From Candidatus Cloacimonadota bacterium (GTDB taxonomy: Bacteria > Cloacimonadota > Cloacimonadia > JGIOTU-2), in NCBI GenBank assembly GCA_030613025.1, contig JAUWMT010000009.1, forward strand, positions 1 through 64,000: a stretch of DNA of 64,000 bases, read 5' to 3'. Below the pieces are notes generated by a model, which saw only the letters and a program-made list of their open reading frames with translations, searched no databases and was not told the origin of the DNA. Shown here piece by piece: positions 1-64,000 of the stretch; position 1 is the stretch's first letter, and every line of letters begins with the position of its first letter. The translations under genes were made by a program, and so were the position numbers.

Positions 1-121
1 TTTTAAACGTATTTACCGTCTCCTGACGCAAAAATTAGCTTTGAAGCTATCAATTCCTTCTAATTATCATAACTGTTTCAATTCTATATAAATTATATGA
101 ATAACTCATGCCTGAAAAGAT

Positions 122-136
122 GGTTGTGAGACAACC
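122..136 (-). terminator. weak hairpin downstream of first Asp-box paralog
   Basis: The arms GGTTGT and ACAACC form a perfect 6-bp stem with a 3-nt loop about 90 bases past the stop of the minus-strand gene ending at 228. A short T run follows on the minus strand. It is weaker than the GC-rich terminators of the two sister genes. The rest of 1-227 is A/T-rich and holds no gene that I can see. Confidence 0.35.
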
Positions 137-227
137 CCTTAATGAAACAAAATTAAACATTAACTGTTTTAACGGTTTCTAATTTTATTAATTATTGCTT
201 TTTAGATTGGACTCATATCTTTATTTC

Positions 228-2282
228 CTATCTTGCCAATAACATTTTTCCGGTGTGAGAAACTTCGGGCGAGGTTACTTTGTAGAAATAAATACCATTT
301 GCTACATCATTACCACTCATATCTTTGCCGTTCCATGTTGCGTAACTTTCGGTCGGAGAATCTCCTTCATGTGATTCGAGTGTTGTTATAAATTGTCCTT
401 TGGCATTGTAAATTTTTACAGAAGCTTCACGTAGAGGTTTTGAGGATGAAAAGGAAATGTGAGTGTTGGCGGAAAACGGATTAGGTCGATTGGTAGAATA
501 TACTTTTGAACTTTCAAAATCTTCATCGATTCCATAAAAATACAAATTGATATTCACGATACAATAGTTTATATTTCCTCCAGTATTGTCACCCTGACCA
601 AGTATATAAGATCCGTAAGAATTATCATCAAGATAATAAAGGTACACTTTTCCCCATAAGTAATCAGAGCATTCAATATAATCAGCCATATATGGATATA
701 CGGTAATTTGGTTTGAAAAATCGAAATTTGGGTTATTAATGTCAGTCAGTTCCAACAGCTTATATGTTCCCCAACAACCCCTCCCTGCAAGATAAATAAT
801 TGGATGTTCAAGATATTCTGCATAGTTTGTATATCCAAGCTGAGCGAGGGTCGCGTATGTGGCATCAGACCAACAATGTAAATATTCGGAATTTATTGTT
901 GAAATTGTATTACTTTGCTTGTCACCATAACTACCTCCAGGATAGGCAACAACAACATATAAAATTGTATCATTTCCAGTAATTTTCCACGGTACGGATT
1001 GACCGGAGAATACATCGTTACCAGGCAAGTGTGGGATTTCTTCAAATGAGAATTCACTATTATCACTCCACCAAACGGATTCGATTTGCGGAAGAAAATA
1101 TTCCAAATAGTAGCGATATTTTGTCTCCGGGTCAGTATAGGAATAGTTCGCGAGTAATGTAGTATGCAAATTTCCATTATCATCGTAAAGTGCAGTATTA
1201 TTATAACCGAAAATATCAACATCGAGGTAGTCGGGAACAACTCCATTAAATTCAAATTGAGGTGTGTTTTCTACCTGATAAAATGCGTGTCCCGATCCCT
1301 GGTTGTGGCTATGAAGATTCGTATTATCCCAGGTCTCTCCGTAATCAAAAGATTCCCAAACGAACAATCCTTGATCAACTGGCATATCACCAAGGTCGCC
1401 CTTATTCCAAACGCAATAGCCGATCATGCTTACTTTACCCGGTGTGTTTTGATCAGTTGTAAAAGAAAGAGAACGCGGTCTGCATGATTTTTCTCTCCAT
1501 GAATACATCGGAGTAACTGTTGTCCAATTGTCTAAATTCAGTATTTGTGTCAGGTCAGCAGTTACTGTATTTTCAATATCCATGTACATAATTCTTACAT
1601 CATCACAGGGATATCCATGTGAATTGGGATTAATATTTTGAGAGATATGATAGATCCTGATCCAGTCATTTCCATTTGGAGAAGGTCCTGTGTATAATCT
1701 TGGCCAAAGATATTCATCAGGAAGGGGAGATGTAATAAAAGTGACAGATGACCAGAAACCGGGAATATTCAGAAGTGCGTAATCATCATAACATATGGTA
1801 CAGCCGGTATTTGAGCCGATTGGAATTTCATGCCATGAAGCTATACAGTTTCCAGTAGCAGGATGGAGTACAAGATCTCCATATCCTTGCAGTTCATTGT
1901 ATGTCGAGATTTCATCACAACCTTGAAGATTGCCGTTTTCGTCATAATAAGCCCAGTATTGTCGGCGTGTAGAGGTCGGTGAATCTGTTGCATGAAATGT
2001 AAGGTAAGTGCCACTTCCATTTTCGAGCTGTCTTTGTATGGGATAATTTGAATATCCACCCGGCATATAGTCATAGTAAGATGTCATTACGGTTGTCGGT
2101 TCAACGACAAATTCGTAATCGATCCAATCTGAGTGAGTTTCATCTGTGTAGGGCAAAATTATTGTTCCTCTGTCCAGTCCGGAAACAGGAATAAGTTTTC
2201 GGTCAGGTTCTTGAAGCTCTCCAGCGAATAAGCAGAAAGTAAGTAAAAGAAATGAAATTAAAATACTTGTTTTTCTATACAT
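228..2282 (-). CDS. exported Asp-box protein with type-A-like sorting tail (paralog A)
   Basis: This 684-aa protein has an N-terminal signal peptide (residues 1-20, ending near FAGE). A long beta-rich body contains an Asp-box-like motif, SFDYGETW, near residue 310. A FlgD-like Ig domain occupies the last ~90 residues (NRPNPF, then NDVANGIYFYKV, ending KMLLAR). Asp boxes and the repeated beta pattern suggest a sialidase-like beta-propeller, but no catalytic set can be assigned. It is homologous along its whole length to the next two genes; all three share the YYDYMPG block near residue 70. A separate terminator lies between it and the upstream paralog, so it is probably its own transcription unit. 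It is likely a surface or secreted protein exported by the type-IX-like route. The function of the body is unknown. Confidence 0.8.
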   Translation of the reverse strand: MYRKTSILISFLLLTFCLFAGELQEPDRKLIPVSGLDRGTIILPYTDETHSDWIDYEFVVEPTTVMTSYYDYMPGGYSNYPIQRQLENGSGTYLTFHATDSPTSTRRQYWAYYDENGNLQGCDEISTYNELQGYGDLVLHPATGNCIASWHEIPIGSNTGCTICYDDYALLNIPGFWSSVTFITSPLPDEYLWPRLYTGPSPNGNDWIRIYHISQNINPNSHGYPCDDVRIMYMDIENTVTADLTQILNLDNWTTVTPMYSWREKSCRPRSLSFTTDQNTPGKVSMIGYCVWNKGDLGDMPVDQGLFVWESFDYGETWDNTNLHSHNQGSGHAFYQVENTPQFEFNGVVPDYLDVDIFGYNNTALYDDNGNLHTTLLANYSYTDPETKYRYYLEYFLPQIESVWWSDNSEFSFEEIPHLPGNDVFSGQSVPWKITGNDTILYVVVAYPGGSYGDKQSNTISTINSEYLHCWSDATYATLAQLGYTNYAEYLEHPIIYLAGRGCWGTYKLLELTDINNPNFDFSNQITVYPYMADYIECSDYLWGKVYLYYLDDNSYGSYILGQGDNTGGNINYCIVNINLYFYGIDEDFESSKVYSTNRPNPFSANTHISFSSSKPLREASVKIYNAKGQFITTLESHEGDSPTESYATWNGKDMSGNDVANGIYFYKVTSPEVSHTGKMLLAR

Positions 2283-2384
2283 ATGACCCTCCCTGGTGTC
2301 AAATATTTTTTCCTGTTAATGTTCCTTTTTTTCATATAAACTCCAAAAAACTAAAAAAGAATATTTTTAAAAATTTGTCAAAAA

Positions 2385-2412
2385 AAAGCCCATTCAAATA
2401 TGAACGGGCTTT
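2385..2412 (-). terminator. rho-independent terminator after paralog B
   Basis: On the minus strand AAAGCCC pairs with GGGCTTT across a 14-nt loop and runs straight into a T tract. It lies 24 bases beyond the stop codon of the gene ending at 2437. A TTGACA follows just downstream and could belong to the promoter of paralog A, but I could not match a convincing -10. Confidence 0.85.
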
Positions 2413-2436
2413 AATATCTCTAAGAAATTTGTAGTT

Positions 2437-4518
2437 TTATCGAGTCAGCATCATTTTTTGGACTTTTGCCGAGCCATCGATTTCAACCTTATAAAGATAG
2501 ATTCCATTTGCTACATCTTTACCATTCAGGTCTTTACCGTTCCATGTTGCGTAACCCTCAGTGGGCTGCTCGCCGGCATTTACATCAAGTGTAGCCACAA
2601 GTTGCCCTCTTGTGTTATATACATTAACAGATGAGCGTTGATACGGTTTTTTGCTTGTAAAGTTGATAGTCGTAGATGAGAAGAAGGGATTGGGATAATT
2701 TGAAAGTGATGCAACAGGATTTGCATGTGCAGGATCAGCCGATACAGGTGGGAATTCAATTTTCACCATGCAATAATTGATCTGTCCGCCGGTATTTTGT
2801 CCTTGTTGAGCTTGAGCATAGGAACCAAAGGAGTTATCGTCGTAATAATAGATGTAGATCAATCCATGAGTTTCATCAATTATCTCAATCTTGTTATAGA
2901 TATTTGGGTAAACAGTTATTTCATCGGAAAAATCGTAGAGGGTGCTGTAAATATCAGTAAGTTCGATCGGATCTGACCAACTGTTGCCATTATTAGATGA
3001 AGCTGAGATGTAAAGAATGGGATGTTCTGCGTAAGCGATATAAGCAGGATCGCCATCTTCTGCCAATTGCACATAGGTGCCGTCAGCCCAAAGCTGAACC
3101 ATCCAATTCTTCTCTGTATTGATCGCATTTCTCTGGGCATTGTTATGGAAGATGGTTGCATCTCCGGGATATTTGTTGTAGGCAACCCTGGTATATAATA
3201 TGGTATCGTTACCCACTATTTCCCATGGCACATCTTTTCCTGTCCAAGGATCAATACCGGGGAATGCCGGCACATTGTGGTAATCCCAACTTGAGCCATC
3301 CCATACTGCTTCCGCCTGTGGAAGGAAATGATTGAAGTAATAACCGGCACCGGTATCGTCGGTATAGCCATATTGCTGCATATAGCAAATGTGAGCATTA
3401 CCGCTTGCATCATATTGTGCAGTATCATGCCAGCCGTAAGAGTCAACTTTTATAGTATCAATAATATTATCATTTTGATCTCTAAATTGTGGGACGTTCG
3501 CAACAGCATATATGTAATCATCAGGACCGTCACCATGAAGATTTGCTGTGTTCCAAGTAGTTCCATAGTCAAGGGATTCAAAGATATAGAAACCTTGATC
3601 AACGGGCATATCTCCCTGGTCTCCTTCCAGCCAGGAGCAGTAACCAACAATTGCAACTTTACCGGGATTGTTAAAGTCGATAGCAAAAGCTTGAGATTGT
3701 GGACGGCATGATTTTGCTCTCCAATAATACATGGGATTGACAGTAGTCCAGTTAGCGACATCGAGTACTGCTGTCAAATCGGCAGAAAAAGTATTCTCAA
3801 TGTCTATATACATGATTCTCGGTTCTTCACAAGGATGATTCCATGGATCACTTGTATAGTTTTTTGAGATGTGATAAAGGCGCACCCAGCCATCACCATT
3901 TGGAGAAGGTCCTACATAGAGATAGGGCCAGATGTATTGATCAGGAAGTGGTGAGGGAATAAAGGTAACAGCCGACCAGAAACCGGGAATGCCCAGAAGT
4001 GCATAGTCATCATAACAAATAGTTGAACCATAATTTGCAGCAGTTGGGTTTTCATGCCATGTAGCAAAGCAGTCACCTGTAGCAGGATGGACAGCTATAT
4101 CACCATATCCTTGAGTGAGATCATAAGTAGAAATAGTGGCCCAGTTTGCACCGATGCTACCTGCCGCATCTGCGTAAGCGTAATACTGACGGCGTGTAGC
4201 AGTGGTTGTGGCTGTGCCGAACCATGTCATATATGTGCCGGTACCATTATCGGTTTGTGCCTGTATTGGATAGCATTCATAAGAACCGGGCATATAGTCA
4301 TAGTACGATGTCATGATCGTTGTGGGTAGGGTGACAAATTCATAATCAGGTACCGGTGGATTGTCTCGGTGATTCGCTTCCGACAAGGGAATTAATTTAC
4401 TGACATCAATATTGGAAACAGCGATTTTATCCGAGCCGGCTGGATCCATAAATTCTGCATGAAGCGTTAGGGTAGTTACGAAAAAGCATAGGAGTAAAAG
4501 TAATCCTAATTTTTTCAT
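2437..4518 (-). CDS. exported Asp-box protein with type-A-like sorting tail (paralog B)
   Basis: This 693-aa protein has a signal peptide (residues 1-21, cleaved near LHAE) and a beta-rich body. It carries two Asp-box-like motifs, SLDYGTTW in the middle and SSNNGNSWS near residue 520. The last ~90 residues form a FlgD-like Ig domain (NYPNPFFSSTT, KDVANGIYLYKV, ending KMMLTR). It is clearly paralogous to its two neighbours and shares the YYDYMPG, VHPATGDC and ICYDDYALL blocks with paralog A. A strong terminator follows it, and another separates it from paralog C upstream, so it is likely transcribed alone. The fold is probably a sialidase-type propeller. Its ligand or enzymatic activity is unknown. 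Confidence 0.82.
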   Translation of the reverse strand: MKKLGLLLLLCFFVTTLTLHAEFMDPAGSDKIAVSNIDVSKLIPLSEANHRDNPPVPDYEFVTLPTTIMTSYYDYMPGSYECYPIQAQTDNGTGTYMTWFGTATTTATRRQYYAYADAAGSIGANWATISTYDLTQGYGDIAVHPATGDCFATWHENPTAANYGSTICYDDYALLGIPGFWSAVTFIPSPLPDQYIWPYLYVGPSPNGDGWVRLYHISKNYTSDPWNHPCEEPRIMYIDIENTFSADLTAVLDVANWTTVNPMYYWRAKSCRPQSQAFAIDFNNPGKVAIVGYCSWLEGDQGDMPVDQGFYIFESLDYGTTWNTANLHGDGPDDYIYAVANVPQFRDQNDNIIDTIKVDSYGWHDTAQYDASGNAHICYMQQYGYTDDTGAGYYFNHFLPQAEAVWDGSSWDYHNVPAFPGIDPWTGKDVPWEIVGNDTILYTRVAYNKYPGDATIFHNNAQRNAINTEKNWMVQLWADGTYVQLAEDGDPAYIAYAEHPILYISASSNNGNSWSDPIELTDIYSTLYDFSDEITVYPNIYNKIEIIDETHGLIYIYYYDDNSFGSYAQAQQGQNTGGQINYCMVKIEFPPVSADPAHANPVASLSNYPNPFFSSTTINFTSKKPYQRSSVNVYNTRGQLVATLDVNAGEQPTEGYATWNGKDLNGKDVANGIYLYKVEIDGSAKVQKMMLTR

Positions 4519-4700
4519 GTAAACCTCCGTTGGTTTTTTTTTGATAAGTTAACATCTTTAACCTTACTAAGAAAATAACAACTTGTGAAATCTTAATAAT
4601 TTATCAGATTTCGAATTCACATAAACACTTATATATAATATACGATTTAGTTAATTATTGTGGAAAATTTTTGTCAAGAAGTTGATTAGAAAAATAAAAA

Positions 4701-4727
4701 AAGCCCGCTCAAAGAACGAACGGGCTT
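4701..4727 (-). terminator. rho-independent terminator closing the TonB/PorV operon
   Basis: On the minus strand AAGCCCG pairs with CGGGCTT across a 13-nt loop, followed by a seven-T run. It sits 23 bases past the stop of the gene ending at 4750. It marks the end of the long unit that begins at the TonB-dependent receptor. Confidence 0.87.
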
Positions 4728-4749
4728 CTTATATAATGTTTGATTTTGC

Positions 4750-6918
4750 TTATCTGTTAAGCATCATCTTTTTGGCAATTGTTGCACCGTTGGTTTCCAC
4801 TTTATAGAAGTAGATACCATTTGCTACATCATTACCGTATTGATCAGTACCATCCCACATTGCGTGTCCTGCAGTATGAGAATCTGCAATAGTGTCAATG
4901 GATCTTACGAACTGACCTTTTGTGTTGTAGATAGTAACTTCTGCATTTTCCACACCAACTGAAGCAGAGAATTGGATCTGAGTGTGTGAGAAGAATGGAT
5001 TGGGAACATTGCGAAGTGTAAGAGATGCTGGTGGTTGTGGCTGAGAGGGATCGGAAGAAAGGAAAAGACCAGCAAAGTCGATCTTGAATGAGCAGTACAC
5101 CATTTCACCACCGGTTACGGGACCCATGTCTTGGATCGAGCTGCCGTAGTCATTATCATCAAAGAAGAATATGTCAATCTGTCCCCAGCCATCACCAAGG
5201 TCTTTAATAGTTGGATTAACATAAGGATACATGGTGATCATGTCTGCAAAACCGGGGAATGCTGTGCTGTAGATATCAGAGAGTTCAATTGGATAACTCC
5301 AGTTTTCACCATTATTATTGGTTGCAGAAACATAAAGAATTGGATGGGTTGCATAAGCATCATATCCAGGAATTGCATTTTCTGCGTAAAGTGTTTTTGT
5401 ACCACTATTCCAAATCTGGACCATCCAGGGATTTTCAAAGTTTACTGCATTGCATTGGAGATTTTCATGAAAGCCGACATCAGCAGCAATGGAGAATGGA
5501 TAATCCCTCCACGGGTAGATCAAAGTGTCACCGCTTACGGGTTCAATTTCCCATGGAACAGTGTGCCCGGACAATGCATCTACGCCGGGTAATTCAGGTA
5601 CTTCGCGGATTTCCCATGTACCGTCAGTTTTATACACAATTTCAGCTTCGTACTGGAACTCGTAATAAGGCCAGTAGGATGCACTGCCTGCTACAGTATC
5701 AACAGAGCATATCCAGAGCAACTGTGGCATGTGAATATTACCCTCGCTGTCAAAAGATGCAGTTTTGTGAGTTGAGTGCTGGTTGCCGGGCCACCCGATC
5801 CATACATGAAGTTCATCAAGAAGCACGTCATCAATAGTAAAGCCGGGTACGTTGTCAACGGCATAAAGTACATACTCATTCAACATACCGACATCTGTTT
5901 GATATGAATGGAAGTTTGCATAATCCCATGTTTCACCACCATCATAGGAATCCCATACATAATATCCTTGAGGTACAACTTCGAGACCGATCAATCCGCC
6001 AGTGTATCCTGCATAACCGAACATTGCGATATGTCCTGCATTGAATGGATCCACGGCATAGGAAGGATAAGGACGGCAGGAAAGACCTGTTGTAGGATCT
6101 GACCAGTCACGTGCAATATTCACGGGACCACCCCAGTTGGTCTTATCAAGCATAATATTAAGGTCGCCCCAATTCCAGGAATCTTCAGGAACATCGATCC
6201 AGCGTATAATATCATGTTCGATCACGCCGTCGGGATTCTGCTGGCTGGTCTGATATACGCGGTAGTTACCGGTTGTTGCATAATCAGGAGCCATTCCAAT
6301 ATTCATATAGGGCCAGATATATTCGTCAATGTATGGGGCTGGTTGATCAAAGGTAACAGGGGTTTTCCAGAAACCTGGAATATGCAGAAGAGCATAGTCG
6401 TCAAAGGAAACTCGGGTGTTGGTATCTTCGGGGGTGGAAGCACCCATAATATCGTGCCACGAGGCGATAGGATCGCCGGAAGCCGGATGCATGGCCAAAC
6501 CCGGATAACCCTGCCATGTGTCGGAAGTTGTGATAGTAGCATAGTCAATCACACCGCTTGGTTGAACGTATGCCCAATACAATCTTCTGTTGACAGTCGT
6601 GGATGCGCGACCGTGGAATACAAAATATACTCCACCGAATGCATCAGGTTGCCTCTTTATTGGACGTCCACAATAACTACCGGGCATGTAGTCATAGTAG
6701 TTAGTAAAACCTGCGAGAGTTGTAGGTTCCTGAATGAATTCCCATTGAGGAACCTGGAAGTTGCCCTTGTTAAGATTTTCTGTGGCAACTTTTAGATGCC
6801 CTGGTGCTTCGCGAGGAACAAGAGTATTATTGTTGTACTCTGGTTGTTGAACATCATTAGCCCAAACCATTCCTGCGAGCACGAGGAGCATCACGCTAAG
6901 CATAGCAATTTTTTTCAT
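4750..6918 (-). CDS. exported Asp-box protein with type-A-like sorting tail (paralog C)
   Basis: This 722-aa protein is the longest of the three tandem paralogs. It has a signal peptide (1-20, cleaved near VWAND), Asp-box-like motifs SYDGGETW and ATNNNGENWS, and a FlgD-like Ig domain at the end (NVPNPFFSHTQ, NDVANGIYFYKV, ending KKMMLNR). Only about 33 bases separate its start from the PorV-like gene upstream, with no terminator between. It is therefore probably the last gene of the receptor-ExbBD-TonB-PorV operon, unlike paralogs A and B. Co-transcription with a PorV-family barrel fits an exported substrate of a type-IX-like machine. The molecular function of the propeller-like body is unknown. 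Confidence 0.83.
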   Translation of the reverse strand: MKKIAMLSVMLLVLAGMVWANDVQQPEYNNNTLVPREAPGHLKVATENLNKGNFQVPQWEFIQEPTTLAGFTNYYDYMPGSYCGRPIKRQPDAFGGVYFVFHGRASTTVNRRLYWAYVQPSGVIDYATITTSDTWQGYPGLAMHPASGDPIASWHDIMGASTPEDTNTRVSFDDYALLHIPGFWKTPVTFDQPAPYIDEYIWPYMNIGMAPDYATTGNYRVYQTSQQNPDGVIEHDIIRWIDVPEDSWNWGDLNIMLDKTNWGGPVNIARDWSDPTTGLSCRPYPSYAVDPFNAGHIAMFGYAGYTGGLIGLEVVPQGYYVWDSYDGGETWDYANFHSYQTDVGMLNEYVLYAVDNVPGFTIDDVLLDELHVWIGWPGNQHSTHKTASFDSEGNIHMPQLLWICSVDTVAGSASYWPYYEFQYEAEIVYKTDGTWEIREVPELPGVDALSGHTVPWEIEPVSGDTLIYPWRDYPFSIAADVGFHENLQCNAVNFENPWMVQIWNSGTKTLYAENAIPGYDAYATHPILYVSATNNNGENWSYPIELSDIYSTAFPGFADMITMYPYVNPTIKDLGDGWGQIDIFFFDDNDYGSSIQDMGPVTGGEMVYCSFKIDFAGLFLSSDPSQPQPPASLTLRNVPNPFFSHTQIQFSASVGVENAEVTIYNTKGQFVRSIDTIADSHTAGHAMWDGTDQYGNDVANGIYFYKVETNGATIAKKMMLNR

Positions 6919-6951
6919 TTTGATTAATCCTCCATCATTATTGATTAATTA

Positions 6952-7989
6952 TTAAAATTTCATTTTTAAAGAAAGACGTATAGGTCCGGTAAGAAATTTA
7001 CCATCCATCTTTTCTTCTAAGCTACCAAAAGGAGTATAAGCAGCATCAATATCCATTATAGCAAAGGAAGTAGGAAGTTTCCAGCCAAGTCCAAAAGAAG
7101 CTTTTTGAACATCAAGATTAAATTGATATCCACCGCGAAGGAAGAAGGTTCCGATTCTGTATTCAAGTCCGGCATTATAAGTTTCAAGACGGTCAACACA
7201 GTTATCAATTTGGAATACTGCATTAATTGACTGCATCTTTGTTTCAAGAATGTTCATAGCAACACCAAGAGAGAAATTCATTGGAAGTACGAATGAGAGT
7301 TCTTCCGGGTCTTCATCAACAAGACCGTCTCCATCATTGTCCAAAAGGTCAAAGGGGTCTTCATCAATAAGTCCATCGGCATCATTATCCAATGTGTATT
7401 TCATTTCAGGTCCGAAGTTTCTTAAGCTCATACCAATCGTAAGATCTTGCCAGCCAGTATTATAGAGAGTGCCCAGATCGACGCCCCAACCGTTTACATC
7501 ATATTCATCGAGATTTTGCCTGAGATATTTGAACGTGACACCAAGAGAGAATTTGTCAGTAAGCATAGTCGCATAGGAAAGCCCAGCCATCATATCGCTA
7601 CAGGTGAACTGTTCCCCATTAGGACCGAACTCATCATCAGTTGTCACATCCATCCAGTCCATATACAATATCGAACCGTTGATACCGAACACTCCGAGAG
7701 AGGTCGGAAAAGCAAAGGTCAGATAATCATAATTTATATCTGCAACATAGCGAGTGTGGTTTAAAAATAATTCACTGCCATTTGTATATGCGAGACCGGC
7801 GACATTCCAATAGGTTGAGGAAGCGCCTTTCGTATAAGCTGTGTATGCTTCACCCATGCCGATTGCACGGGCGTCAACACCGATTTTGAGGAACTGCATA
7901 CCAGCAGTACCGACTTTAGCAAAAATATCAGCTTGAACCAAGGTTGGTATAAGTAAAAGGGCCAATATTATAAAAATTATCCTTTTCAT
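6952..7989 (-). CDS. PorV/PorQ-family outer-membrane beta-barrel protein
   Basis: PorV-family proteins are outer-membrane barrels that shuttle cargo in type IX secretion. This one has a signal peptide (MKRIIFIILALLL, cleaved near VQAD) and then the family's N-terminal block with KVGTAGMQFLKIG and DARAIGMGEAY, in which the gene product lines up with PorV/UPF0164 proteins. Amphipathic strands run to the end, LSLKMKF. The listed ORF begins at a GTG at 7998, but the AAAGGTGG ribosome site overlaps that codon, so I start at the ATG at 7989 (345 aa). An odd insert at about residues 196-228 has two copies of a DNDxDGLxDED pattern, resembling calcium-binding type-3 repeats. It lies between an exported protein gene and paralog C in the same operon. 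Confidence 0.8.
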   Translation of the reverse strand: MKRIIFIILALLLIPTLVQADIFAKVGTAGMQFLKIGVDARAIGMGEAYTAYTKGASSTYWNVAGLAYTNGSELFLNHTRYVADINYDYLTFAFPTSLGVFGINGSILYMDWMDVTTDDEFGPNGEQFTCSDMMAGLSYATMLTDKFSLGVTFKYLRQNLDEYDVNGWGVDLGTLYNTGWQDLTIGMSLRNFGPEMKYTLDNDADGLIDEDPFDLLDNDGDGLVDEDPEELSFVLPMNFSLGVAMNILETKMQSINAVFQIDNCVDRLETYNAGLEYRIGTFFLRGGYQFNLDVQKASFGLGWKLPTSFAIMDIDAAYTPFGSLEEKMDGKFLTGPIRLSLKMKF

Positions 7990-8000
7990 GTTAACCACCT

Positions 8001-11000
8001 TTATTTAATTAAAACAAGTTTATTGACTTTAATATTACCAGTCGCATGATCTTCTACGGAATAAAGGTACACACCACTTGCAATGATCTGATCATGTTTC
8101 GAGAGGAGATCCCAGGGTTCTATTCCACTTTGTGCAATACCGGTATGAGTTGCTTTGCTAGGATTGATAACATCCACAGTTGACATACCATCATGTTTAA
8201 TTTCATCAACAAGGTCACCGGCAAGTGTATATATCTTGATAGTACATTTTTCAGGAAGATTTACAAACCAGATACGCTTACTTCTATCACCGGTTTCGTC
8301 TTTGTCACGTCGTCCATCAAACTTGCTTTGTCCGAGGTAGGGATTTGGTACGACATAAACATTTTCGAGATTGGAAGCAGCAGATGGACCGGCAAAGATC
8401 GTTATTCGGTTTCCATCTTTACCTGATTCAAGAGATGGAATGTCCAGTGAAGGAATACCTCTGTCAAAGGAGGTGACGGCAATGTAGTTTTCTACCCCTT
8501 TTTCAGGATAGAGTATTTCACTAATATAGTATCTGCGTGAAAGTCTGTTTTTCTTCAAGGTGAGCAATCCTTCAGGATGTGTCTGACCAAGATGTCCGGG
8601 AAATGGCATCAACTTATCATCATAGAGGTCGATATAAAGATCGTCATCTATTACGGGATTTTTTAAAAGAAGCGCATTTGCCCGCTTTTCAATTTTTGTA
8701 AGTACTGGATGAGCAGGACTAGGAACATAAGGAGGATCGACATCAGCACTATCCAGCACATTATAAAGCGGAATTCCATACACTTCATCACCAGTGGTAA
8801 TATCTATATAAGAATAAAGAGAATCCATCTTAAAGTAGTCTGTCCAATAAACAGTACTGTCGGCAGTATAGATAATATTTTCAGTAGAATCAGTGCTTAC
8901 AGTATATTCCATGGGAAGTCCATTATTAATACCGAGCTGACCGCCGTAATACACATTCATACTGTCAACCGGAAGATTCATACAGACATCATAGTCTCTC
9001 ATATCCTGAGGAGTATCGACCTTATCCCAGCGGTCCCATTCCATATAGGCATCCTGTTCACCGGAATTGGAAGCTTTCCAGAGTGTGTAGCCCTGGAAAT
9101 CATGGCGAAGTCGGTAAGTTGTCCACGGATTTACTTTTGCATTAAAGTTATAACTACCACCATTCCAATGATCAGGATCGAATTCTTCAGGGAAATATCC
9201 ATAATGAGCTAACTGCTCATCATATTTATCAATATAGCTATCAAGATAGGGAATCGTGTTCTGCCAGCCGACAAATTCTTTGAAGATTGTCATTCTATCG
9301 ACTGTGAATTCTGAGCGGTTATCCCAATAGACAAAAACAGTGTCACCATTCAAGGATTGGTCAAGTGTCATGTTTGGAATATCAGGTGGTCCGGGTGCTT
9401 CATAGTGTTTAAATGTATCGGGGAGTACAACTGTTGTAAGAGTCTGCGCTTCTCCATACAGTTTTTTAGAGAAAACCGCAGTTCTTTTGAGATCTTCAAC
9501 ATCATCACCGGGGAATAACGCAATAACGATTTTCATTGTTTCGTATGGTTTTAGGTTCCAGCTTGAATCTGTAGGTGCAGTGAAACCTTGCATATCTCCA
9601 TAGAATGCAAAGAGATATCGTGTGTCGCAAGGATCATTAATTTGAGCATTGGGATCTTCGCGAAGTGAAATGTACTTTGTTGGAGCAAAGGAATTTGTAT
9701 TATGGGTCATCAACCAATACTTTTCATTTCGCTCCGCACCTGGAACATTATGGTTGGGACCATCACCAACTTCCCATGTCCAGCATGCGAAATCCAACTG
9801 TTCGGGATCAGGAGAACACACACGAGAACCGACATATCCTGTGGTTAGTCCGCCATCCTGGTCGGCATCATAGGTATAGGCAATCTCCCATCCTTCACCG
9901 GGAATATAACTGCTTATGTCATCAGAATAAGTATTACCCCATGCCTGCGGACCTACATCACAATCCATATACACAGCCATTGCACAGTCAAAAAGAGTGT
10001 CAACAGGGTTCATGTTTGTTATATCAAATTCAACATATATCAAATTTTTAATATATTCATAACTCCATTGGAAACTCACCTGGCGTACTCGAATATTATT
10101 TGGTATATGATTTTGAGGATAGGACTGTGCTTCCTGGACTCTTTCTCCAGGGGTTCCAAAGGGGCTGTAGTCATAATAGTAGCCAAGAAAATCTTGTTCC
10201 GAGATCGGGTACCCATCCTCATCGCGAAGTCCATCACCATCATCGTCCTGTACTTGGGCAAAGTTATATATACTGTCAGGATCGACATATCCCAATTCTA
10301 GGAAACCAAGAGGGAACCAGATGTCAATGTTTGTAAGAATTTCATCCGGTTCACATTGCATTCTAGGTACCGAACCTCTGAACTCATTATCGCCAGGTAA
10401 AAAGGTGCTGAATTGGGAAGGTACTGTACTTCTGAATGGGAATGCAAAGCCGGCAGGATCTTCATCGATCTTACCATCACCATCATCATCTACACCTGCT
10501 TGCTGGTCACGAATTGATGATTCGATAACACCATCCTTAAGGTTGTAGACATCATACATTGGTCCAAGAGCATATGCTTCCAATGGGTTATATGCCGGCA
10601 GGAATTCATAGTAATCATTATCACCGTCAAAGCCGACAGTCACAAGAGTATCAATAACTCTACCTAATCCCATGTCAGAAGTACCGGTCGTTTCTTGTGC
10701 GGCGTCTTGCCAGTACAGCATCTGTCCAAAGTCATTTCTACGTTGTTTACAAGCACCGAACCACAAAGCACCCTGGTAGAGATAGTCAATACCAGAACCT
10801 CCCGGATATTCCAGTGAGGGCCATTGTGGAACAATGTCATCACCGGATCCAAAGAAACCATAGTTGCTTACCCGCAACCATATGTTTCCGACATCGTGAT
10901 AGCGAGTGATATCAAGTCTTTTATCTGCGCCGGAGCCGCCACCTACTGATCGACTCCAAAGAAATGTACTTGAGAGCATCAGCATGAGGAGAACTGCCAG

Positions 11001-11033
11001 AAAAACAGGCAGGAAACCGATTTTAGAGCGCAT
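8001..11033 (-). CDS. large exported protein with FlgD-like C-terminal domain
   Basis: This is about 1010 aa when started at the ATG at 11033, which has a good AGGAGG site six bases upstream; the listed start lies 13 codons earlier. A signal peptide (RSKIGFLPVFLAVLL) is followed by a long beta-rich, Tyr- and Asp-rich body with no enzyme motif that I know. Two acidic repeats, DDDGDGKIDED and DDDGDGLRDEDG, resemble calcium-binding type-3 motifs. The C terminus has VVPNPYLG followed by an Ig-like fold and ends NKLVLIK, like the sorting tails of the neighbouring proteins. It sits between TonB and the PorV-like gene in the operon, with 11-48-base gaps. It is probably a surface partner of the receptor/PorV pair. 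The family is unassigned. Confidence 0.75.
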   Translation of the reverse strand: MRSKIGFLPVFLAVLLMLMLSSTFLWSRSVGGGSGADKRLDITRYHDVGNIWLRVSNYGFFGSGDDIVPQWPSLEYPGGSGIDYLYQGALWFGACKQRRNDFGQMLYWQDAAQETTGTSDMGLGRVIDTLVTVGFDGDNDYYEFLPAYNPLEAYALGPMYDVYNLKDGVIESSIRDQQAGVDDDGDGKIDEDPAGFAFPFRSTVPSQFSTFLPGDNEFRGSVPRMQCEPDEILTNIDIWFPLGFLELGYVDPDSIYNFAQVQDDDGDGLRDEDGYPISEQDFLGYYYDYSPFGTPGERVQEAQSYPQNHIPNNIRVRQVSFQWSYEYIKNLIYVEFDITNMNPVDTLFDCAMAVYMDCDVGPQAWGNTYSDDISSYIPGEGWEIAYTYDADQDGGLTTGYVGSRVCSPDPEQLDFACWTWEVGDGPNHNVPGAERNEKYWLMTHNTNSFAPTKYISLREDPNAQINDPCDTRYLFAFYGDMQGFTAPTDSSWNLKPYETMKIVIALFPGDDVEDLKRTAVFSKKLYGEAQTLTTVVLPDTFKHYEAPGPPDIPNMTLDQSLNGDTVFVYWDNRSEFTVDRMTIFKEFVGWQNTIPYLDSYIDKYDEQLAHYGYFPEEFDPDHWNGGSYNFNAKVNPWTTYRLRHDFQGYTLWKASNSGEQDAYMEWDRWDKVDTPQDMRDYDVCMNLPVDSMNVYYGGQLGINNGLPMEYTVSTDSTENIIYTADSTVYWTDYFKMDSLYSYIDITTGDEVYGIPLYNVLDSADVDPPYVPSPAHPVLTKIEKRANALLLKNPVIDDDLYIDLYDDKLMPFPGHLGQTHPEGLLTLKKNRLSRRYYISEILYPEKGVENYIAVTSFDRGIPSLDIPSLESGKDGNRITIFAGPSAASNLENVYVVPNPYLGQSKFDGRRDKDETGDRSKRIWFVNLPEKCTIKIYTLAGDLVDEIKHDGMSTVDVINPSKATHTGIAQSGIEPWDLLSKHDQIIASGVYLYSVEDHATGNIKVNKLVLIK

Positions 11034-11081
11034 ATTACCTCCTACTTTTTTCATTAAATTTTTATTTTTCATATTATAGTT

Positions 11082-11720
11082 TTATAACTCAAATTTAATT
11101 GGGAAAGTTACCCAAACCGCAACAGGTTTTCCCTGGTTTTTTGCGGGAATAAATTTCCATTGTTTGACTGCCAGAATTGCTGCTTCGTCCAAACCGCCGG
11201 GACCCGATTGCAGACTTTTAACAATTTCGACAGCACCAACATTGCCTTCTTCAAATACTTCTGCACGCACGATCACTTCACCTTCAATACCAGCATTTTT
11301 GGCAAACTGAGAATATTCCGGTCTTACTTTTTTAATAGGAATAGGTATTTCTTCGTGAACAACGAATCTTGGAGTAGTGCCTTCTCTGGAAACAGGGGGT
11401 GGTTTGGTAAGGTCGAGAGTGGTGGGTCCGATGGTTTCAATTTCTTCAATATCTTCATCATCACTCATGTCACTTTCTTCAATGGTTAAAGGAATGATAG
11501 GTTTTACTTCTTCGGGTGGTTTGAATTTCTGTCGCACTTCAGGTGGTATCTCAATGGTTTGGATCTCTTTTGCTCTATGCTGATAGGGCTTCACTTCGAT
11601 CTTTGGGAATACCAAAAACGTGAAAAGCAGCAAAAGAAGGGCGAGGGATAATGATTTCTCATAAAAAGAACTCGCTACGTCTTTCCAATCATAATGAGTG
11701 TTAGCAGATTTATTTTGCAT
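11082..11720 (-). CDS. tonB: TonB-family energy transducer
   Basis: TonB spans the periplasm and transmits proton-motive force from ExbB/ExbD to outer-membrane receptors. The 212-aa protein has a single membrane segment at about residues 24-41 (LSLALLLLLFTFLVF) and a Pro- and acid-rich linker (PPEEVKPIIPLT, EESDMSDDEDIEE). The C-terminal TonB domain (about 130-212) contains VRPEYSQFAKNAGIEGEV and AVKQWKFIPAKNQGKPV, typical of the family. It follows two exbD genes and the exbB and receptor genes on the same strand, so the whole energising unit is co-encoded with its receptor. The acidic run in the linker is unusual but within the variation of this region. Confidence 0.9.
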   Translation of the reverse strand: MQNKSANTHYDWKDVASSFYEKSLSLALLLLLFTFLVFPKIEVKPYQHRAKEIQTIEIPPEVRQKFKPPEEVKPIIPLTIEESDMSDDEDIEEIETIGPTTLDLTKPPPVSREGTTPRFVVHEEIPIPIKKVRPEYSQFAKNAGIEGEVIVRAEVFEEGNVGAVEIVKSLQSGPGGLDEAAILAVKQWKFIPAKNQGKPVAVWVTFPIKFEL

Positions 11721-11751
11721 AATATAAAACCTTTAGTTTATTTATGTTACG

Positions 11752-12159
11752 TTACCTAGATTTCCGTGCTTCAAAGGATATTCTCAAAGCATTTGCTCTT
11801 TTGAGCTCGTTCATCACATCTACCATTATGCCGTATTCAGTATCTCTGTCGGTTCGAAAACTGGTGATCATAGCAGGATTTTCTGCGATCTTACTTTGCA
11901 TCACGAACTGTATCTGATCGACCTGTGTTGCAAAATCATCAATGGAGATAAGACCGGAACGGCTGACATAAATTGTGGTTGCATTCCGTCTGTTGATCTT
12001 CTGAATGGTTTGTGCACGAGGAAGTTCGACTTTCAGACCTTTTTCTTTTACAAAGGTAGTGGATACCATAAAGAATATCAGCAGCAGGAAGGCAATATCG
12101 GACATTGAAGCATTAGGTATTTCAGAACCGATTTTTGTTTTTCTTAGTATCTTTGCCAT
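11752..12159 (-). CDS. exbD: ExbD/TolR-family biopolymer transport protein (second copy)
   Basis: ExbD proteins form the inner-membrane stator with ExbB and couple proton flow to TonB. This 135-aa protein has one transmembrane helix at about residues 18-38. It contains MSDIAFLLLIFFMVSTTF, in which the Asp is the conserved proton-carrying residue. A periplasmic ExbD domain follows. It lies 8 bases downstream of another exbD, and the two differ clearly in sequence (KGLKVELPRA here, EGLGLILPPH in the other). Paired exbD genes are common in Bacteroidota-type TonB operons. Confidence 0.92.
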   Translation of the reverse strand: MAKILRKTKIGSEIPNASMSDIAFLLLIFFMVSTTFVKEKGLKVELPRAQTIQKINRRNATTIYVSRSGLISIDDFATQVDQIQFVMQSKIAENPAMITSFRTDRDTEYGIMVDVMNELKRANALRISFEARKSR

Positions 12160-12167
12160 AGGACCTC

Positions 12168-12581
12168 TTATCTGGTAGAAAGTGAAACGGTTTGTGCGCC
12201 TGCAGCGAGCAATCTATCAAGTGCACACACCATCATTTCGTATTTTGCTCTTCTGTCAGCTTCAAGCACAAATACCATTTTAGGATTCGCAACAATTTTT
12301 TCGTTTACAATACGTTCAAGCTCGACAGGAGTTACAATCACATCGTCAACAGCTATATCACCTCTTCTATTCACCTTGATCTTTGTAAGGTTTTCCTGCT
12401 TGATCTTTACTATTTTACCACCTGATTCGGTGTGCGGAGGAAGTATCAATCCAAGTCCTTCTTTCACATCAAATTTTGTAGTAACCAGGAAAAAGACAAG
12501 CAAAAGAAAAGCCACATCAGCCATTGATGCTGTCGGGATCTTAGGGTTGAGACGTGGTTTTTTTGCTTTTACAATATTCAT
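12168..12581 (-). CDS. exbD: ExbD/TolR-family biopolymer transport protein (first copy)
   Basis: This is a 137-aa inner-membrane protein with one transmembrane helix (about 19-40) holding the conserved Asp in MADVAFLLLVFFLVTT. The periplasmic domain begins KFDVKEGLGLILPP. It works with ExbB and TonB to energise the outer-membrane receptor. It is the first of two adjacent exbD genes, 22 bases after exbB and 8 bases before the second copy, so the two subunits are probably made together and may form a hetero-oligomeric stator. Confidence 0.92.
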   Translation of the reverse strand: MNIVKAKKPRLNPKIPTASMADVAFLLLVFFLVTTKFDVKEGLGLILPPHTESGGKIVKIKQENLTKIKVNRRGDIAVDDVIVTPVELERIVNEKIVANPKMVFVLEADRRAKYEMMVCALDRLLAAGAQTVSLSTR

Positions 12582-12603
12582 GCTAACTCAATTCCTTGCA
12601 TTG

Positions 12604-13410
12604 TTATTTAGCTTCCATTAAGGTTTCGGTCAGTTTTTCCGAACCTGTCTGCATATCAATGATCAGACCATCAATAATTGAAACAAAGAAGTTATTGAAT
12701 AACTGAATTGGGATAGCAACAGCCAAACCTGATGCTGTGGTGATCAAGGCGACTGAAATACCGCTTGCCACAATTGTGGGTTCAACTTCACCGGCAGCTG
12801 CGATAGCTTCAAATGCCTGGATCATACCAATAACTGTTCCCAAGAAACCAAGCATGGGAGCAAGGTTAATGGTTGTAGCCAGAGCAATAAGTCCTTTTTC
12901 AAGGAAAGACATCTCAAGGATTGCAGCATGTTCGACTGCTTTTTCCACTTCTTCCGGTCCCTTGTTTGCTTTAAGCAATCCAGCATGAAGGACGCTGGCT
13001 ACGGGTCCACGGGTTTTTGCACAAAGTTCTGTTGCTTCGTCGAATTCTTTTTCTTTTACTAAGGGGAGAAGCTTTTCTAAGAAATCGTGAACAGAAATTT
13101 TTGCATAACGAAGGGAAATGATCTTCCAAATTGAAGTGGCTAATGCCCAGATAACCAAAATAAGCATTGGGTACATGACCCATCCACCTTTGATAAAGAG
13201 GTCAACTAAGCCGCTTCCGACAATTTTTCGTGCAAAGGCTTCAATACCTCCGGCTTGGATTGTTTCTTCTACAACAACTGCTTCTTCTTCGACTATAGCT
13301 GTTGTATCTTCTTCAGTTGTAACTGCTTCCTGCGCACAGAGGTTGCCGACGAACATGCCAACTAACAATAATGCCAAGAATAGAATTCTGAATTTCTTAT
13401 TGGTATACAC
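12604..13410 (-). CDS. exbB: ExbB/TolQ/MotA-family proton channel with signal-peptide-like N terminus
   Basis: ExbB forms the pentameric proton channel that drives TonB. I start at the GTG at 13410, which has AAGGAGG seven bases upstream, giving 268 aa. The listed ATG overlaps the end of the receptor gene and lacks such a site. The protein has a hydrophobic signal-like segment (RILFLALLLVGMFVG), then an acidic periplasmic stretch rich in Glu and Val (about 25-50), then three membrane helices. The MotA/TolQ/ExbB core includes LAPMLGFLGTVIGMI and ALITTASGLAVAIP. The long N-terminal extension resembles the longer ExbB variants of some proteobacteria. It follows the receptor gene by 20 bases. Confidence 0.9.
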   Translation of the reverse strand: MYTNKKFRILFLALLLVGMFVGNLCAQEAVTTEEDTTAIVEEEAVVVEETIQAGGIEAFARKIVGSGLVDLFIKGGWVMYPMLILVIWALATSIWKIISLRYAKISVHDFLEKLLPLVKEKEFDEATELCAKTRGPVASVLHAGLLKANKGPEEVEKAVEHAAILEMSFLEKGLIALATTINLAPMLGFLGTVIGMIQAFEAIAAAGEVEPTIVASGISVALITTASGLAVAIPIQLFNNFFVSIIDGLIIDMQTGSEKLTETLMEAK

Positions 13411-13430
13411 TTGTATATCCTCCTTGATTT

Positions 13431-16400
13431 TTACCATTCAAATTTAACACCTAAGGAAATTCTTCGACCTACGGAATAAATATTGGGATTTGACAGACCT
13501 GCAAGGTATATTGCAGCGCCGGTGACATCTTCGCCATCTTCTTTAATAATTTTACCGTCGTGGTTCAAATCATAGATATCCCAGTATTCAAAAGTTCCTT
13601 TATCTGTTGTTTTACCAGTTTTGGCGTTTACATAATTGATATTCAAAGTATTAAATAAATTTGATACATTAACGAAGATACTGAATTTTGTATCCCCAAA
13701 GAGATTAAAAGCTTTACTTACTCTAAGATCTGCAGAATTTGTCCAGGGAAGTCTAACTGAGTTCGTTTCAAGTGGAACATTGCTATCAGGATCAGGAGTA
13801 ACAGGTGTATAAGGAGCACCGGATTGAATTCTCCAAAGCAAGCTTGCATAGAACTTATCAGGCATCTTTAAACCAAGGAGATAAAATTCTTCATCCTCAG
13901 GGATCCTGAAATCTAGATTCACAGATGCGTTATGACGAATATCCCAGGTAAGAGGGAATTCGCGAAGGTTATCACGAGCTTCATGTGCACCGGAATTACG
14001 ACCATTTGCCCATGAATAGGTGTAACCAATATTAAATCCCCAGAAATTACTAAAGCGTTTACGAAGTGTTAATTCTACGCCGCGAGCGCTTCCGTAATCT
14101 TCGGAGATATATAACCAGTATTGTCTTCCTGCCTCAGCAATACTATCCGGTAGAAGTGAATAGTCATTATCTAAGACACTAACAAGATTATAAATATTCT
14201 TATAGAAAAGAGTCACGTCGAGGAGATAATCCTCACCCATTTGATGTTCGACACCAACCTCATAAGTAATGGTTGTTTCGGGTTTAAGGTTTGGATTACC
14301 AACGTTCGTGCCGACCTGTCCGGCTTCCGGAGTTGAGCTTGTGAACACATACTGCATTGGAGGAAGCTGGCTCTGGTAGTTATAGGCAAAGTGTAGCACG
14401 TCTTTTTCTGTGATAGGATGAGATACACCGAGACGGGGACTGACCATAATTTGGAATTTATTAACATTCTCGGTTTTGGTCATAAAACCACCGCTACCAT
14501 CATCAATGATAAAGGTAACCTTATTCCATTGTGCATCGACATATTCACCAGTGGTATCGCTTTTCACCTGATATTTATCTCCAAGATACCAGAAGTCAAA
14601 ACGCATACCGGCATTAACGATCATACCTTCCCACTCCATTTTATCCTGCAGATAATAAGCGCCCTGCCATGGATATGCTTTATAACCGTCTATTTCGCCA
14701 CCTGCAAAATGAACGCCATCCTGAAAATCTTCTGCGGTATATATTTTGCCACCCCAACCAAGATAACCATAGAACGCCAGAGAATCGACAGGTATTCCCA
14801 TGCCGGTTGTATCAACGTCCTTACCTCTAAGATAATTCGGTAATCGTTTCGCATCGTCAATTTCCCAGGGATTGTTGAGACGATCCTTATAAATCTCATT
14901 AAATTTAATCTCAAGACCGGTTTTTACCTGGTGAATTTCATCGATCTGATAAGTGAAATCACTTCGAAGTGTATATGTTATTGTTTGATCCTTCCAGAAA
15001 TTGCCGGCTTGAGATCCCGGATTAGAGAAGAAAGGAATTGGTTGAGGGTTATTAAGCTGATCAAGATATTCCACACGTTCGTTTACATGTGTCCCAGGAA
15101 TATGGACACCGAAATTATTTTGGTCTGGATTCTCAATCCATGTAGGATTGTTCCAATCAGTATTTTGTGGTTCAAAATACCAATCTCTGTCCACACCAGA
15201 GTTCAGATCAATGTTTGTCTCAAAACGGCTTGTACGGATTGTATAGAACATTTTTGGGGAAAGAGTATGATCCCAAGTTAAGGCAAATTGGTTATGCTCG
15301 GTAGTCCAGTGGTTCGTGTAACGGAGTGATAATCTATTAAAGTATCCAAAGGGGAGATTAGTTTCTCTGTCACCTCGAACTGCAGCAGTTAATTTAACTG
15401 TAGGACTGACCTGGAACTTTGTTTTAAAGTTTGCCTGATAGTTATTAATATACCTGTCACCAACATCAAACAACCATACCTTTTCTCTGCCTTCACCTAT
15501 AGAATTGATTTGATTGAAGTAGTGCAAGGAGTCTCCAAAGCCAAAATAAGATAATCGTCGCAATGGTTCGAATAAAGGATTGTCTTCCTTGAGGGTATAA
15601 TAATCTTTGTATCGACCATCCGTCCATGCACTGGTAACATTAAGATAGAAAGTGAATCTATCTCTTTGATATTGTGAACCGGCAGGAATAATGGGTCCGC
15701 CAAGTGCGAATTTGACCAGGTCTTTATTGCTTCCTTCATCAAAAATGTGGTCTGAGCTTACTTCAAATTTTCCTGAGTATTGAGGACCACCGGACTTGGT
15801 AACAAGATTAATAATAGCCGATTGTGCATTACCGAATTCTGCGGTAAAGCCACCTGTCTGAACCGACATGTCGCTCACAGCGTCCATATCGAGTTGCATT
15901 CCAAACCCATGATCAACAGGATTGGAAACGGACATACCGTCAACAGTATATACAACCTCACCTGAACGACCTCCTCTGATGTGGAGATTTTCTCCAGATC
16001 CAACAGCACCAGCAGTAACAGCAACGATTTCCTGAATGGACTGCACCGGCATCTGTTTAATGTCTTCAGCGGTAATGATCTTCTCTGATCCGGTGACATC
16101 CCTTTCAACAAGTTTCTGCTGTGCTTTCACTGTGATACCTTCGATTTCGGTATCAGTACTTTTGAGTTCAAAGTTCAGTGTTGTGGTCAAATCAAGATTG
16201 ATCTTGACATTTGTGATAGTTACTGCCTGATATCCCATTCGGAATGCTTGGATCTCATAGGTGCCAGGAGGAATATTTATAACCATGAAACGACCCTTGT
16301 CGTCCGTGGAAGCACCAATCTGTTTCTCAATAATGATCACATTTGCACCGATAACGGGTTCTCCCGAATCTACATCAGTAACACGGCCTGCAAGTTTACC

Positions 16401-16475
16401 TGTTGTACCTGCATTAAGCACGGCTACCAGTAGAAAAAGCACAACTAATATAAAAGCAAATACGTACCTTTTCAT
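13431..16475 (-). CDS. TonB-dependent outer-membrane receptor with carboxypeptidase-like N-terminal domain
   Basis: TonB-dependent receptors import large or scarce solutes across the outer membrane. I start at the ATG at 16475, which has AGGGAGA just upstream; the listed start is five codons earlier. About 1014 aa: signal peptide, then a carboxypeptidase-regulatory-like domain (about 27-110, KLAGRVTDVDSGEPVIGANV), then the plug (MPVQSIQEIVAVTAGA, LHIRGGRSGEVVYTVDGM), then a 22-strand-type barrel ending SLGVKFEW. An EF-hand-like loop, DLNHDGKIIKEDGED, is present near the C terminus. There is no adjacent SusD-like lipoprotein. It heads the operon that carries its own ExbB, ExbD pair and TonB. 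The substrate is unknown. Confidence 0.9.
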   Translation of the reverse strand: MKRYVFAFILVVLFLLVAVLNAGTTGKLAGRVTDVDSGEPVIGANVIIIEKQIGASTDDKGRFMVINIPPGTYEIQAFRMGYQAVTITNVKINLDLTTTLNFELKSTDTEIEGITVKAQQKLVERDVTGSEKIITAEDIKQMPVQSIQEIVAVTAGAVGSGENLHIRGGRSGEVVYTVDGMSVSNPVDHGFGMQLDMDAVSDMSVQTGGFTAEFGNAQSAIINLVTKSGGPQYSGKFEVSSDHIFDEGSNKDLVKFALGGPIIPAGSQYQRDRFTFYLNVTSAWTDGRYKDYYTLKEDNPLFEPLRRLSYFGFGDSLHYFNQINSIGEGREKVWLFDVGDRYINNYQANFKTKFQVSPTVKLTAAVRGDRETNLPFGYFNRLSLRYTNHWTTEHNQFALTWDHTLSPKMFYTIRTSRFETNIDLNSGVDRDWYFEPQNTDWNNPTWIENPDQNNFGVHIPGTHVNERVEYLDQLNNPQPIPFFSNPGSQAGNFWKDQTITYTLRSDFTYQIDEIHQVKTGLEIKFNEIYKDRLNNPWEIDDAKRLPNYLRGKDVDTTGMGIPVDSLAFYGYLGWGGKIYTAEDFQDGVHFAGGEIDGYKAYPWQGAYYLQDKMEWEGMIVNAGMRFDFWYLGDKYQVKSDTTGEYVDAQWNKVTFIIDDGSGGFMTKTENVNKFQIMVSPRLGVSHPITEKDVLHFAYNYQSQLPPMQYVFTSSTPEAGQVGTNVGNPNLKPETTITYEVGVEHQMGEDYLLDVTLFYKNIYNLVSVLDNDYSLLPDSIAEAGRQYWLYISEDYGSARGVELTLRKRFSNFWGFNIGYTYSWANGRNSGAHEARDNLREFPLTWDIRHNASVNLDFRIPEDEEFYLLGLKMPDKFYASLLWRIQSGAPYTPVTPDPDSNVPLETNSVRLPWTNSADLRVSKAFNLFGDTKFSIFVNVSNLFNTLNINYVNAKTGKTTDKGTFEYWDIYDLNHDGKIIKEDGEDVTGAAIYLAGLSNPNIYSVGRRISLGVKFEW

Positions 16476-16499
16476 AGCTTCTCCCTTCATGAAAAATTG

Positions 16500-16516
16500 G
16501 TCTTAGGTACTAAGAC
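16500..16516. promoter_or_regulatory. 17-bp palindrome upstream of the receptor operon
   Basis: GTCTTAG, a GTA spacer, then CTAAGAC form a perfect inverted repeat 25 bases upstream of the receptor start codon. A TTGACA on the minus strand at 16548-16553 precedes it, so the palindrome could lie near the transcription start. It may be an operator or a short leader hairpin. I could not identify a good -10 hexamer. Confidence 0.4.
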
Positions 16517-16582
16517 ACGGGGCTAATTTCGAGTGGGTTGAAACATGTGTCAACTTTTTTTTAAATCAATAAAACGATATAT

Positions 16583-17386
16583 TTAATTGATGTTATACTT
16601 ATTTTGGAAACCTTCATACAATTGTCTCTCGTAAATGGTTAAATCGCCGTTTTCCGAGAAACATATTCCAAAATGCTTTTGGAATTTTTTTTTTAAGATG
16701 TTTACAAAGTCATTAAATGACAGCGAATTCTCGATAAGATCATTCACTGCAATAGTTTTTCTAAATAATAATTTCTTTATTGTTTCTTTTTCTTTATTAC
16801 TTTTCGTGGGCATCAACTCAGCCATGAGTTCCTGGTTATGATTTAACAAAATTGAACCATGCTGAAGTAAGGCACTGCCCTTACGTATCTGTGCACTGCC
16901 GATTATTTTCTTACCTTTATAATTTATCTCATATTTTGAAGCGCTTGTAAAGCAGGGATTCACCCATGTTTTCTGCTCTTTCTCTGAAGGCATACTGTCC
17001 TTCATCGTTGCATCAATACCTATTTCATGAAGTGTAGCAAGAAGGACTTTTCCGATATTTTGATATGATTCCAGAACTGTGCCGGCAAGGATTCCATCCG
17101 TTCTTGAAATAACCGCATAGGTAACTTCGTCGTAGTGAAGTACTGCTCTTCCGCCTGTCGGTCTGCGAACAAGCCCAAAACCATACTCTTTTACTTTATC
17201 CAGCAGAATATGTTCCCTTATCTTTTGATGATATCCAAAAGAAACAGTCGGCGGATCCCAATCATATACACGAAGTGCAGGCGGATCATTTTTGTTAATA
17301 ATCCCGAATAAAATCGCCTCATCCATTGCCATATTTTCATTGGGCTTGAGTCTTCCGGAATTAATAAAACGCCAAATTTCTTTCAT
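16583..17386 (-). CDS. lipoate/octanoate protein transferase (LipM-like)
   Basis: Enzymes of this family transfer octanoyl or lipoyl groups to a lysine of GcvH or 2-oxoacid dehydrogenase E2 domains. The 267-aa protein has the BPL/LplA/LipB fold motifs RRPTGGR (74-80) and GSAQIRKGSALLQHGSI (about 163-179). A Cys at 145 within PCFTSAS lines up with the catalytic Cys of LipM, which makes an octanoyltransferase more likely than an ATP-dependent ligase. The C-terminal lipoate-ligase accessory domain seems absent or short. Its start codon overlaps the purM stop region, so it is coupled to purM. Confidence 0.75.
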   Translation of the reverse strand: MKEIWRFINSGRLKPNENMAMDEAILFGIINKNDPPALRVYDWDPPTVSFGYHQKIREHILLDKVKEYGFGLVRRPTGGRAVLHYDEVTYAVISRTDGILAGTVLESYQNIGKVLLATLHEIGIDATMKDSMPSEKEQKTWVNPCFTSASKYEINYKGKKIIGSAQIRKGSALLQHGSILLNHNQELMAELMPTKSNKEKETIKKLLFRKTIAVNDLIENSLSFNDFVNILKKKFQKHFGICFSENGDLTIYERQLYEGFQNKYNIN

Positions 17387-18405
17387 TATTGAAGAAGCAC
17401 TTTCTGCTTACCTTTTATTATAGTACCGATAACTTTTGCATCGGTTTGTTTTAAAATTTGATTTACATTTTCTTCGTTGACTACAGCGATTATGCCGATT
17501 CCCATATTGAATGTACGGTACATTTCCGCTTCCTCCACTTGTTCTCCTTGCTGAAGAAATCTGAAAATAGCAGGTACATTCCACGAATCTTTCTTAACTA
17601 TAGCTGACATTCCACCAGGAATAATGCGTTTGAGATTGCCGGGAATTCCTCCGCCTGTAATATGGGCGAGCCCTTTAATAATATGCTGGTCAATAAAAGG
17701 TTCCAGAACGGTATAATAGGATCTGTGTACTGCGAGTAGTGCTTCAGCAACTGGTTTTCCTAATTCATTTATATATGAGTCCGGTTTGAGATTCAAAATA
17801 TCAAACATGATTTTCCGAGCAAGCGTGTATCCGTTTGTATGAAGTCCGGTTGAAGAAAATCCAAGCAGCACATCTCCATCTGAAATTGTCTTGCCCGAGA
17901 TGGCATTCTCTTCATCCACGCAGCCGACAATTGTGCCAACAAGGTCAAAATCATCCTTTTGATAAAGAGATGGCATTTCTGCAAGCTCTCCACCGATAAG
18001 TGCGCAATCATTTTCCCTGCATGCAAGAGCAAGCCCTATCATAATTTCTTCGACATGCTTAGGAATGACTTTCCCAATGCCAATATAATCAAGAAAAAAA
18101 AGCGGGTATGCACCTTGAGTAAGGATATCATTCACGCAGTGATTCACGATATCCTGCCCGACCGTGTCCCATTTTTGTGCAAGATTTGCGACCTGCACTT
18201 TTGAGCCCACACTATCCGTGCTTGATACCAATATTGGCTGTTTCCATTTGGTTAGATCGAGTTTGAATAGCGCACCAAAAGACCCGATATCCGTAACTAC
18301 ATTCCTTGAGAAAGTACTTTTCGCAAGTGGTTTTATCAGTTCGACAGCTTTTTCTGCTGCGCTGATGTCAACACCTGCTTTCTTGTAATTTATTTTATTA
18401 TTCAT
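17386..18405 (-). CDS. purM: phosphoribosylformylglycinamidine cyclo-ligase
   Basis: PurM converts formylglycinamidine ribonucleotide to aminoimidazole ribonucleotide in purine synthesis, using ATP. The 339-aa protein has the family motifs STDSVGSKVQVA, the HCVNDILTQGA block, SSTGLHTNGYTLARK and HITGGGIPGNLKRIIPGG, and is of normal length. The start ATG overlaps the stop of the upstream PfkB gene (TAATG), and its own end overlaps the LipM-like start, so the genes are translationally coupled. No other purine genes are in the window. Confidence 0.93.
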   Translation of the reverse strand: MNNKINYKKAGVDISAAEKAVELIKPLAKSTFSRNVVTDIGSFGALFKLDLTKWKQPILVSSTDSVGSKVQVANLAQKWDTVGQDIVNHCVNDILTQGAYPLFFLDYIGIGKVIPKHVEEIMIGLALACRENDCALIGGELAEMPSLYQKDDFDLVGTIVGCVDEENAISGKTISDGDVLLGFSSTGLHTNGYTLARKIMFDILNLKPDSYINELGKPVAEALLAVHRSYYTVLEPFIDQHIIKGLAHITGGGIPGNLKRIIPGGMSAIVKKDSWNVPAIFRFLQQGEQVEEAEMYRTFNMGIGIIAVVNEENVNQILKQTDAKVIGTIIKGKQKVLLQ

Positions 18406-19307
18406 TATTCAAATTGTGTATATTTTTTGAGTTCGTCAAAGCGTGAATCTATTTTTTCTTTTGAGAGCTCTGTCAGAGAATCCAGACTGAAACCCTCAAC
18501 ATTGAATGCTGAAGTGATCGTTCCAATTATAGCTGCCTGCCTGAGGATTTTATCATTGGGCGTTTTGCAGGATGCAAGATAACCCATGAAACCACCGGAG
18601 AAACAATCTCCTGCACCCGTTGTATCCATCACCTTTTTCAGCGGATAGCCCGGAGCAAAGAAATAGAAGCCCTTTTTCACGATCATAACGCCGTGTTCGC
18701 CCTTTTTGACGACTACGATCTTTGGTCCGTAAGTGAGTATCTTCTGGTAAGCTTCATATATATAATGTTCCTGCGTGAGCAAACGGATCTCATCATCATT
18801 AATAAAAAGAATATCAATATGCTGAAACATTTCTATCAATTTATCGAGTTTCTTGATGATCCAATAGTTCATCGTATCCGCAGCAATGATCTTCGGTTTT
18901 TTCATTTGAGAGATCACATTGAGCTGTATTTCGGGATCAATATTTCCAAGTAATATGAACGGGGAATCACGCAAGTCTTCAGGAATGACCGGATTGAATT
19001 TTTCGAATACATTCAAGTGGGTTTCCAACGTGATCGCTTGATTGAGGTTGTTGTAACGCCCTCTCCAGCGAAAGGTTTCTCCATCTGCAAAATGCAAAGC
19101 TGATGTGTTTACTCCGTGTTTATCCAGCAGTTCAACATGCTCTTTTGGAAAGTCCTGACCGACCACTCCGATAATGGAAACTTTATCATAGAGAAAACTT
19201 GCTGAAACTGATGAATAAACTGCAGAACCACCAAGCACATCATGCACTTTTCCGTGATGATTTTCAATACTGTCGAGAGCAATGGAACCGACTATCAGTA
19301 AACTCAT
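18405..19307 (-). CDS. PfkB-family carbohydrate or nucleoside kinase
   Basis: This family phosphorylates sugars or nucleosides with ATP. The 300-aa protein begins SLLIVGSIALDSIEN and has the N-terminal GG motif in VLGGSAVYSS. It carries the C-terminal anion-hole and catalytic-base motif DTTGAGDCFSGGFMGY near residue 235. A ribokinase/adenosine-kinase-like fold is clear, but the substrate cannot be told. The start overlaps the stop of the small upstream gene and its stop overlaps the purM start (both TAATG). The link with purM hints at purine nucleoside metabolism, but that is inference. Confidence 0.85.
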   Translation of the reverse strand: MSLLIVGSIALDSIENHHGKVHDVLGGSAVYSSVSASFLYDKVSIIGVVGQDFPKEHVELLDKHGVNTSALHFADGETFRWRGRYNNLNQAITLETHLNVFEKFNPVIPEDLRDSPFILLGNIDPEIQLNVISQMKKPKIIAADTMNYWIIKKLDKLIEMFQHIDILFINDDEIRLLTQEHYIYEAYQKILTYGPKIVVVKKGEHGVMIVKKGFYFFAPGYPLKKVMDTTGAGDCFSGGFMGYLASCKTPNDKILRQAAIIGTITSAFNVEGFSLDSLTELSKEKIDSRFDELKKYTQFE

Positions 19308-19525
19308 TATTCTGTATCCGTTTCTTCAATTATCACAGTGGCAGGTTTGTTCTTTTCATTAAGAAGATAGTCCCAGAATTTAGAAACTCCGCCTGTAGAA
19401 AAAAACCGAACAAGCAGGATCAGCAAGATGAGCAGTATGATCCTGATGATGAGCTTCCAGACAGAGGTGAGGTCTTTATTTCGATAGTTCCTTCTTTTTT
19501 TCCATTCATCTGTGAAAAAAGACAT
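19307..19525 (-). CDS. small single-pass membrane protein
   Basis: This 72-aa protein has a basic N terminus (EWKKRRNYRNKD), one hydrophobic helix at about 23-43 (LIIRIILLILLILLVRFF) and a short acidic tail ending IEETDTE. I do not recognise the family. The TAATG junction with the PfkB gene and the 4-base gap to the aminotransferase upstream support it being real and translated within this operon. Confidence 0.6.
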   Translation of the reverse strand: MSFFTDEWKKRRNYRNKDLTSVWKLIIRIILLILLILLVRFFSTGGVSKFWDYLLNEKNKPATVIIEETDTE

Positions 19526-19529
19526 GTTA

Positions 19530-20726
19530 TTAAATATTTTTCAGTCCTTCGGCAAAGCGCAGCAATCCTTTTTCAATATTTTCCATTGAGTTGGCATATG
19601 AAAAGCGGACATAGTTATTTACTCCAAATGCCGAGCCGGGAACAATTGCGACATAATAATTCTTCAGAATGTATGTGCAGAGATCTGCCGAAGATGTGAT
19701 GTTTTTGTTATTGTTTTGTAAATAATAAGAAATGTCCGGCATGGCATAGAAAGCGCCTTTTGGGAGCGTGCACTTCACATTAGGAATGTTGTTCAGTTCC
19801 TTAACGAGATAATTTCTTCGCTTCTCGAACTGCTGGCGCATCTTTTCAATGCTTCCATCGTCTTCTGTAAGTGCAGTGATCGCTGCTTTTTGGGTCATGG
19901 AATTTACATTGGAGGTTGTGTGGCTTTGAATTCGGCTTGCATATTTGATGACTTCCATTGGTCCGACAGCATACCCGAGACGCCAGCCGGTCATAGCATA
20001 AGCTTTGGAAACGCCGTTTATGACAATTGTGATATCCTTTGCTTCAGGGGAAAGCGATGCAATGGATACGTGCTCTTCGCCATCATAAATGAGTTTCTCA
20101 TATATCTCATCAGAAATAATGAAAATATCATGTTTTACACAAACTTCTGCAATGCCAAGCAGTTCATCTTTGGAATATACACTTCCTGTAGGATTATTCG
20201 GGGAGTTTAAAATAAGCGCTTTCGGATTACCGAGAGAGGAGAGTGCATCATCAAGCTGCCGTGCAGTGATCTTGAAATTAGTGCTCATATTCGTGGGAAG
20301 CAGAATGGGGTGTCCGTCAACCATTTCTACCTGCGATGTGTAGCTCACCCAATAAGGAGATGGGATCAGCACTTCGTCGCGAAGATCGCATATTGCCATG
20401 AGAATGTGAATGATAGATGCTTTTGCGCCTGGAGAAACGAATATTTGATCAGCAGTGTACTCAAGGTCGTTATCATTTTTGAATTTTTCTACGATTGCAT
20501 CCCGCAGTTCAGGAATACCGGCAGCAACAGTATAACGGGTAAAATTTTCATCTATCGCTTTTTTGGCAGCATTTTTGATGTAATCGGGTGTATTGAAATC
20601 CGGTTCGCCGACACCAAAATTTATGACATCATGACCTTCTGCTTTCATCTTTTTGGCAAGGGCAGAAACAGTCAGAGTTGGGGAAGGTTTGATCGCACGT
20701 GCGCGGTGGGAAAGTGTTGTGCTCAT
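19530..20726 (-). CDS. class I/II PLP-dependent aminotransferase (aspartate aminotransferase type)
   Basis: This 398-aa enzyme of fold type I has the motifs NFGVGEPDFNTPDYIK near the N terminus, LNSPNNPTGSVY (about 173-184) and the PLP-lysine block VSKAYAMTGWRLGY near residue 240. A C-terminal Arg that would bind the substrate carboxylate lies in the NYVRFSYA segment. This pattern matches the aspartate aminotransferase subfamily (I-gamma) that uses aspartate/2-oxoglutarate, sometimes also prephenate. It lies 15 bases downstream of glyS, so it is probably in the same operon. Confidence 0.88.
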   Translation of the reverse strand: MSTTLSHRARAIKPSPTLTVSALAKKMKAEGHDVINFGVGEPDFNTPDYIKNAAKKAIDENFTRYTVAAGIPELRDAIVEKFKNDNDLEYTADQIFVSPGAKASIIHILMAICDLRDEVLIPSPYWVSYTSQVEMVDGHPILLPTNMSTNFKITARQLDDALSSLGNPKALILNSPNNPTGSVYSKDELLGIAEVCVKHDIFIISDEIYEKLIYDGEEHVSIASLSPEAKDITIVINGVSKAYAMTGWRLGYAVGPMEVIKYASRIQSHTTSNVNSMTQKAAITALTEDDGSIEKMRQQFEKRRNYLVKELNNIPNVKCTLPKGAFYAMPDISYYLQNNNKNITSSADLCTYILKNYYVAIVPGSAFGVNNYVRFSYANSMENIEKGLLRFAEGLKNI

Positions 20727-20741
20727 TGTATCTCCAAATCC

Positions 20742-22814
20742 TTATAATTCATATACTATTTTTGAAAGATCAGCAGTTTTCGTGAAGGTGGAATGGATCA
20801 AACGAAGGAGCGCCATGCGGTTTTCTTTAAGATCTTCATTCTCAACCATAACCATCACATTATCAAAAAATAAATCAATAAAATCCTTCAATGCAACAAG
20901 GTCGTTAAAGCAGGCATTGTAGTTTTTCTCTTTAAAATGAGCTTCATAATGAGGTATGATCTCAGCCAGTTTTTTATAGAGTTGTAATTCTTGTTTTTCC
21001 TCGAAAAGCGATTCGTTCAAAGTAACTGTCTTCTGCGAGCTTTCCAGTATATTTGATGCCCTCTTAAACCCGATGATGAATTTCTTGAAATCTTCATGCA
21101 GTTTGAATTCCTGCAGTCTTTTGGCTCGTATTATCAAATCGGGAATGTCTGTATGATCAGCTTCAAGCACTGCATTTATAACATCGTAATCGATGCCGAT
21201 ATTTTCAAGATAAGTGCGGATTCTCTGAATAAAGAAATCAACTACTTCTTCTTTCAATTCATTTTTAGTATCTTCAAAAGTTTCGATACTTTGAGCAATG
21301 AATTTATCGAGATTCAGATATAACTTTTGCTCTGCCAGTATTGCGATAATACCATTCCCTGCTCTTCGTATCCCGAGTTGATCGCTTGTGCCGGTGGGCT
21401 GCAGTCCGATAGAGAAACAGCCGACGATCGTGTCCATCTTATCAACAAGCGAAAGGACTGTTCCTGTTTTTGTTTCGGGCAGAATATCATCCTTGAATCG
21501 CGGCAGGTACTGCTCGAAAATCGCCTGTGCTACTTCTTTATTTTCCCTGTCATTCAATGCATATTGCCAGCCCATGTAGCCCTGCAATTTTGTGTATTCC
21601 TTTTCACCAAGAATGAGTGTGGTCAGGTCGGATTTGCACAGATAAACCGCTCTTTCAATATTTTCCTCATCATAAGATAATGTATCAGCACACCACTTCC
21701 CGAGAGATTTCATTCTTTCGATCTTATCATAAAGTGTGCCGAGATTTTTTATGAAAGTGATCTTCTTAAGCCCATCAACACGAGCTGCAAGTGGTGTTTT
21801 TCTATCTGTGTCAAAATAGAATTTCGCATCACTCAGGCGCGCATTGATGACACGCTCGTTGCCATAGAGTACTTTGCTTATTGTCTTCGGATTGCTGTTT
21901 CCGATGCAGATAAAGCAGGGCATGAGTTCATTGTCTTTGTTCTGAACAGAGAAGGATTTTTGAGTTTCTGAAAGAGTTGTTGTCAGCACTTTTGGGGGTA
22001 AAGACAAAAATGCAGTATCAAAGGTTCCAACAATTGGAGAAGGATATTCAACAAGATCGGTCACGGTTTCGAGCAGTTCTGGATTCTCGACAGGAGTGCC
22101 GCTGATTTGCGAAGCAGCGAGCTGAATTTCCTTTTTGATCCGTGCCTTTCTTTCATATCTGTCTGCAATGACAAAGTGTTTTATTAATATAGGAATATAT
22201 ATATTAATTAAAGATATATTAATAATATTATGTAATTTTTGGAAGCGGTTTCCGAAAGTGTATGTGTTACTGATTATTCCATTGATCTCGAACTCGAGAA
22301 GCTTATCGTTATATAAAGCAAGGATCCAGCGGAGCGGACGCGCAAAAAGAAGCGAGCCAATTCCCCAGTGCATCTTTTTTTGGAAGGGGATTTTGGGAAT
22401 GACTTCGACTGAAATTGTACTGAGAATTTCTTCGGTTGGTTTTCCTTTTATATGTTTGATGACACTGAGGTATTCACCCTTTGGAAGTTCTTTTATTATG
22501 ATATCTTTTTCTTCGAGATCTTGTTTGTTAAGGAATCCCAGCCCAACTTTGGTGAGATTGCCCTTTTCATCATAGGAAATACGTTTGGGAGGTCCGACAA
22601 TTTCTTCGGAGGAATCTGCCTGAGCAGCGGGAAGTCCAGTTACCATTATGCATAATCTGCGAGGAGTCGAATATGGTTTAATCATATTAAAAGCAAGCTG
22701 CGCTTCCTGCAAGCGGGTGGAAAAATATTCTTGTAAAAAAGTTATCGCAGGAAGGATATAAGAAGCCGGCAATTCTTCTGTTCCAATTTCATAGAGATAG
22801 GAGTTATTATTCAT
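20742..22814 (-). CDS. glyS: glycyl-tRNA synthetase beta subunit
   Basis: The beta subunit of the bacterial tetrameric glycyl-tRNA synthetase binds and helps charge tRNA-Gly. I start at the ATG at 22814 because the protein then begins MNNNSYLYEIGTEELPASYI, the usual family N terminus. The listed ORF adds 13 residues. Length is then about 690 aa, normal for GlyS. Family blocks seen are GPPKRISYDEKGN, FARPLRWILAL, HFVIADRYERK and LGIRRAGNGIIAIL, with a C-terminal helical (DALR-like) domain. The alpha subunit gene glyQ is not next to it; the upstream neighbour is dtd. Confidence 0.93.
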   Translation of the reverse strand: MNNNSYLYEIGTEELPASYILPAITFLQEYFSTRLQEAQLAFNMIKPYSTPRRLCIMVTGLPAAQADSSEEIVGPPKRISYDEKGNLTKVGLGFLNKQDLEEKDIIIKELPKGEYLSVIKHIKGKPTEEILSTISVEVIPKIPFQKKMHWGIGSLLFARPLRWILALYNDKLLEFEINGIISNTYTFGNRFQKLHNIINISLINIYIPILIKHFVIADRYERKARIKKEIQLAASQISGTPVENPELLETVTDLVEYPSPIVGTFDTAFLSLPPKVLTTTLSETQKSFSVQNKDNELMPCFICIGNSNPKTISKVLYGNERVINARLSDAKFYFDTDRKTPLAARVDGLKKITFIKNLGTLYDKIERMKSLGKWCADTLSYDEENIERAVYLCKSDLTTLILGEKEYTKLQGYMGWQYALNDRENKEVAQAIFEQYLPRFKDDILPETKTGTVLSLVDKMDTIVGCFSIGLQPTGTSDQLGIRRAGNGIIAILAEQKLYLNLDKFIAQSIETFEDTKNELKEEVVDFFIQRIRTYLENIGIDYDVINAVLEADHTDIPDLIIRAKRLQEFKLHEDFKKFIIGFKRASNILESSQKTVTLNESLFEEKQELQLYKKLAEIIPHYEAHFKEKNYNACFNDLVALKDFIDLFFDNVMVMVENEDLKENRMALLRLIHSTFTKTADLSKIVYEL

Positions 22815-22883
22815 GTTGAGGGGGAAATTTCCTGATGGGGTAAAGCGTGTCAAGATTTTGGGAGTGCCAGTTTGTTTTGAAGC

Positions 22884-23324
22884 TTATTCTCTCTCCAAAA
22901 GGAAGGTTGCCGGTCCGAAATTCAGAAGGTCGATCTTCATGAGCGCACCGAATTTTCCCATTTTTGTCGGAACTCCAAGTTCATTCAAACACTTGCCAAA
23001 ATACTCATACAGTGCTTCTGCTTTTTCTGGAGGAGCGGAGTCGGAAAAGCCGGGGCGGTTCCCTTTTTTTGTGTCAGCATACAAGGTGAATTGCGAGATC
23101 AGCAGAATTTCTCCACAGATATCTTTCACGCTGAGATTCATCTTTCCTTCATCATCCTCAAATATGCGCAGGTTTATTGCCTTCTTTGCAAGAAAGTCTG
23201 CATGGGCTTCAGTATCATTGTGCCCGACTCCGAGAAAGATGAGCAGTCCCTTTCCTATTTCTGAAATAAGTTCTCCATCAACAGAGACAGAAGCACGGTT
23301 CACACGCTGAATAAGCAGCCGCAT
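22884..23324 (-). CDS. dtd: D-aminoacyl-tRNA deacylase
   Basis: Dtd removes D-amino acids (and glycine) mischarged onto tRNA and so protects translation. I start at the ATG at 23324, giving about 146 aa, the usual family length, with the classic N terminus MRLLIQRVNRASVSVDGE. Family motifs SQFTLYADTKKGNRPGF and GKFGALMKIDLLNFGPAT are present. The second is slightly altered from the common NDGPVT form. It lies 69 bases upstream of glyS, so the two translation-quality genes may be co-transcribed. Confidence 0.92.
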   Translation of the reverse strand: MRLLIQRVNRASVSVDGELISEIGKGLLIFLGVGHNDTEAHADFLAKKAINLRIFEDDEGKMNLSVKDICGEILLISQFTLYADTKKGNRPGFSDSAPPEKAEALYEYFGKCLNELGVPTKMGKFGALMKIDLLNFGPATFLLERE

Positions 23325-23642
23325 AGCACCTCCGGAAATTTGATGTGAGCAGACTATTTTTGAGTGATGTTTTGTCAACAATCATCAATTTCTTGACGAT
23401 AAAAATGACTTTGCGCATACAAGAACTTCCTATGAAAAAGATTAAATGTAATATATTTGGAACGAATAAAATATTGACCATGAAGGGAATGGCTCTACAT
23501 TTTGGCAATCAAAAGAGGAAGACTGCCTATATACTTTGATACTATCGAAATTTCGCTTATGGCGAGCAATCTGCCAATTAATGGATAAACACTGTAAATA
23601 ATTGAATAAATATGTTTAAGGATAGTAATAAGTTTAATAGGT
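23325..23642. other. divergent intergenic region between dtd and sprA
   Basis: About 318 bases separate the minus-strand dtd start from the plus-strand sprA start, so both promoters must lie here. TTGACG near 23392 and TTGACC near 23475 on the plus strand are possible -35 elements, but I see no convincing -10 for either. Short ORFs on both strands here look like noise. There is no riboswitch-like structure that I can recognise. Confidence 0.5.
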
Positions 23643-26600
23643 ATGAAGATTAAATCTGTTTTCTTTATCAGCATCCTGTTTTTAGTTGCATCAGGTTATA
23701 CACTCCTGCAGCATAATGCGATACAGGCACAGACCATCATCAAAAAAGGTGAGGAGAAGGTAAGCAAGCAAACAATCGAGGTCACAGATAGCACCGGAAA
23801 AACGACTAAAGATACGCTTCTCATTGTTACTGACACCCTGTTTATTGAAAAGCCGGAACTCGGTATTGTTGATAAAATTCCTTTTGCTGATACATTAAAT
23901 CTTACTGAGGAGCACGAGAAACAAAAAGATACTACAAAAACAGTTATAGAAAAGAAAAAAATACATCCCCAAAAAGTGTCGTCTTTTCCCAGTTTGTTCC
24001 ATCATACCATTTCCATGCCTCTTATGGCAAAAGGGGACACTACAGAGGTAGTAGAATACCTCAAGAAAGAAGCATTCCCACACAAGAAAACTAATAAGTA
24101 TTTTGTGAATTTCAAGCTCTACGAACACTCGGATGAAATTGATATCAGAAAGAATAGAGTACTTGTTAAAAGTTCCTTTGGAGGAGCCCGTATCCATGCA
24201 CCTTTTGCATTGGGCTTGGAAAACTATGTGAACGTTCGTTTCCGTGAGCAGCTTTATGAATATTTATACGAAGACATCGAAGAAGCAGAACGACTTCGTG
24301 TTCAGGATAAGCAGGCGCAGGGAATTATTCCCGATATTGAATTTCCCAAGATAAAAATGCCAAAAGCAATGAGGCGTTTCTTTGGTGATAATATTGGCCG
24401 GCTCAAAGTGACCGGTTCTCAAAGGATTACTATTGGCGGCTCATCAACAAAAAACAAACCTGAAAGAGTAACCGAAAGTTCAAATAAGGGGTTTTTTCCA
24501 GACCTTAAAATGGAGCAAAAGCTGAATCTTGGAATTAGTGGTACTATCGGTAAAAAAATTAAAGTCGATGTAAAACAAACTTCTGATGCATCTATCTTTG
24601 AGAAAAATAAGATCAGCATCAAGTATGTGGGTGATGAAGATGATCCCATCAAACTAATAGAGGCAGGTGATACGCGGCTCTCACTTTCTGGCTCACAATT
24701 TATAAGCTATTCTGCTTCTTCGGAAGACCTGTTTGGCATCAAAGGGGAATTTGAATTCGGGAAGCTTAAACTCACTACCATTGTCAGCCAGCAGGAAGGA
24801 AAACAAGCATCTGCATCTGCCACAGGTAGTGCAGTTGAGCATGAAACAGATTATATGGACAAATATTTTGTTCGAAATAAATATTTCTTGTTCAACGAAC
24901 CTGACAGCTTGTTTGTAGGTCATGACAATCTGCCTGTAAATCCTGACACGCTGCCCATGACTGAATGGGCATATGTCGATAGTATAATGCCAAAAGATGG
25001 CTCAGTGAGAATCTTCATCGATGACGGACGTACTGATCAGACGAATATAACGGGTTATGATTTTGATCATAATGAATATAAGTTTTATGAACTTAATGAT
25101 CCAATAAATGACTTTTTGATAGACTATCTGAACTCTCCATATATGATCCAATTCGGAGTGGGGATTTCAGATAATTATGCAATTGGTGTCATCTATGAAG
25201 AAAAATCCGGAAAGAAGTGGGGAAGTTATGTTGATGGGGTTCCAATCGTTAAAATGATCAAGAAGAACTACAATGTTCCAAATGAGGATCTGCCTGAAGC
25301 ATTGTGGGGTTATCAGATCAAGAACATTTATAGTCTTGGGGGTAAGAATATCGATTCCCAGGGGTTTGAAGTAAAGATCTTTTACTATCCCCCGGGAGCT
25401 GGAGGCGAAGCGGAATACAGAATTATTGATTCCAACAATGTGCAACATAAATTTATTAATATCCTCGATCTTGATACAAATAAAGACGGCATTGTAAACG
25501 GAAACGATGAAACAATTGATCTGGAGACCGGAACTGCTCAATTTCGTATGTGGGAGCCATTCCAGCCATACTGGTTCTCGGAATACAGCGATCTCGGTAA
25601 TCCTATAGTTTATAATGAACGCAATCCGAATATAGATGATTATAATCCCTTTTACCTTAGCGTGAAATCAAATACAGTCGGCAGCAAGATCAATCTGGGA
25701 CACATCAATATTATTGAAGGAAGTGAAAAAGTCTATGTTGACGGCGTGCTGATGAAAAAGGGAACGGATTATGATATTGATTATTTTAGCGGCACAGTAC
25801 GGCTCAAAGGCGATGCAGCCAGCGATCCCAATGCTAAGGTGAAAGTGGATTTTGAGTACGAACCATTCTTCAGTATGGACAAGAAGAGCATGTTCGGTTT
25901 TCGGGCAGATTATGAATTCAATAATAATGCAAAGATCGGTGCAACCTTTATGTATGAAGGAGGTTCTTCAGACAATAAGCATGTAAGGGTAGGAGCCGAG
26001 CCAACTAAGATATTCATTGGTGATATTGATGGATCTGTTAGAGCGGAATTGCCCTTTGTAACAAATCTCGTTAATATGATACCACTGGTGAAAACAAATA
26101 AGACATCAAGCGTTTCGCTTTCCGGGGAAGTTGCAATGAACATTCCTGATCCTAATGCAACTGATAACAGCGAGGCATACATCGATGATATGGAAGCGAT
26201 CAATGAGATATTTTCTATTGGCATTAGTCGTTCCGAATATGATTTTGCCAGTTATCCTATCGGGTATGATTCTCTCATGGCTGACTCGTTGGTATCCAGA
26301 GGTGACCTGAGTTGGTATAATCCACATAATATATTCCAGAAAAAAGATATCTATCCGGATCTTCCAACCGATGAAGGAAAAGAGTATGTCTCTGTTCTGG
26401 AATGCAAACTGGAACCCATATCCCAGCTTCCTAACTGGGCTGGTATCATGAAAAGTTTTGGCAGAACCGCTGAGGATTTAAAGAAAAAACGATATCTCGA
26501 ACTGACCTTGAAAGCAGGAGATGCAAACCTTGGCGATACCCTCTTTATCAACCTTGGCACCATAAGCGAGGATTATTATCCGATCACTCAACCGAATGAC

Positions 26601-29600
26601 AGTCTGAACTATGAGGATCGCAACCAAGATGGTGTGCTCGATGTGGGCGAAGATGTAGGGCTCGATAATGTACCGGGCACTGATCCGGTACCTCCCAAAA
26701 ATCATGATGAGGATGACACTCCCGAAGTCGACGATGGAAATGATGATTATAATTATTCAGCCGGTTCATCGAATTACAGTGGAATAAACGGTGCGGAGGT
26801 CAATGGACAGCTGGATACAGAGGACCTGAATAAAAACTTTGTTCTCGACACAAAAAATAACTATTTTCAATATGCTATAGATCTTACGAATGTAGATCCG
26901 GAAATCCTCATTTCAGAGTATAATGATTGGAAATTTATCCGTATTCCCCTACAGGATTCACTCTACTTCAAACCTCTCGGTGAAGGAAACGTTGCGTGGA
27001 ATTATATTCAAAGTGCTCGTTTGTGGATGAAGACAGAAACATCGGACGATCTGGTTATTGATATCGAGACATTCGAACTGGTTGGCAACAAATGGACTGC
27101 TTCTGCCATAATGGATACCACGCTGCACAAACCTGCAGATCTGCAGCCCGATGAAGCATTCGAGGTGGCAACAGAAAATAATTCTAATAATCTCGATTAT
27201 ACTCCACCTCCCGGTTCATTGACTGGTGACGATGATAAAGAAAAAGAGATCGAGCAATCCCTTGTACTGAAAATTCAAAATCTTGAACCGAACAGATATA
27301 TCTATGCGAAGGAGAATTTTTCAGAAAAATTAGACCTTCTCAATTACAGCAAAGTAATGTTATGGGTTTATGCTCAGCATGCCACAGGACCTCCGCCAAA
27401 TGCATCGGGTACCGAAACAATTATTTTCCGTCTTGGTGCAGATACATCAAACTACTACGAATATCGCCAGTCCGTGCAGGTGTATGATGATATCGACTCA
27501 AAAATGACCGAAAGCCGCTGGCAGGATATCACGATCGATTTTACGGAATTTACCAATATGAAAAAGAGTGATGTTCCTGATACAACTGCTCGTTTGAGAA
27601 TAGTAGGTAATCCTTCTCTTGGTTATATCAAGCAGATAGCAGTCGGACTTATTCGTCCTGATACTTTGGAGACTGCATTCAGTGGTCGCATTTTCTTTGA
27701 TGATATTCGTGTGGGTGATCCATACAGTGAGATGGGTATGGCAGCCAGATTAACACTCGATGCAAAAATTGCGGACTTTGCTGATGTACGGATAAATTTC
27801 GAAAGAAAGACTCCGAATTTCTATTCTCTCGGTGCAAATGCCGGCAGCGGTTCGGACAGTTATTCCTATGCCCTGAGAAATAATCTTTACCTCCATAAAT
27901 TTATGCCGGATGAATGGGGCTTTGATATCCCACTGAAATTCGATTATACTTTTAGTGAAAGCAAGCCGCGCTTTCAGCCGAGTTCAGACGTAAAACTCAC
28001 CACACCGGAAGAAAAGAATAAGTATAAAACTCTTAACGAAACAAAATCAGCATCGATTTCACTGCGAAAAAACAAAAAATCAACCAACTTCTTCGCAAAG
28101 CTTTTTCTCGATAATACCTTTGTCAAAGCAACGGTTCAGCACAGCAAATCTCTTTCTCCTACAAAACGGGATACCACTTACAAATATACCGGAACGTTGA
28201 ATTATACCTTGAATTTCGCAAAAAATACTCATGATATCAAAATTTTTGAAAAATTCAAAGTGTACTTCCTCCCGCAGAAAATCACCATCAATTCTGATTA
28301 TAATTATACAAGATACAATTCTTGGACCAAGCAGAGCCAGGATACGTTATTCATAAAAGATGATAAGGTGCCGCAACACACCTTGAATCCAAGACTTAGT
28401 GTGGATTATGAGCTGTTTACAGATTTTGATACTGATTATACGCTGAATATGACACGTGATCTTGGAAAGAAAAATAAGGTTGGAAAACTGAATATCGGTG
28501 TGGAGACTTCCAGAAACCAGGACATAACCCTTAAATATGTACCTCAGTATTTGAAATTTTTTAGTTTCAACACACAATATAAAACGGGATATAAACAAAA
28601 CCGCAGAGAAAATCTTAAAAATGACTCATTGAGTATTCAATATGAAGTTGAAAATGAACGTAGAACTTCCGCAAGCATAACACTGAAGTTTAATAAATGG
28701 GGTGAATATATTATGAGACTCATCGAGATCGAGGAAGTTGTCAAAGAAGATAAGGGGGAAGACAAGGAGGAAGAGATAATAGAGGAGGAGATAGAAGAGA
28801 TCGATGAGAATGAATTGGAAGACATGGAAAAGGATAGGGAATTAGAAGAGCAGGAGATCGAAGAGAAAAAAGAAGAGCTGAAAAATGAGGAGATTGAAGT
28901 AGTAGTTGATTCTGTGGATATCAAGGTGGAAACACCGGAGGGTGAGGAAGAAATCATTGTTGAAGAAGAGGAAGCTCCTTCCTTAGGATTGAAGAGGATC
29001 GCAATGTACGCCACAAAAGTGGTTGGCTTCTGCGTCAATAAGATTGGCTCTGTGGATCTCAGTTATTCAGGAACTTATAAAACAAAATACTATGTTCCGC
29101 CGGATTCTTTACCAGATTTTTATTATCAGCTTGGATTACGTGATCTTACATTTGGACAGATACAATCAACAGGTCAGGTCGATGCATTCTCTGCCAATAC
29201 GCGTACCAGATTTGAGCTGACGAAGTTCTTAAGCGCAGAAGTTAATGCAAAATACGCTATTGATCTGAATCAAAATTCCGGTAACAAGACAAAATCAGAA
29301 TCAGTAACTCTGCCGGGAATCGTTCTGGGCTTCAATGGACTCGATGATTTCCTGAAAGTAAAATTCATGAAGAAAAGCAATCTCTCGACGAGTTTTTCCC
29401 GCATGATATCTAATACAGGGTCAGGATTTTGGGATACTCCTGATCGCAAGACCGAAAAATTCCAGTTTAGCCCTCTCATCTCATTTAATACAAAACTGTT
29501 CAATAAGGTAAATGCTAATCTTGGGTTCAATTATAATTTCAGCAACCAGACAAGTTATAGTGGAAATGATCAGAAATTAAGAACTGACGAAGCAGGTTTT

Positions 29601-29924
29601 AGCACCACTTTCCGCTACACATTCCAGTCTGCAAAAGGTGTGAAAATACCTCTGCTTGGACGTCTAAAAATGACGAATAAAACCGATATTGACCTTGATA
29701 TAAGTTATACTTCTAATAGTTCCAAAATATTTAATACCGTAACCAACGAGTGGGATTATTCCAATAATAAAAATACATTTAAGGTTGAGCCCAGAGTGGC
29801 TTACAACTTCAGCAGAGACATTAATGCAGGACTCACAGCCCGTTACGAAGCCCAGAAAGATGTGAAAGCAGGAACTTCTACCACGACTACAGCTATTAAT
29901 ATCTGGGTCGAATTCAAATTCTAA
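23643..29924 (+). CDS. sprA: type IX secretion outer-membrane translocon SprA
   Basis: SprA is the giant outer-membrane barrel through which type IX substrates leave the periplasm. This 2093-aa protein has an N-terminal signal segment (IKSVFFISILFLVASGY), a large periplasmic/plug region and a C-terminal half made of alternating beta-strands ending TAINIWVEFKF. Family blocks include GSQRITIGGSS and LKMEQKLNLGISGTIGKK near residues 260-300. Two EF-hand-like loops, DTNKDGIVNGNDE (near 612) and DRNQDGVLDVGED (near 992), are present. Residues ~1697-1780 are an extraordinary run of Glu, Asp and Lys inserted in the barrel region. It is the only gld/spr core gene in the window. The phosphatase gene begins one base after its stop. 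Confidence 0.93.
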   Translation: MKIKSVFFISILFLVASGYTLLQHNAIQAQTIIKKGEEKVSKQTIEVTDSTGKTTKDTLLIVTDTLFIEKPELGIVDKIPFADTLNLTEEHEKQKDTTKTVIEKKKIHPQKVSSFPSLFHHTISMPLMAKGDTTEVVEYLKKEAFPHKKTNKYFVNFKLYEHSDEIDIRKNRVLVKSSFGGARIHAPFALGLENYVNVRFREQLYEYLYEDIEEAERLRVQDKQAQGIIPDIEFPKIKMPKAMRRFFGDNIGRLKVTGSQRITIGGSSTKNKPERVTESSNKGFFPDLKMEQKLNLGISGTIGKKIKVDVKQTSDASIFEKNKISIKYVGDEDDPIKLIEAGDTRLSLSGSQFISYSASSEDLFGIKGEFEFGKLKLTTIVSQQEGKQASASATGSAVEHETDYMDKYFVRNKYFLFNEPDSLFVGHDNLPVNPDTLPMTEWAYVDSIMPKDGSVRIFIDDGRTDQTNITGYDFDHNEYKFYELNDPINDFLIDYLNSPYMIQFGVGISDNYAIGVIYEEKSGKKWGSYVDGVPIVKMIKKNYNVPNEDLPEALWGYQIKNIYSLGGKNIDSQGFEVKIFYYPPGAGGEAEYRIIDSNNVQHKFINILDLDTNKDGIVNGNDETIDLETGTAQFRMWEPFQPYWFSEYSDLGNPIVYNERNPNIDDYNPFYLSVKSNTVGSKINLGHINIIEGSEKVYVDGVLMKKGTDYDIDYFSGTVRLKGDAASDPNAKVKVDFEYEPFFSMDKKSMFGFRADYEFNNNAKIGATFMYEGGSSDNKHVRVGAEPTKIFIGDIDGSVRAELPFVTNLVNMIPLVKTNKTSSVSLSGEVAMNIPDPNATDNSEAYIDDMEAINEIFSIGISRSEYDFASYPIGYDSLMADSLVSRGDLSWYNPHNIFQKKDIYPDLPTDEGKEYVSVLECKLEPISQLPNWAGIMKSFGRTAEDLKKKRYLELTLKAGDANLGDTLFINLGTISEDYYPITQPNDSLNYEDRNQDGVLDVGEDVGLDNVPGTDPVPPKNHDEDDTPEVDDGNDDYNYSAGSSNYSGINGAEVNGQLDTEDLNKNFVLDTKNNYFQYAIDLTNVDPEILISEYNDWKFIRIPLQDSLYFKPLGEGNVAWNYIQSARLWMKTETSDDLVIDIETFELVGNKWTASAIMDTTLHKPADLQPDEAFEVATENNSNNLDYTPPPGSLTGDDDKEKEIEQSLVLKIQNLEPNRYIYAKENFSEKLDLLNYSKVMLWVYAQHATGPPPNASGTETIIFRLGADTSNYYEYRQSVQVYDDIDSKMTESRWQDITIDFTEFTNMKKSDVPDTTARLRIVGNPSLGYIKQIAVGLIRPDTLETAFSGRIFFDDIRVGDPYSEMGMAARLTLDAKIADFADVRINFERKTPNFYSLGANAGSGSDSYSYALRNNLYLHKFMPDEWGFDIPLKFDYTFSESKPRFQPSSDVKLTTPEEKNKYKTLNETKSASISLRKNKKSTNFFAKLFLDNTFVKATVQHSKSLSPTKRDTTYKYTGTLNYTLNFAKNTHDIKIFEKFKVYFLPQKITINSDYNYTRYNSWTKQSQDTLFIKDDKVPQHTLNPRLSVDYELFTDFDTDYTLNMTRDLGKKNKVGKLNIGVETSRNQDITLKYVPQYLKFFSFNTQYKTGYKQNRRENLKNDSLSIQYEVENERRTSASITLKFNKWGEYIMRLIEIEEVVKEDKGEDKEEEIIEEEIEEIDENELEDMEKDRELEEQEIEEKKEELKNEEIEVVVDSVDIKVETPEGEEEIIVEEEEAPSLGLKRIAMYATKVVGFCVNKIGSVDLSYSGTYKTKYYVPPDSLPDFYYQLGLRDLTFGQIQSTGQVDAFSANTRTRFELTKFLSAEVNAKYAIDLNQNSGNKTKSESVTLPGIVLGFNGLDDFLKVKFMKKSNLSTSFSRMISNTGSGFWDTPDRKTEKFQFSPLISFNTKLFNKVNANLGFNYNFSNQTSYSGNDQKLRTDEAGFSTTFRYTFQSAKGVKIPLLGRLKMTNKTDIDLDISYTSNSSKIFNTVTNEWDYSNNKNTFKVEPRVAYNFSRDINAGLTARYEAQKDVKAGTSTTTTAINIWVEFKF

Positions 29925-29925
29925 A

Positions 29926-30597
29926 ATGAGGGAAAAAGACTACTCCCGTCTTATCGCAGTGGGCGATATTCATGGGCAGTTCGATATGCTGAAGGAATTG
30001 ATGAGGAAGATCGATCCTTCGGATAGAGATTTTTTTGTCTTTATCGGAGATTATATCGATAGGGGAAAAAAAAGCCGTGAAGTCGTTGATTATCTGATAA
30101 ATTTCAAAAAGGAATATAAATCCGTTTTTCTTCGGGGAAATCACGAGGATATGCTTTTAGATCTTCTGGGATTGGATGAGGAAGCAATTTACGGCTTGTA
30201 TTATGAGCGCAATGGAGGAAAATTCACTACGCTATCCTATGGGGATGCCGGTTCGACAGTCGCTGATTTGGGACATCTTATGCCACAAGAGCATTTGGAA
30301 TTTATTAAGGACACGAAGATATTTTTTGAAACAGATCATTATTATTTTGCCCATGGCGGAGTGATGCCTGGAGTTCCATTTGATGAGCAGAAACGGGAAG
30401 TGCTTATATGGATACGGCATCAATTTATTAATTATCCAACCGGTTTGGGTAAGATCGTTGTTTTCGGACATAGCCCACAGCGCAGAGTGCTTATTACGGA
30501 TGATAAGATTGGTATAGATACGGGAGCGGGATATTTAAAGAAATTGAGTGCGATCGATCTATTTACAAGAGAAATTTTTCAGGTGAGTTATCGGTAG
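29926..30597 (+). CDS. PPP-family metallophosphatase (serine/threonine phosphatase type)
   Basis: This 223-aa protein has the full PPP metal-binding signature in order: GDIHGQFDML, GDYIDRGKK, RGNHEDML, FAHGG and FGHSP. It is thus a two-metal phosphoesterase, either a protein phosphatase or an ApaH/PrpE-like dinucleotide hydrolase. The short length without extra domains resembles bacterial PrpA/lambda phosphatase. It starts one base after the sprA stop codon, so it is surely co-transcribed and perhaps translationally coupled. A link with the secretion system is therefore possible but unproven. Confidence 0.88.
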   Translation: MREKDYSRLIAVGDIHGQFDMLKELMRKIDPSDRDFFVFIGDYIDRGKKSREVVDYLINFKKEYKSVFLRGNHEDMLLDLLGLDEEAIYGLYYERNGGKFTTLSYGDAGSTVADLGHLMPQEHLEFIKDTKIFFETDHYYFAHGGVMPGVPFDEQKREVLIWIRHQFINYPTGLGKIVVFGHSPQRRVLITDDKIGIDTGAGYLKKLSAIDLFTREIFQVSYR

Positions 30598-30599
30598 GG

Positions 30600-30626
30600 T
30601 CGATTCCCCGAATCGAACGGTTCGAT
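30600..30626. repeat. two overlapping perfect palindromes
   Basis: TCGATTC-CCC-GAATCGA (30600-30616) and ATCGAAC-G-GTTCGAT (30612-30626) share the middle arm, so only one can form at a time in RNA. They lie directly after the phosphatase stop and before the A/T-rich ECF operon, which runs toward them from the other side. There is no T run, so this is a poor rho-independent terminator. It could be a bidirectional stop signal, a protein site or an island boundary. Confidence 0.5.
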
Positions 30627-30710
30627 ATAATGTCTTTGTTGGGACATGTCTGTGAAAGCGTTGTAGGCAGTCCTATTAGTAGCTACTTTCTCACTTCAAC
30701 AGTAAAATTT

Positions 30711-31439
30711 CTAAAATGGAGTTGTTAAAGAAATTACTAAAAGACCAAGAAATAAGAAAAGTACTAAAAAATCTATTAATGAAAATTTTAGTTTTTTATA
30801 AGTAATGTTTCCATCTGGATTGTAACCACGAGAAAGTAATGTGTCAGAAAATCTAATAGAAGTTTCCAGAGATGAATATACAATTGGCACAAAAATTGAG
30901 ATTAGAAAAGTAGTAATACGTGAAAAGCTTATTGGAAATATCCTTATTGATAATCCTCTACAGCGTTGTGCAATAATTATGTTTTCAATCTTTTTTTTTG
31001 TTATTGGAATCATTCGGTATGCAACCATTAGAACTATTCCGAATTTATGAGGAACTCCTACATTAATTAATGCTTGAGGTATTTCCTTTGGAGTAACAAT
31101 AATACTAAAAAATAAACCTGTTGAAATTACAGACATAATTCGTAAAGCTACTATTAATGATGTCGTAAATCTTTCAGAAAAAGTTCCATGACCAAAAGAT
31201 GTAATAATAATAATTGTTATGCTGCCTGCTATTAATATATAAATTTTAACCATTTTTAGAAATTTAAAACTTTGTTTACTAAGAAAAATCGCAACTAAAA
31301 AAAATATTAAAAAAATAAATAGATATTTAATTGGTGAGATAAGACAAAGAATTGGAGCAACAATTAGAAAAGCTATAAACTTTGTAAAAAAATTAGTAGA
31401 ATCAAAAAAAGTTGATTTATAATCCCTAAGATTATTCAT
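30711..31439 (-). CDS. ECF transporter transmembrane (T) component
   Basis: EcfT/CbiQ proteins couple the ATPases of energy-coupling-factor importers to the substrate-binding S subunit. The 242-aa protein has about five hydrophobic segments and a cytoplasmic stretch with AQRCRGLSI, matching the coupling-helix region (A-R-G type motif) of the family, and VYSSLETSIRFSDTLLSRGY, which provides the second one. The start overlaps the stop of the fused ATPase gene by 4 bases (ATGA). It is the last gene of the six-gene A/T-rich operon. Confidence 0.85.
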   Translation of the reverse strand: MNNLRDYKSTFFDSTNFFTKFIAFLIVAPILCLISPIKYLFIFLIFFLVAIFLSKQSFKFLKMVKIYILIAGSITIIIITSFGHGTFSERFTTSLIVALRIMSVISTGLFFSIIVTPKEIPQALINVGVPHKFGIVLMVAYRMIPITKKKIENIIIAQRCRGLSIRIFPISFSRITTFLISIFVPIVYSSLETSIRFSDTLLSRGYNPDGNITYKKLKFSLIDFLVLFLFLGLLVISLTTPF

Positions 31440-33121
31440 TCATTCCTGCTTGTTAAAATATTGGATATTTGATTTACAAAATATTCTTCATCTTCTAAAT
31501 ATTTATTGGAAAGATTCTCAACAAAATCAATAAATTCAGAAGATTCAAGATTGAGATATTTTCTCACTCTCTTGTCTTTAAGTATTTCAAAGGTCTGATC
31601 AACTTTAAAAATTGCCCCATCAACTAGAACAGCAATTCTGTCACACAAGAAAGATGCATATAACAAATCATGAGTAATAATTAAAATTGTTTTTCCTTCC
31701 TCTTTTAATTTTCTTATAATCTTTGCTAATCGATTCTTTGTAAAAAAATCTAAACCAAATTCAGGTTCATCAAATAATAATATATCCTGTTTAATAGCAA
31801 TTATATCAGCAATTGAAAGAAGACGTTTTTCACCACCAGATAACGAATGTGGATGTTTATCTGAATATTTTAGTAGTTGCACCTTTTTCAATGCATTTTC
31901 AGCATATTTTTTGGGTTCGGAATATTTGAAAATTTTGGGACCAAACATCACTTCATTAAGAACTGTATTCTCAAAAATCATATCATTAGGATTTTGAGTA
32001 ATGTAACCTATTACTTTAGCACGATCTTCAACTTTCATTTTATTTATGACATTTCCATTAAAAAGGACTTCACCATTATCAGGTTTTAAAATACCCATAA
32101 GTAATTTAAAAATGGTAGATTTGCCACTACCATTTGGGCCCATAATACCAAATATTTCTTTTTTTTGTATTTTCAGCGATAAATCATTTAAAATCCTTTT
32201 ATCCTTATTATACGAGAAATTTATATTTTCAATTTCTATTATATGATTTCCCTGGTAAGAATTGTTATCATAAAAAGAATTATTTAATAATTTATTTTTT
32301 GAATGTGAAATTAATTTACTTAAATCATGCCATGAAAAAAAGTTATTATTCAATTTTGTGTCTAATTTAGCCTTTCGTATTATTTTATACTGCAAAGGAG
32401 TAGAAATAATCTTATCAATCTTCTCATTCCAGAGAGCATATATGGGAGAGCCATCAAATTCTATCTTTCCATTATTTAGAAGAGTTACTTTATCAGCATA
32501 TTTAGCTATTTCTTCAATAACATGACTGCATATTATAATAGTTTTTCCTTTCTTTTTTAAATTTATAATAATTTTTAGTAAGGAATCTGCAGATTTAAAA
32601 TCAACGAGTGAAAATGGTTCATCTAATAATATTATATCACAACCTGATATTAAAACTGCTGCAAGGGCTACTTTTTGTTGTTCACCATAAGAAAGTTCTT
32701 CTGGGCTGCGATATAAAAATTCCTCTCCCAAAATTTCAACAATTATTTCACGAGATTTATTATAACACTCATCATAAGGTTTTGCTTGATACATCAAACT
32801 GCTTGCTACTTCATCCCATACCGTTAATTGATGAAGTTGACTTGCAGGATCCTGCATTAAAATTCCGATTTTCGAACTTAATTCTCCAACATTTTTGTCA
32901 ATAATGCTTGCTTCATCAATGAGTATTTTACCTGTTAATTCACCTCCATACTCACTGTAAAAACCCCTTATAAGCATTAGTAAAGTTGATTTTCCACTGC
33001 CTGTTGGACCAGTTAATATAGAAATAGATTCTTCAGATATATGTAAATTTATATTTGATAAAATTAATTCTTTAGAATCTGGATACTTGTAATTGATGTT
33101 TTTTATTTCAATTTTTTTCAT
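31436..33121 (-). CDS. ECF transporter fused double ATPase
   Basis: This 561-aa protein contains two ABC ATPase domains in tandem. Domain 1 has the Walker A GPTGSGKST near residue 38, the signature LSYGEQQKV and Walker B IILLDEPFS. Domain 2 has Walker A GPNGSGKST near residue 330, the signature LSGGEKRLL and Walker B ILLFDEPEFG. The fused form replaces separate EcfA and EcfA' subunits, as in YkoD-type importers. It overlaps the T gene by 4 bases downstream and the REC-HD gene by 4 bases upstream. All key residues for ATP hydrolysis look intact. Confidence 0.9.
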   Translation of the reverse strand: MKKIEIKNINYKYPDSKELILSNINLHISEESISILTGPTGSGKSTLLMLIRGFYSEYGGELTGKILIDEASIIDKNVGELSSKIGILMQDPASQLHQLTVWDEVASSLMYQAKPYDECYNKSREIIVEILGEEFLYRSPEELSYGEQQKVALAAVLISGCDIILLDEPFSLVDFKSADSLLKIIINLKKKGKTIIICSHVIEEIAKYADKVTLLNNGKIEFDGSPIYALWNEKIDKIISTPLQYKIIRKAKLDTKLNNNFFSWHDLSKLISHSKNKLLNNSFYDNNSYQGNHIIEIENINFSYNKDKRILNDLSLKIQKKEIFGIMGPNGSGKSTIFKLLMGILKPDNGEVLFNGNVINKMKVEDRAKVIGYITQNPNDMIFENTVLNEVMFGPKIFKYSEPKKYAENALKKVQLLKYSDKHPHSLSGGEKRLLSIADIIAIKQDILLFDEPEFGLDFFTKNRLAKIIRKLKEEGKTILIITHDLLYASFLCDRIAVLVDGAIFKVDQTFEILKDKRVRKYLNLESSEFIDFVENLSNKYLEDEEYFVNQISNILTSRNE

Positions 33122-35067
33122 TCATTTTTTAGTTCATCAATAGCCTTTTCCACATTTTGAATAAGAAATTTTAAATTTTTTGTAGTATATCTTTGTTTAA
33201 TTTTTTTAAGATTTGTATTATCAAGTTTATCAAAATCATTAAAAAGTATTTCTCTGTTCCTTGAAAAAATAAAATCTACGCTAACAGCCTTCATCTTATC
33301 TTCAATAATAGTCATGTAACCTATATTTACTTTTATTTTAAATTCATAATCATTAACTTTTAAAAACTTCCATACTCTTGAAAATTCACTAATTTTTTCT
33401 AGGTATTTTAAGAAAATATTTTTTTCTTCAATTCTATCTTCTTCATCTTTTTGATTTTCTATATTTTGATTATATCTATGTAATATATTAATTTCAATAC
33501 TATTTTTATCCCCATCAATATTTATCAGTTCAGGTTCTTTCGAATGTTTATAGTTATCTTCTTGTTCAATACTTGGTCTCCCCCAATCTTGAATATTATC
33601 ACAGAGAATTAATAAAAAAGTTAAAGGTCTTTTCTCAAAGTTACAAAAAGTCTTATGATTCTTTACCCTATTCTCTAGATACTTTTTTTCTCGTATCCCT
33701 AATCTTTTTTGAAACCTTTCTTCAACCTTTTGATCATAAAATTGATTGAAGTCCCGCCAAATATCCCAATCATGTATTGATATGGCGTTGAGTGCTGGTT
33801 TATAGTCAGATATATTTATTTTATTTTGTTTCAATTCAATCATTATAGCAAATGCACTTAAAAAACCATGATTTTTGGTCAATAACATTTTATGTAAAAG
33901 GATTTCTTTCTTTCTATTATTTTTAAAAGAATTCGAAATTAATTCATTTATGTAATCAATATAATCTTTTTCTACTATGATTCTTTCTAGATTCAAACTT
34001 GTTGGTGGAAATTTCATTTTTAGAACTTTTTTAAAATACTTTTCCATTAATGAGTCAAATCTCTGAATACAAAAACCAATATCATGCATTGCTGCCGTTA
34101 CAAACCATAGCTTTTCGATTTTCTTTTTTTTATCAATTTGTGTTAAAGTACCATTATGTTTAAATATATAATGAGTAAATTTATTATAAAATTTATCAAT
34201 AATTATTACACCAAGCAAAAAGACTTGGAATTGATGTATAAAATGACTTCTATATTTTGAAGTTAAAGAATCAAAGCCATAGTCCTTGAATATCATATTT
34301 TCAAAATCACTTATAAAATCAAATAAACTAGAAAAAATTTTAGGATTTCCAAATAACCTATTGGCACATTTTTCAAATGACTTTTTAAATATATCATTTA
34401 TATGGGCATTGCTTTGTGAGTATAATAAAAAGAAATTTTCTTCTTTTTCTAAATTATTATCTATTCTTTCAGTTCTTTGAATGTAGTTCTTATCAATATT
34501 TTCATTAAATTTTAAGAAATCAATCTTTTTTGATCCAAAAATACCATTATATTTTATATGTTCTATTTCTTTAAGCTTTATTAAAATATTATAAGATAAC
34601 ATTTCTTTTTCATATTTCTCTCTAAGTTTAATTAAATTTTTTATCTTATCAATTATATCTTTGACATGATTTAAAAGTTCTTCTTCTTTGGTAGTGTCTC
34701 CTTTTGGGAAAAATTGATCAATTATACTATCATTAAACAATTCAACTGCATTTTTTTCTTCCGGATATTGAGTTATAAGGACATTGATAATTGATGGATA
34801 TGTCATCCGAACATCTTTAAGAAAATTTGATCCTTGTTCTTCTCGTCTTTTTCCCTTAAGATGTTGATCCATAATTATCACATTAAAATAATCTTTCGAT
34901 AGATTATTTTTCAATTTTCCTATAGAGTCAACCGAAATATATCTTATATTTTCAGTAGATTTCCACTCTTCTAGCTTTGACAATAATATTGATAATATTT
35001 CTGGTTTTGCATCCAATCTTAATTCATCATCACAAAGTATAATTCCATATGGATATTTATCATACAT
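33118..35067 (-). CDS. response-regulator-like REC domain fused to an HD-like metal phosphohydrolase domain
   Basis: This 649-aa soluble protein is unusual. Residues 1-125 form a receiver domain with a complete set of residues: acidic pair D13/D14 (LCDDE), phospho-acceptor D67 (IIMDQH), T99 (LITQ) and K122 (FFPKG). A linker rich in Lys and Glu follows. An HD-type domain (about 265-470) then shows H275/H278 (SHFIHQFQVFLLG), the H328-D329 pair (AAMHDIGF), SIHDWDIW and a late Asp in LILCDNIQDW. The metal ligands for hydrolysis thus appear present, but it is not HD-GYP. The C-terminal ~180 residues have no recognised domain. It sits 2 bases after the kinase-like gene, so the two likely form a signalling pair. 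Its substrate is unknown. Confidence 0.7.
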   Translation of the reverse strand: MYDKYPYGIILCDDELRLDAKPEILSILLSKLEEWKSTENIRYISVDSIGKLKNNLSKDYFNVIIMDQHLKGKRREEQGSNFLKDVRMTYPSIINVLITQYPEEKNAVELFNDSIIDQFFPKGDTTKEEELLNHVKDIIDKIKNLIKLREKYEKEMLSYNILIKLKEIEHIKYNGIFGSKKIDFLKFNENIDKNYIQRTERIDNNLEKEENFFLLYSQSNAHINDIFKKSFEKCANRLFGNPKIFSSLFDFISDFENMIFKDYGFDSLTSKYRSHFIHQFQVFLLGVIIIDKFYNKFTHYIFKHNGTLTQIDKKKKIEKLWFVTAAMHDIGFCIQRFDSLMEKYFKKVLKMKFPPTSLNLERIIVEKDYIDYINELISNSFKNNRKKEILLHKMLLTKNHGFLSAFAIMIELKQNKINISDYKPALNAISIHDWDIWRDFNQFYDQKVEERFQKRLGIREKKYLENRVKNHKTFCNFEKRPLTFLLILCDNIQDWGRPSIEQEDNYKHSKEPELINIDGDKNSIEINILHRYNQNIENQKDEEDRIEEKNIFLKYLEKISEFSRVWKFLKVNDYEFKIKVNIGYMTIIEDKMKAVSVDFIFSRNREILFNDFDKLDNTNLKKIKQRYTTKNLKFLIQNVEKAIDELKNE

Positions 35068-35069
35068 TA

Positions 35070-36485
35070 TTACCCTCCTTTAGGGATTATATCATTAAAC
35101 TCAATTTCAAAGATTGAACCTTCTTTTTTGTTTTTTCTAAAAATAAATTCAATATCGGCTCCATAAACACCAACCTGTAATAATTTAACTTTTACATCTG
35201 GAAGGCCATTTCCTGGGGATCCTTTTGTTGAAAATTTTTTTTCCCAAATTTTATGGACAATATTTTCAGAAATCCCACCCCCATAATCTTCTATAGTTAA
35301 TAACAAGTTTGATCTTTTATTTCTTTCCAATATAAAATCCAAGATTATTATTTTTTTATCTTTTTCTGATGAATAAGATTCATATGCATTCTTAAATAAT
35401 TCATTAAATACATGTTTTATACTATCCTCTGACATTTCAATTAAATCATCATAATATTTCTTTGCTTCTGTAAAATTATTGGTTTCAAATATTACATCCT
35501 TGTATTGATTTTCAAAATTTTCAATACTTTTTGTAATTATACTAAAAAGTGAAATTTTCTTTTTTATTACCGATGTTTCATAAAGTGAATCTTTAATAAA
35601 ATTTATCTCATTAATCTCATTGAGCAAGTTCGATCCTATTCTATCTTCATTAATATCATTTAGTATAATTTTTAAATGTTTATTTATTCTATCTGCTTTA
35701 TTTTTATATTTATAATTAGCTAAATCTAAATAGTCGTCGTAATCTTTAACTGTAGTGAAAAGATTCTTGGCAACAGGATATAAAGATAATTGAGTACAAA
35801 TTTGTTCAATTTTAATTATCTCCTCAATAATTATTTTATTATTTAAAGATCCTATTTCTTTAAAAATAAAACCGATAATCCAAAATTCATTCATTACTTT
35901 CTTGCCAGTGGATTTTTCAATATTTTCTATACCAAATGTATTTAAAAAGCTGAAATAAATAGGAAACCATAAAGTATAATAGCCTAATTTATACTTAGAT
36001 TTTTTTAGTGTCCTGGAACTTTTAATTGTTTTAAGATATGCATGTTCAAATATTTTTTCAAAATAAATCATTTTTTTTAAGATTTTGAACTTTTTCGAAT
36101 TTTCATCAAAATGCCACGCCTTTTTTTCTTCCTCTGAATAGAAAACTAATAGAGGTTTCCTGTTAGTTCTCATAAAATCAAGCTGAGTATTTGATTTGGC
36201 TGTTTGGTCATATTTTAGATTAAATAAATATATTATAGCCTCTTTTTTTAACTTACCTAAATCTTTATAGACATTTTGAGAATTGCATATTAATTCAATT
36301 TTATTAGAATCATAATTATGTTTAAATACAAAACCATACGAACTCCTAAAAATATCAGAACCGATGTTGATTATTTCATCAATTAAATGTTGAAAAATTT
36401 TTTCTGGTTCACTGGCATTATAAATTTCAGAACATATTTCTAATATTAGTTGGTCATACTTCTGTAATTTATCATTTTCTTTCAT
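35070..36485 (-). CDS. soluble histidine-kinase-like protein (HATPase)
   Basis: This 471-aa protein has no transmembrane segment. The N-terminal half (about 1-240) looks like a GAF/sensor-type input region (SSYGFVFKHNYDSNK). A predicted helical segment follows with a possible phospho-His in ADRINKHLKIILND, though the usual H-box sequence is not present. The C-terminal ~110 residues form a HATPase domain: N box VFNELFKNAYES, G1 EDYGGGISE, F-like KKFSTKG and G2 GSPGNGLPD. It is probably a cytoplasmic kinase for the REC domain encoded 2 bases downstream. The divergent His region leaves autophosphorylation uncertain. Confidence 0.68.
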   Translation of the reverse strand: MKENDKLQKYDQLILEICSEIYNASEPEKIFQHLIDEIINIGSDIFRSSYGFVFKHNYDSNKIELICNSQNVYKDLGKLKKEAIIYLFNLKYDQTAKSNTQLDFMRTNRKPLLVFYSEEEKKAWHFDENSKKFKILKKMIYFEKIFEHAYLKTIKSSRTLKKSKYKLGYYTLWFPIYFSFLNTFGIENIEKSTGKKVMNEFWIIGFIFKEIGSLNNKIIIEEIIKIEQICTQLSLYPVAKNLFTTVKDYDDYLDLANYKYKNKADRINKHLKIILNDINEDRIGSNLLNEINEINFIKDSLYETSVIKKKISLFSIITKSIENFENQYKDVIFETNNFTEAKKYYDDLIEMSEDSIKHVFNELFKNAYESYSSEKDKKIIILDFILERNKRSNLLLTIEDYGGGISENIVHKIWEKKFSTKGSPGNGLPDVKVKLLQVGVYGADIEFIFRKNKKEGSIFEIEFNDIIPKGG

Positions 36486-36488
36486 TAT

Positions 36489-37880
36489 TTAATTCAAAAT
36501 CCGAAAAATATTTTTATAAAACTTCCTATACATGAAAAAATATTCTGGTTTTTTTATAATATTTTTAACTACTCTTATTAAATAGTAAGGGCTTGTATAG
36601 AAGTTTTTTTCAAATTTTCTTCTCATTTTATAATAATCACATTGTGGCAAAGGTGTTTTTAAAACCGTCCTTGTGCAATCATATTGTCTAAAGTCATCGG
36701 TATTGATTAGATTATCTTTTTTACATTGATTGTAAAATGGGGTTCCCGGAAAAGGTGTGATAAAAGCTAAATAGATATAATCTACCTTAAGTTTTTTTAA
36801 TTTCTTTAACCCAGAATTTAACTCTTCAAAAGTTTCCCATGGATAACCGATCATGTAAGTTCCCCATGTAATCATCCCTTCTTCATTCATAATCTTTACT
36901 GCATCTTTAATATCGTTTGTGGTAATTTTTTTTGCTATTTTCTTTAAAGTCTCATCATTCATTGACTCAATACCTACCATTGGACCAGTACATCCAGCTT
37001 CCTTCATCCTTTTTAATAAATTATGTTCAATGTCAGTTATTTTTGAGAAACATGTCCAGGATATTGATATTTTTCTTCTTATAATTTCGTCACAAATTTC
37101 GTAGATTCGATTTTTATCTTTCATAAAATCTTCATCTGCAAAAAAAATATCGTTAATCTTATAATCATTTATAAGATGTTCCATTTCATCAACTACATTT
37201 TTTGCAGAACGTGCAAACCAATCACCTTTCCAGGTTACTACTGATGAACAAAAAGTACAACTATATCTACATCCTCTTGCTGAATGTATAGTTGCTAAAT
37301 TGTTTCTATTATAAGGATACTTAAGCCCATATCCTTTATATTTTTTCATAGGTAAGTTGCTTCGGTCAGGAAAAGGTAAACTATCCAGATTTTTTATCCT
37401 TGGTCTTGATGGGGTAATAATAACCTTATTATTTTTAAGGAAACTTATTCCTTTAATTTTTTCAAAGTCATTATTTTTTTCTTGGAGAAAATTAATAAGT
37501 TCCAGAGTTGTCTTTTCCCCTTCTCCAATCACAGCAAAATCAATAACCTTTTCTTTAACGATTTCTGGTACACCAGATGCGTGTGAACCTCCAAAAATAA
37601 TTGGGATATTTTTATTTTCCTGCTTTATTCTTTCCGCAAGCAATATTCCATCTGGATAATTATATGTCATTGTTGAAAACCCAACGATGTCTGGCTGAAA
37701 TGATTTTACTTCATTCAATACTTGATTATCAGATTTGTCAAACTGGTCTATTACTCGTGTAAAATGACCATTTTTTCTAAGAAAAGCTGATATATAACAA
37801 GCACCAAGTGGTTCTTTCCGGACTCGAGCAACTTGTTGATCTTCTTTACCTGTGGAAGGTGATATTAATAAGACTTTCAT
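36489..37880 (-). CDS. B12-binding domain radical SAM protein
   Basis: This 463-aa protein has an N-terminal cobalamin-binding-like domain (about 1-135; KVLLISPSTGK, DIVGFSTMTYN, PIIFGGSHASG). A radical SAM core has the CxxxCxxC cluster motif GCRYSCTFCSS near residue 205, followed by FFADEDFMKDK. Members of this class methylate unactivated carbons or do other radical chemistry, and many have unknown substrates. It is co-transcribed with an ECF S component (10 bases upstream) and the kinase gene (3 bases downstream). The substrate might be related to the transported compound, but that is inference. Confidence 0.82.
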   Translation of the reverse strand: MKVLLISPSTGKEDQQVARVRKEPLGACYISAFLRKNGHFTRVIDQFDKSDNQVLNEVKSFQPDIVGFSTMTYNYPDGILLAERIKQENKNIPIIFGGSHASGVPEIVKEKVIDFAVIGEGEKTTLELINFLQEKNNDFEKIKGISFLKNNKVIITPSRPRIKNLDSLPFPDRSNLPMKKYKGYGLKYPYNRNNLATIHSARGCRYSCTFCSSVVTWKGDWFARSAKNVVDEMEHLINDYKINDIFFADEDFMKDKNRIYEICDEIIRRKISISWTCFSKITDIEHNLLKRMKEAGCTGPMVGIESMNDETLKKIAKKITTNDIKDAVKIMNEEGMITWGTYMIGYPWETFEELNSGLKKLKKLKVDYIYLAFITPFPGTPFYNQCKKDNLINTDDFRQYDCTRTVLKTPLPQCDYYKMRRKFEKNFYTSPYYLIRVVKNIIKKPEYFFMYRKFYKNIFRILN

Positions 37881-37890
37881 ATTTTGTTAA

Positions 37891-38439
37891 TTAGTGTTGT
37901 ATTCGTTTAATTAAGGCAGTATTTTCAATCTTTTTATATACATAAAGCCCTAACCATCCGCCAAAAATTGCCAAAATAAAAACTACAACACAGCTTAATA
38001 TAACCAGTCTTAATACTGCATTAATACCAGGCATTTTAAATAATACTCCTAAGCTGAAAAATAGTATTGTTATAGTTAGTTGACCAAATGCACCAGTAAA
38101 TAAAGCTGCTAAGGTTATTTTCTTTCTCAATATCCAAAATACAATATCTGCGATAAAACCACCTCCAGTTGCAATTATTATCTTTGGTAAAAAACCTGGT
38201 GTTCCAATAACAGGAAAAGGTAAGGCCATTATACTATAGATCAAGACCATAAAAGTCGCAGCTCCAAATTTTCTCATAATCAAATTACTTAATGTCATAC
38301 ACATAGCACCTAAAATACCCATTAGAAGTGCTGCTCCACCAGTGATACCAGTCAAAATTTGTACTCCACTTCCCAACAAACCAAAAATTAAGTAAATTAC
38401 ACTTAAACTTACCAATACTATCAGTTTAGTAAAATTCAT
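37891..38439 (-). CDS. ECF transporter substrate-binding (S) component-like membrane protein
   Basis: This 182-aa protein has about five or six hydrophobic segments and short loops, the size and layout of ECF S components. The stretch IMRKFGAATFMVLIYSIMAL followed by a Gly-rich ATGGGFIADIVF segment recalls the YkoE/MptD-type S subunits, which bind thiamine precursors or other cofactors. No ligand can be named from sequence. A clear GGAGG site lies 8 bases before the ATG. It is the first gene of the operon that also encodes the T and fused ATPase subunits, which supports the assignment. Confidence 0.62.
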   Translation of the reverse strand: MNFTKLIVLVSLSVIYLIFGLLGSGVQILTGITGGAALLMGILGAMCMTLSNLIMRKFGAATFMVLIYSIMALPFPVIGTPGFLPKIIIATGGGFIADIVFWILRKKITLAALFTGAFGQLTITILFFSLGVLFKMPGINAVLRLVILSCVVVFILAIFGGWLGLYVYKKIENTALIKRIQH

Positions 38440-38882
38440 TTTACTACCTCCGTTATTAAAACAAAATTATTTTTTTAGTTCTTTTTCTACAAAAATAAAT
38501 TTATTTGTCCACAAAATACGAGTTTTATTTATTTTTAAAAGAACCAAAACTTTTTCTTGAAACTAAAATATGAAATACAATTTACCGAAAATGTGGAAAA
38601 TTATTAACTAAAAATAATAAAAAATAATTTTCATGATTCCAGTTTATTTTTATTTTCACTATCGTATGTATTCCCGAATAAGTTAGACCTTTTCTTTTAT
38701 TAAGATATTATTCATTACTCAACTCCAGTTCATCAAAAGGCTCTTAATTTTATTTAAGGTATTTTTCGTATAAATTTTTATAATCTGTCAATAAGTTTGC
38801 GGAAATAAATGGGTTAAGATATAAAATAAATTAAATGCGGTCATTTGAGGGCTGATGATTATGCATGGGGTTTTGTAGAAAA
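38440..38882. other. gene-free A/T-rich region upstream of the ECF operon
   Basis: This ~440-base stretch is very A/T-rich. It separates the start of the ECF operon (minus) from the end of the DUF5683 gene (minus). It must hold the promoter for the ECF operon, preceded on the minus strand by long A and T tracts. I see no TPP-type CUGAUGA/CUGAGA, cobalamin-box or other riboswitch core that I recognise, and no att-like repeat. The composition changes at about 38800, where the flanking chromosome seems to resume. Confidence 0.45.
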
Positions 38883-39335
38883 TCAAAAATTATACCTCAA
38901 TGACATTCCTAAACCCTCAAATTCCAGATCTAACTTTTTCTTTTTCTCATTAAAATTAAACAACTTTGCATCTACATATGCATCGAGCACAGCAAGTAGC
39001 TTCACTGTCGCCCACCACCAGAGCATATTCTGCCTCTGTTGATAGTAGTAATTGTACTCATTATAATATGCCTGGCTGTGTGTCTGCTCATACAATGAAT
39101 AAGCGTCATTCATCTCGATATGATATTGAATAGCTGTTCCAAGAAGCAGCGACTCTGCCAGAATATCTATGCCCGCTTTCACATACTGCTTGTTATATAT
39201 CTGCCCACCACCCGGTATTATCGACCAGAGTAATGCCTTTGTGGAGCTGCGTCCGGTATTAAAGGGTTTTTCTTCCGCAAGAAGATTTGTGAAGAGTAGA
39301 ATAATTATGAATGTCGTAAGACAGATTTTTTTCAT
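38883..39335 (-). CDS. DUF5683-type small membrane protein
   Basis: This 150-aa protein has a signal peptide (KKICLTTFIIILLF, cleaved near LLAEE). A Gly/Pro-rich membrane-associated segment, ALLWSIIPGGGQIYNKQYVKAG, is the hallmark of DUF5683. A Tyr- and Gln-rich loop and a final beta-like tail MSLRYNF follow. Members occur in Bacteroidota and related groups and have no known function. The start overlaps the stop of the upstream flippase-like gene by 4 bases, so the two are coupled. Confidence 0.75.
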   Translation of the reverse strand: MKKICLTTFIIILLFTNLLAEEKPFNTGRSSTKALLWSIIPGGGQIYNKQYVKAGIDILAESLLLGTAIQYHIEMNDAYSLYEQTHSQAYYNEYNYYYQQRQNMLWWWATVKLLAVLDAYVDAKLFNFNEKKKKLDLEFEGLGMSLRYNF

Positions 39336-40204
39336 TGTCCTTCACTTTCTGCTATTTTGACATGCGTCGGTCTCAGGTGAAGTATAAATCCGCAAAGTGT
39401 GGGAATGAGTATGTTGATTGCAAAGAGAAGCAATGACGCACTTGCTGCCTGCCCCGGACTCATAAAAAGCTGCTTAAAGAAATACACAGAAGCAAGCTCC
39501 CGCAATCCAAGTCCGCTAAACGTGATTGGGACGGCATTCACCAGCATCACAATGGAAATAAAGAAGAATGAACTGAAGATGTTCACCTGTCGGAAAGCAT
39601 TCAGGATCAGATAAAATTGGAAGATATACACAAAAACAAAAAGAAGAGAGATCAGGAATATCTTAGCTGTGTGTACTTTTTTTAATATAGTTGTAAACTT
39701 CATAAAGTATGGAAGATGCTGTAGGATATTTTGTGAGAAGAACATGAGAAACAGAACAGCGACCACTGCGATCAAATAATAAAAACTCTGGTAAAAGCTA
39801 AGAGAAATGAGTCCAAAGAGCATAAGAGAGCAAAAGGCAAAGAATTTCTCGTAAAATGCAAGTACGACCATCTCATCCTTTTTAGAGTTCGTAATATGAA
39901 AAGCTCTGCCAATCTCGCCGAGACGTGCAGGTGTGAAGATGCTGTAGGAAAAGCTGTAGAGGATCGAAGTGAAGATCTCTTTATTGGAAACTTTTTCTTT
40001 GCTTAAAGTTACGAGAAATTTCCACCGTATTGATTGCAGGAATAGGTTTAGAGGTAAAAGTAGGAATGCGAGAAGCACCCAAAGCATATCTGCATCCCGA
40101 AGTGCACCAAGTATTTGCTGTGGCTTTATTATAAAGAAAAGAAATATCAGGAAGAGAATACTGATAGCGATCTTAAAAATGAGTGTAGATTTCTTTTTTA
40201 GCAT
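39332..40204 (-). CDS. UPF0104/AglD-like flippase-like membrane protein
   Basis: I start at the ATG at 40204 (MLKKKSTLIF), giving about 290 aa; the listed ORF adds five residues. There are about eight membrane helices, and the segment FTPARLGEIGRAFHI is typical of the lysylphosphatidylglycerol-synthase-TM/UPF0104 family. Members are thought to move lipids or lipid-linked sugars across the inner membrane, but the activity here is not known. It lacks the soluble MprF synthase domain. It is coupled to the DUF5683 gene by a 4-base overlap. Confidence 0.75.
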   Translation of the reverse strand: MLKKKSTLIFKIAISILFLIFLFFIIKPQQILGALRDADMLWVLLAFLLLPLNLFLQSIRWKFLVTLSKEKVSNKEIFTSILYSFSYSIFTPARLGEIGRAFHITNSKKDEMVVLAFYEKFFAFCSLMLFGLISLSFYQSFYYLIAVVAVLFLMFFSQNILQHLPYFMKFTTILKKVHTAKIFLISLLFVFVYIFQFYLILNAFRQVNIFSSFFFISIVMLVNAVPITFSGLGLRELASVYFFKQLFMSPGQAASASLLLFAINILIPTLCGFILHLRPTHVKIAESEGQ

Positions 40205-40212
40205 AATGAAAT

Positions 40213-40330
40213 AGCACACGGATTTTCACGGATTTGCACAGATGAATATTTAATATTATTTATTTTCATTTTCATTCTTTTCTTAATCAGCGTGAATCCG
40301 TCTTATCAGCGACAATCTGTGTTCTATTCT
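40213..40330. repeat. imperfect inverted and direct repeats between genes
   Basis: On the plus strand CACGGATTT occurs twice in a row. About 75 bases later GTGAATCCGT and ACAATCTGTG form its imperfect reverse complement, so the region could fold as one long hairpin. It is followed by repeats of TTCTATTCTT. There is no coding potential. The pattern resembles the small dispersed palindromic elements found between genes in many FCB-group genomes. Confidence 0.45.
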
Positions 40331-40353
40331 TTTGAGTTCCATTCTTCTATGTT

Positions 40354-41289
40354 CTATTCTTCTAAGAGACTTCCCATAAGCAGCGGGAACATGATCTCAT
40401 GATGACCAATAAAATGAAAACCCTTTCCGCCACAAGCTGTCGGACGATGGACAATATTCGTCATGGGTCTGTAGTGCTTTATCATATCAAAAACTGCGGT
40501 ATAAAAATTATTCACTTCGTAGCCGAGGTTGCGCACGATGGTCAGCGCTTTCAGGAATACTTCAGGCAATATTACTGCGGAGCCGAAAGATAGAAGTACG
40601 CCGCCGTCATTGAGTTCTTTCACAATATTCGTAAATATCTTGAAATCTTTATAACTCGAACCGCCGAGGGCTGCGCCGTCTGCTTGTGGATGTTGATAGA
40701 TAATATCTGTGCCTATACCCACATGAACTGTGATTGGAATATCATACTCATACGCTTTGGCAAAAACGCTGTAATCCCAGTAAGGCGGACGCTCCTCAAA
40801 AATAAATTTACCAAGCGCTTCGCCATAGCCGAGATCATTTTCAAAACCTTCGGAAATTACTTCATTGATTATCCTGCCTGTTTCTGCTCCCATACCAAAA
40901 CTGCCGTCTTCAAGAGCGGTTTGCACATCCTCAGAGGTTTTTCCAAAGAATGCAATTTCAAAATCATGAATACCGACTGAACCGTTCACTGCAATAGCAG
41001 AAATTACTTCCTGTTCGATAGCTCTATTTATCAATGGAGAAAGTCCGCATTTAATGAGATGTCCTCCGAACAAAAGAATAACGGGCTTTTGATCCATTAT
41101 TGCTTTTTTTGTATATCGGATTAACTCTTTAATATCTTTTGCAGCAAGGATGTTGGGAAGACATTTTATGAACTCGTCAGTTTTCACGAATTCATCGGAT
41201 ACAAAATCCTTCACATTCACTTTGCTTGGACGATCTTCGACAGAGTAAGTCGAAATGTTGTTTAAATCGATTTCTTTGTATTTAGACAT
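40354..41289 (-). CDS. deoxyhypusine-synthase-like protein of unknown function
   Basis: This 311-aa soluble protein has a Rossmann-like pattern: ILLFGGHLIKCGLSPLIN, AIAVNGSVGIHDFEIA, ITVHVGIGTDIIYQHP and GVLLSFGSAVILPE. The order of NAD-site-like glycines and the D-G-A/G-S segment DGAALGGSSYKDF recall deoxyhypusine synthase. Bacteria lack eIF5A, and the active-site Lys context of true synthases is not clear here. It may be a homospermidine-synthase-like or wholly different enzyme. It is flanked by hairpins and seems to be a single-gene unit. Confidence 0.5.
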   Translation of the reverse strand: MSKYKEIDLNNISTYSVEDRPSKVNVKDFVSDEFVKTDEFIKCLPNILAAKDIKELIRYTKKAIMDQKPVILLFGGHLIKCGLSPLINRAIEQEVISAIAVNGSVGIHDFEIAFFGKTSEDVQTALEDGSFGMGAETGRIINEVISEGFENDLGYGEALGKFIFEERPPYWDYSVFAKAYEYDIPITVHVGIGTDIIYQHPQADGAALGGSSYKDFKIFTNIVKELNDGGVLLSFGSAVILPEVFLKALTIVRNLGYEVNNFYTAVFDMIKHYRPMTNIVHRPTACGGKGFHFIGHHEIMFPLLMGSLLEE

Positions 41290-41302
41290 AATTTTTTTCT
41301 TC

Positions 41303-41316
41303 GGGGTTAAAACCCC
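41303..41316. repeat. short GC-rich hairpin upstream of the deoxyhypusine-synthase-like gene
   Basis: GGGGTT, AA, AACCCC form a perfect stem that is followed by TTTT on the plus strand. It lies 14 bases upstream of the minus-strand start codon at 41289 and may affect its translation or end an upstream transcript. Confidence 0.5.
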
Positions 41317-41336
41317 TTTTCTTTTTTATTCTCAGT

Positions 41337-41356
41337 CCACGAGATGAATCTCGTGG
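41337..41356. repeat. perfect 8-bp hairpin between genes
   Basis: CCACGAGA, a TGAA loop, then TCTCGTGG. It lies 40 bases past the stop of the DUF2461 gene. It is one of several hairpins in this part of the window that share a central (G)GAATC or ATGAATC-type loop. Confidence 0.6.
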
Positions 41357-41395
41357 TAATTCAATAATCCGCTAAGCTTTTTTTAGGTCAAGCAA

Positions 41396-42079
41396 TTATC
41401 CTAATTTTTCTCTTATCCAATAATGAAGCGGTGCCATTCCTTTGAATATTTTGAAGCACCATTCGACAAAATCGGATGAGAAAAGTTCTTCAGGCGGATG
41501 GCATTCATTCCAGGAATAGATTCCTTTATATTTCAGAAGTTCAGCGTATTTGTATTCCTTGTCATATCCGCGTGGAACATTCTTTGATGCATCACCACCT
41601 GATTTATAACCACTCTGTTTTACCTGTTCGATAACCGCAAGCAAATTCTCTGCTTCTCTGGATTTTGATACGATTTTTCTATATTCATGAAGAACATCTC
41701 GTGGGAAAATATAAATGCCAAGCCCGATAAAAACTTTCTGTGGATCGATGTGCAGATAGTAGCCGGAACATTCAAGTTTCTTTCGTGGTCCGTCCCAGAA
41801 AAAGAGTGCCAGATGAGTTTTATAGGGTGTCTTATCTTTACTGAATCTAATGTCCCTGTGAATTCGGAAGATCGTTTTATCCACTTTAGGGATGGCATGA
41901 ACATCGGGCGAAAGCTCACGAAGTTTTTCTCCCATCTCCATTACAAAATGCTGGGAAGGTGTGAGAACGAATTTTTCATAGTCAGTTCTGTGCTTCTCAA
42001 ACCAATCGCGATCATTATGCGCAGAAAGCTGTCGGAAAAATGTAAGCGTTTTCCTATCAAATCCCTTAAAAATGTTCAT
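41396..42079 (-). CDS. DUF2461/TIGR02453-family protein
   Basis: This 227-aa protein carries the family pattern: FKGFDRKTLTFFRQLSAHND at the start, DWFEKHR, KTIFRIHRDIRFSKDKTPYKTH in the middle and a hydrophobic GLGIYIFP strand. Family members are widespread and have no known biochemical activity. It lies 3 bases downstream of the PNPOx-like gene, so the two are probably one operon. Confidence 0.85.
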   Translation of the reverse strand: MNIFKGFDRKTLTFFRQLSAHNDRDWFEKHRTDYEKFVLTPSQHFVMEMGEKLRELSPDVHAIPKVDKTIFRIHRDIRFSKDKTPYKTHLALFFWDGPRKKLECSGYYLHIDPQKVFIGLGIYIFPRDVLHEYRKIVSKSREAENLLAVIEQVKQSGYKSGGDASKNVPRGYDKEYKYAELLKYKGIYSWNECHPPEELFSSDFVEWCFKIFKGMAPLHYWIREKLG

Positions 42080-42082
42080 GAT

Positions 42083-42505
42083 CTATAATTGAATAGTAGT
42101 TGCAGTTTCTTCACTGGGGCGCAAATATTCCATGGATTTTATCTTGAGTTCCAACAATGTGTAGCCCGGGTCTTCCTGCTCCTGCCAGTAATGTCTGATG
42201 TAGGCAAATTTATCAATAAATTCTTTTCTGATGTGCAGGTCTTGAATGAATTCTACTTTTCCTGCACCACGAATGTAACCATGCTCAGAATCCTTTTCAA
42301 TAAAATAGCAGAATTCGATGTTAGGATTTATTTTTAGTTGGTGAGTCTTTGCATCTTCGGTTCCTGTGGCAACCCAGAATTTATCATTCACATAAAGGAG
42401 CAGCACGGGTCTGACATACGGATGCTCAATATCACAGGTCGCAAAGAAGACCGTTTGCATTTCCTTGAAATGTGACCATATTTCTTGTTTGATATTATTA
42501 GTCAT
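42083..42505 (-). CDS. pyridoxamine 5'-phosphate oxidase-fold (FMN-binding split barrel) protein
   Basis: The 140-aa protein fits the split-barrel flavin-binding fold, with segments VFFATCDIEHPYVRPVLLLY, KFWVATGTEDAKTHQL, PNIEFCYFIEKD and a terminal YLRPSEETATTIQL. Members bind FMN or F420 and act as oxidases or reductases, or simply bind flavin. The true substrate is unknown. The gap to the DUF2461 gene is 3 bases. Confidence 0.78.
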   Translation of the reverse strand: MTNNIKQEIWSHFKEMQTVFFATCDIEHPYVRPVLLLYVNDKFWVATGTEDAKTHQLKINPNIEFCYFIEKDSEHGYIRGAGKVEFIQDLHIRKEFIDKFAYIRHYWQEQEDPGYTLLELKIKSMEYLRPSEETATTIQL

Positions 42506-42519
42506 GATTTCTTCCTTTC

Positions 42520-42571
42520 AAACAAGATTGGAATCTTGTTTTACTTTGTAGCTCAACATTCCGATGTTGAG
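42520..42571. repeat. two adjacent perfect hairpins
   Basis: AAACAAGATT-GG-AATCTTGTTT (42520-42541) and CTCAACAT-TCCG-ATGTTGAG (42552-42571) are adjacent perfect inverted repeats in the gap between queH and the PNPOx-like gene. Both carry a GGAATC or ATTCCGAT core in the loop region. They may be transcription stops or copies of a dispersed palindromic element. Confidence 0.65.
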
Positions 42572-42591
42572 GATGCGCATAATAATACCAT

Positions 42592-43134
42592 TTATTTCAT
42601 CGTTTTTTCAGGATGGTAATACCGATCTTTATCGCTGTAGATGCAGCCGCAATATTGCTGGCGATACATATCTTCAGTTTTAGAAAGCTCGATGCCTTCT
42701 TTCCAGAACTCGCGGAGGTCTTTGTAAAAGAAAGATACTCCGTATTCTTTTGCCAGCGCTTCCCCCATTTCCTTAATCAGTTCATGGTCCTGAAATTTAC
42801 TGTAGAGCAGCGTGGTAGTGAAACAATCAAATTTACCTTTTTTAGCATATTTCGCTGTTTGCTCCAGCCGATCATGATAACAGAACCGGCATCGGTCATT
42901 TTCCCGGAACGTAACATTACGCAGCCATTTTTCAAGTGGATATTCAGCGTTGTAGATAATTTTAATTTCTTGATTTCTCTCGAACTTCTGCACTTCCTGC
43001 AATCTTTTTTCGTATTCCTGATATGGATGTATGTTCGGATTATACCAGAAGCCCGTGATATCGAATTCCTTTTTGAGATGCTCATAAGGAGCAATGAAAC
43101 AGGGTGCACAGCAAATATGAAAGAGAAGCTTCAT
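42592..43134 (-). CDS. queH: epoxyqueuosine reductase QueH
   Basis: QueH reduces epoxyqueuosine to queuosine in tRNA and is unrelated in sequence to QueG. The 180-aa protein has the cysteine pattern of the family (DUF208): HICCAPC near the N terminus, RCRFCYHDRL in the middle, and YCGCIYSDKDRY at the end. These bind an iron-sulfur cluster and a second metal. Its length is normal. The upstream 14-bp tandem repeat sits just before the start. No other queuosine genes are in the window. Confidence 0.9.
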   Translation of the reverse strand: MKLLFHICCAPCFIAPYEHLKKEFDITGFWYNPNIHPYQEYEKRLQEVQKFERNQEIKIIYNAEYPLEKWLRNVTFRENDRCRFCYHDRLEQTAKYAKKGKFDCFTTTLLYSKFQDHELIKEMGEALAKEYGVSFFYKDLREFWKEGIELSKTEDMYRQQYCGCIYSDKDRYYHPEKTMK

Positions 43135-43136
43135 TG

Positions 43137-43164
43137 GAAATTAGAAATTTGAAATTAGAAATTT
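43137..43164. repeat. two tandem copies of a 14-bp unit
   Basis: GAAATTAGAAATTT occurs twice without a gap, immediately upstream of the queH start codon on the minus strand. It is exact. Its position makes it a possible source of phase variation or merely a noncoding repeat. Confidence 0.6.
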
Positions 43165-43243
43165 GATGTGCGGTGTAAAACAATAAAATATACCTGACAT
43201 CATTATCACCTGTTCACACCAGTTTGTCATACAGAAACTTCTG

Positions 43244-44392
43244 TTACTTATATTCTTTCAAAAGATGGGATGCGATCACCAATCTTTGGATCTGGTTTGT
43301 GCCTTCATATATCTGGGTGACCTTGGCATCGCGCATCATTTTTTCAACCGGGTATTCCTTCATGTAGCCGTAACCGCCAAGCACCTGTACTGCATCTGTT
43401 GTCACTTCCATTGCGATGTCGGATGCAAAGGTTTTACACATGGCAGATTCCATGCTGAATCTCTTTTCGCCGGAATCGATCATTCGGGCTGTAGCATAGA
43501 TGAGTGCACGTGCAGCTTCGATCTTCGTTGCCATATCAGCAAGCATGAATTGAATTCCCTGGAAAGTTGAAATAGGATTGCCAAATTGGTGTCGTTCGCG
43601 GGAATATTTCACTGCTTCTTCCATAGCTCCCTGGGCAATTCCAAGTGCCTGAGCTGCGACCATAGGACGGGATTTATCAAGGGTTTTCATGGCTGTCATG
43701 AAGCCGGTGCCTTCTCTGGCAATAAGATTTTCTGCCGGCACTTTTACATCTTCAAATATGAGTTCGCGTGTACATGAAGCGCGGATACCCATTTTATTTT
43801 CTTTCTTACCAAAGCTGAATCCTTCTGTTCCTTTTTCCACGATGAATGCAGATGCACCGCGCGCACCTTTTGATTTATTGGTTAGTGCGAATACGGTGTA
43901 AATATCTGCTTCGCCGCCATTTGTGATCCATTGCTTTGTGCCGTTAAGTATATAATGATCTCCGTCTTTAACTGCGGTAGTTTGAATACCTCCTGCATCG
44001 GATCCGGCATTTGCTTCTGTCAGTGCAAAAGCAGCCAATTTTGCTCCATCTGCAATAGGAGGGAGATATTTTTGTTTTTGTTCTTCATTTCCACTCAGAA
44101 GGATCGGGTACATACCGAGTCCGGTTCCGCCCAGTGCAAGTGCGATACCGCTGTCCACTCTGCTCAGTTCTTCCATCAGAATGACAAGATCCATGACCTT
44201 GCCGCCGAACCCTTCATATTCCTCTGGCAGTAGAACGCGGAACATATCCGTCTGCGCCATCTGCTTGACAATATCCCATGGAAAGATTCCCTCTTCATCA
44301 TATTTTTCTCGTACAGGTTTCATTTTTTCTTCAGCGAGTTGACGCGCAAGCGCTTTGATTTCCTGCTGTTCTTCTGTTAAGAAGTATTCCAT
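43244..44392 (-). CDS. acyl-CoA dehydrogenase (short-chain type)
   Basis: Acyl-CoA dehydrogenases make trans-2-enoyl-CoA with FAD. The 382-aa protein has the family motifs: LTEANAGSDAGG, the ITNGG segment that contacts FAD, GIRASCTRELIFEDV, MVAAQALGIAQGAME and VQVLGGYGYMKEYPVEKMMRD. The catalytic Glu lies in QIYEGTNQIQRL near the end. These features match butyryl-CoA or short-chain acyl-CoA dehydrogenase. No electron-transferring flavoprotein genes are adjacent. It is a lone gene, divergent from the antiporter operon. Confidence 0.9.
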   Translation of the reverse strand: MEYFLTEEQQEIKALARQLAEEKMKPVREKYDEEGIFPWDIVKQMAQTDMFRVLLPEEYEGFGGKVMDLVILMEELSRVDSGIALALGGTGLGMYPILLSGNEEQKQKYLPPIADGAKLAAFALTEANAGSDAGGIQTTAVKDGDHYILNGTKQWITNGGEADIYTVFALTNKSKGARGASAFIVEKGTEGFSFGKKENKMGIRASCTRELIFEDVKVPAENLIAREGTGFMTAMKTLDKSRPMVAAQALGIAQGAMEEAVKYSRERHQFGNPISTFQGIQFMLADMATKIEAARALIYATARMIDSGEKRFSMESAMCKTFASDIAMEVTTDAVQVLGGYGYMKEYPVEKMMRDAKVTQIYEGTNQIQRLVIASHLLKEYK

Positions 44393-44523
44393 ACAACCTC
44401 CGGGATTAACAATTTCTACCTAAATTAAATCGGCTTCAAATTAGTCAAGTTATATGGAATGGGGGATATGCAAGTATTTGAAAATCAAATAAATAAAAAT
44501 TCCTCAGAAGAAACATTTTTTTA

Positions 44524-44555
44524 TTGACACACAAATATTTAAAAATCAGATTTTT
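44524..44555 (+). promoter_or_regulatory. possible promoter and palindrome upstream of the antiporter
   Basis: TTGACA at 44524 is a perfect -35 hexamer, but the hexamer 17 bases further on (CAGATT) is a poor -10. A palindrome, AAAAATC-A-GATTTTT (44541-44555), overlaps that region. The antiporter start codon follows 43 bases later with a good GAGGAG site. The evidence for a promoter is weak. Confidence 0.3.
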
Positions 44556-44598
44556 GAGCAAATGAATCGAAAACAGAAATAATGAGAGGAGAAACTTC

Positions 44599-46011
44599 AT
44601 GGGTAATAGCTCACAAAAATTAAATCTTTTTAAACTTGTGATGATCACGCTTGCATTCATTATGAGCATTCGTAATCTACCAATGCTTGCAGAAACCGGC
44701 TGGGCGCAGATATTCTATATGGTTGTTGCAGCACTTATCTTTTTGATCCCCACTGCATTGATCTCTGCGGAACTTGCAACCGGATGGCCCACTGCTGGCG
44801 GTGTGTACAAATGGATCAAACTTGCTTTTGGCGACAGGGCTGCCTTTGTCGGCGCATGGATGCTCTGGGTGCAGATGTTTTTTGGTATGGTTATGATTGG
44901 TTCGTTCATTGCAGCGATGATCGCATTTATTTTTAAACCCGCACTGGCGAATAACAATATTTATATTGCTGTTGTCACAATTGCAATTTATTGGGTAGCA
45001 ACGCTTTTTAATATGAAAGGATTGAAGTCAGCCAGTTTGATCAGTTCGGTCGGTTTCCTGGTTGGTGTGCTCATTCCATTCATTTTGATTCTCGGATTCG
45101 GGCTAAACTATTTCCTTGGCAGTAACCCGATCCAGTTGCCAAAATTTACCTGGTCGCAGGTATTTCCCGATTTTTCAAGTATCAGGAATCTTGCATTTTT
45201 TGTGGGAATAATATTTCTCTATTCGGGTATGGAGGTATCCTCTGTTCATGCAAATGAAGTGAAAAATCCGCAGAAAAACTATCCTCTTGCTATGCTGATC
45301 GCTGCGATTTTTATCATGGCTTTGAACATAATGGGTGCCTTTGCAATAGAGATCGCCGAACCGAGAAGTTCTATCAATCTTGCATCAGGAATTATGCAGA
45401 CATTCACGATCTTTTTTAATCAGCAGAATGTTAGTTGGCTTATTCCAATTGTGGCGCTCATGGCTGCGATCGGTGCATTTGGACAGCTCAGCACATGGGT
45501 GCTGGGACCGTCAACAGCTATGCTGCAGGTGGCAAAAAACGGCTTTATGCCAAAATGGTGGCAGAAAACGAACAGTGCAGGTGTGCCAATTCGTTTCGTG
45601 CTTGTTCAGGCAACTATGGTCTCACTCGTCGCATTGATCTATGTGGTCGTTCCCGCAGTAAATGCCGGCTTCTTCATGGTGCTGATCCTAACGACAGTAC
45701 TCTACGCAGTGATGTATCTTCTGCTGTTTGCTTCCGGAATTAAACTGAGATATAAATATCCGGATGTGAAGCGAACCTACAGAGTTCCAGGAGGAAATAT
45801 CGGAATGTGGATAGCTGGAGGTCTTGGTTTCCTGACAATGCTATTTGTTATTATTATAAGTTTCTTCCCGCCAGCAAATCTCAAAATTGGAAGTCCGACT
45901 TTTTATGTACTTTTCATGGTGCTCGGACTGCTAATATTCGTAACACTTCCAATTATTATTTATGCTCGAAGAAAGCCCGAATGGAAAGCAACGACGACAA
46001 CAAAACAATAA
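44599..46011 (+). CDS. APC-family amino-acid antiporter (tyrosine/tyramine or glutamate/GABA type)
   Basis: This 470-aa inner-membrane protein has about 12 helices and the amino-acid-polyamine-organocation pattern, including GWPTAGGVYKWIKLAFG near the N terminus and the substrate-site region SGMEVSSVHANEV. It belongs to the antiporter subgroup with the glutamate:GABA and tyrosine:tyramine exchangers. The neighbour, 18 bases downstream, is a tyrosine-decarboxylase-like enzyme. The pair therefore likely imports an amino acid and exports its amine, consuming a cytoplasmic proton. A GAGGAG site lies upstream of the ATG. Confidence 0.82.
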   Translation: MGNSSQKLNLFKLVMITLAFIMSIRNLPMLAETGWAQIFYMVVAALIFLIPTALISAELATGWPTAGGVYKWIKLAFGDRAAFVGAWMLWVQMFFGMVMIGSFIAAMIAFIFKPALANNNIYIAVVTIAIYWVATLFNMKGLKSASLISSVGFLVGVLIPFILILGFGLNYFLGSNPIQLPKFTWSQVFPDFSSIRNLAFFVGIIFLYSGMEVSSVHANEVKNPQKNYPLAMLIAAIFIMALNIMGAFAIEIAEPRSSINLASGIMQTFTIFFNQQNVSWLIPIVALMAAIGAFGQLSTWVLGPSTAMLQVAKNGFMPKWWQKTNSAGVPIRFVLVQATMVSLVALIYVVVPAVNAGFFMVLILTTVLYAVMYLLLFASGIKLRYKYPDVKRTYRVPGGNIGMWIAGGLGFLTMLFVIIISFFPPANLKIGSPTFYVLFMVLGLLIFVTLPIIIYARRKPEWKATTTTKQ

Positions 46012-46029
46012 AAAATATAGGAGATAAAA

Positions 46030-47877
46030 ATGGATATTAACGGATTATTCTTAGGACCAAAATCAGAGAACGGGAAGTTCTTTCTCGATCAGTTGAACGA
46101 GATAGTAAATGAACACCTTTTCTGGAGAAAGGACTTTCATCCCGAAGACGATCCTGTGATCTCTTTATCAGATCAAAATGCTGAGGGATTTCAGGAAACA
46201 CAAGAAACAACAACGAATGTATTGAGGAAGCTGTGTGCAAAGCTTAAATTAACTTCCATGCCCTGGCACTCTCCCCGTTATCTTGGGCATATGAATGCGG
46301 ATATTCTGATGTCTGCTACACTCGGGTATATCGCTGCGATGCTTTATAATCCAAATAACTGCGCATATGAAGCCAGCACTGCGACCACCCCGATGGAACT
46401 GGAAGTAGGAAAAGATTTTGCGCGTCTTATGGGATTCGACACGGATATTGCTTGGGGTCATATCTGCACCGATGGTACTGTGGCAAATATGGAAGCTTTG
46501 TGGTATGCAAGAAACCTGTCATCCATTCCTTTTGCAGTGAAAAAAGTTCGTCCAAAATTAGTCGATGGCATGTCGGATTGGGAACTCTCAAATATGAAGA
46601 TTGCAGACATTCTCGATCTCGTAGATAAAGTTCAAGATGTATGGGATGAAGTGAGAGACTGTTCTGTGCGCGGTACTGGTGTGAATGAAGCACAGCTTGG
46701 AAAATGGATCGTTCCTGAGACAAAACACCTTTCCTGGGTAAAAGCAGTAGATATACTTGGCATCGGTTTAAATAATGAGATCAATATTCAGGTCGATGAT
46801 CATTTTCGCATGGACATTAATGTGCTCGAAAAAACCATTGAAGATCTTGCGGAGAAAAAGATACCTGTCCTTGGTGTAGTTGGAGTGATAGGAAGTACTG
46901 AAGAAGGAGCTATAGATCACTTTGATAAGATTATTGCGCTCAGAAAGAAGTTTGAGAAAAAAGGTGTTTCCTTTTATGTGCATGCTGATTGCGCTTATGG
47001 CGGATATGCGCGTTCCATATTCCTTGATGAAGATAATAACTTCATGCCATATAATTCTCTCAAAGTTCGGCTTCATAAAATGAATATCATCAATCAGGAT
47101 GAACTCGACTGGCCCAGCCAGGATGTGTATAATGCATTCGAGGCAATTTCTCAAGCAGATTCAGTCACAATTGATCCACATAAAATGGGATATGTACCTT
47201 ATGCAGCGGGTGGAATAGCTATCAGAGATAAGCGAATGGTTGATGCGATTTCCTTCTTTGCTGCATATATCTTTGAAAAAGGTACGGATGTTCCATCTCT
47301 TCTTGGAAGTTATATTCTTGAAGGATCAAAAGCAGGTGCAACTGCTGCAGGTGTGTGGGCTGCCCATCATGTTCTTCCTCTAAATATTACAGGATACGGC
47401 AGACTTATTGGTGCCAGCATCGAGGGTGCTCAAAAATTGTACGATCTGGTTCAAACCGTTGAGCATTTTAAGTTCAACAACACCAAAATTAGGTTTGAAA
47501 CTCTTATCAGACCGGATTTCAATATGGTTGATTTTGCATTTAATATCGACGGTAACACAGATCTGGAAAAGATGAACCAGCTTAATCTTGATCTGTATAA
47601 TTTAAGCTCCTATGTATCAGGTCCAGTTTACAAGGATGATTTCATAACTTCTCACACAAAGCTGGATTATGAAGATTACAAAGATGCTCCACGAGAGCTT
47701 GCAGGACGCCTTGGAATTCCCAAGGAAGAATGGGATAAAGTACACAGCTTGCGCGTGATGAGAGCATGCGTGCTTACACCATATTTCATGAGCGAAAAAG
47801 TCACTGAGAATTATTGGCAGAAATATGTCGAAAGCATGAAAGGTAAATTGGAAGAGCTCATCCCAAAATTTAAATAA
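46030..47877 (+). CDS. PLP-dependent tyrosine decarboxylase-like enzyme
   Basis: This 615-aa protein of the group II decarboxylase family matches enterococcal tyrosine decarboxylase in length and in several blocks: PWHSPRYLGHMN, VLGVVGVIGSTEEGAIDH and EGSKAGATAAGVWAAHHVLP. The PLP lysine is K385 in SVTIDPHKMGYVPY. Tyrosine decarboxylase makes tyramine and CO2 and uses one proton. Glutamate decarboxylases are usually about 460 aa, so tyrosine (or phenylalanine/DOPA) is more likely. It has a good GGAG site and is in an operon with the antiporter. Substrate specificity still needs a test. Confidence 0.85.
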   Translation: MDINGLFLGPKSENGKFFLDQLNEIVNEHLFWRKDFHPEDDPVISLSDQNAEGFQETQETTTNVLRKLCAKLKLTSMPWHSPRYLGHMNADILMSATLGYIAAMLYNPNNCAYEASTATTPMELEVGKDFARLMGFDTDIAWGHICTDGTVANMEALWYARNLSSIPFAVKKVRPKLVDGMSDWELSNMKIADILDLVDKVQDVWDEVRDCSVRGTGVNEAQLGKWIVPETKHLSWVKAVDILGIGLNNEINIQVDDHFRMDINVLEKTIEDLAEKKIPVLGVVGVIGSTEEGAIDHFDKIIALRKKFEKKGVSFYVHADCAYGGYARSIFLDEDNNFMPYNSLKVRLHKMNIINQDELDWPSQDVYNAFEAISQADSVTIDPHKMGYVPYAAGGIAIRDKRMVDAISFFAAYIFEKGTDVPSLLGSYILEGSKAGATAAGVWAAHHVLPLNITGYGRLIGASIEGAQKLYDLVQTVEHFKFNNTKIRFETLIRPDFNMVDFAFNIDGNTDLEKMNQLNLDLYNLSSYVSGPVYKDDFITSHTKLDYEDYKDAPRELAGRLGIPKEEWDKVHSLRVMRACVLTPYFMSEKVTENYWQKYVESMKGKLEELIPKFK

Positions 47878-47901
47878 TATTAATAAATTAATGAATAATT
47901 A

Positions 47902-47941
47902 CGAAGCTGGAACCAGGGATCATTTCCGACCTCCAGCTTCG
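47902..47941 (+). terminator. hairpin after the decarboxylase gene
   Basis: CGAAGCTGGA pairs perfectly with TCCAGCTTCG across a 20-nt loop, followed by an A/T-rich tail (AAAATTTAT). It begins 25 bases after the stop codon. The long loop and poor T run make it a weak intrinsic terminator, but its position is right. Confidence 0.5.
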
Positions 47942-48339
47942 AAAATTTATGTAATTACAGTCCAAAGAATGGGGCACATCTTAATAGAAAGTGTGTAATA
48001 ATAAAATTGTTTCAGACAGAATTTTATCAATTATCATGTCTAATAGATAAAAAAATTTTAAAAAAATTGATAATAACACAAATAGAAATTGATAATGAAC
48101 CAATTGTGTAGTTGCTAAAAGAAAGTTGATATCAAAAAAAGAAAGGGTATTTTTGAGAATAGGTTATATGAAGAATGTTAATGTCAAAATTAGGCAACCG
48201 GCTTTTGTCAGAGAGTTACTCAACTTTTTGGCTGGGATTATCTCCTTTTCTGCCAGCGGATTATGCGAGGTAACTATTATATTAACTTCAAATTATTAAG
48301 TAGTACACATGAAAAATCCTATTATAGGAGGAATAAAAA
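47942..48339. other. gene-free region between the decarboxylase and C10 protease genes
   Basis: About 400 A/T-rich bases with no ORF of note. The part near 48190-48290 (AGGCAACCGGC and nearby) has more G/C than its surroundings but no riboswitch core that I recognise. The last 30 bases carry the AGGAGG site of the next gene. Confidence 0.4.
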
Positions 48340-50559
48340 ATGTTAAAAACGATTAGGAATCACAGTTTTTCAGTGAAAAAGATATTAACCGTAGTATCCA
48401 TATTATTTATGTTTATTACATTTAATCTTTACGGAAATTTTGTAGATATTAAGACAGCTGAAGAAGTTGCTTGTAACTGGTATCAACATTGGGTACCATA
48501 TCAGATTGATAACTTTAATGTCAAAGACGTCTTTATAGAAGAGTATAACGATCACCCAAGTTTCTATATTTTTACATTTGAGCCGGGCGGCTTTGTAATT
48601 GTGTCGGCGGATGATGCTGCGATCCCGATTCTCGGATACTCTTATATATCTGAAGCAAAAGAAGACATTACTCATCCGCCGCTGGCGGATTGGATGGATA
48701 ATTATCATCAACAGATCGATTATATAATTGATCAAAATATTGATAACAATGAAACAATTGGTCTTTGGCAGAATATTCTAAAAAAAGATTTTGCCTCTTT
48801 TGGTAAAGGAAGAGATGTGTTGCCATTATTATCAACTACATGGAACCAGAATTGGCCATATAATGAGCTTTGTCCTGCAGATGCTTCCGGTTCTGGTGGA
48901 CATGTCTATGCGGGCTGTGTTGCTACTGCTATGGGGCAAGTTATGAAATATCATGATCATCCAAGTCCCGGTGTAGGTTTACATAGTTATGACCATCCTA
49001 CTTATGGAAATTTATCTGCTGATTTCAGTACAACAAACTACGATTGGATGAGTATGCCGGATAATATTAGTTCAAGCAATATACCTATTGCGACACTTCT
49101 TTATCATTCCGGCGTAGCAGTTGAAATGAATTATAGTCCCAGTGGATCCGGTGCAAGCACTGTTTTTGCAATAATCGCTTTAAGAACATATTTCAATTAT
49201 GATACTTCATCACAACTTGTTTATAAAGAAGATTATTCAGTTCTGGACTGGGAAAATGTATTAACAACTGAACTTGATAATAGCCGACCCATGCTCTATG
49301 CAGGCACAAATCCTTCAAGTGGAGCCGGACATGCTTTTGTATGTGATGGCTATCAGGGTACTGACTATTTCCATTTCAATTGGGGATGGTCTGGTTCTTA
49401 CAATGGATATTATTATTTGAATAGTTTAAATCCCGGAACTCATAATTATACAAACGATCAACAGGCAATTATCGGTGTCATACCAAACACATCCTCTTAT
49501 GTATATCCTCTATTTAGCGGATTTGAATATACAAGGTATGATTGGACAATAATTGATAATGATGGAGATGGTAATAAGTGGAAACGCTGGAGTGAATTTC
49601 ACTCAGGTACAAGATGTATAGGGGTGAAAGCGAATCCCTCTGGAAGCGATGATTGGCTTATCACAAGACAATTGGGGTTATCGGATAATTCGGCGATCAA
49701 TTTTTCCTTCTGGGCGCGCTCATGGTACTCAGCAGACCAAGATTTCAATGTTAAACTTTCTACAACCGGTAACAATATGAGTGATTTCACAACGACATTA
49801 GAATCAGTAAGCGCTGTTCCTGTGGCCTGGACAGAATATGAATATGACCTCAGTTCTTATGCCGGACAAAATATTTATCTTGCTGTTCAATGCGTAAGTG
49901 TTAATGATGACTTTTTAATGGCAGACGATTTTGCCATAGCAGTTAACTGTTATCCGGTAGCAGATGCCGGCGCGGATACTACAGCAAATATGGGTGGCTT
50001 AGTAACATTGGATGGTTCGGATTCATATGATCCGTATGGTGGAAGTATAAATTATAATTGGAGTGCTCCTGCCGGGATCACACTTTCGGATTCCACGATA
50101 GCAAATCCAACCTTTACATCTCCAACTGTTGGCGATTCTACGGATTATGCCTTTACATTAATAGTTGATGATGGACTGCTTTATTCTGAACCGGACACAG
50201 TTGTAGTTACTGTTATTCCATTTGGCATAGACGATGATATTCTTTACCCGCTATCTACACATATTAGTGAAAACTATCCTAATCCATTTAATCAGGCGAC
50301 CACGATCAAGTATGCTCTTAAAGTGAATTCGGAGATTTCTATTGAGATTTATAATATCAAAGGGCAGAAAATAAGAACTCTTATTGATTCTAAAATGCAA
50401 TCCGGTCCTCATAGTATATTTTGGGATGGGAAAGACGAAAAAGGACAAGCTGTTCCAAGCGGGATATATTTTAGTAAGATGACCACCAAAGGTGAATCTT
50501 CTGTAAGTGGAGCAGCAGAGAATTACAATAAAGTGCGCAAGCTGATATTGCTGAGATAG
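48340..50559 (+). CDS. secreted C10-family cysteine peptidase with PKD-like domain and sorting tail
   Basis: The 739-aa protein has a signal peptide (about 15-37, ITFNLYG) and a propeptide (about 38-165). A C10 peptidase domain like streptopain follows, with catalytic C193 in YAGCVATAMGQVMKYH, H331 in GAGHAFVCDGY and the FHFNWGWSGSYNGYY block. A jelly-roll-like domain (about 390-535) is next, then a PKD-like domain with ADAGADTTANMGGLVTLDGS. The last ~90 residues are a FlgD-like Ig fold (NYPNPFNQATTI) ending RKLILLR. It is a secreted protease, probably exported by the type-IX-like route. The AGGAGG ribosome site is clear. It stands alone on the plus strand. Confidence 0.88.
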   Translation: MLKTIRNHSFSVKKILTVVSILFMFITFNLYGNFVDIKTAEEVACNWYQHWVPYQIDNFNVKDVFIEEYNDHPSFYIFTFEPGGFVIVSADDAAIPILGYSYISEAKEDITHPPLADWMDNYHQQIDYIIDQNIDNNETIGLWQNILKKDFASFGKGRDVLPLLSTTWNQNWPYNELCPADASGSGGHVYAGCVATAMGQVMKYHDHPSPGVGLHSYDHPTYGNLSADFSTTNYDWMSMPDNISSSNIPIATLLYHSGVAVEMNYSPSGSGASTVFAIIALRTYFNYDTSSQLVYKEDYSVLDWENVLTTELDNSRPMLYAGTNPSSGAGHAFVCDGYQGTDYFHFNWGWSGSYNGYYYLNSLNPGTHNYTNDQQAIIGVIPNTSSYVYPLFSGFEYTRYDWTIIDNDGDGNKWKRWSEFHSGTRCIGVKANPSGSDDWLITRQLGLSDNSAINFSFWARSWYSADQDFNVKLSTTGNNMSDFTTTLESVSAVPVAWTEYEYDLSSYAGQNIYLAVQCVSVNDDFLMADDFAIAVNCYPVADAGADTTANMGGLVTLDGSDSYDPYGGSINYNWSAPAGITLSDSTIANPTFTSPTVGDSTDYAFTLIVDDGLLYSEPDTVVVTVIPFGIDDDILYPLSTHISENYPNPFNQATTIKYALKVNSEISIEIYNIKGQKIRTLIDSKMQSGPHSIFWDGKDEKGQAVPSGIYFSKMTTKGESSVSGAAENYNKVRKLILLR

Positions 50560-50584
50560 TGACATAATTAATTCCTTAGTGAAA

Positions 50585-50885
50585 AGGTTACTCGCAGACT
50601 GGACTTCATCCCGATTTATCGGGGTGGAGTTCAGAATGCATAATCACACAACCCGAATATAATGTTGTTCTGAACTCACACTGGTTGGTCTTGACTCATG
50701 ACTAAGTACGAGTCGAGAACAACCTGTCAAAGTCGCAATTCTCGACTCACATTTCCTTCGGTCATTGCGAGTCAAGTCTTGCTCGAACTTCTGTTCTGTT
50801 GTTCTGAACTCGAGGACTTCGTCTCTCAAGTCCAGTCCAGCCAATTTTTCAGCGAGAGACTCGCCAACTCCAAACTGTTTTAACT
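50585..50885. repeat. cluster of short direct and inverted repeats
   Basis: This region is richer in G/C than its flanks and is made of repeated pieces. GTTCTGAACTC occurs twice (near 50669 and 50801), with GAGTTCAGAA inverted near 50627. ACTGGACT near 50594 is inverted as AGTCCAGT near 50830. There is also a CCCGATTTATCGGG hairpin near 50610 and several copies of CGACTC. The 61- and 81-aa ORFs over it, on opposite strands, look like chance. It could be a decayed mobile element or a dispersed repeat. Confidence 0.5.
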
Positions 50886-50992
50886 CCATATCATCTCGAA
50901 AAAATTAGTGCTCCAACTTTACTAATGTATTCTTCGTGATCTTCCTCGGATTGAGGATAAAATAAATTGTGATCTCTTTAGTGTTGTGTTTT

Positions 50993-51439
50993 TTATTTGT
51001 CGGAAAGTAATTCAGGATGATTATTTAACATCCATTCTTTGACCTCATTATGATATTTTTGTACGAAATCAAGTAGTTCATCTGCTTCTTTCTCTGAAAT
51101 TGATCCTGCATAATCATAAGATGATGTATTGCGTTTGACCCGACATGAATCAAGGTAAGCGGCTTCTTTGTTTTTATTGGATCCCAAAATTTCTGTAATT
51201 GACTGTATTGTGTAATATTGATTGGATTTTCGTTCTGCCATATATCCAGAGGAATATAGTAAAATTGTACATAATTTTAATGCGGCATTATATGCTATAT
51301 TGAAGATCCAGTCCGGATGGGTATTTTCTTTCGCAGAATTAATATCTCTCTCAACAAGTTTGAATAAATTTTCAATTTCCTTACGATTTGTCGAATGTTT
51401 CTTAAGCCAATTATTCAATTCCCATTGTTTCAAGGTCAT
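50993..51439 (-). CDS. HEPN-domain protein (toxin-like partner of MNT gene)
   Basis: I start at the ATG at 51439 (AGGTG upstream), giving about 148 aa of mostly helical protein. HEPN proteins paired with MNT antitoxins are usually RNases with an RX4-HXY motif. Here the motif region reads RNTSSYDY, so the catalytic His is replaced by Tyr while the terminal Tyr, the residue AMPylated by MNT in known pairs, is kept. The gene overlaps the MNT gene by about 29 bases, so they are translationally coupled. RNase activity is doubtful without the His. Confidence 0.7.
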   Translation of the reverse strand: MTLKQWELNNWLKKHSTNRKEIENLFKLVERDINSAKENTHPDWIFNIAYNAALKLCTILLYSSGYMAERKSNQYYTIQSITEILGSNKNKEAAYLDSCRVKRNTSSYDYAGSISEKEADELLDFVQKYHNEVKEWMLNNHPELLSDK

Positions 51440-52001
51440 TTTTTTCACCTAATATAAAATTTATTGGGGAATTTAGCACCGAAGTAACAAAATGCTCATT
51501 TTCATTTTTTCTTTTTATAAATTCATTTTTTGATAGAAGAAAATAATTAATTTCTCTACCTATTATATCCGATACATCTTTTAAACAGAAAGACAAATCT
51601 TGTGCAGTTATATCCCCGATAACAAACAAATCGATGTCGCTTTCTGAATCGAGATTGCCAGATGAATAAGAACCAAAAATAAACGCACAAATAATATTTT
51701 TATCATTGAGTGTTCGAGATAATAATTGTTGTAATCCATTGGTTTTTTGCACTATGTCATGAATAGATTTGTACAAGGGGTGCAAAGTATTGGCCTTATA
51801 ATAAGTACGATTTCTCGATTTTCGACAAATTAATAAATCTAAAGATGTGAGTTTGTCAACTTCCTGTTTGATGGTGCCAACACTTAAATTAATTCTTCTT
51901 TGTATTTCTCTGAAATGCAATTCTTCATTATTAATACCAAAAAAAAGTGCAAAAATTTTGGCTCTAGTTTTTGAGGATAAAATTTTAGCTAATTGATCCA
52001 T
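51411..52001 (-). CDS. winged-helix plus nucleotidyltransferase protein (MNT antitoxin-like)
   Basis: The 196-aa protein has an N-terminal winged-helix DNA-binding domain (about 1-80; FREIQRRINLSVGTIKQEVDKL). A minimal nucleotidyltransferase domain follows with the GS-x-DxD signature FGSYSSGNLDSESDIDLF near residue 115. In MntA/HepT systems the nucleotidyltransferase AMPylates the HEPN partner. Fusion to a winged helix suggests that it also represses its own promoter. Two 17-bp palindromes lie directly before the start codon. There is no Shine-Dalgarno site, so it may be leaderless. Confidence 0.78.
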   Translation of the reverse strand: MDQLAKILSSKTRAKIFALFFGINNEELHFREIQRRINLSVGTIKQEVDKLTSLDLLICRKSRNRTYYKANTLHPLYKSIHDIVQKTNGLQQLLSRTLNDKNIICAFIFGSYSSGNLDSESDIDLFVIGDITAQDLSFCLKDVSDIIGREINYFLLSKNEFIKRKNENEHFVTSVLNSPINFILGEKNDLETMGIE

Positions 52002-52004
52002 AAT

Positions 52005-52042
52005 GTTCGGTTAAACAGAACAACTGTTCGGTTAAACCGAAC
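52005..52042 (-). promoter_or_regulatory. two tandem 17-bp palindromes at the MNT gene start
   Basis: GTTCGGTTAAACCGAAC (52026-52042) is a perfect palindrome around a central A. GTTCGGTTAAACAGAAC (52005-52021) is the same with one change. Their spacing is 21 bp, two helical turns, as expected for cooperative binding of dimers. The proximal copy starts four bases before the ATG. The winged-helix part of the MNT protein is the obvious candidate binder. Confidence 0.8.
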
Positions 52043-52128
52043 AAGTATGATCGTATTGGGTTTCGCAAATAAATAATTATTCTTTCCATTATGTTTTATA
52101 TCCATAATATCACGAATTTTCAGTCAAT

Positions 52129-53178
52129 TTATTTATAGTACTTTTTTGTAAAGCCCGTAATCCATTCACCCTTTTTTACAAATAATGATTTGATCCCTCC
52201 GGTGAGTAATCCCAAACCATAGGCGATGACTTGGGTAAGCAAAGTGATTATGGAAAGAACGCCTACAAGCAGCGAGTGATTTCTGGCAGTTGATTGAATA
52301 AAAGCAAAGATTAAGATAAGGAGTAAGAGAGAGCTTTCTGCAAAGAAAATATATTTCATAATGGGGAAGAAAAAGGCGAGAATAGTTGTAACAATATAAC
52401 CAACAAGTGCTATTGCTGGTAGCACATGAATTGGCTTAAACATCTTGGAATCGATTCTGCCAAGATTGATACGGGTAATCCCCCAATTGAATATCTGCTT
52501 GAAAAATTTTTTCAGATTTGTTCTCCGTTTATGATATACCGGGACATCGGAAAGGAATTTTACTTTAAATCCCGCATTATAAATCCTGTTAGAAAAATCC
52601 ATATCCTGTCCATGCCTGAGAGAATTCATCCCGCCTATTTTTTCATAGACTTCTCTCTTTATGCCCATATTGAAGCTGCGCGGATAGTATTTTGCGAGCT
52701 GTTTTCCTTCTGAGCCGCGTGTGCCGCCGGTTCCAATAAATGATGTCATGGAATAATTAATAGCTTTCAGGAAAGGAGAGAAACTTTTATGACAGGTATC
52801 GGGACCGCCAAAGGCATCGAAATCATCATTTTTAAGATTACGAGTGAGGTTTTCAATATAGTTTTCAGGAACCGTGCAGTCAGAATCAATAAAAACAAAG
52901 ATATCACCATTTGCGTTTTTCATGCCAAGATTGCGTGCTGCGCCGGGTCCTTTATTTTGTTGAAATAAATAGTGGAATACAAAATTTAGTTTGTGTAATT
53001 CAACTACTTCTTTTGTATCATCAGTCGAACCATCATCAACTACGATCACCTCGAAATTCTTAGCAGTCTGCCTTTCAAATGAAGAAAGGAATTCTTCGAT
53101 TTCGTCAGCACGATTATAAGCAGGTACAATTATTGAAATAAAGGGAGGAGGGAGAACGGAGGAGGGAGGATGGCTCAC
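52129..53178 (-). CDS. family 2 glycosyltransferase with C-terminal membrane segments
   Basis: This 349-aa protein has a GT-A fold N-terminal domain with FISIIVPAYNRADEIEEFL, VVDDGSTDDT, RNLGMKNANGDIFVFIDSD and an HGQDMDFSNR block, and two membrane helices in the last ~100 residues. It transfers a sugar from a nucleotide donor during polysaccharide assembly. The listed start is a GTG in a low-complexity CTCC repeat, so the real start may be different. It is the last gene of the polysaccharide cluster, directly after the four-helix-bundle gene. Confidence 0.82.
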   Translation of the reverse strand: MSHPPSSVLPPPFISIIVPAYNRADEIEEFLSSFERQTAKNFEVIVVDDGSTDDTKEVVELHKLNFVFHYLFQQNKGPGAARNLGMKNANGDIFVFIDSDCTVPENYIENLTRNLKNDDFDAFGGPDTCHKSFSPFLKAINYSMTSFIGTGGTRGSEGKQLAKYYPRSFNMGIKREVYEKIGGMNSLRHGQDMDFSNRIYNAGFKVKFLSDVPVYHKRRTNLKKFFKQIFNWGITRINLGRIDSKMFKPIHVLPAIALVGYIVTTILAFFFPIMKYIFFAESSLLLLILIFAFIQSTARNHSLLVGVLSIITLLTQVIAYGLGLLTGGIKSLFVKKGEWITGFTKKYYK

Positions 53179-53543
53179 TAAAATTTTTCCTTTCTGGTTT
53201 TAATAAGATTAAAGAGCATTGCAGAGAGCTTACGGGTTCTATCAATAAGCTCAAGAGCTTTATTTTTGGGAAGAAAACCAATTTTCAATGAAAGATATAA
53301 CTGAGTTCTTAATTCAGCACAAGAACCACGTGCTATATTTAAAAAGCGAATGAATTCTTTGTTTGAATTTCTATCATATCCTTCATAAATATTCGAAGGA
53401 ATCGAAACAGATGATCTTTGAATTTGGTCTCGAAATCCGAAATCTTTACTTTCTGAAAATTTTTTATAAATATCGACAGCCATTCTCATACTTTCCTGCC
53501 AAACATCTAAGTCCTCAAATTTCTCAATTCTTTTATTTTGCAT
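53178..53543 (-). CDS. four-helix-bundle (S23/TIGR02436) protein
   Basis: I start at the ATG at 53543, giving about 121 aa; the ORF track has a longer version. The sequence FEDLDVWQESMRMAVDIYKKF, IQRSSVSIPSNIYEGYDRNS and FLNIARGSCAELRTQL is typical of the S23 rRNA-intervening-sequence family. Such proteins are often found in isolated positions, sometimes as insertions in rRNA genes. Function is unknown. It overlaps the YfhO gene upstream by 11 bases, so it is inserted within the polysaccharide operon rather than in an rRNA. Confidence 0.85.
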   Translation of the reverse strand: MQNKRIEKFEDLDVWQESMRMAVDIYKKFSESKDFGFRDQIQRSSVSIPSNIYEGYDRNSNKEFIRFLNIARGSCAELRTQLYLSLKIGFLPKNKALELIDRTRKLSAMLFNLIKTRKEKF

Positions 53544-56010
53544 CCGTTTTCCCCTTTCCGTTTTCATTCTTCCGAAGAATAGTAATGATAGCAACAGCGA
53601 TCAAACAAAGGAAAGCAAAGATATGCGCTATGAGTGAAACTGTATAATATTTCTTGAAAACTTCAGGAATGAATTCAAACAAAATATCATGTTTGCCGGG
53701 TGAGTCGATATAAATGGAGCGCAGCACGTGATTTGTTTTGTAGATTAGAACTTCTTTGCCATCAACAAAAGCTTTCCAGCCACCCTTGGGCGGATAGTAT
53801 ATTTCTGATGCAACGAATAAGGTTGGTTTATCAGTAAATATTTCATAATTCATTGTATTGAAGGATGGAGTAGTACGAACATAGGATGAATCGGGCTTCT
53901 CAACGGGCAAAAGGAACTCTTCCTCAAGAATTGCAGTTTGAGAAGGATCGAAATCCAGGTCGTTCAATTCATCAAAGCGTTTTTCACGATCTTCAACAGT
54001 AATGACTTCATCGACAAACCATGCGGGCTGAGGATCATACTTCGCTTTGTAAACAAGGAGTTTATTTGATTGATCATAATAATAGGGCTCAAGATGATCT
54101 TGTGGCAGCTCTGAAGAGGAGATAATGTATTTCGTGTTCAGCATTTTAAGAATGTTCCAGTTCACCGGAACTTGCGGGTCGGCGCCTTTGAAAATACAAT
54201 TCTCAACTATGTCCTGATAAATTCTGAGTTTTGCTGCATTATACCCGCCGATCGAATTGTGATAATATGACCAGTCATTGTTGTTAAATGGATTTTCAGT
54301 AATAGGGAATACCCGATAGTAAGAAGTATCTTGCAAAATTGCTTTGTTTGCAGGTTTCAGTTTAAAATGCTGTTTTTCAAGTTTTACAGGATCGTAAAGT
54401 TCGCCCTCTGCTTTTTTCACGTATGGAATAAGGTCGATCAGCAAAATAACAATGACTGCTCCAATAAAAATATATTTTCGGATTACTTTGTGAATGAAAA
54501 GGAGAATAATTGCTGCTGTAAGAAGTGTAAATATTATCATGCGTAAAGCATCGGTCTGCAACATATCAAGCCGAGCTTGTTTTATCATAGAAAGCACTTG
54601 TGGTTCATATTGTGAAGCATCGCCGGCTTTTTCAAGTGGAAAGGATGAACCAAAGATGAGGACTATCAATCCAATGAGAATAAGGGATGCTCCTACACCC
54701 AATATAATATTTTGAACTTTTTTCAGATTTTCTTTTGTGATATCGAGTATGTGTTTGAATCCAAATGCAGCCCAAATAACCATGATGAACTGCATTACAA
54801 CCAGTATCATCGAAGGCACTCGAAATTTATTGAAGAATGGAATATGCTGGAAAAATAGCGAGTACAGGAATGGCAGATGCCTTCCGAAAGACAAGAAAAC
54901 CGACAGAAGAAACAGAGCGAAAAGTACTTTTATAAACCCTTTCTTGAATGAAAGGATCAAACCTACTATTGCAAAGAAAAATAGAACAACACCAAAATAA
55001 TCATATACCTGAGTGAAAGGCATGTGCCCCCAATATCCGGGAATTTGTCTGCCCTTTAGCTGTGAAACTTTGTTCCCATTATAAATCTCTCCGGAAGTTC
55101 CGCCAAAAAAGCGAGGCATAACGAGAGTGAGCAGTTCAGCCGGATGCATTGACCATCCGGTCGCATAATCCATATCCAGTCCGGTTGATTCTTCTTCACC
55201 TGTGCCGCCCCGAATGGAGTGTGGAGTATATTCATTCGTGACAAATAGGGGTTGCGCAACCATTGCAGTAATGAGGAGAGAGCCGCCGATAATAAGTAAA
55301 ATCTTAAAAATAAAACGATTGCTCTCCTTGTCGATCAGCATCTTAATAAGATAATACAGTCCCACAAAAAGCAATATCAAGATCTGGTAGAAAATAATTT
55401 GATAATGCTGGGTTCTGATTTGGATAGAGAATGCAAATATGAATCCAAAGAACCACAGCAGATTTTTTTTATTGAGAAAACTCAAGAAGAAGAAAGTGAC
55501 TATCGGCATATACATGATCGGTCTGAATTTAGCAAAATGCCCGATATTCAGCAGTGACATAAAATGCGGAATAAAAATAAAGCCCAGTCCTCCAAACACT
55601 GATTCCCAGAATCCGAGCTTGAAAAATCGAAGAAGGTAAAATATCCCAATGAAGCCAATGAGGTAGATCCAGATTATGCTGTAAATAATTTTACCCAAAA
55701 ATTTATTAATAATGCTATCAAGCGAGAATACTTTTCCACCAATCCGATGATAGTTTGGCATTCCGGAAAAGACAGGTGAATTCCAATAAACGGTTTTACC
55801 TGTTTCTTTTTGATATTCCAATCGTTGGTGTGTTGAGCCCTTTGAACCGATTACATCAACTCCGCCGGGGCGTAAATCTTGAAATGCCATCGGGTAAAGA
55901 ACGATCAGGAGTATGAAAAAAACAACAGCAAAAGTAATGATGTTGCGCTGATATGGTTTCAGGTTAATTTTTTTTGTATTGCCAGTAATATCTTGATCAA
56001 TTTTTTTCAT
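53533..56010 (-). CDS. YfhO-family multi-pass membrane protein
   Basis: YfhO-type proteins are large membrane enzymes linked to sugar modification of wall or surface polymers. The 825-aa protein has about 12 hydrophobic segments in the N-terminal 530 residues. The conserved block YWNSPVFSGMPNYHRI near residue 75 is followed later by a soluble domain (about 560-790) with AWFVDEVITV and GGWKAFVDGKEV. One more helix closes the protein. The transferred group is unknown. It is co-directional with the flippase gene 21 bases upstream. Confidence 0.82.
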   Translation of the reverse strand: MKKIDQDITGNTKKINLKPYQRNIITFAVVFFILLIVLYPMAFQDLRPGGVDVIGSKGSTHQRLEYQKETGKTVYWNSPVFSGMPNYHRIGGKVFSLDSIINKFLGKIIYSIIWIYLIGFIGIFYLLRFFKLGFWESVFGGLGFIFIPHFMSLLNIGHFAKFRPIMYMPIVTFFFLSFLNKKNLLWFFGFIFAFSIQIRTQHYQIIFYQILILLFVGLYYLIKMLIDKESNRFIFKILLIIGGSLLITAMVAQPLFVTNEYTPHSIRGGTGEEESTGLDMDYATGWSMHPAELLTLVMPRFFGGTSGEIYNGNKVSQLKGRQIPGYWGHMPFTQVYDYFGVVLFFFAIVGLILSFKKGFIKVLFALFLLSVFLSFGRHLPFLYSLFFQHIPFFNKFRVPSMILVVMQFIMVIWAAFGFKHILDITKENLKKVQNIILGVGASLILIGLIVLIFGSSFPLEKAGDASQYEPQVLSMIKQARLDMLQTDALRMIIFTLLTAAIILLFIHKVIRKYIFIGAVIVILLIDLIPYVKKAEGELYDPVKLEKQHFKLKPANKAILQDTSYYRVFPITENPFNNNDWSYYHNSIGGYNAAKLRIYQDIVENCIFKGADPQVPVNWNILKMLNTKYIISSSELPQDHLEPYYYDQSNKLLVYKAKYDPQPAWFVDEVITVEDREKRFDELNDLDFDPSQTAILEEEFLLPVEKPDSSYVRTTPSFNTMNYEIFTDKPTLFVASEIYYPPKGGWKAFVDGKEVLIYKTNHVLRSIYIDSPGKHDILFEFIPEVFKKYYTVSLIAHIFAFLCLIAVAIITILRKNENGKGKTDAK

Positions 56011-56031
56011 ACAAAACCTCTTAAATTAAAT

Positions 56032-57501
56032 TTATTTCTTTTTCAAGCCTGTCAATTTATGCCATCCTTGCTTTATGCGCTCCAATTCAATAGGTTCATA
56101 AAAATTGAATGGAAAAAGGATAAATGGGAATGAAATTATTATAGCAACTTTTATTAAGATCCTTGGTAAAATATTCAAGTTTGCTGTCAAGGTTGAGAAG
56201 AAGAATAAAATGATAGCTAGAATCAACATTTTTAGAAGTTTCATGTTCTCATAAGGAATTTTGTAAAAACGACTTGCCACAAAATATGTAACGATATACA
56301 AAGCAACGAAAGATATAATTGTAGCGATCGCAGCTCCCATCATCTTATATTTTGGAATAAGAATAAAATTGAGAACAACATTCAGAACTGCTGCACCAAT
56401 CGTAAGATATGCGATATACTTTGTTTTTCTTTTCAAGTATAATCCGAGATTTGCTACAGATTTGGCTCCGCTAAATATATATGCAAGAATAATATAAGGA
56501 ACAACCTGGTAAGCAGCCCAATAATCAGGATTTAGGGCAAGCAGTTCAATGATTTCTTTACTAAAGAATGCCAAACAAAGTCCCGCCCAAAAAAGAATAA
56601 ACAGAAAATAGGTCAGCATTTTACTATAGTATCTTTTATCACCTTTTTGACCATACATTTTATAGGCAATTGGAAGTAATCCTAATGAAAAAGATTGTAT
56701 AAGAAACACATTCAAAACTCCGGCAACTTTGTATCCGAAATTATAAAGTCCGACCTCTTTGTAATCAACTAAAAATTTCAGAATGTATGTGTCGCCCTTA
56801 TTAAGCAACATTCCTGCTAAAGAAGTAAATATCAAAGGAAATCCAAAAGTAAGTGTTGCTTTTAGAATTTTAGAGTCAAATTTTGGGATCATCTCAGAGA
56901 TCATATTTGGAAAGAGAATGATAAACAGCAAACCATCCCCGATTAGATATGAATACAAGATGCCTTTTACACCAATCTTTGCAAATGCGACAAAATAGAT
57001 ATTAAGCCCTAAAATAACTGCTATTTTAATTATATTTGCAGTTGCATAAAATACAGATTTTTCCTTGGCACGCAAGACACTGAGGAAAAGGTTGTTTATA
57101 ACTCGTAAAAAAATTATTATGAAACATAGTTTAAAATAAATTGTAAATTCTAAAGGTTTTGAAAATAAAGCAGAAAGTTTTGATGCACATCCTAGCCCAA
57201 ACAAATTAAATAACAATCCAGTACTAAATAGAAGGACAAATATTGTAAAAAGAGTTGATTTTCTTTTTTCTTTATATTCATGTAAATCGTGAAATCTGAG
57301 AAATGCTGATGACTGCCCCAATATCAATACTTGAGTGAGGATCATTATTGAAATCTCCAGAATTCCAAGTACACCATATTCAGATACTGTTATATGCTTT
57401 GTGTATAATGGTAATAGGACGATGCCGATCAGCTTTGTGGCGATATTACCAATGCTGTAAATAGCAGAGTGTTTGAGAGTGTTTTTAATTTTACTTAACA
57501 T
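56032..57501 (-). CDS. polysaccharide flippase (Wzx/MOP family)
   Basis: This 489-aa inner-membrane protein has about 14 helices and the MOP-superfamily start NTLKHSAIYSIGNIATKLIG, with the LPLYTKHITVSEYGVLGILE segment typical of Wzx-type flippases. It would move lipid-linked repeat units to the outer face of the membrane. Its start overlaps the end of the pyruvyl transferase gene by one base. The whole block from here to 62485 is A/T-rich. Confidence 0.85.
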   Translation of the reverse strand: MLSKIKNTLKHSAIYSIGNIATKLIGIVLLPLYTKHITVSEYGVLGILEISIMILTQVLILGQSSAFLRFHDLHEYKEKRKSTLFTIFVLLFSTGLLFNLFGLGCASKLSALFSKPLEFTIYFKLCFIIIFLRVINNLFLSVLRAKEKSVFYATANIIKIAVILGLNIYFVAFAKIGVKGILYSYLIGDGLLFIILFPNMISEMIPKFDSKILKATLTFGFPLIFTSLAGMLLNKGDTYILKFLVDYKEVGLYNFGYKVAGVLNVFLIQSFSLGLLPIAYKMYGQKGDKRYYSKMLTYFLFILFWAGLCLAFFSKEIIELLALNPDYWAAYQVVPYIILAYIFSGAKSVANLGLYLKRKTKYIAYLTIGAAVLNVVLNFILIPKYKMMGAAIATIISFVALYIVTYFVASRFYKIPYENMKLLKMLILAIILFFFSTLTANLNILPRILIKVAIIISFPFILFPFNFYEPIELERIKQGWHKLTGLKKK

Positions 57502-58745
57502 CAGTTGCTTTTGAAATAGTCATTCTTTATGAATTCAATACTTTTTTTAGATAACTCTTGTAATTTGGGAATCTCAGTTTCTAATTTTTGTATAATTTTA
57601 TATCTGTTTTTAATAATGTTTTTAATTTTACTCTTAAAAAGGTTGTAGTTTTCTGAATGCATATCAAATGTATATTTGCCTAATGATATTCTATTGAATA
57701 ATTGTTTTGTTTTGAATTCATAAACTATTCCTAAACAAGGTGTAAGATTTAAAAAGTTAAAAATAATTGAATGCATGCGCGTACCTATGAAGAAATCAAA
57801 TTCACGAAATATCTCTATTAACTCCTCTGGTCTGTGAAATTCGCGATTTACAGTGATATTTTTTTTATATTTTTCATAGACCATACCCTTAATTTCCAAT
57901 GCAAGAATAGAATCATCTTTATATTCTTTCTCTCCCTGACAAGTAGAGATGAAGGTAATATAATAATTATATTCCTCTATGAGAAACTCACAGATCTTTT
58001 TTAAATTATTTTTATAGTTGCCGATGGATTTTTTATGCGACTTCTTTATATTAGAAAAATCCCAATCCCGAACAGATATACCAATTTTTTTTGTCTCAAT
58101 TTTTTCCTTTTTATTTATATCACAAAAACCAAAGGCGGCATCAGCTGTTACTTCACAATTACTCGGTATTTTCCCAAGCAATTTTTTTAGATGTTGAATA
58201 GATTCATTGTCGCGCATAATGATAAAGTTAGCCTTTAAAAAAATCGGTTTTAAGAATTTAAATGTAGTTTTTTTCCAAAATGGACCTATTGATTGTGCAT
58301 AAAAATATAATTTTTTTTTAAAACTAATAATATAATTAAATAATGCGAGATTGAATTGCATATAATAAGAATCTGTTAAGTAACCACCACCAGGAGCAAT
58401 AATAATATCTGCTTTTTTTATATTATTTAGTAATTGATTTTCAAAATCCCTCAAAAGAAATTTTGGAAAACATCCAAAAATGTGCTGGTAAAATAAAATA
58501 AAATAATTTCTTGGGATTCTAGTTTTCCCTTTCTTAAAAATTTTATCTTTGATAGAACTTTTAAAATCCATATAATTTACTTCTGGGTAATGTTTGTTTG
58601 CAATTTTTGCTTGATAAGAAGCCACAATTATCTCACAATTATTATTAAATGTTTTCTTAATTGAATTTATGGTGCTAAGTAAAATAGATGCATCCCCTGT
58701 ATTTAATGTGCTACTGAAAGGAATAAATACTTTTACTTTTTTCAT
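57501..58745 (-). CDS. polysaccharide pyruvyl transferase family protein
   Basis: This 414-aa protein has the family's GT-B-like layout, with FIPFSSTLNTGDASILLSTI, APGGGYLTDSYYMQFN, FYAQSIGPFWKK and the C-terminal FFIGTRMHSIIFNFL. Members attach a ketal pyruvate from phosphoenolpyruvate to sugars. The sugar here is unknown. The ORF overlaps the GT4-like gene upstream by 4 bases. Confidence 0.82.
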   Translation of the reverse strand: MKKVKVFIPFSSTLNTGDASILLSTINSIKKTFNNNCEIIVASYQAKIANKHYPEVNYMDFKSSIKDKIFKKGKTRIPRNYFILFYQHIFGCFPKFLLRDFENQLLNNIKKADIIIAPGGGYLTDSYYMQFNLALFNYIISFKKKLYFYAQSIGPFWKKTTFKFLKPIFLKANFIIMRDNESIQHLKKLLGKIPSNCEVTADAAFGFCDINKKEKIETKKIGISVRDWDFSNIKKSHKKSIGNYKNNLKKICEFLIEEYNYYITFISTCQGEKEYKDDSILALEIKGMVYEKYKKNITVNREFHRPEELIEIFREFDFFIGTRMHSIIFNFLNLTPCLGIVYEFKTKQLFNRISLGKYTFDMHSENYNLFKSKIKNIIKNRYKIIQKLETEIPKLQELSKKSIEFIKNDYFKSN

Positions 58746-59794
58746 GAGTAGTATTTTCTTTTTATAATTGAGATGATCTTATTTTCCCGCTGCCCTAAGG
58801 TGAAATTTTTCATAATTCTTTCCCTTGCCTTTTTACCCAAATCTTCATGTGAATTCATTGCTTTTTCAATTAGTTTCACTGCCATATCTACATTTCTCTC
58901 TTTAAGGACAAAACCGCAATCTCCTATCGCTCGTGGAATACCATTAACATTAGAGCCAACCGGTATGCATTCACAAAGCATGGCTTCACAAAGTGTGTTA
59001 GGTAAACCCTCACTTAATGAAAATTGACAAAATACTTTAGCCTTAGAATAAATATTTATTAATTCATTATTTGGAATAAATTTATGTAATTCAACATTAT
59101 CTGCAACATGTTTCTTTGCATAATCATATATATTACCCTTTAGTCCGACAATGATAAACTTCACTTTTGACATTTTTCGAGCAATATCAATTAGAAAATC
59201 AAAACCCTTTCTTCTGTATGTCTGAAGAGATGAAACTCCACCAATTGACAATACAATTCTTTCTTTTTTTATTTTATTCTTTTTATACAATATTTTAGAG
59301 TTATATCCAGTAGGAATCGTAATAATTTTAGTATTTATGCCAGGCACAAAATATTTTATACCAATTTTTAGTCCATCTTTTTTAATATAGTAATTTACAC
59401 TTTCAATCAATGACTCATCTACGGGAATTATTATATTTGCATTTTTATAAGAAAATTTAGCAAAAGAGCTTCTGAATTTTTTGTAGAAAACGCCAAATTC
59501 CAATTCGGGTATTGACACAGCATCATATCCACCAACAATAATAATTGATTTCTTCTTAAAAATTTTACCAAATAAAACTGGCATAAAAGAATGATAATCA
59601 GCAAACCAGATATAAATAAATTTTGCTAACCAAATATTTTTTAATAACCAGACAAACATCTTAATTTGGCTTTGTAAATTTATAGTTAATTTTTTGCTGG
59701 TTTTATAACAGAAATTTTTTATTTCAAAATGTTTTGTAAGTATTTGGTAATCTTTTTTTACGAAACTTGAAAAGCCAGGGTGGATGAATAACAT
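58742..59794 (-). CDS. family 4-type glycosyltransferase (GT-B fold)
   Basis: This 350-aa protein has a C-terminal GT-B nucleotide-sugar domain with RIVLSIGGVSSLQTYRRKGF near residue 180, IIVGLKGNIYDYA, FCQFSLSEGLPNTLCEAM (E-x7-E) and VPVGSNVNGIPRAIGDCGFV. It is likely a retaining sugar transferase of the polysaccharide pathway. Its ATG overlaps the stop of the truncated epimerase remnant (TAATG), so it may rely on coupled translation from the remnant. Confidence 0.85.
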   Translation of the reverse strand: MLFIHPGFSSFVKKDYQILTKHFEIKNFCYKTSKKLTINLQSQIKMFVWLLKNIWLAKFIYIWFADYHSFMPVLFGKIFKKKSIIIVGGYDAVSIPELEFGVFYKKFRSSFAKFSYKNANIIIPVDESLIESVNYYIKKDGLKIGIKYFVPGINTKIITIPTGYNSKILYKKNKIKKERIVLSIGGVSSLQTYRRKGFDFLIDIARKMSKVKFIIVGLKGNIYDYAKKHVADNVELHKFIPNNELINIYSKAKVFCQFSLSEGLPNTLCEAMLCECIPVGSNVNGIPRAIGDCGFVLKERNVDMAVKLIEKAMNSHEDLGKKARERIMKNFTLGQRENKIISIIKRKYYS

Positions 59795-60000
59795 TATAAA
59801 CGACCAATCCTTTTCAACACTTTGTATTTTGTTTTATACATTTTTATTGCATTTTGTAAGATATCTTGCTTTTTAAACTTACCTGCAAATTCTTTAAATA
59901 CCCTTTCATTTGTTAGTTTATATAACATCTCTAACTGAATAATATGCAATCTCTGATAGCCAATTGTAGCCGGGTCAATTTTCTGATCACTTTTTGTGTC
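59794..60000 (-). pseudogene. 3' remnant of a second glucuronyl C5-epimerase-like gene
   Basis: The minus strand reads 68 codons that align with the last ~65 residues of the epimerase-like protein at 63194. Shared stretches are IDPATIGYQRLHI, QLEMLY and LTNE, and both end in a RL-stop. An in-frame TAG precedes the segment and there is no start codon, so it is a truncated copy. Its stop overlaps the start of the GT4 gene. The two copies differ at many positions, so the duplication is not recent, or the fragment came from a related cluster. Confidence 0.85.
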
Positions 60001-60027
60001 CTATGCAAAGAATTAAGAAATGAACAA

Positions 60028-60387
60028 TTATTTTGACACAAAATATATTCCACAGATTATTAATAAAGTTCCAATTATTTTATAAATTCCGAGAGGTTCT
60101 TTCAAGAAAAAATATGAAATAAGTATTATCAAAATATAGCCAATACTTAACATTGGATAAGCAACACTTAATTCAACTTTCGATAAAGCAATTATCCAAA
60201 AAATAGCACTAATTCCATAGAAAAATAACCCCAGAAGGATATGTGGTAGTGTAAAAATTTTAAAAAGTGTTATGAAAATATTTTTATTGAATTCTACTAC
60301 CCCAAATTTTGTCATTCCAAACTTCATAGAATACTGCCCAAAAACATTAAACAAAATACTTATTAAAACAAGATATTTTCCGTCCAT
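60028..60387 (-). CDS. small EamA/SMR-type transporter (ArnE-like)
   Basis: This 119-aa protein has four membrane helices. The block SVAYPMLSIGYILIILISYFFLKEPLG is typical of the EamA/SMR family that includes ArnE and ArnF. ArnE/F help flip undecaprenyl-phosphate sugars. Next to a GT2 enzyme of the polyprenyl-phosphate-sugar type, it may flip such a lipid-linked sugar. This role is inferred from family and neighbours. Confidence 0.75.
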   Translation of the reverse strand: MDGKYLVLISILFNVFGQYSMKFGMTKFGVVEFNKNIFITLFKIFTLPHILLGLFFYGISAIFWIIALSKVELSVAYPMLSIGYILIILISYFFLKEPLGIYKIIGTLLIICGIYFVSK

Positions 60388-60402
60388 ATATTCCTCTATG
60401 GG

Positions 60403-61086
60403 TTATTTTACAAATCGATATTTTATCAAAGTCCAAATAGCTTCTATACCATCATACCATTTTATTTTTTTACCTTCTGTGAAATTTCTTGGATAATAAC
60501 TTATAGGTATTTCTTTTATTTTAATACCCTTTTTGGCAATTTTAGCTGTTACTTCTGGACAAAATTCAAAGCGTTTGCATTTTAAAAAGATAGATTTTAA
60601 TAATGTTGTATCAAACACTTTATAGCACGTTGGTTCATCGGTTAATCTTTGTGAAAACAGGATATTTGTAACAAATGTTACCAATTTACCACCAAGTAAA
60701 TAACGATTATAAGAATGTTTATTTTCAGGATTTAACGCTCTTGATCCGTAAATAACTTTAGCATCCTTATTCTGGATAGGCATCACTAATTTTAAATAGT
60801 CATTAGGGTCATATTCAAGGTCTGCATCTTGAATTATCACAATATCGCCGGTTATATATTTTATCGCTGTTCTAATAGTTGCACCTTTTCCTATATTTTT
60901 TGTATGGTAAATAATCTTAATATTTTGCACATTCTCATATTTTTTTAGGATTTCTCTTGTTCCGTCAGTAGAACCATCGTCAACCATAATTATTTCTTTT
61001 TCTATTGAAACTTTTTGGACTTTTTCAACAATCTTTTCTAATGTATCTTTCTCATTGTAAATTGGCATTATAATAGATAATTTCAT
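60403..61086 (-). CDS. family 2 glycosyltransferase (polyprenyl-phosphate sugar synthase type)
   Basis: I start at the ATG at 61086 (MKLSIIMPIYNEKDTLE), giving about 227 aa; the longer listed ORF overlaps the gene upstream. Motifs are MVDDGSTDGTREIL, HTKNIGKGATIRTAIKYITGD, IIQDADLEYDPNDY and DEPTCYKVF. The pattern matches dolichol- or undecaprenyl-phosphate mannose/glucose synthases. With the neighbouring SMR-like transporter and GT39-like protein it forms a plausible lipid-linked sugar pathway for surface modification. Confidence 0.88.
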   Translation of the reverse strand: MKLSIIMPIYNEKDTLEKIVEKVQKVSIEKEIIMVDDGSTDGTREILKKYENVQNIKIIYHTKNIGKGATIRTAIKYITGDIVIIQDADLEYDPNDYLKLVMPIQNKDAKVIYGSRALNPENKHSYNRYLLGGKLVTFVTNILFSQRLTDEPTCYKVFDTTLLKSIFLKCKRFEFCPEVTAKIAKKGIKIKEIPISYYPRNFTEGKKIKWYDGIEAIWTLIKYRFVK

Positions 61087-61102
61087 AATTTTTTCTTGAA
61101 AT

Positions 61103-62485
61103 TTATTTTGAAAATAAAAATATTTCATACTTATTAAATAAAGAATTTATTACTTTGTTAGTTGAGATATAGAACCACATGATAGGAATGAATGCAAATA
61201 AACCTCTTCTATAAGAAGCTTTCATCATGCTATCCAATGAATCCATTTTTGTATTATCCATCTGATAAAATAAGAAAGTATAAATTCCCCATGATATGAA
61301 AAATAGAATCAATAAAATACTGGTTTTTTCTTTAAAAATATTTTTTATATTTATGATTATTGATACAAAAAAAACATAAAAGGAAATGCCATATAGATTT
61401 GTATTTGTTACTAAATTTTTAACCCAGGTTAGGACGCTATTAAATTTATTGGAATCCCAGAATGGTTTATTTATGAATACATTTTGATCAACATTGATAT
61501 TAAATTTTATATATAAGTTCCAAGCGATAAATGGTAAAAATGCAATTACAGAATAAATTAATAGTTCTTTCCAAGTTCTATTCTTTAAGGCATCGAATAA
61601 TAAAACAATGAAACCTGCAATATTAAACACAACAGCATCACTTCTCGTCCAGATGTTAAATCCCATTAAAAGAGAGGCAATAATTAGATATTTTTGTTTT
61701 CTTCTGTTAAGCCATATATATAAGTAAATGATCGATAAAGAACCATATATGGCTGTTGGTATATTTGTCGTTGAAAGAGAAGAGAAAGCAAACATTTCCG
61801 GTGTTATCACTGTAAAGAAAGTAATAATAATCGAATTAGTTTTATTGGTGAATAATCTTAAACTAGCATAAAAAGAAATTACAAAAAAAATGAAAAAAAG
61901 AGTACTAATAAGTTTAGAAGTAGGTAAATTACATAGATATGCAAAAGCAAAACTTCCAGAAACTAATGGTGGATAAATACATCTTCGTGCTGAACCAAGA
62001 ATAGGGGTATTGTTAATTTCGAATAAACTGTTATTTATTTTGCCTTCGCTTGCAACCACTTTTCCCATTAAATCATAACCGGCTACATTATCATAAGCAA
62101 AAGTTGGCCAATATAAAGATTTAGCTGCACTTCCATAAAGCAATATACAGATTAAGATAAAAAAGAATAACCAAACTAAATTTGTTTTTTTATAATTAAT
62201 TTTCGAAAATTGTGGTTTGAGTTTTTTTAATTTTTTAACTAGAATTTTAAAATTTTTTATATTGTTAATATTTAAGATAATTATAAAAAATATTGAAATT
62301 ACACGCAACATAATAATATTAAATTTTATGTTTAGAATATCAAATATGAACATAAAAATAGTTTCAAATCCAATTCCTATTAGAAAAGCCAAACCTATTT
62401 TTTCTAAGATGGAAAATTTTTTTGATATACAATTAATTACTGATAAACCTAAAAAGAGAACTAAAATAATTCCTAATATGATCAT
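61103..62485 (-). CDS. multi-pass membrane protein, GT39/ArnT-like
   Basis: This 460-aa protein has about 11 hydrophobic segments. A first long periplasmic loop contains YDNVAGYDLMGKVVASEGK and RRCIYPPLVSGSFAF. These recall the acidic-residue loop of GT-C lipid-dependent sugar transferases such as ArnT and Pmt. No family can be assigned with certainty. The start overlaps the stop of the small upstream gene (TAATG). Confidence 0.65.
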   Translation of the reverse strand: MIILGIILVLFLGLSVINCISKKFSILEKIGLAFLIGIGFETIFMFIFDILNIKFNIIMLRVISIFFIIILNINNIKNFKILVKKLKKLKPQFSKINYKKTNLVWLFFFILICILLYGSAAKSLYWPTFAYDNVAGYDLMGKVVASEGKINNSLFEINNTPILGSARRCIYPPLVSGSFAFAYLCNLPTSKLISTLFFIFFVISFYASLRLFTNKTNSIIITFFTVITPEMFAFSSLSTTNIPTAIYGSLSIIYLYIWLNRRKQKYLIIASLLMGFNIWTRSDAVVFNIAGFIVLLFDALKNRTWKELLIYSVIAFLPFIAWNLYIKFNINVDQNVFINKPFWDSNKFNSVLTWVKNLVTNTNLYGISFYVFFVSIIINIKNIFKEKTSILLILFFISWGIYTFLFYQMDNTKMDSLDSMMKASYRRGLFAFIPIMWFYISTNKVINSLFNKYEIFLFSK

Positions 62486-63057
62486 TATTTTTCTTGTGGA
62501 ATATTAATAGGGAGTATTTGATATTTTTGTTTTTTATCAATTTTATAATTTAATTTATCATATCCATTATAATTCACAATTGCCACATAGTTTATTTGCT
62601 CATAAAATGGATTTGTATCTTTTTCTTGTTCATAAACTAATCTTCTTGGATATAAGAAATAAGTTGCCCATGCTTTATTTTTTACTCCCCAAGCTCCTTT
62701 ATTATTGAAATCAGATTTTTCACCTTGTGGATATATTTCTTCTCTTGAAGGCAATAAAATAATTGCATCTTCGGGGGTATTTTTTTTGATATAATCTAAA
62801 TATTTATAGTCGAAACCGCATTTTATTTCATATTTTTGCTCGATTGTTAAATTGGGATATTTCTTTATCGTATTAAGATTACCAATTACTAAACTATCCC
62901 AAATCCATCTATAGCCGCCAATACTGTTGTATAAAATTAAAACGAAGATGACACAAAAAAATAAAGAAATAATATTTTTTGTAATATAAGAAAAAGAATC
63001 AGACTTTTTAACCTGCTTCGCCTGTTTCTTTGATCTTTTTAATTTTTTCTTATTCAA
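62485..63057 (-). CDS. single-pass membrane protein of unknown function
   Basis: This 190-aa protein begins at a TTG codon, with a very basic N terminus (KKKLKRSKKQAKQVKK) and one membrane helix at about 27-46 (IISLFFCVIFVLILYNS). An outside domain of about 140 residues with TPEDAIILLPSREEIYP follows. It is not a family I recognise. The TAATG junction with the GT39-like gene suggests a partner or subunit. Confidence 0.6.
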   Translation of the reverse strand: MNKKKLKRSKKQAKQVKKSDSFSYITKNIISLFFCVIFVLILYNSIGGYRWIWDSLVIGNLNTIKKYPNLTIEQKYEIKCGFDYKYLDYIKKNTPEDAIILLPSREEIYPQGEKSDFNNKGAWGVKNKAWATYFLYPRRLVYEQEKDTNPFYEQINYVAIVNYNGYDKLNYKIDKKQKYQILPINIPQEK

Positions 63058-63193
63058 GATTTTCTCTTCTAAATTATTTTTTATATCAATCTAAAATTTT
63101 ATTTAGCTAAGAAGTCCAATACACAGTCAAGAAATTTAATAATTTCTTGAATTACCATATAATTTATCACAATTATCCAAAACGTTATCCTAT

Positions 63194-64000
63194 CTATAGT
63201 CTCCTCATCTTCTTCAACGCAGTATATTTTACTCTATACATTCTCATTGTATTGATAAAATTATCTTGCTCTTTAAATATCTCCACATATTCTTTAAATA
63301 TCTCTTCATTTGTCAATCTATATAACATTTCCAATTGAGTAATGTGCAACCTTTGATAACCAATTGTTGCAGGGTCAATTTCAGGATACCATTCTGCTTT
63401 ACATAAGTTATAGTGAGACCAGTAACCTAAGTCATATTCAGGTAAGATATTTTTCAGAGTTTGGATGCCATCTTCGTATATTTTTCTTGCCACTTTATTT
63501 TTTGGGAAAACTCGCACAAAATCATAAATGCCGCATAAAGAGAAAATCATACCATTTAAGACAAGGGTTGGCACCTTTGCTGTATATTCTTCATAAAAAG
63601 GACCCCATTTTGTAAATGAAGTTACACCCCCTTCTGAAACTGGTTTAGTAAAAGGAATCAGTGCTTTTTCAGCCATCTCTGCATATTTTTTATTTCCTGT
63701 TAATTGATACCCCCGAAGAAGTATTGATATTCCTCTACTTTGTGAGAAGGCAGACTGCCATGGTCCTGGATTTTTATATTGAGGTAAAGAAACATCTGTT
63801 AACCATCTTACGCCTAAATCATCACTTATTTCTGCATTTTCATAAAACCAATCAACAAATTTGAGAAATCTGTTCTTATCCTTTTCGGATTTAGTTTTTA
63901 AATAAGTATGGAAAACTGCAAGACCCATTTGTCCAATAGAAATAGGGAAATAAACAAATTCTTTTTCCTTAACATCGATGTAGGTTTTATTGATTGGTAT
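63194..64000 (-). CDS. D-glucuronyl C5-epimerase-like protein, cut by the window edge
   Basis: The reading frame stays open to the end of the window, so at least 268 residues are present and the N terminus lies outside. Seen are YFPISIGQMGLAVF, WLTDVSLPQYKNPGPWQSAF, SQSRGISILLRGYQL and PATIGYQRLHITQLEMLY, with an alpha/alpha-toroid pattern typical of heparosan or alginate-like glucuronyl C5-epimerase C-terminal domains. It would convert glucuronate to iduronate in a polysaccharide. A remnant of its 3' end is found at 59794-60000. Confidence 0.75.
   Translation of the reverse strand: MPINKTYIDVKEKEFVYFPISIGQMGLAVFHTYLKTKSEKDKNRFLKFVDWFYENAEISDDLGVRWLTDVSLPQYKNPGPWQSAFSQSRGISILLRGYQLTGNKKYAEMAEKALIPFTKPVSEGGVTSFTKWGPFYEEYTAKVPTLVLNGMIFSLCGIYDFVRVFPKNKVARKIYEDGIQTLKNILPEYDLGYWSHYNLCKAEWYPEIDPATIGYQRLHITQLEMLYRLTNEEIFKEYVEIFKEQDNFINTMRMYRVKYTALKKMRRL

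Follow-up and report, generated by a model that had tools for sequence, protein, structure and literature searches.

TonB-dependent transporters covered by a surface lid are known, an example being BtuBG (PMC10404256). In F. johnsoniae, cargo carrying a type B C-terminal domain (CTD) has its own neighbouring SprF/PorP-like shuttle barrel, with which it probably forms a static complex, and this CTD-barrel pair sets the destination of the cargo (PMC12618676). The type IX secretion system (T9SS) of Bacteroidota is driven by the proton motive force through GldLM (PMC11205867). In Bacteroidota, moreover, the large surface protein BamH is held over a second barrel by BamG, a FadL-type barrel, and most FCB phyla conserve both proteins (PMC12611786, PMC12578637). 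For Cloacimonadota, PMC11285876 states only that a T9SS may be present, and the main text of PMC8542988 contains neither TonB nor ExbB and refers to 'type IX' only through a cited T9SS review. No description of the operon reported below, or of TonB-dependent receptors (TBDRs) paired with PorV or T9SS partners, was found in the open-licence literature.

The DNA analysed is a stretch of 64,000 nucleotides (the window). It comes from contig C25 of a MAG (2.83 Mb, 98% complete) that belongs to Candidatus Cloacimonadota and is close to Ca. Celaenobacter. Eight genes, all on the minus strand between 4750 and 16490, follow each other in the order TBDR-ExbB-ExbD-ExbD-TonB-X-PorV-family barrel-S, separated by -7, 22, 8, 31, 9, 2, and 33 nt (Table 1). 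Gene calls and family assignments confirmed this order, the single strand, and the terminator at the end, as given in an earlier sequence-only reading of the window. Seven of the eight genes have a clear family, protein X being the exception. We propose, with a probability of roughly 0.5, that X is a surface partner of the TBDR that is delivered by the T9SS, held by the PorV-family barrel, and engaged in import powered by the TonB motor, similar to SusCD or BtuBG.

Table 1. Positions of the operon genes and neighbouring features in the window, with the matches on which the assignments are based
Feature	Position	Strand	Evidence
TBDR: CarboxypepD_reg, plug, 22-strand-type barrel; ~1015-1019 aa	13431..16490	-	PF13715, PF07715 (9.9e-11), PF00593 (1.2e-22), Pfam
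ExbB/TolQ-family proton channel	12604..13437	-	PF01618, 1.3e-30
ExbD, first copy	12168..12581	-	PF02472, 9.6e-22
ExbD, second copy	11752..12159	-	PF02472, 4.8e-23
TonB	11082..11720	-	PF03544 (TonB_C), 4.3e-20
X, 1023 aa: two DxDxDGxxDED loops, T9SS-type C-terminal domain; predicted exported	8001..11072	-	No Pfam match; CTD likeness
PorV/PorQ-family 14-strand-type barrel, two DxDxDGxxDED loops	6952..7998	-	NF033709, 193.7 bits
S, 722 aa: Asp-box motifs, FlgD_ig / T9SS type A sorting tail	4750..6918	-	PF13860, PF18962, TIGR04183
Intrinsic terminator after S: 14-pair stem and T-run	4698..4730	-	
S paralogue past the terminator, 693 aa, sorting tail	2437..4518	-	
Second S paralogue past the terminator, 684 aa, sorting tail	228..2282	-	
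SprA, near the operon but outside it	23643..29924	+	TIGR04189, 584 bits (cutoff 200); SprA_N, 2.2e-33

The terminator at 4730-4698 was by far the strongest terminator-like site of the stretch, in which such sites were not in excess overall (13 versus 11.1 +/- 3.5 by chance). A weak hairpin with a T-run (16516-16500) was located between the TBDR gene and the upstream housekeeping genes. The latter lie on the same strand and comprise lipoate/biotin ligase-family, AIR-synthase-family (purM-like), and pfkB kinase genes, as well as an aminotransferase and a glycyl-tRNA synthetase-like gene, both named from their translations. The open reading frame of the TBDR begins at 16490; since the Shine-Dalgarno-like GAAGGGAG sits just before 16475, the latter position, which was also the start given in the sequence-only reading, is favoured. 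Rfam searches over the window showed no riboswitch and no other RNA, and therefore provided no clue to the ligand.

The plug, barrel, ExbB/TolQ-type channel, ExbD, and TonB_C domains, which are the features of a receptor with its TonB energising complex, were all identified above the Pfam cutoffs. ExbB is the sole PF01618 (ExbB/TolQ/MotA-family) protein found genome-wide, and the genome carries two TonB_C genes and three plug domains. The order ExbB-ExbD-ExbD-TonB is ordinary for a TonB block; of the mix of genes that had been called unusual, it is the TBDR-X-PorV module that deserves the word.

The operon is widely conserved in the phylum. X was identified in 98 of 104 Cloacimonadota genomes with at least 80% completeness, and nearly all of its named matches belong to Candidatus Cloacimonadota; two matches labelled Armatimonadota, with the same gene order, are probably mislabelled MAGs. 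Judged by X, Ca. Celaenobacter antarcticus is the closest relative that has a name (about 85% identity), and other Cloacimonadota MAGs are equally close. Twenty relatives showed the same order wherever the contig was long enough. In 69 of 80 named loci, the gene immediately upstream of X was TonB, and in 71 the gene immediately downstream was PorV; apart from L048, L065, L099, and L117, the contig ended where the neighbour was missing. At L048, TonB and X are separated by an unassigned reading frame of 145 aa, and each of the other three seems to be an additional copy, either of X alone or of X-PorV. The full series from TBDR to PorV was present in 51 loci, with S next in 41 of those, and the median gaps from TBDR to PorV across the phylum were 8.5-25 nt. 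Because the gene order is conserved across the phylum, a chance arrangement can be excluded. These results identify the operon order as a core arrangement of Cloacimonadota; the sequence-only reading had suggested looking for the order in related genomes, where it proved to be the rule, and the differing order that would have spoken against that reading was not seen.

The flanking metabolic genes also keep their order across much of the phylum, so that some of the linkage is probably just inherited. Ordinary operon clustering, in which a TonB energiser became fixed beside unrelated export genes with no link between uptake and display, would account for this shared conservation, but it would not predict what we found in other phyla. 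The X profile matched 71 of 284 genomes of other phyla, all distantly, and we took twenty of the best-scoring loci while ignoring their neighbours in the choice. All twenty contained a TBDR in the cluster and 19 a PorV-family barrel; in the one without it (L215), the contig stops just after X. The N-terminal, middle, and C-terminal blocks of X were shared by 19 of the twenty proteins and the last two blocks by the other one, indicating that these are true relatives and not merely carriers of a common tail. The TBDR-X-PorV set thus recurs independently and in varied gene orders, which inertia would not produce. In addition, ExbB-ExbD-ExbD-TonB stands between TBDR and X in only three of the twenty loci (L215, L218, and L219). 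This result indicates that the module is TBDR-X-PorV, which Cloacimonadota and a small number of further lineages have supplemented with the motor.

Co-evolution also distinguished these two sets of genes. We compared distances across 31 loci, letting the aminotransferase gene stand for the species tree, a correction that does not fully remove shared ancestry: the distances of TBDR, X, and PorV co-varied strongly, with partial r of 0.79, 0.82, and 0.71 (z 6.2 to 6.5), and those of ExbB, the ExbDs, and TonB with values of 0.51 to 0.84, whereas cross-block values were lower (0.03 to 0.50). The two apparently co-evolving blocks, {TBDR, X, PorV} and {ExbB, ExbD, ExbD, TonB}, are consistent with two distinct complexes, one in the outer membrane and one forming the motor. 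Such blocks are unexpected from inertia, and together with the recurrence in other phyla they make mere clustering quite improbable.

Protein X was present as an exported protein according to prediction, at 1023 aa as called in place of the ~1010 first claimed. It had no Pfam match, and its profile retrieved no sequence from the PDB. In profile matching, the only match was to the CTD part of NF052228 (PorZ C-terminus, 1.2e-5), and the tail was below the cutoffs of Pfam Por_Secre_tail and TIGR04183. In the structure model (mean pLDDT 71.5, with about residues 40-320 poorly modelled), X matched PorU and PorZ structures over short stretches, which are taken to be their C-terminal domains, and by its modelled fold the X CTD resembles the CTDs of PorU, PorZ, and NucA. 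The model also matched 8glk_D (TMt 0.67), a short chain that represents the substrate in a T9SS complex. Polysaccharide lyase and dextran dextrinase entries were matched weakly (E 2e-4 to 1e-2) over about 220-270 columns. We assign these matches to the central beta part of the model, where they would hint at carbohydrate binding by X. No kinship of X with SusD or BtuG appeared in any search made, and SusD was absent among the 50 PDB fold matches listed. Matches in a viral fold library were limited to fibronectin-like and tail-domain entries and were discarded.

With a median identity of 51.7%, X is better conserved than the receptor (40.2%) and roughly on a level with the purM-like gene; conservation of this degree would fit a structural or housekeeping part as well. 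X could accordingly be a structural coat, S-layer-like or adhesive, displayed by the T9SS and anchored by PorV, with the receptor and motor co-transcribed for dosage and sharing no complex with it. Such a role would fit the near-universal presence of X in the phylum, its acidic Ca-type loops, and the paralogues that stand away from any TBDR. At L099 (with its PorV) and L117 (up to the contig end), X paralogues adjoin S genes without a TBDR, which suggests that X and PorV can work without the receptor. However, in other phyla, where the motor and housekeeping genes are mostly lacking, X was accompanied by a TBDR in every sampled locus and by PorV in all but one, and the TBDR co-evolves with X and PorV. 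A coat function is unlikely.

The barrel next to X belongs to the PorV/PorQ family by its NF033709 score (cutoff 90), and its structure model (mean pLDDT 76) matched best the T9SS PorV structures 8gl6_F (1.6e-15) and 6h3i_F (2.0e-11), with FadL and BamG structures far behind. It was below the curated equivalog cutoffs for PorV (80 of 250 bits) and PorQ (107 of 220 bits). The PorV-like barrel of the sequence-only reading is therefore borne out in family and fold, but not as a curated PorV or PorQ equivalog, and a role with T9SS cargo would follow by analogy. Eight other PorV-family loci were read in this genome, none of which had a TBDR.

The barrel and X carry matching loops. The pattern D.D.DG..DED, putatively a Ca-binding-type loop, was found in all 95 X proteins and in 84 of 86 operon PorV proteins of Cloacimonadota, a set in which some genomes occur twice; the TBDR, ExbB, TonB, and S proteins tested did not contain it. 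Apart from these proteins, a scan of the window and of the genome's remaining PorV regions turned up the pattern in just one place, an X paralogue of 1410 aa on contig C59, and it was absent from the PorV proteins of other phyla. In the operon PorV, the loops lie in an insert (199-235) between two barrel strands, which would be outside the cell as judged by counting strands back from the C-terminus.

A FadL-type barrel holding a large surface protein beside another barrel, as proposed here, resembles BamG-BamH, and the PorV barrel with X might instead form an outer canopy that aids the assembly of large receptors in outer-membrane biogenesis. The housekeeping-like conservation of X and a weak score of the barrel with NF053685 (BamG, 5e-4) are in line with this idea, as is the precedent in Bacteroidota. 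In contrast, the barrel is far nearer to the PorV family (194 bits, versus 19 bits for BamG) and to PorV structures, and its sequence relation to BamG is weak. BamH is a lipoprotein and X has a T9SS-type tail, the partner barrel is BamA there and a TBDR here, and TBDRs have no known role in BAM. A device of this kind is highly improbable.

S contained the FlgD_ig (2.4e-10) and Por_Secre_tail (8.4e-7) domains of Pfam and scored 35.1 bits with TIGR04183 (cutoff 23), and it thus has a T9SS type A sorting tail. As to its description as an Asp-box protein, two exact motifs (SYDGGETW and TNNNGENW) were present, but no Pfam BNR/sialidase match was found. S is more variable and less tightly linked than TBDR, X, and PorV. 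Outside Cloacimonadota, nearly all S matches cover the sorting tail only and most loci lack a full-length S; S was therefore dropped as a member of the core module.

SprA, the T9SS channel, is encoded 7-13 kb from the operon and was found in 22 of 25 relatives. The genome contains 15 C25-type peptidases, the best of which, on contig C40 next to a further PorV-family barrel, is PorU-like with 310.6 bits (cutoff 420). GldM, searched with one Bacteroidota-built model (TIGR03517), gave no match in the Cloacimonadota genomes searched, and the same search matched two genomes of other phyla (E 4.8e-118 and 3.4e-108). With SprA and a PorU-like sortase present and a single ExbB/TolQ/MotA-family protein in the genome, ExbB-ExbD-ExbD-TonB might also or mainly power the T9SS in place of GldLM; TonB, pushing by way of the TBDR or some other partner in the outer membrane, would then release X and other cargo. 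Across the phylum, the motor genes are placed after the receptor and before X-PorV, a position that would fit such a role. However, GldM was the only motor component searched and a divergent motor could escape its model, no strong co-evolution links the motor block to X or PorV, and most TBDR-X-PorV loci of other phyla have no adjoining motor genes. We regard this replacement of GldLM as quite improbable. It is very unlikely, in turn, that one such motor powers both uptake and the T9SS in place of GldLM and that the operon is their physical junction, at which the TBDR meets a T9SS-delivered partner on a dedicated PorV barrel.

In the favoured reading, X as a T9SS-delivered partner of the TBDR, X and S would leave the cytoplasm across the inner membrane by Sec, and X would then use its CTD to pass through SprA in the outer membrane. 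The cognate PorV-family barrel would receive X and, instead of passing it on, keep it anchored beside or over the TBDR. There, X might bind a ligand, perhaps with its central beta domain, and hand it to the TBDR, and ExbB-ExbD-ExbD-TonB would drive import. X and its PorV anchor would thereby stand in for the surface lipoprotein of SusCD and BtuBG. What the sequences show directly is the gene content and order, their conservation, the co-evolution, and the families and folds; that X is exported, that the barrel retains it, that it touches the receptor, and that a ligand is transported are inferences. The suggestion that the operon couples uptake to surface display consequently remains a prediction as regards export, binding, and transport, and it fits the invariant gene order, the co-evolution of TBDR, X, and PorV, and the presence of a TBDR beside X and PorV in other phyla.

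Compared with the known systems, the operon shares with SusCD and BtuBG a TBDR that is encoded with a large, here predicted, surface partner and powered by ExbBD-TonB, and with SusC a CarboxypepD_reg-like N-terminal extension of the receptor. Unlike in SusCD and BtuBG, X showed no relation to SusD or BtuG and no lipoprotein anchor was identified in it; a T9SS-type CTD and a neighbouring PorV barrel are found instead. Also unlike in SusCD, the TBDR scored 68 bits against the SusC/RagA model TIGR04056 (cutoff 368), which does not place it in that subfamily, and a partner of SusD fold was not detected. The operon could still work like SusCD despite lacking these features. As in the type B CTD pairs of F. 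johnsoniae, a CTD-bearing surface protein stands beside its own FadL-like shuttle barrel, but here the barrel is of the PorV and not the PorP/SprF family, the CTD is nearer to type A (PorU/PorZ), and the pair is tied to a TBDR and a motor. The barrel shares its fold and family with PorV of the Bacteroidota T9SS (NF033709; 8gl6, 6h3i), and the likeness extends to SprA within the window and to a PorU-like sortase elsewhere in the genome; the barrel differs in scoring under the PorV and PorQ cutoffs, and the system in that GldM was not detected. Taken together, each part is of a known kind, and what looks new is the arrangement of a TBDR with a T9SS-type partner and a PorV anchor.

If the proposed reading is true, SusCD-like uptake has an apparently undescribed counterpart in several phyla, with a partner that travels by the T9SS and is retained by a barrel of its own. 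The finding also makes it testable how the T9SS is powered where GldM is not found. Moreover, the TBDR of this operon is a candidate for the main energised receptor of Cloacimonadota, a phylum often encountered in anaerobic digesters and anoxic lakes.

The genome carrying the operon (G000) harbored a paralogue of X on contig C59, and no adjoining TBDR, TonB, or PorV gene was found in its neighborhood. Apparent second copies of X, each apart from the TonB block, were identified at three of the 80 named loci. At L099, X was surrounded by its own PorV and Asp-box proteins, without a TBDR; at L117, Asp-box proteins lay upstream and reached the contig end; and at L065, PorV was not recognized at the locus. 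A second TonB_C gene of G000 was likewise present in several congeners. Additionally, the operon and SprA shared one contig in several close relatives. Two loci in records labelled Armatimonadota (L054 and L110) had the gene order of Cloacimonadota, with 53-54% identity in X, and these records are probably mislabelled MAGs.

Genes encoding C25-type (gingipain/PorU-like) peptidases were found at 15 places in the 2.8 Mb G000 genome. The barrel and the M6-like protein on contig C2 are a further barrel-plus-cargo pair.

Features of G000 outside the operon
Feature	Location	Strand	Remarks
X paralogue, 1410 aa	G000:C59, L125:5092-9324	+	one DxDxDGxxDED loop, lamin tail domain, weak T9SS tail
Second TonB_C gene, 273-aa frame	G000:C65:13416-13655	+	apart from operon
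Best C25-type peptidase, PorU-like	L127:9982-15033	-	PorV-family barrel adjoins
PorV-family barrel and M6-like inactivated metalloprotease with sorting tail	G000:C2, L121:5400-9773	-	adjoining
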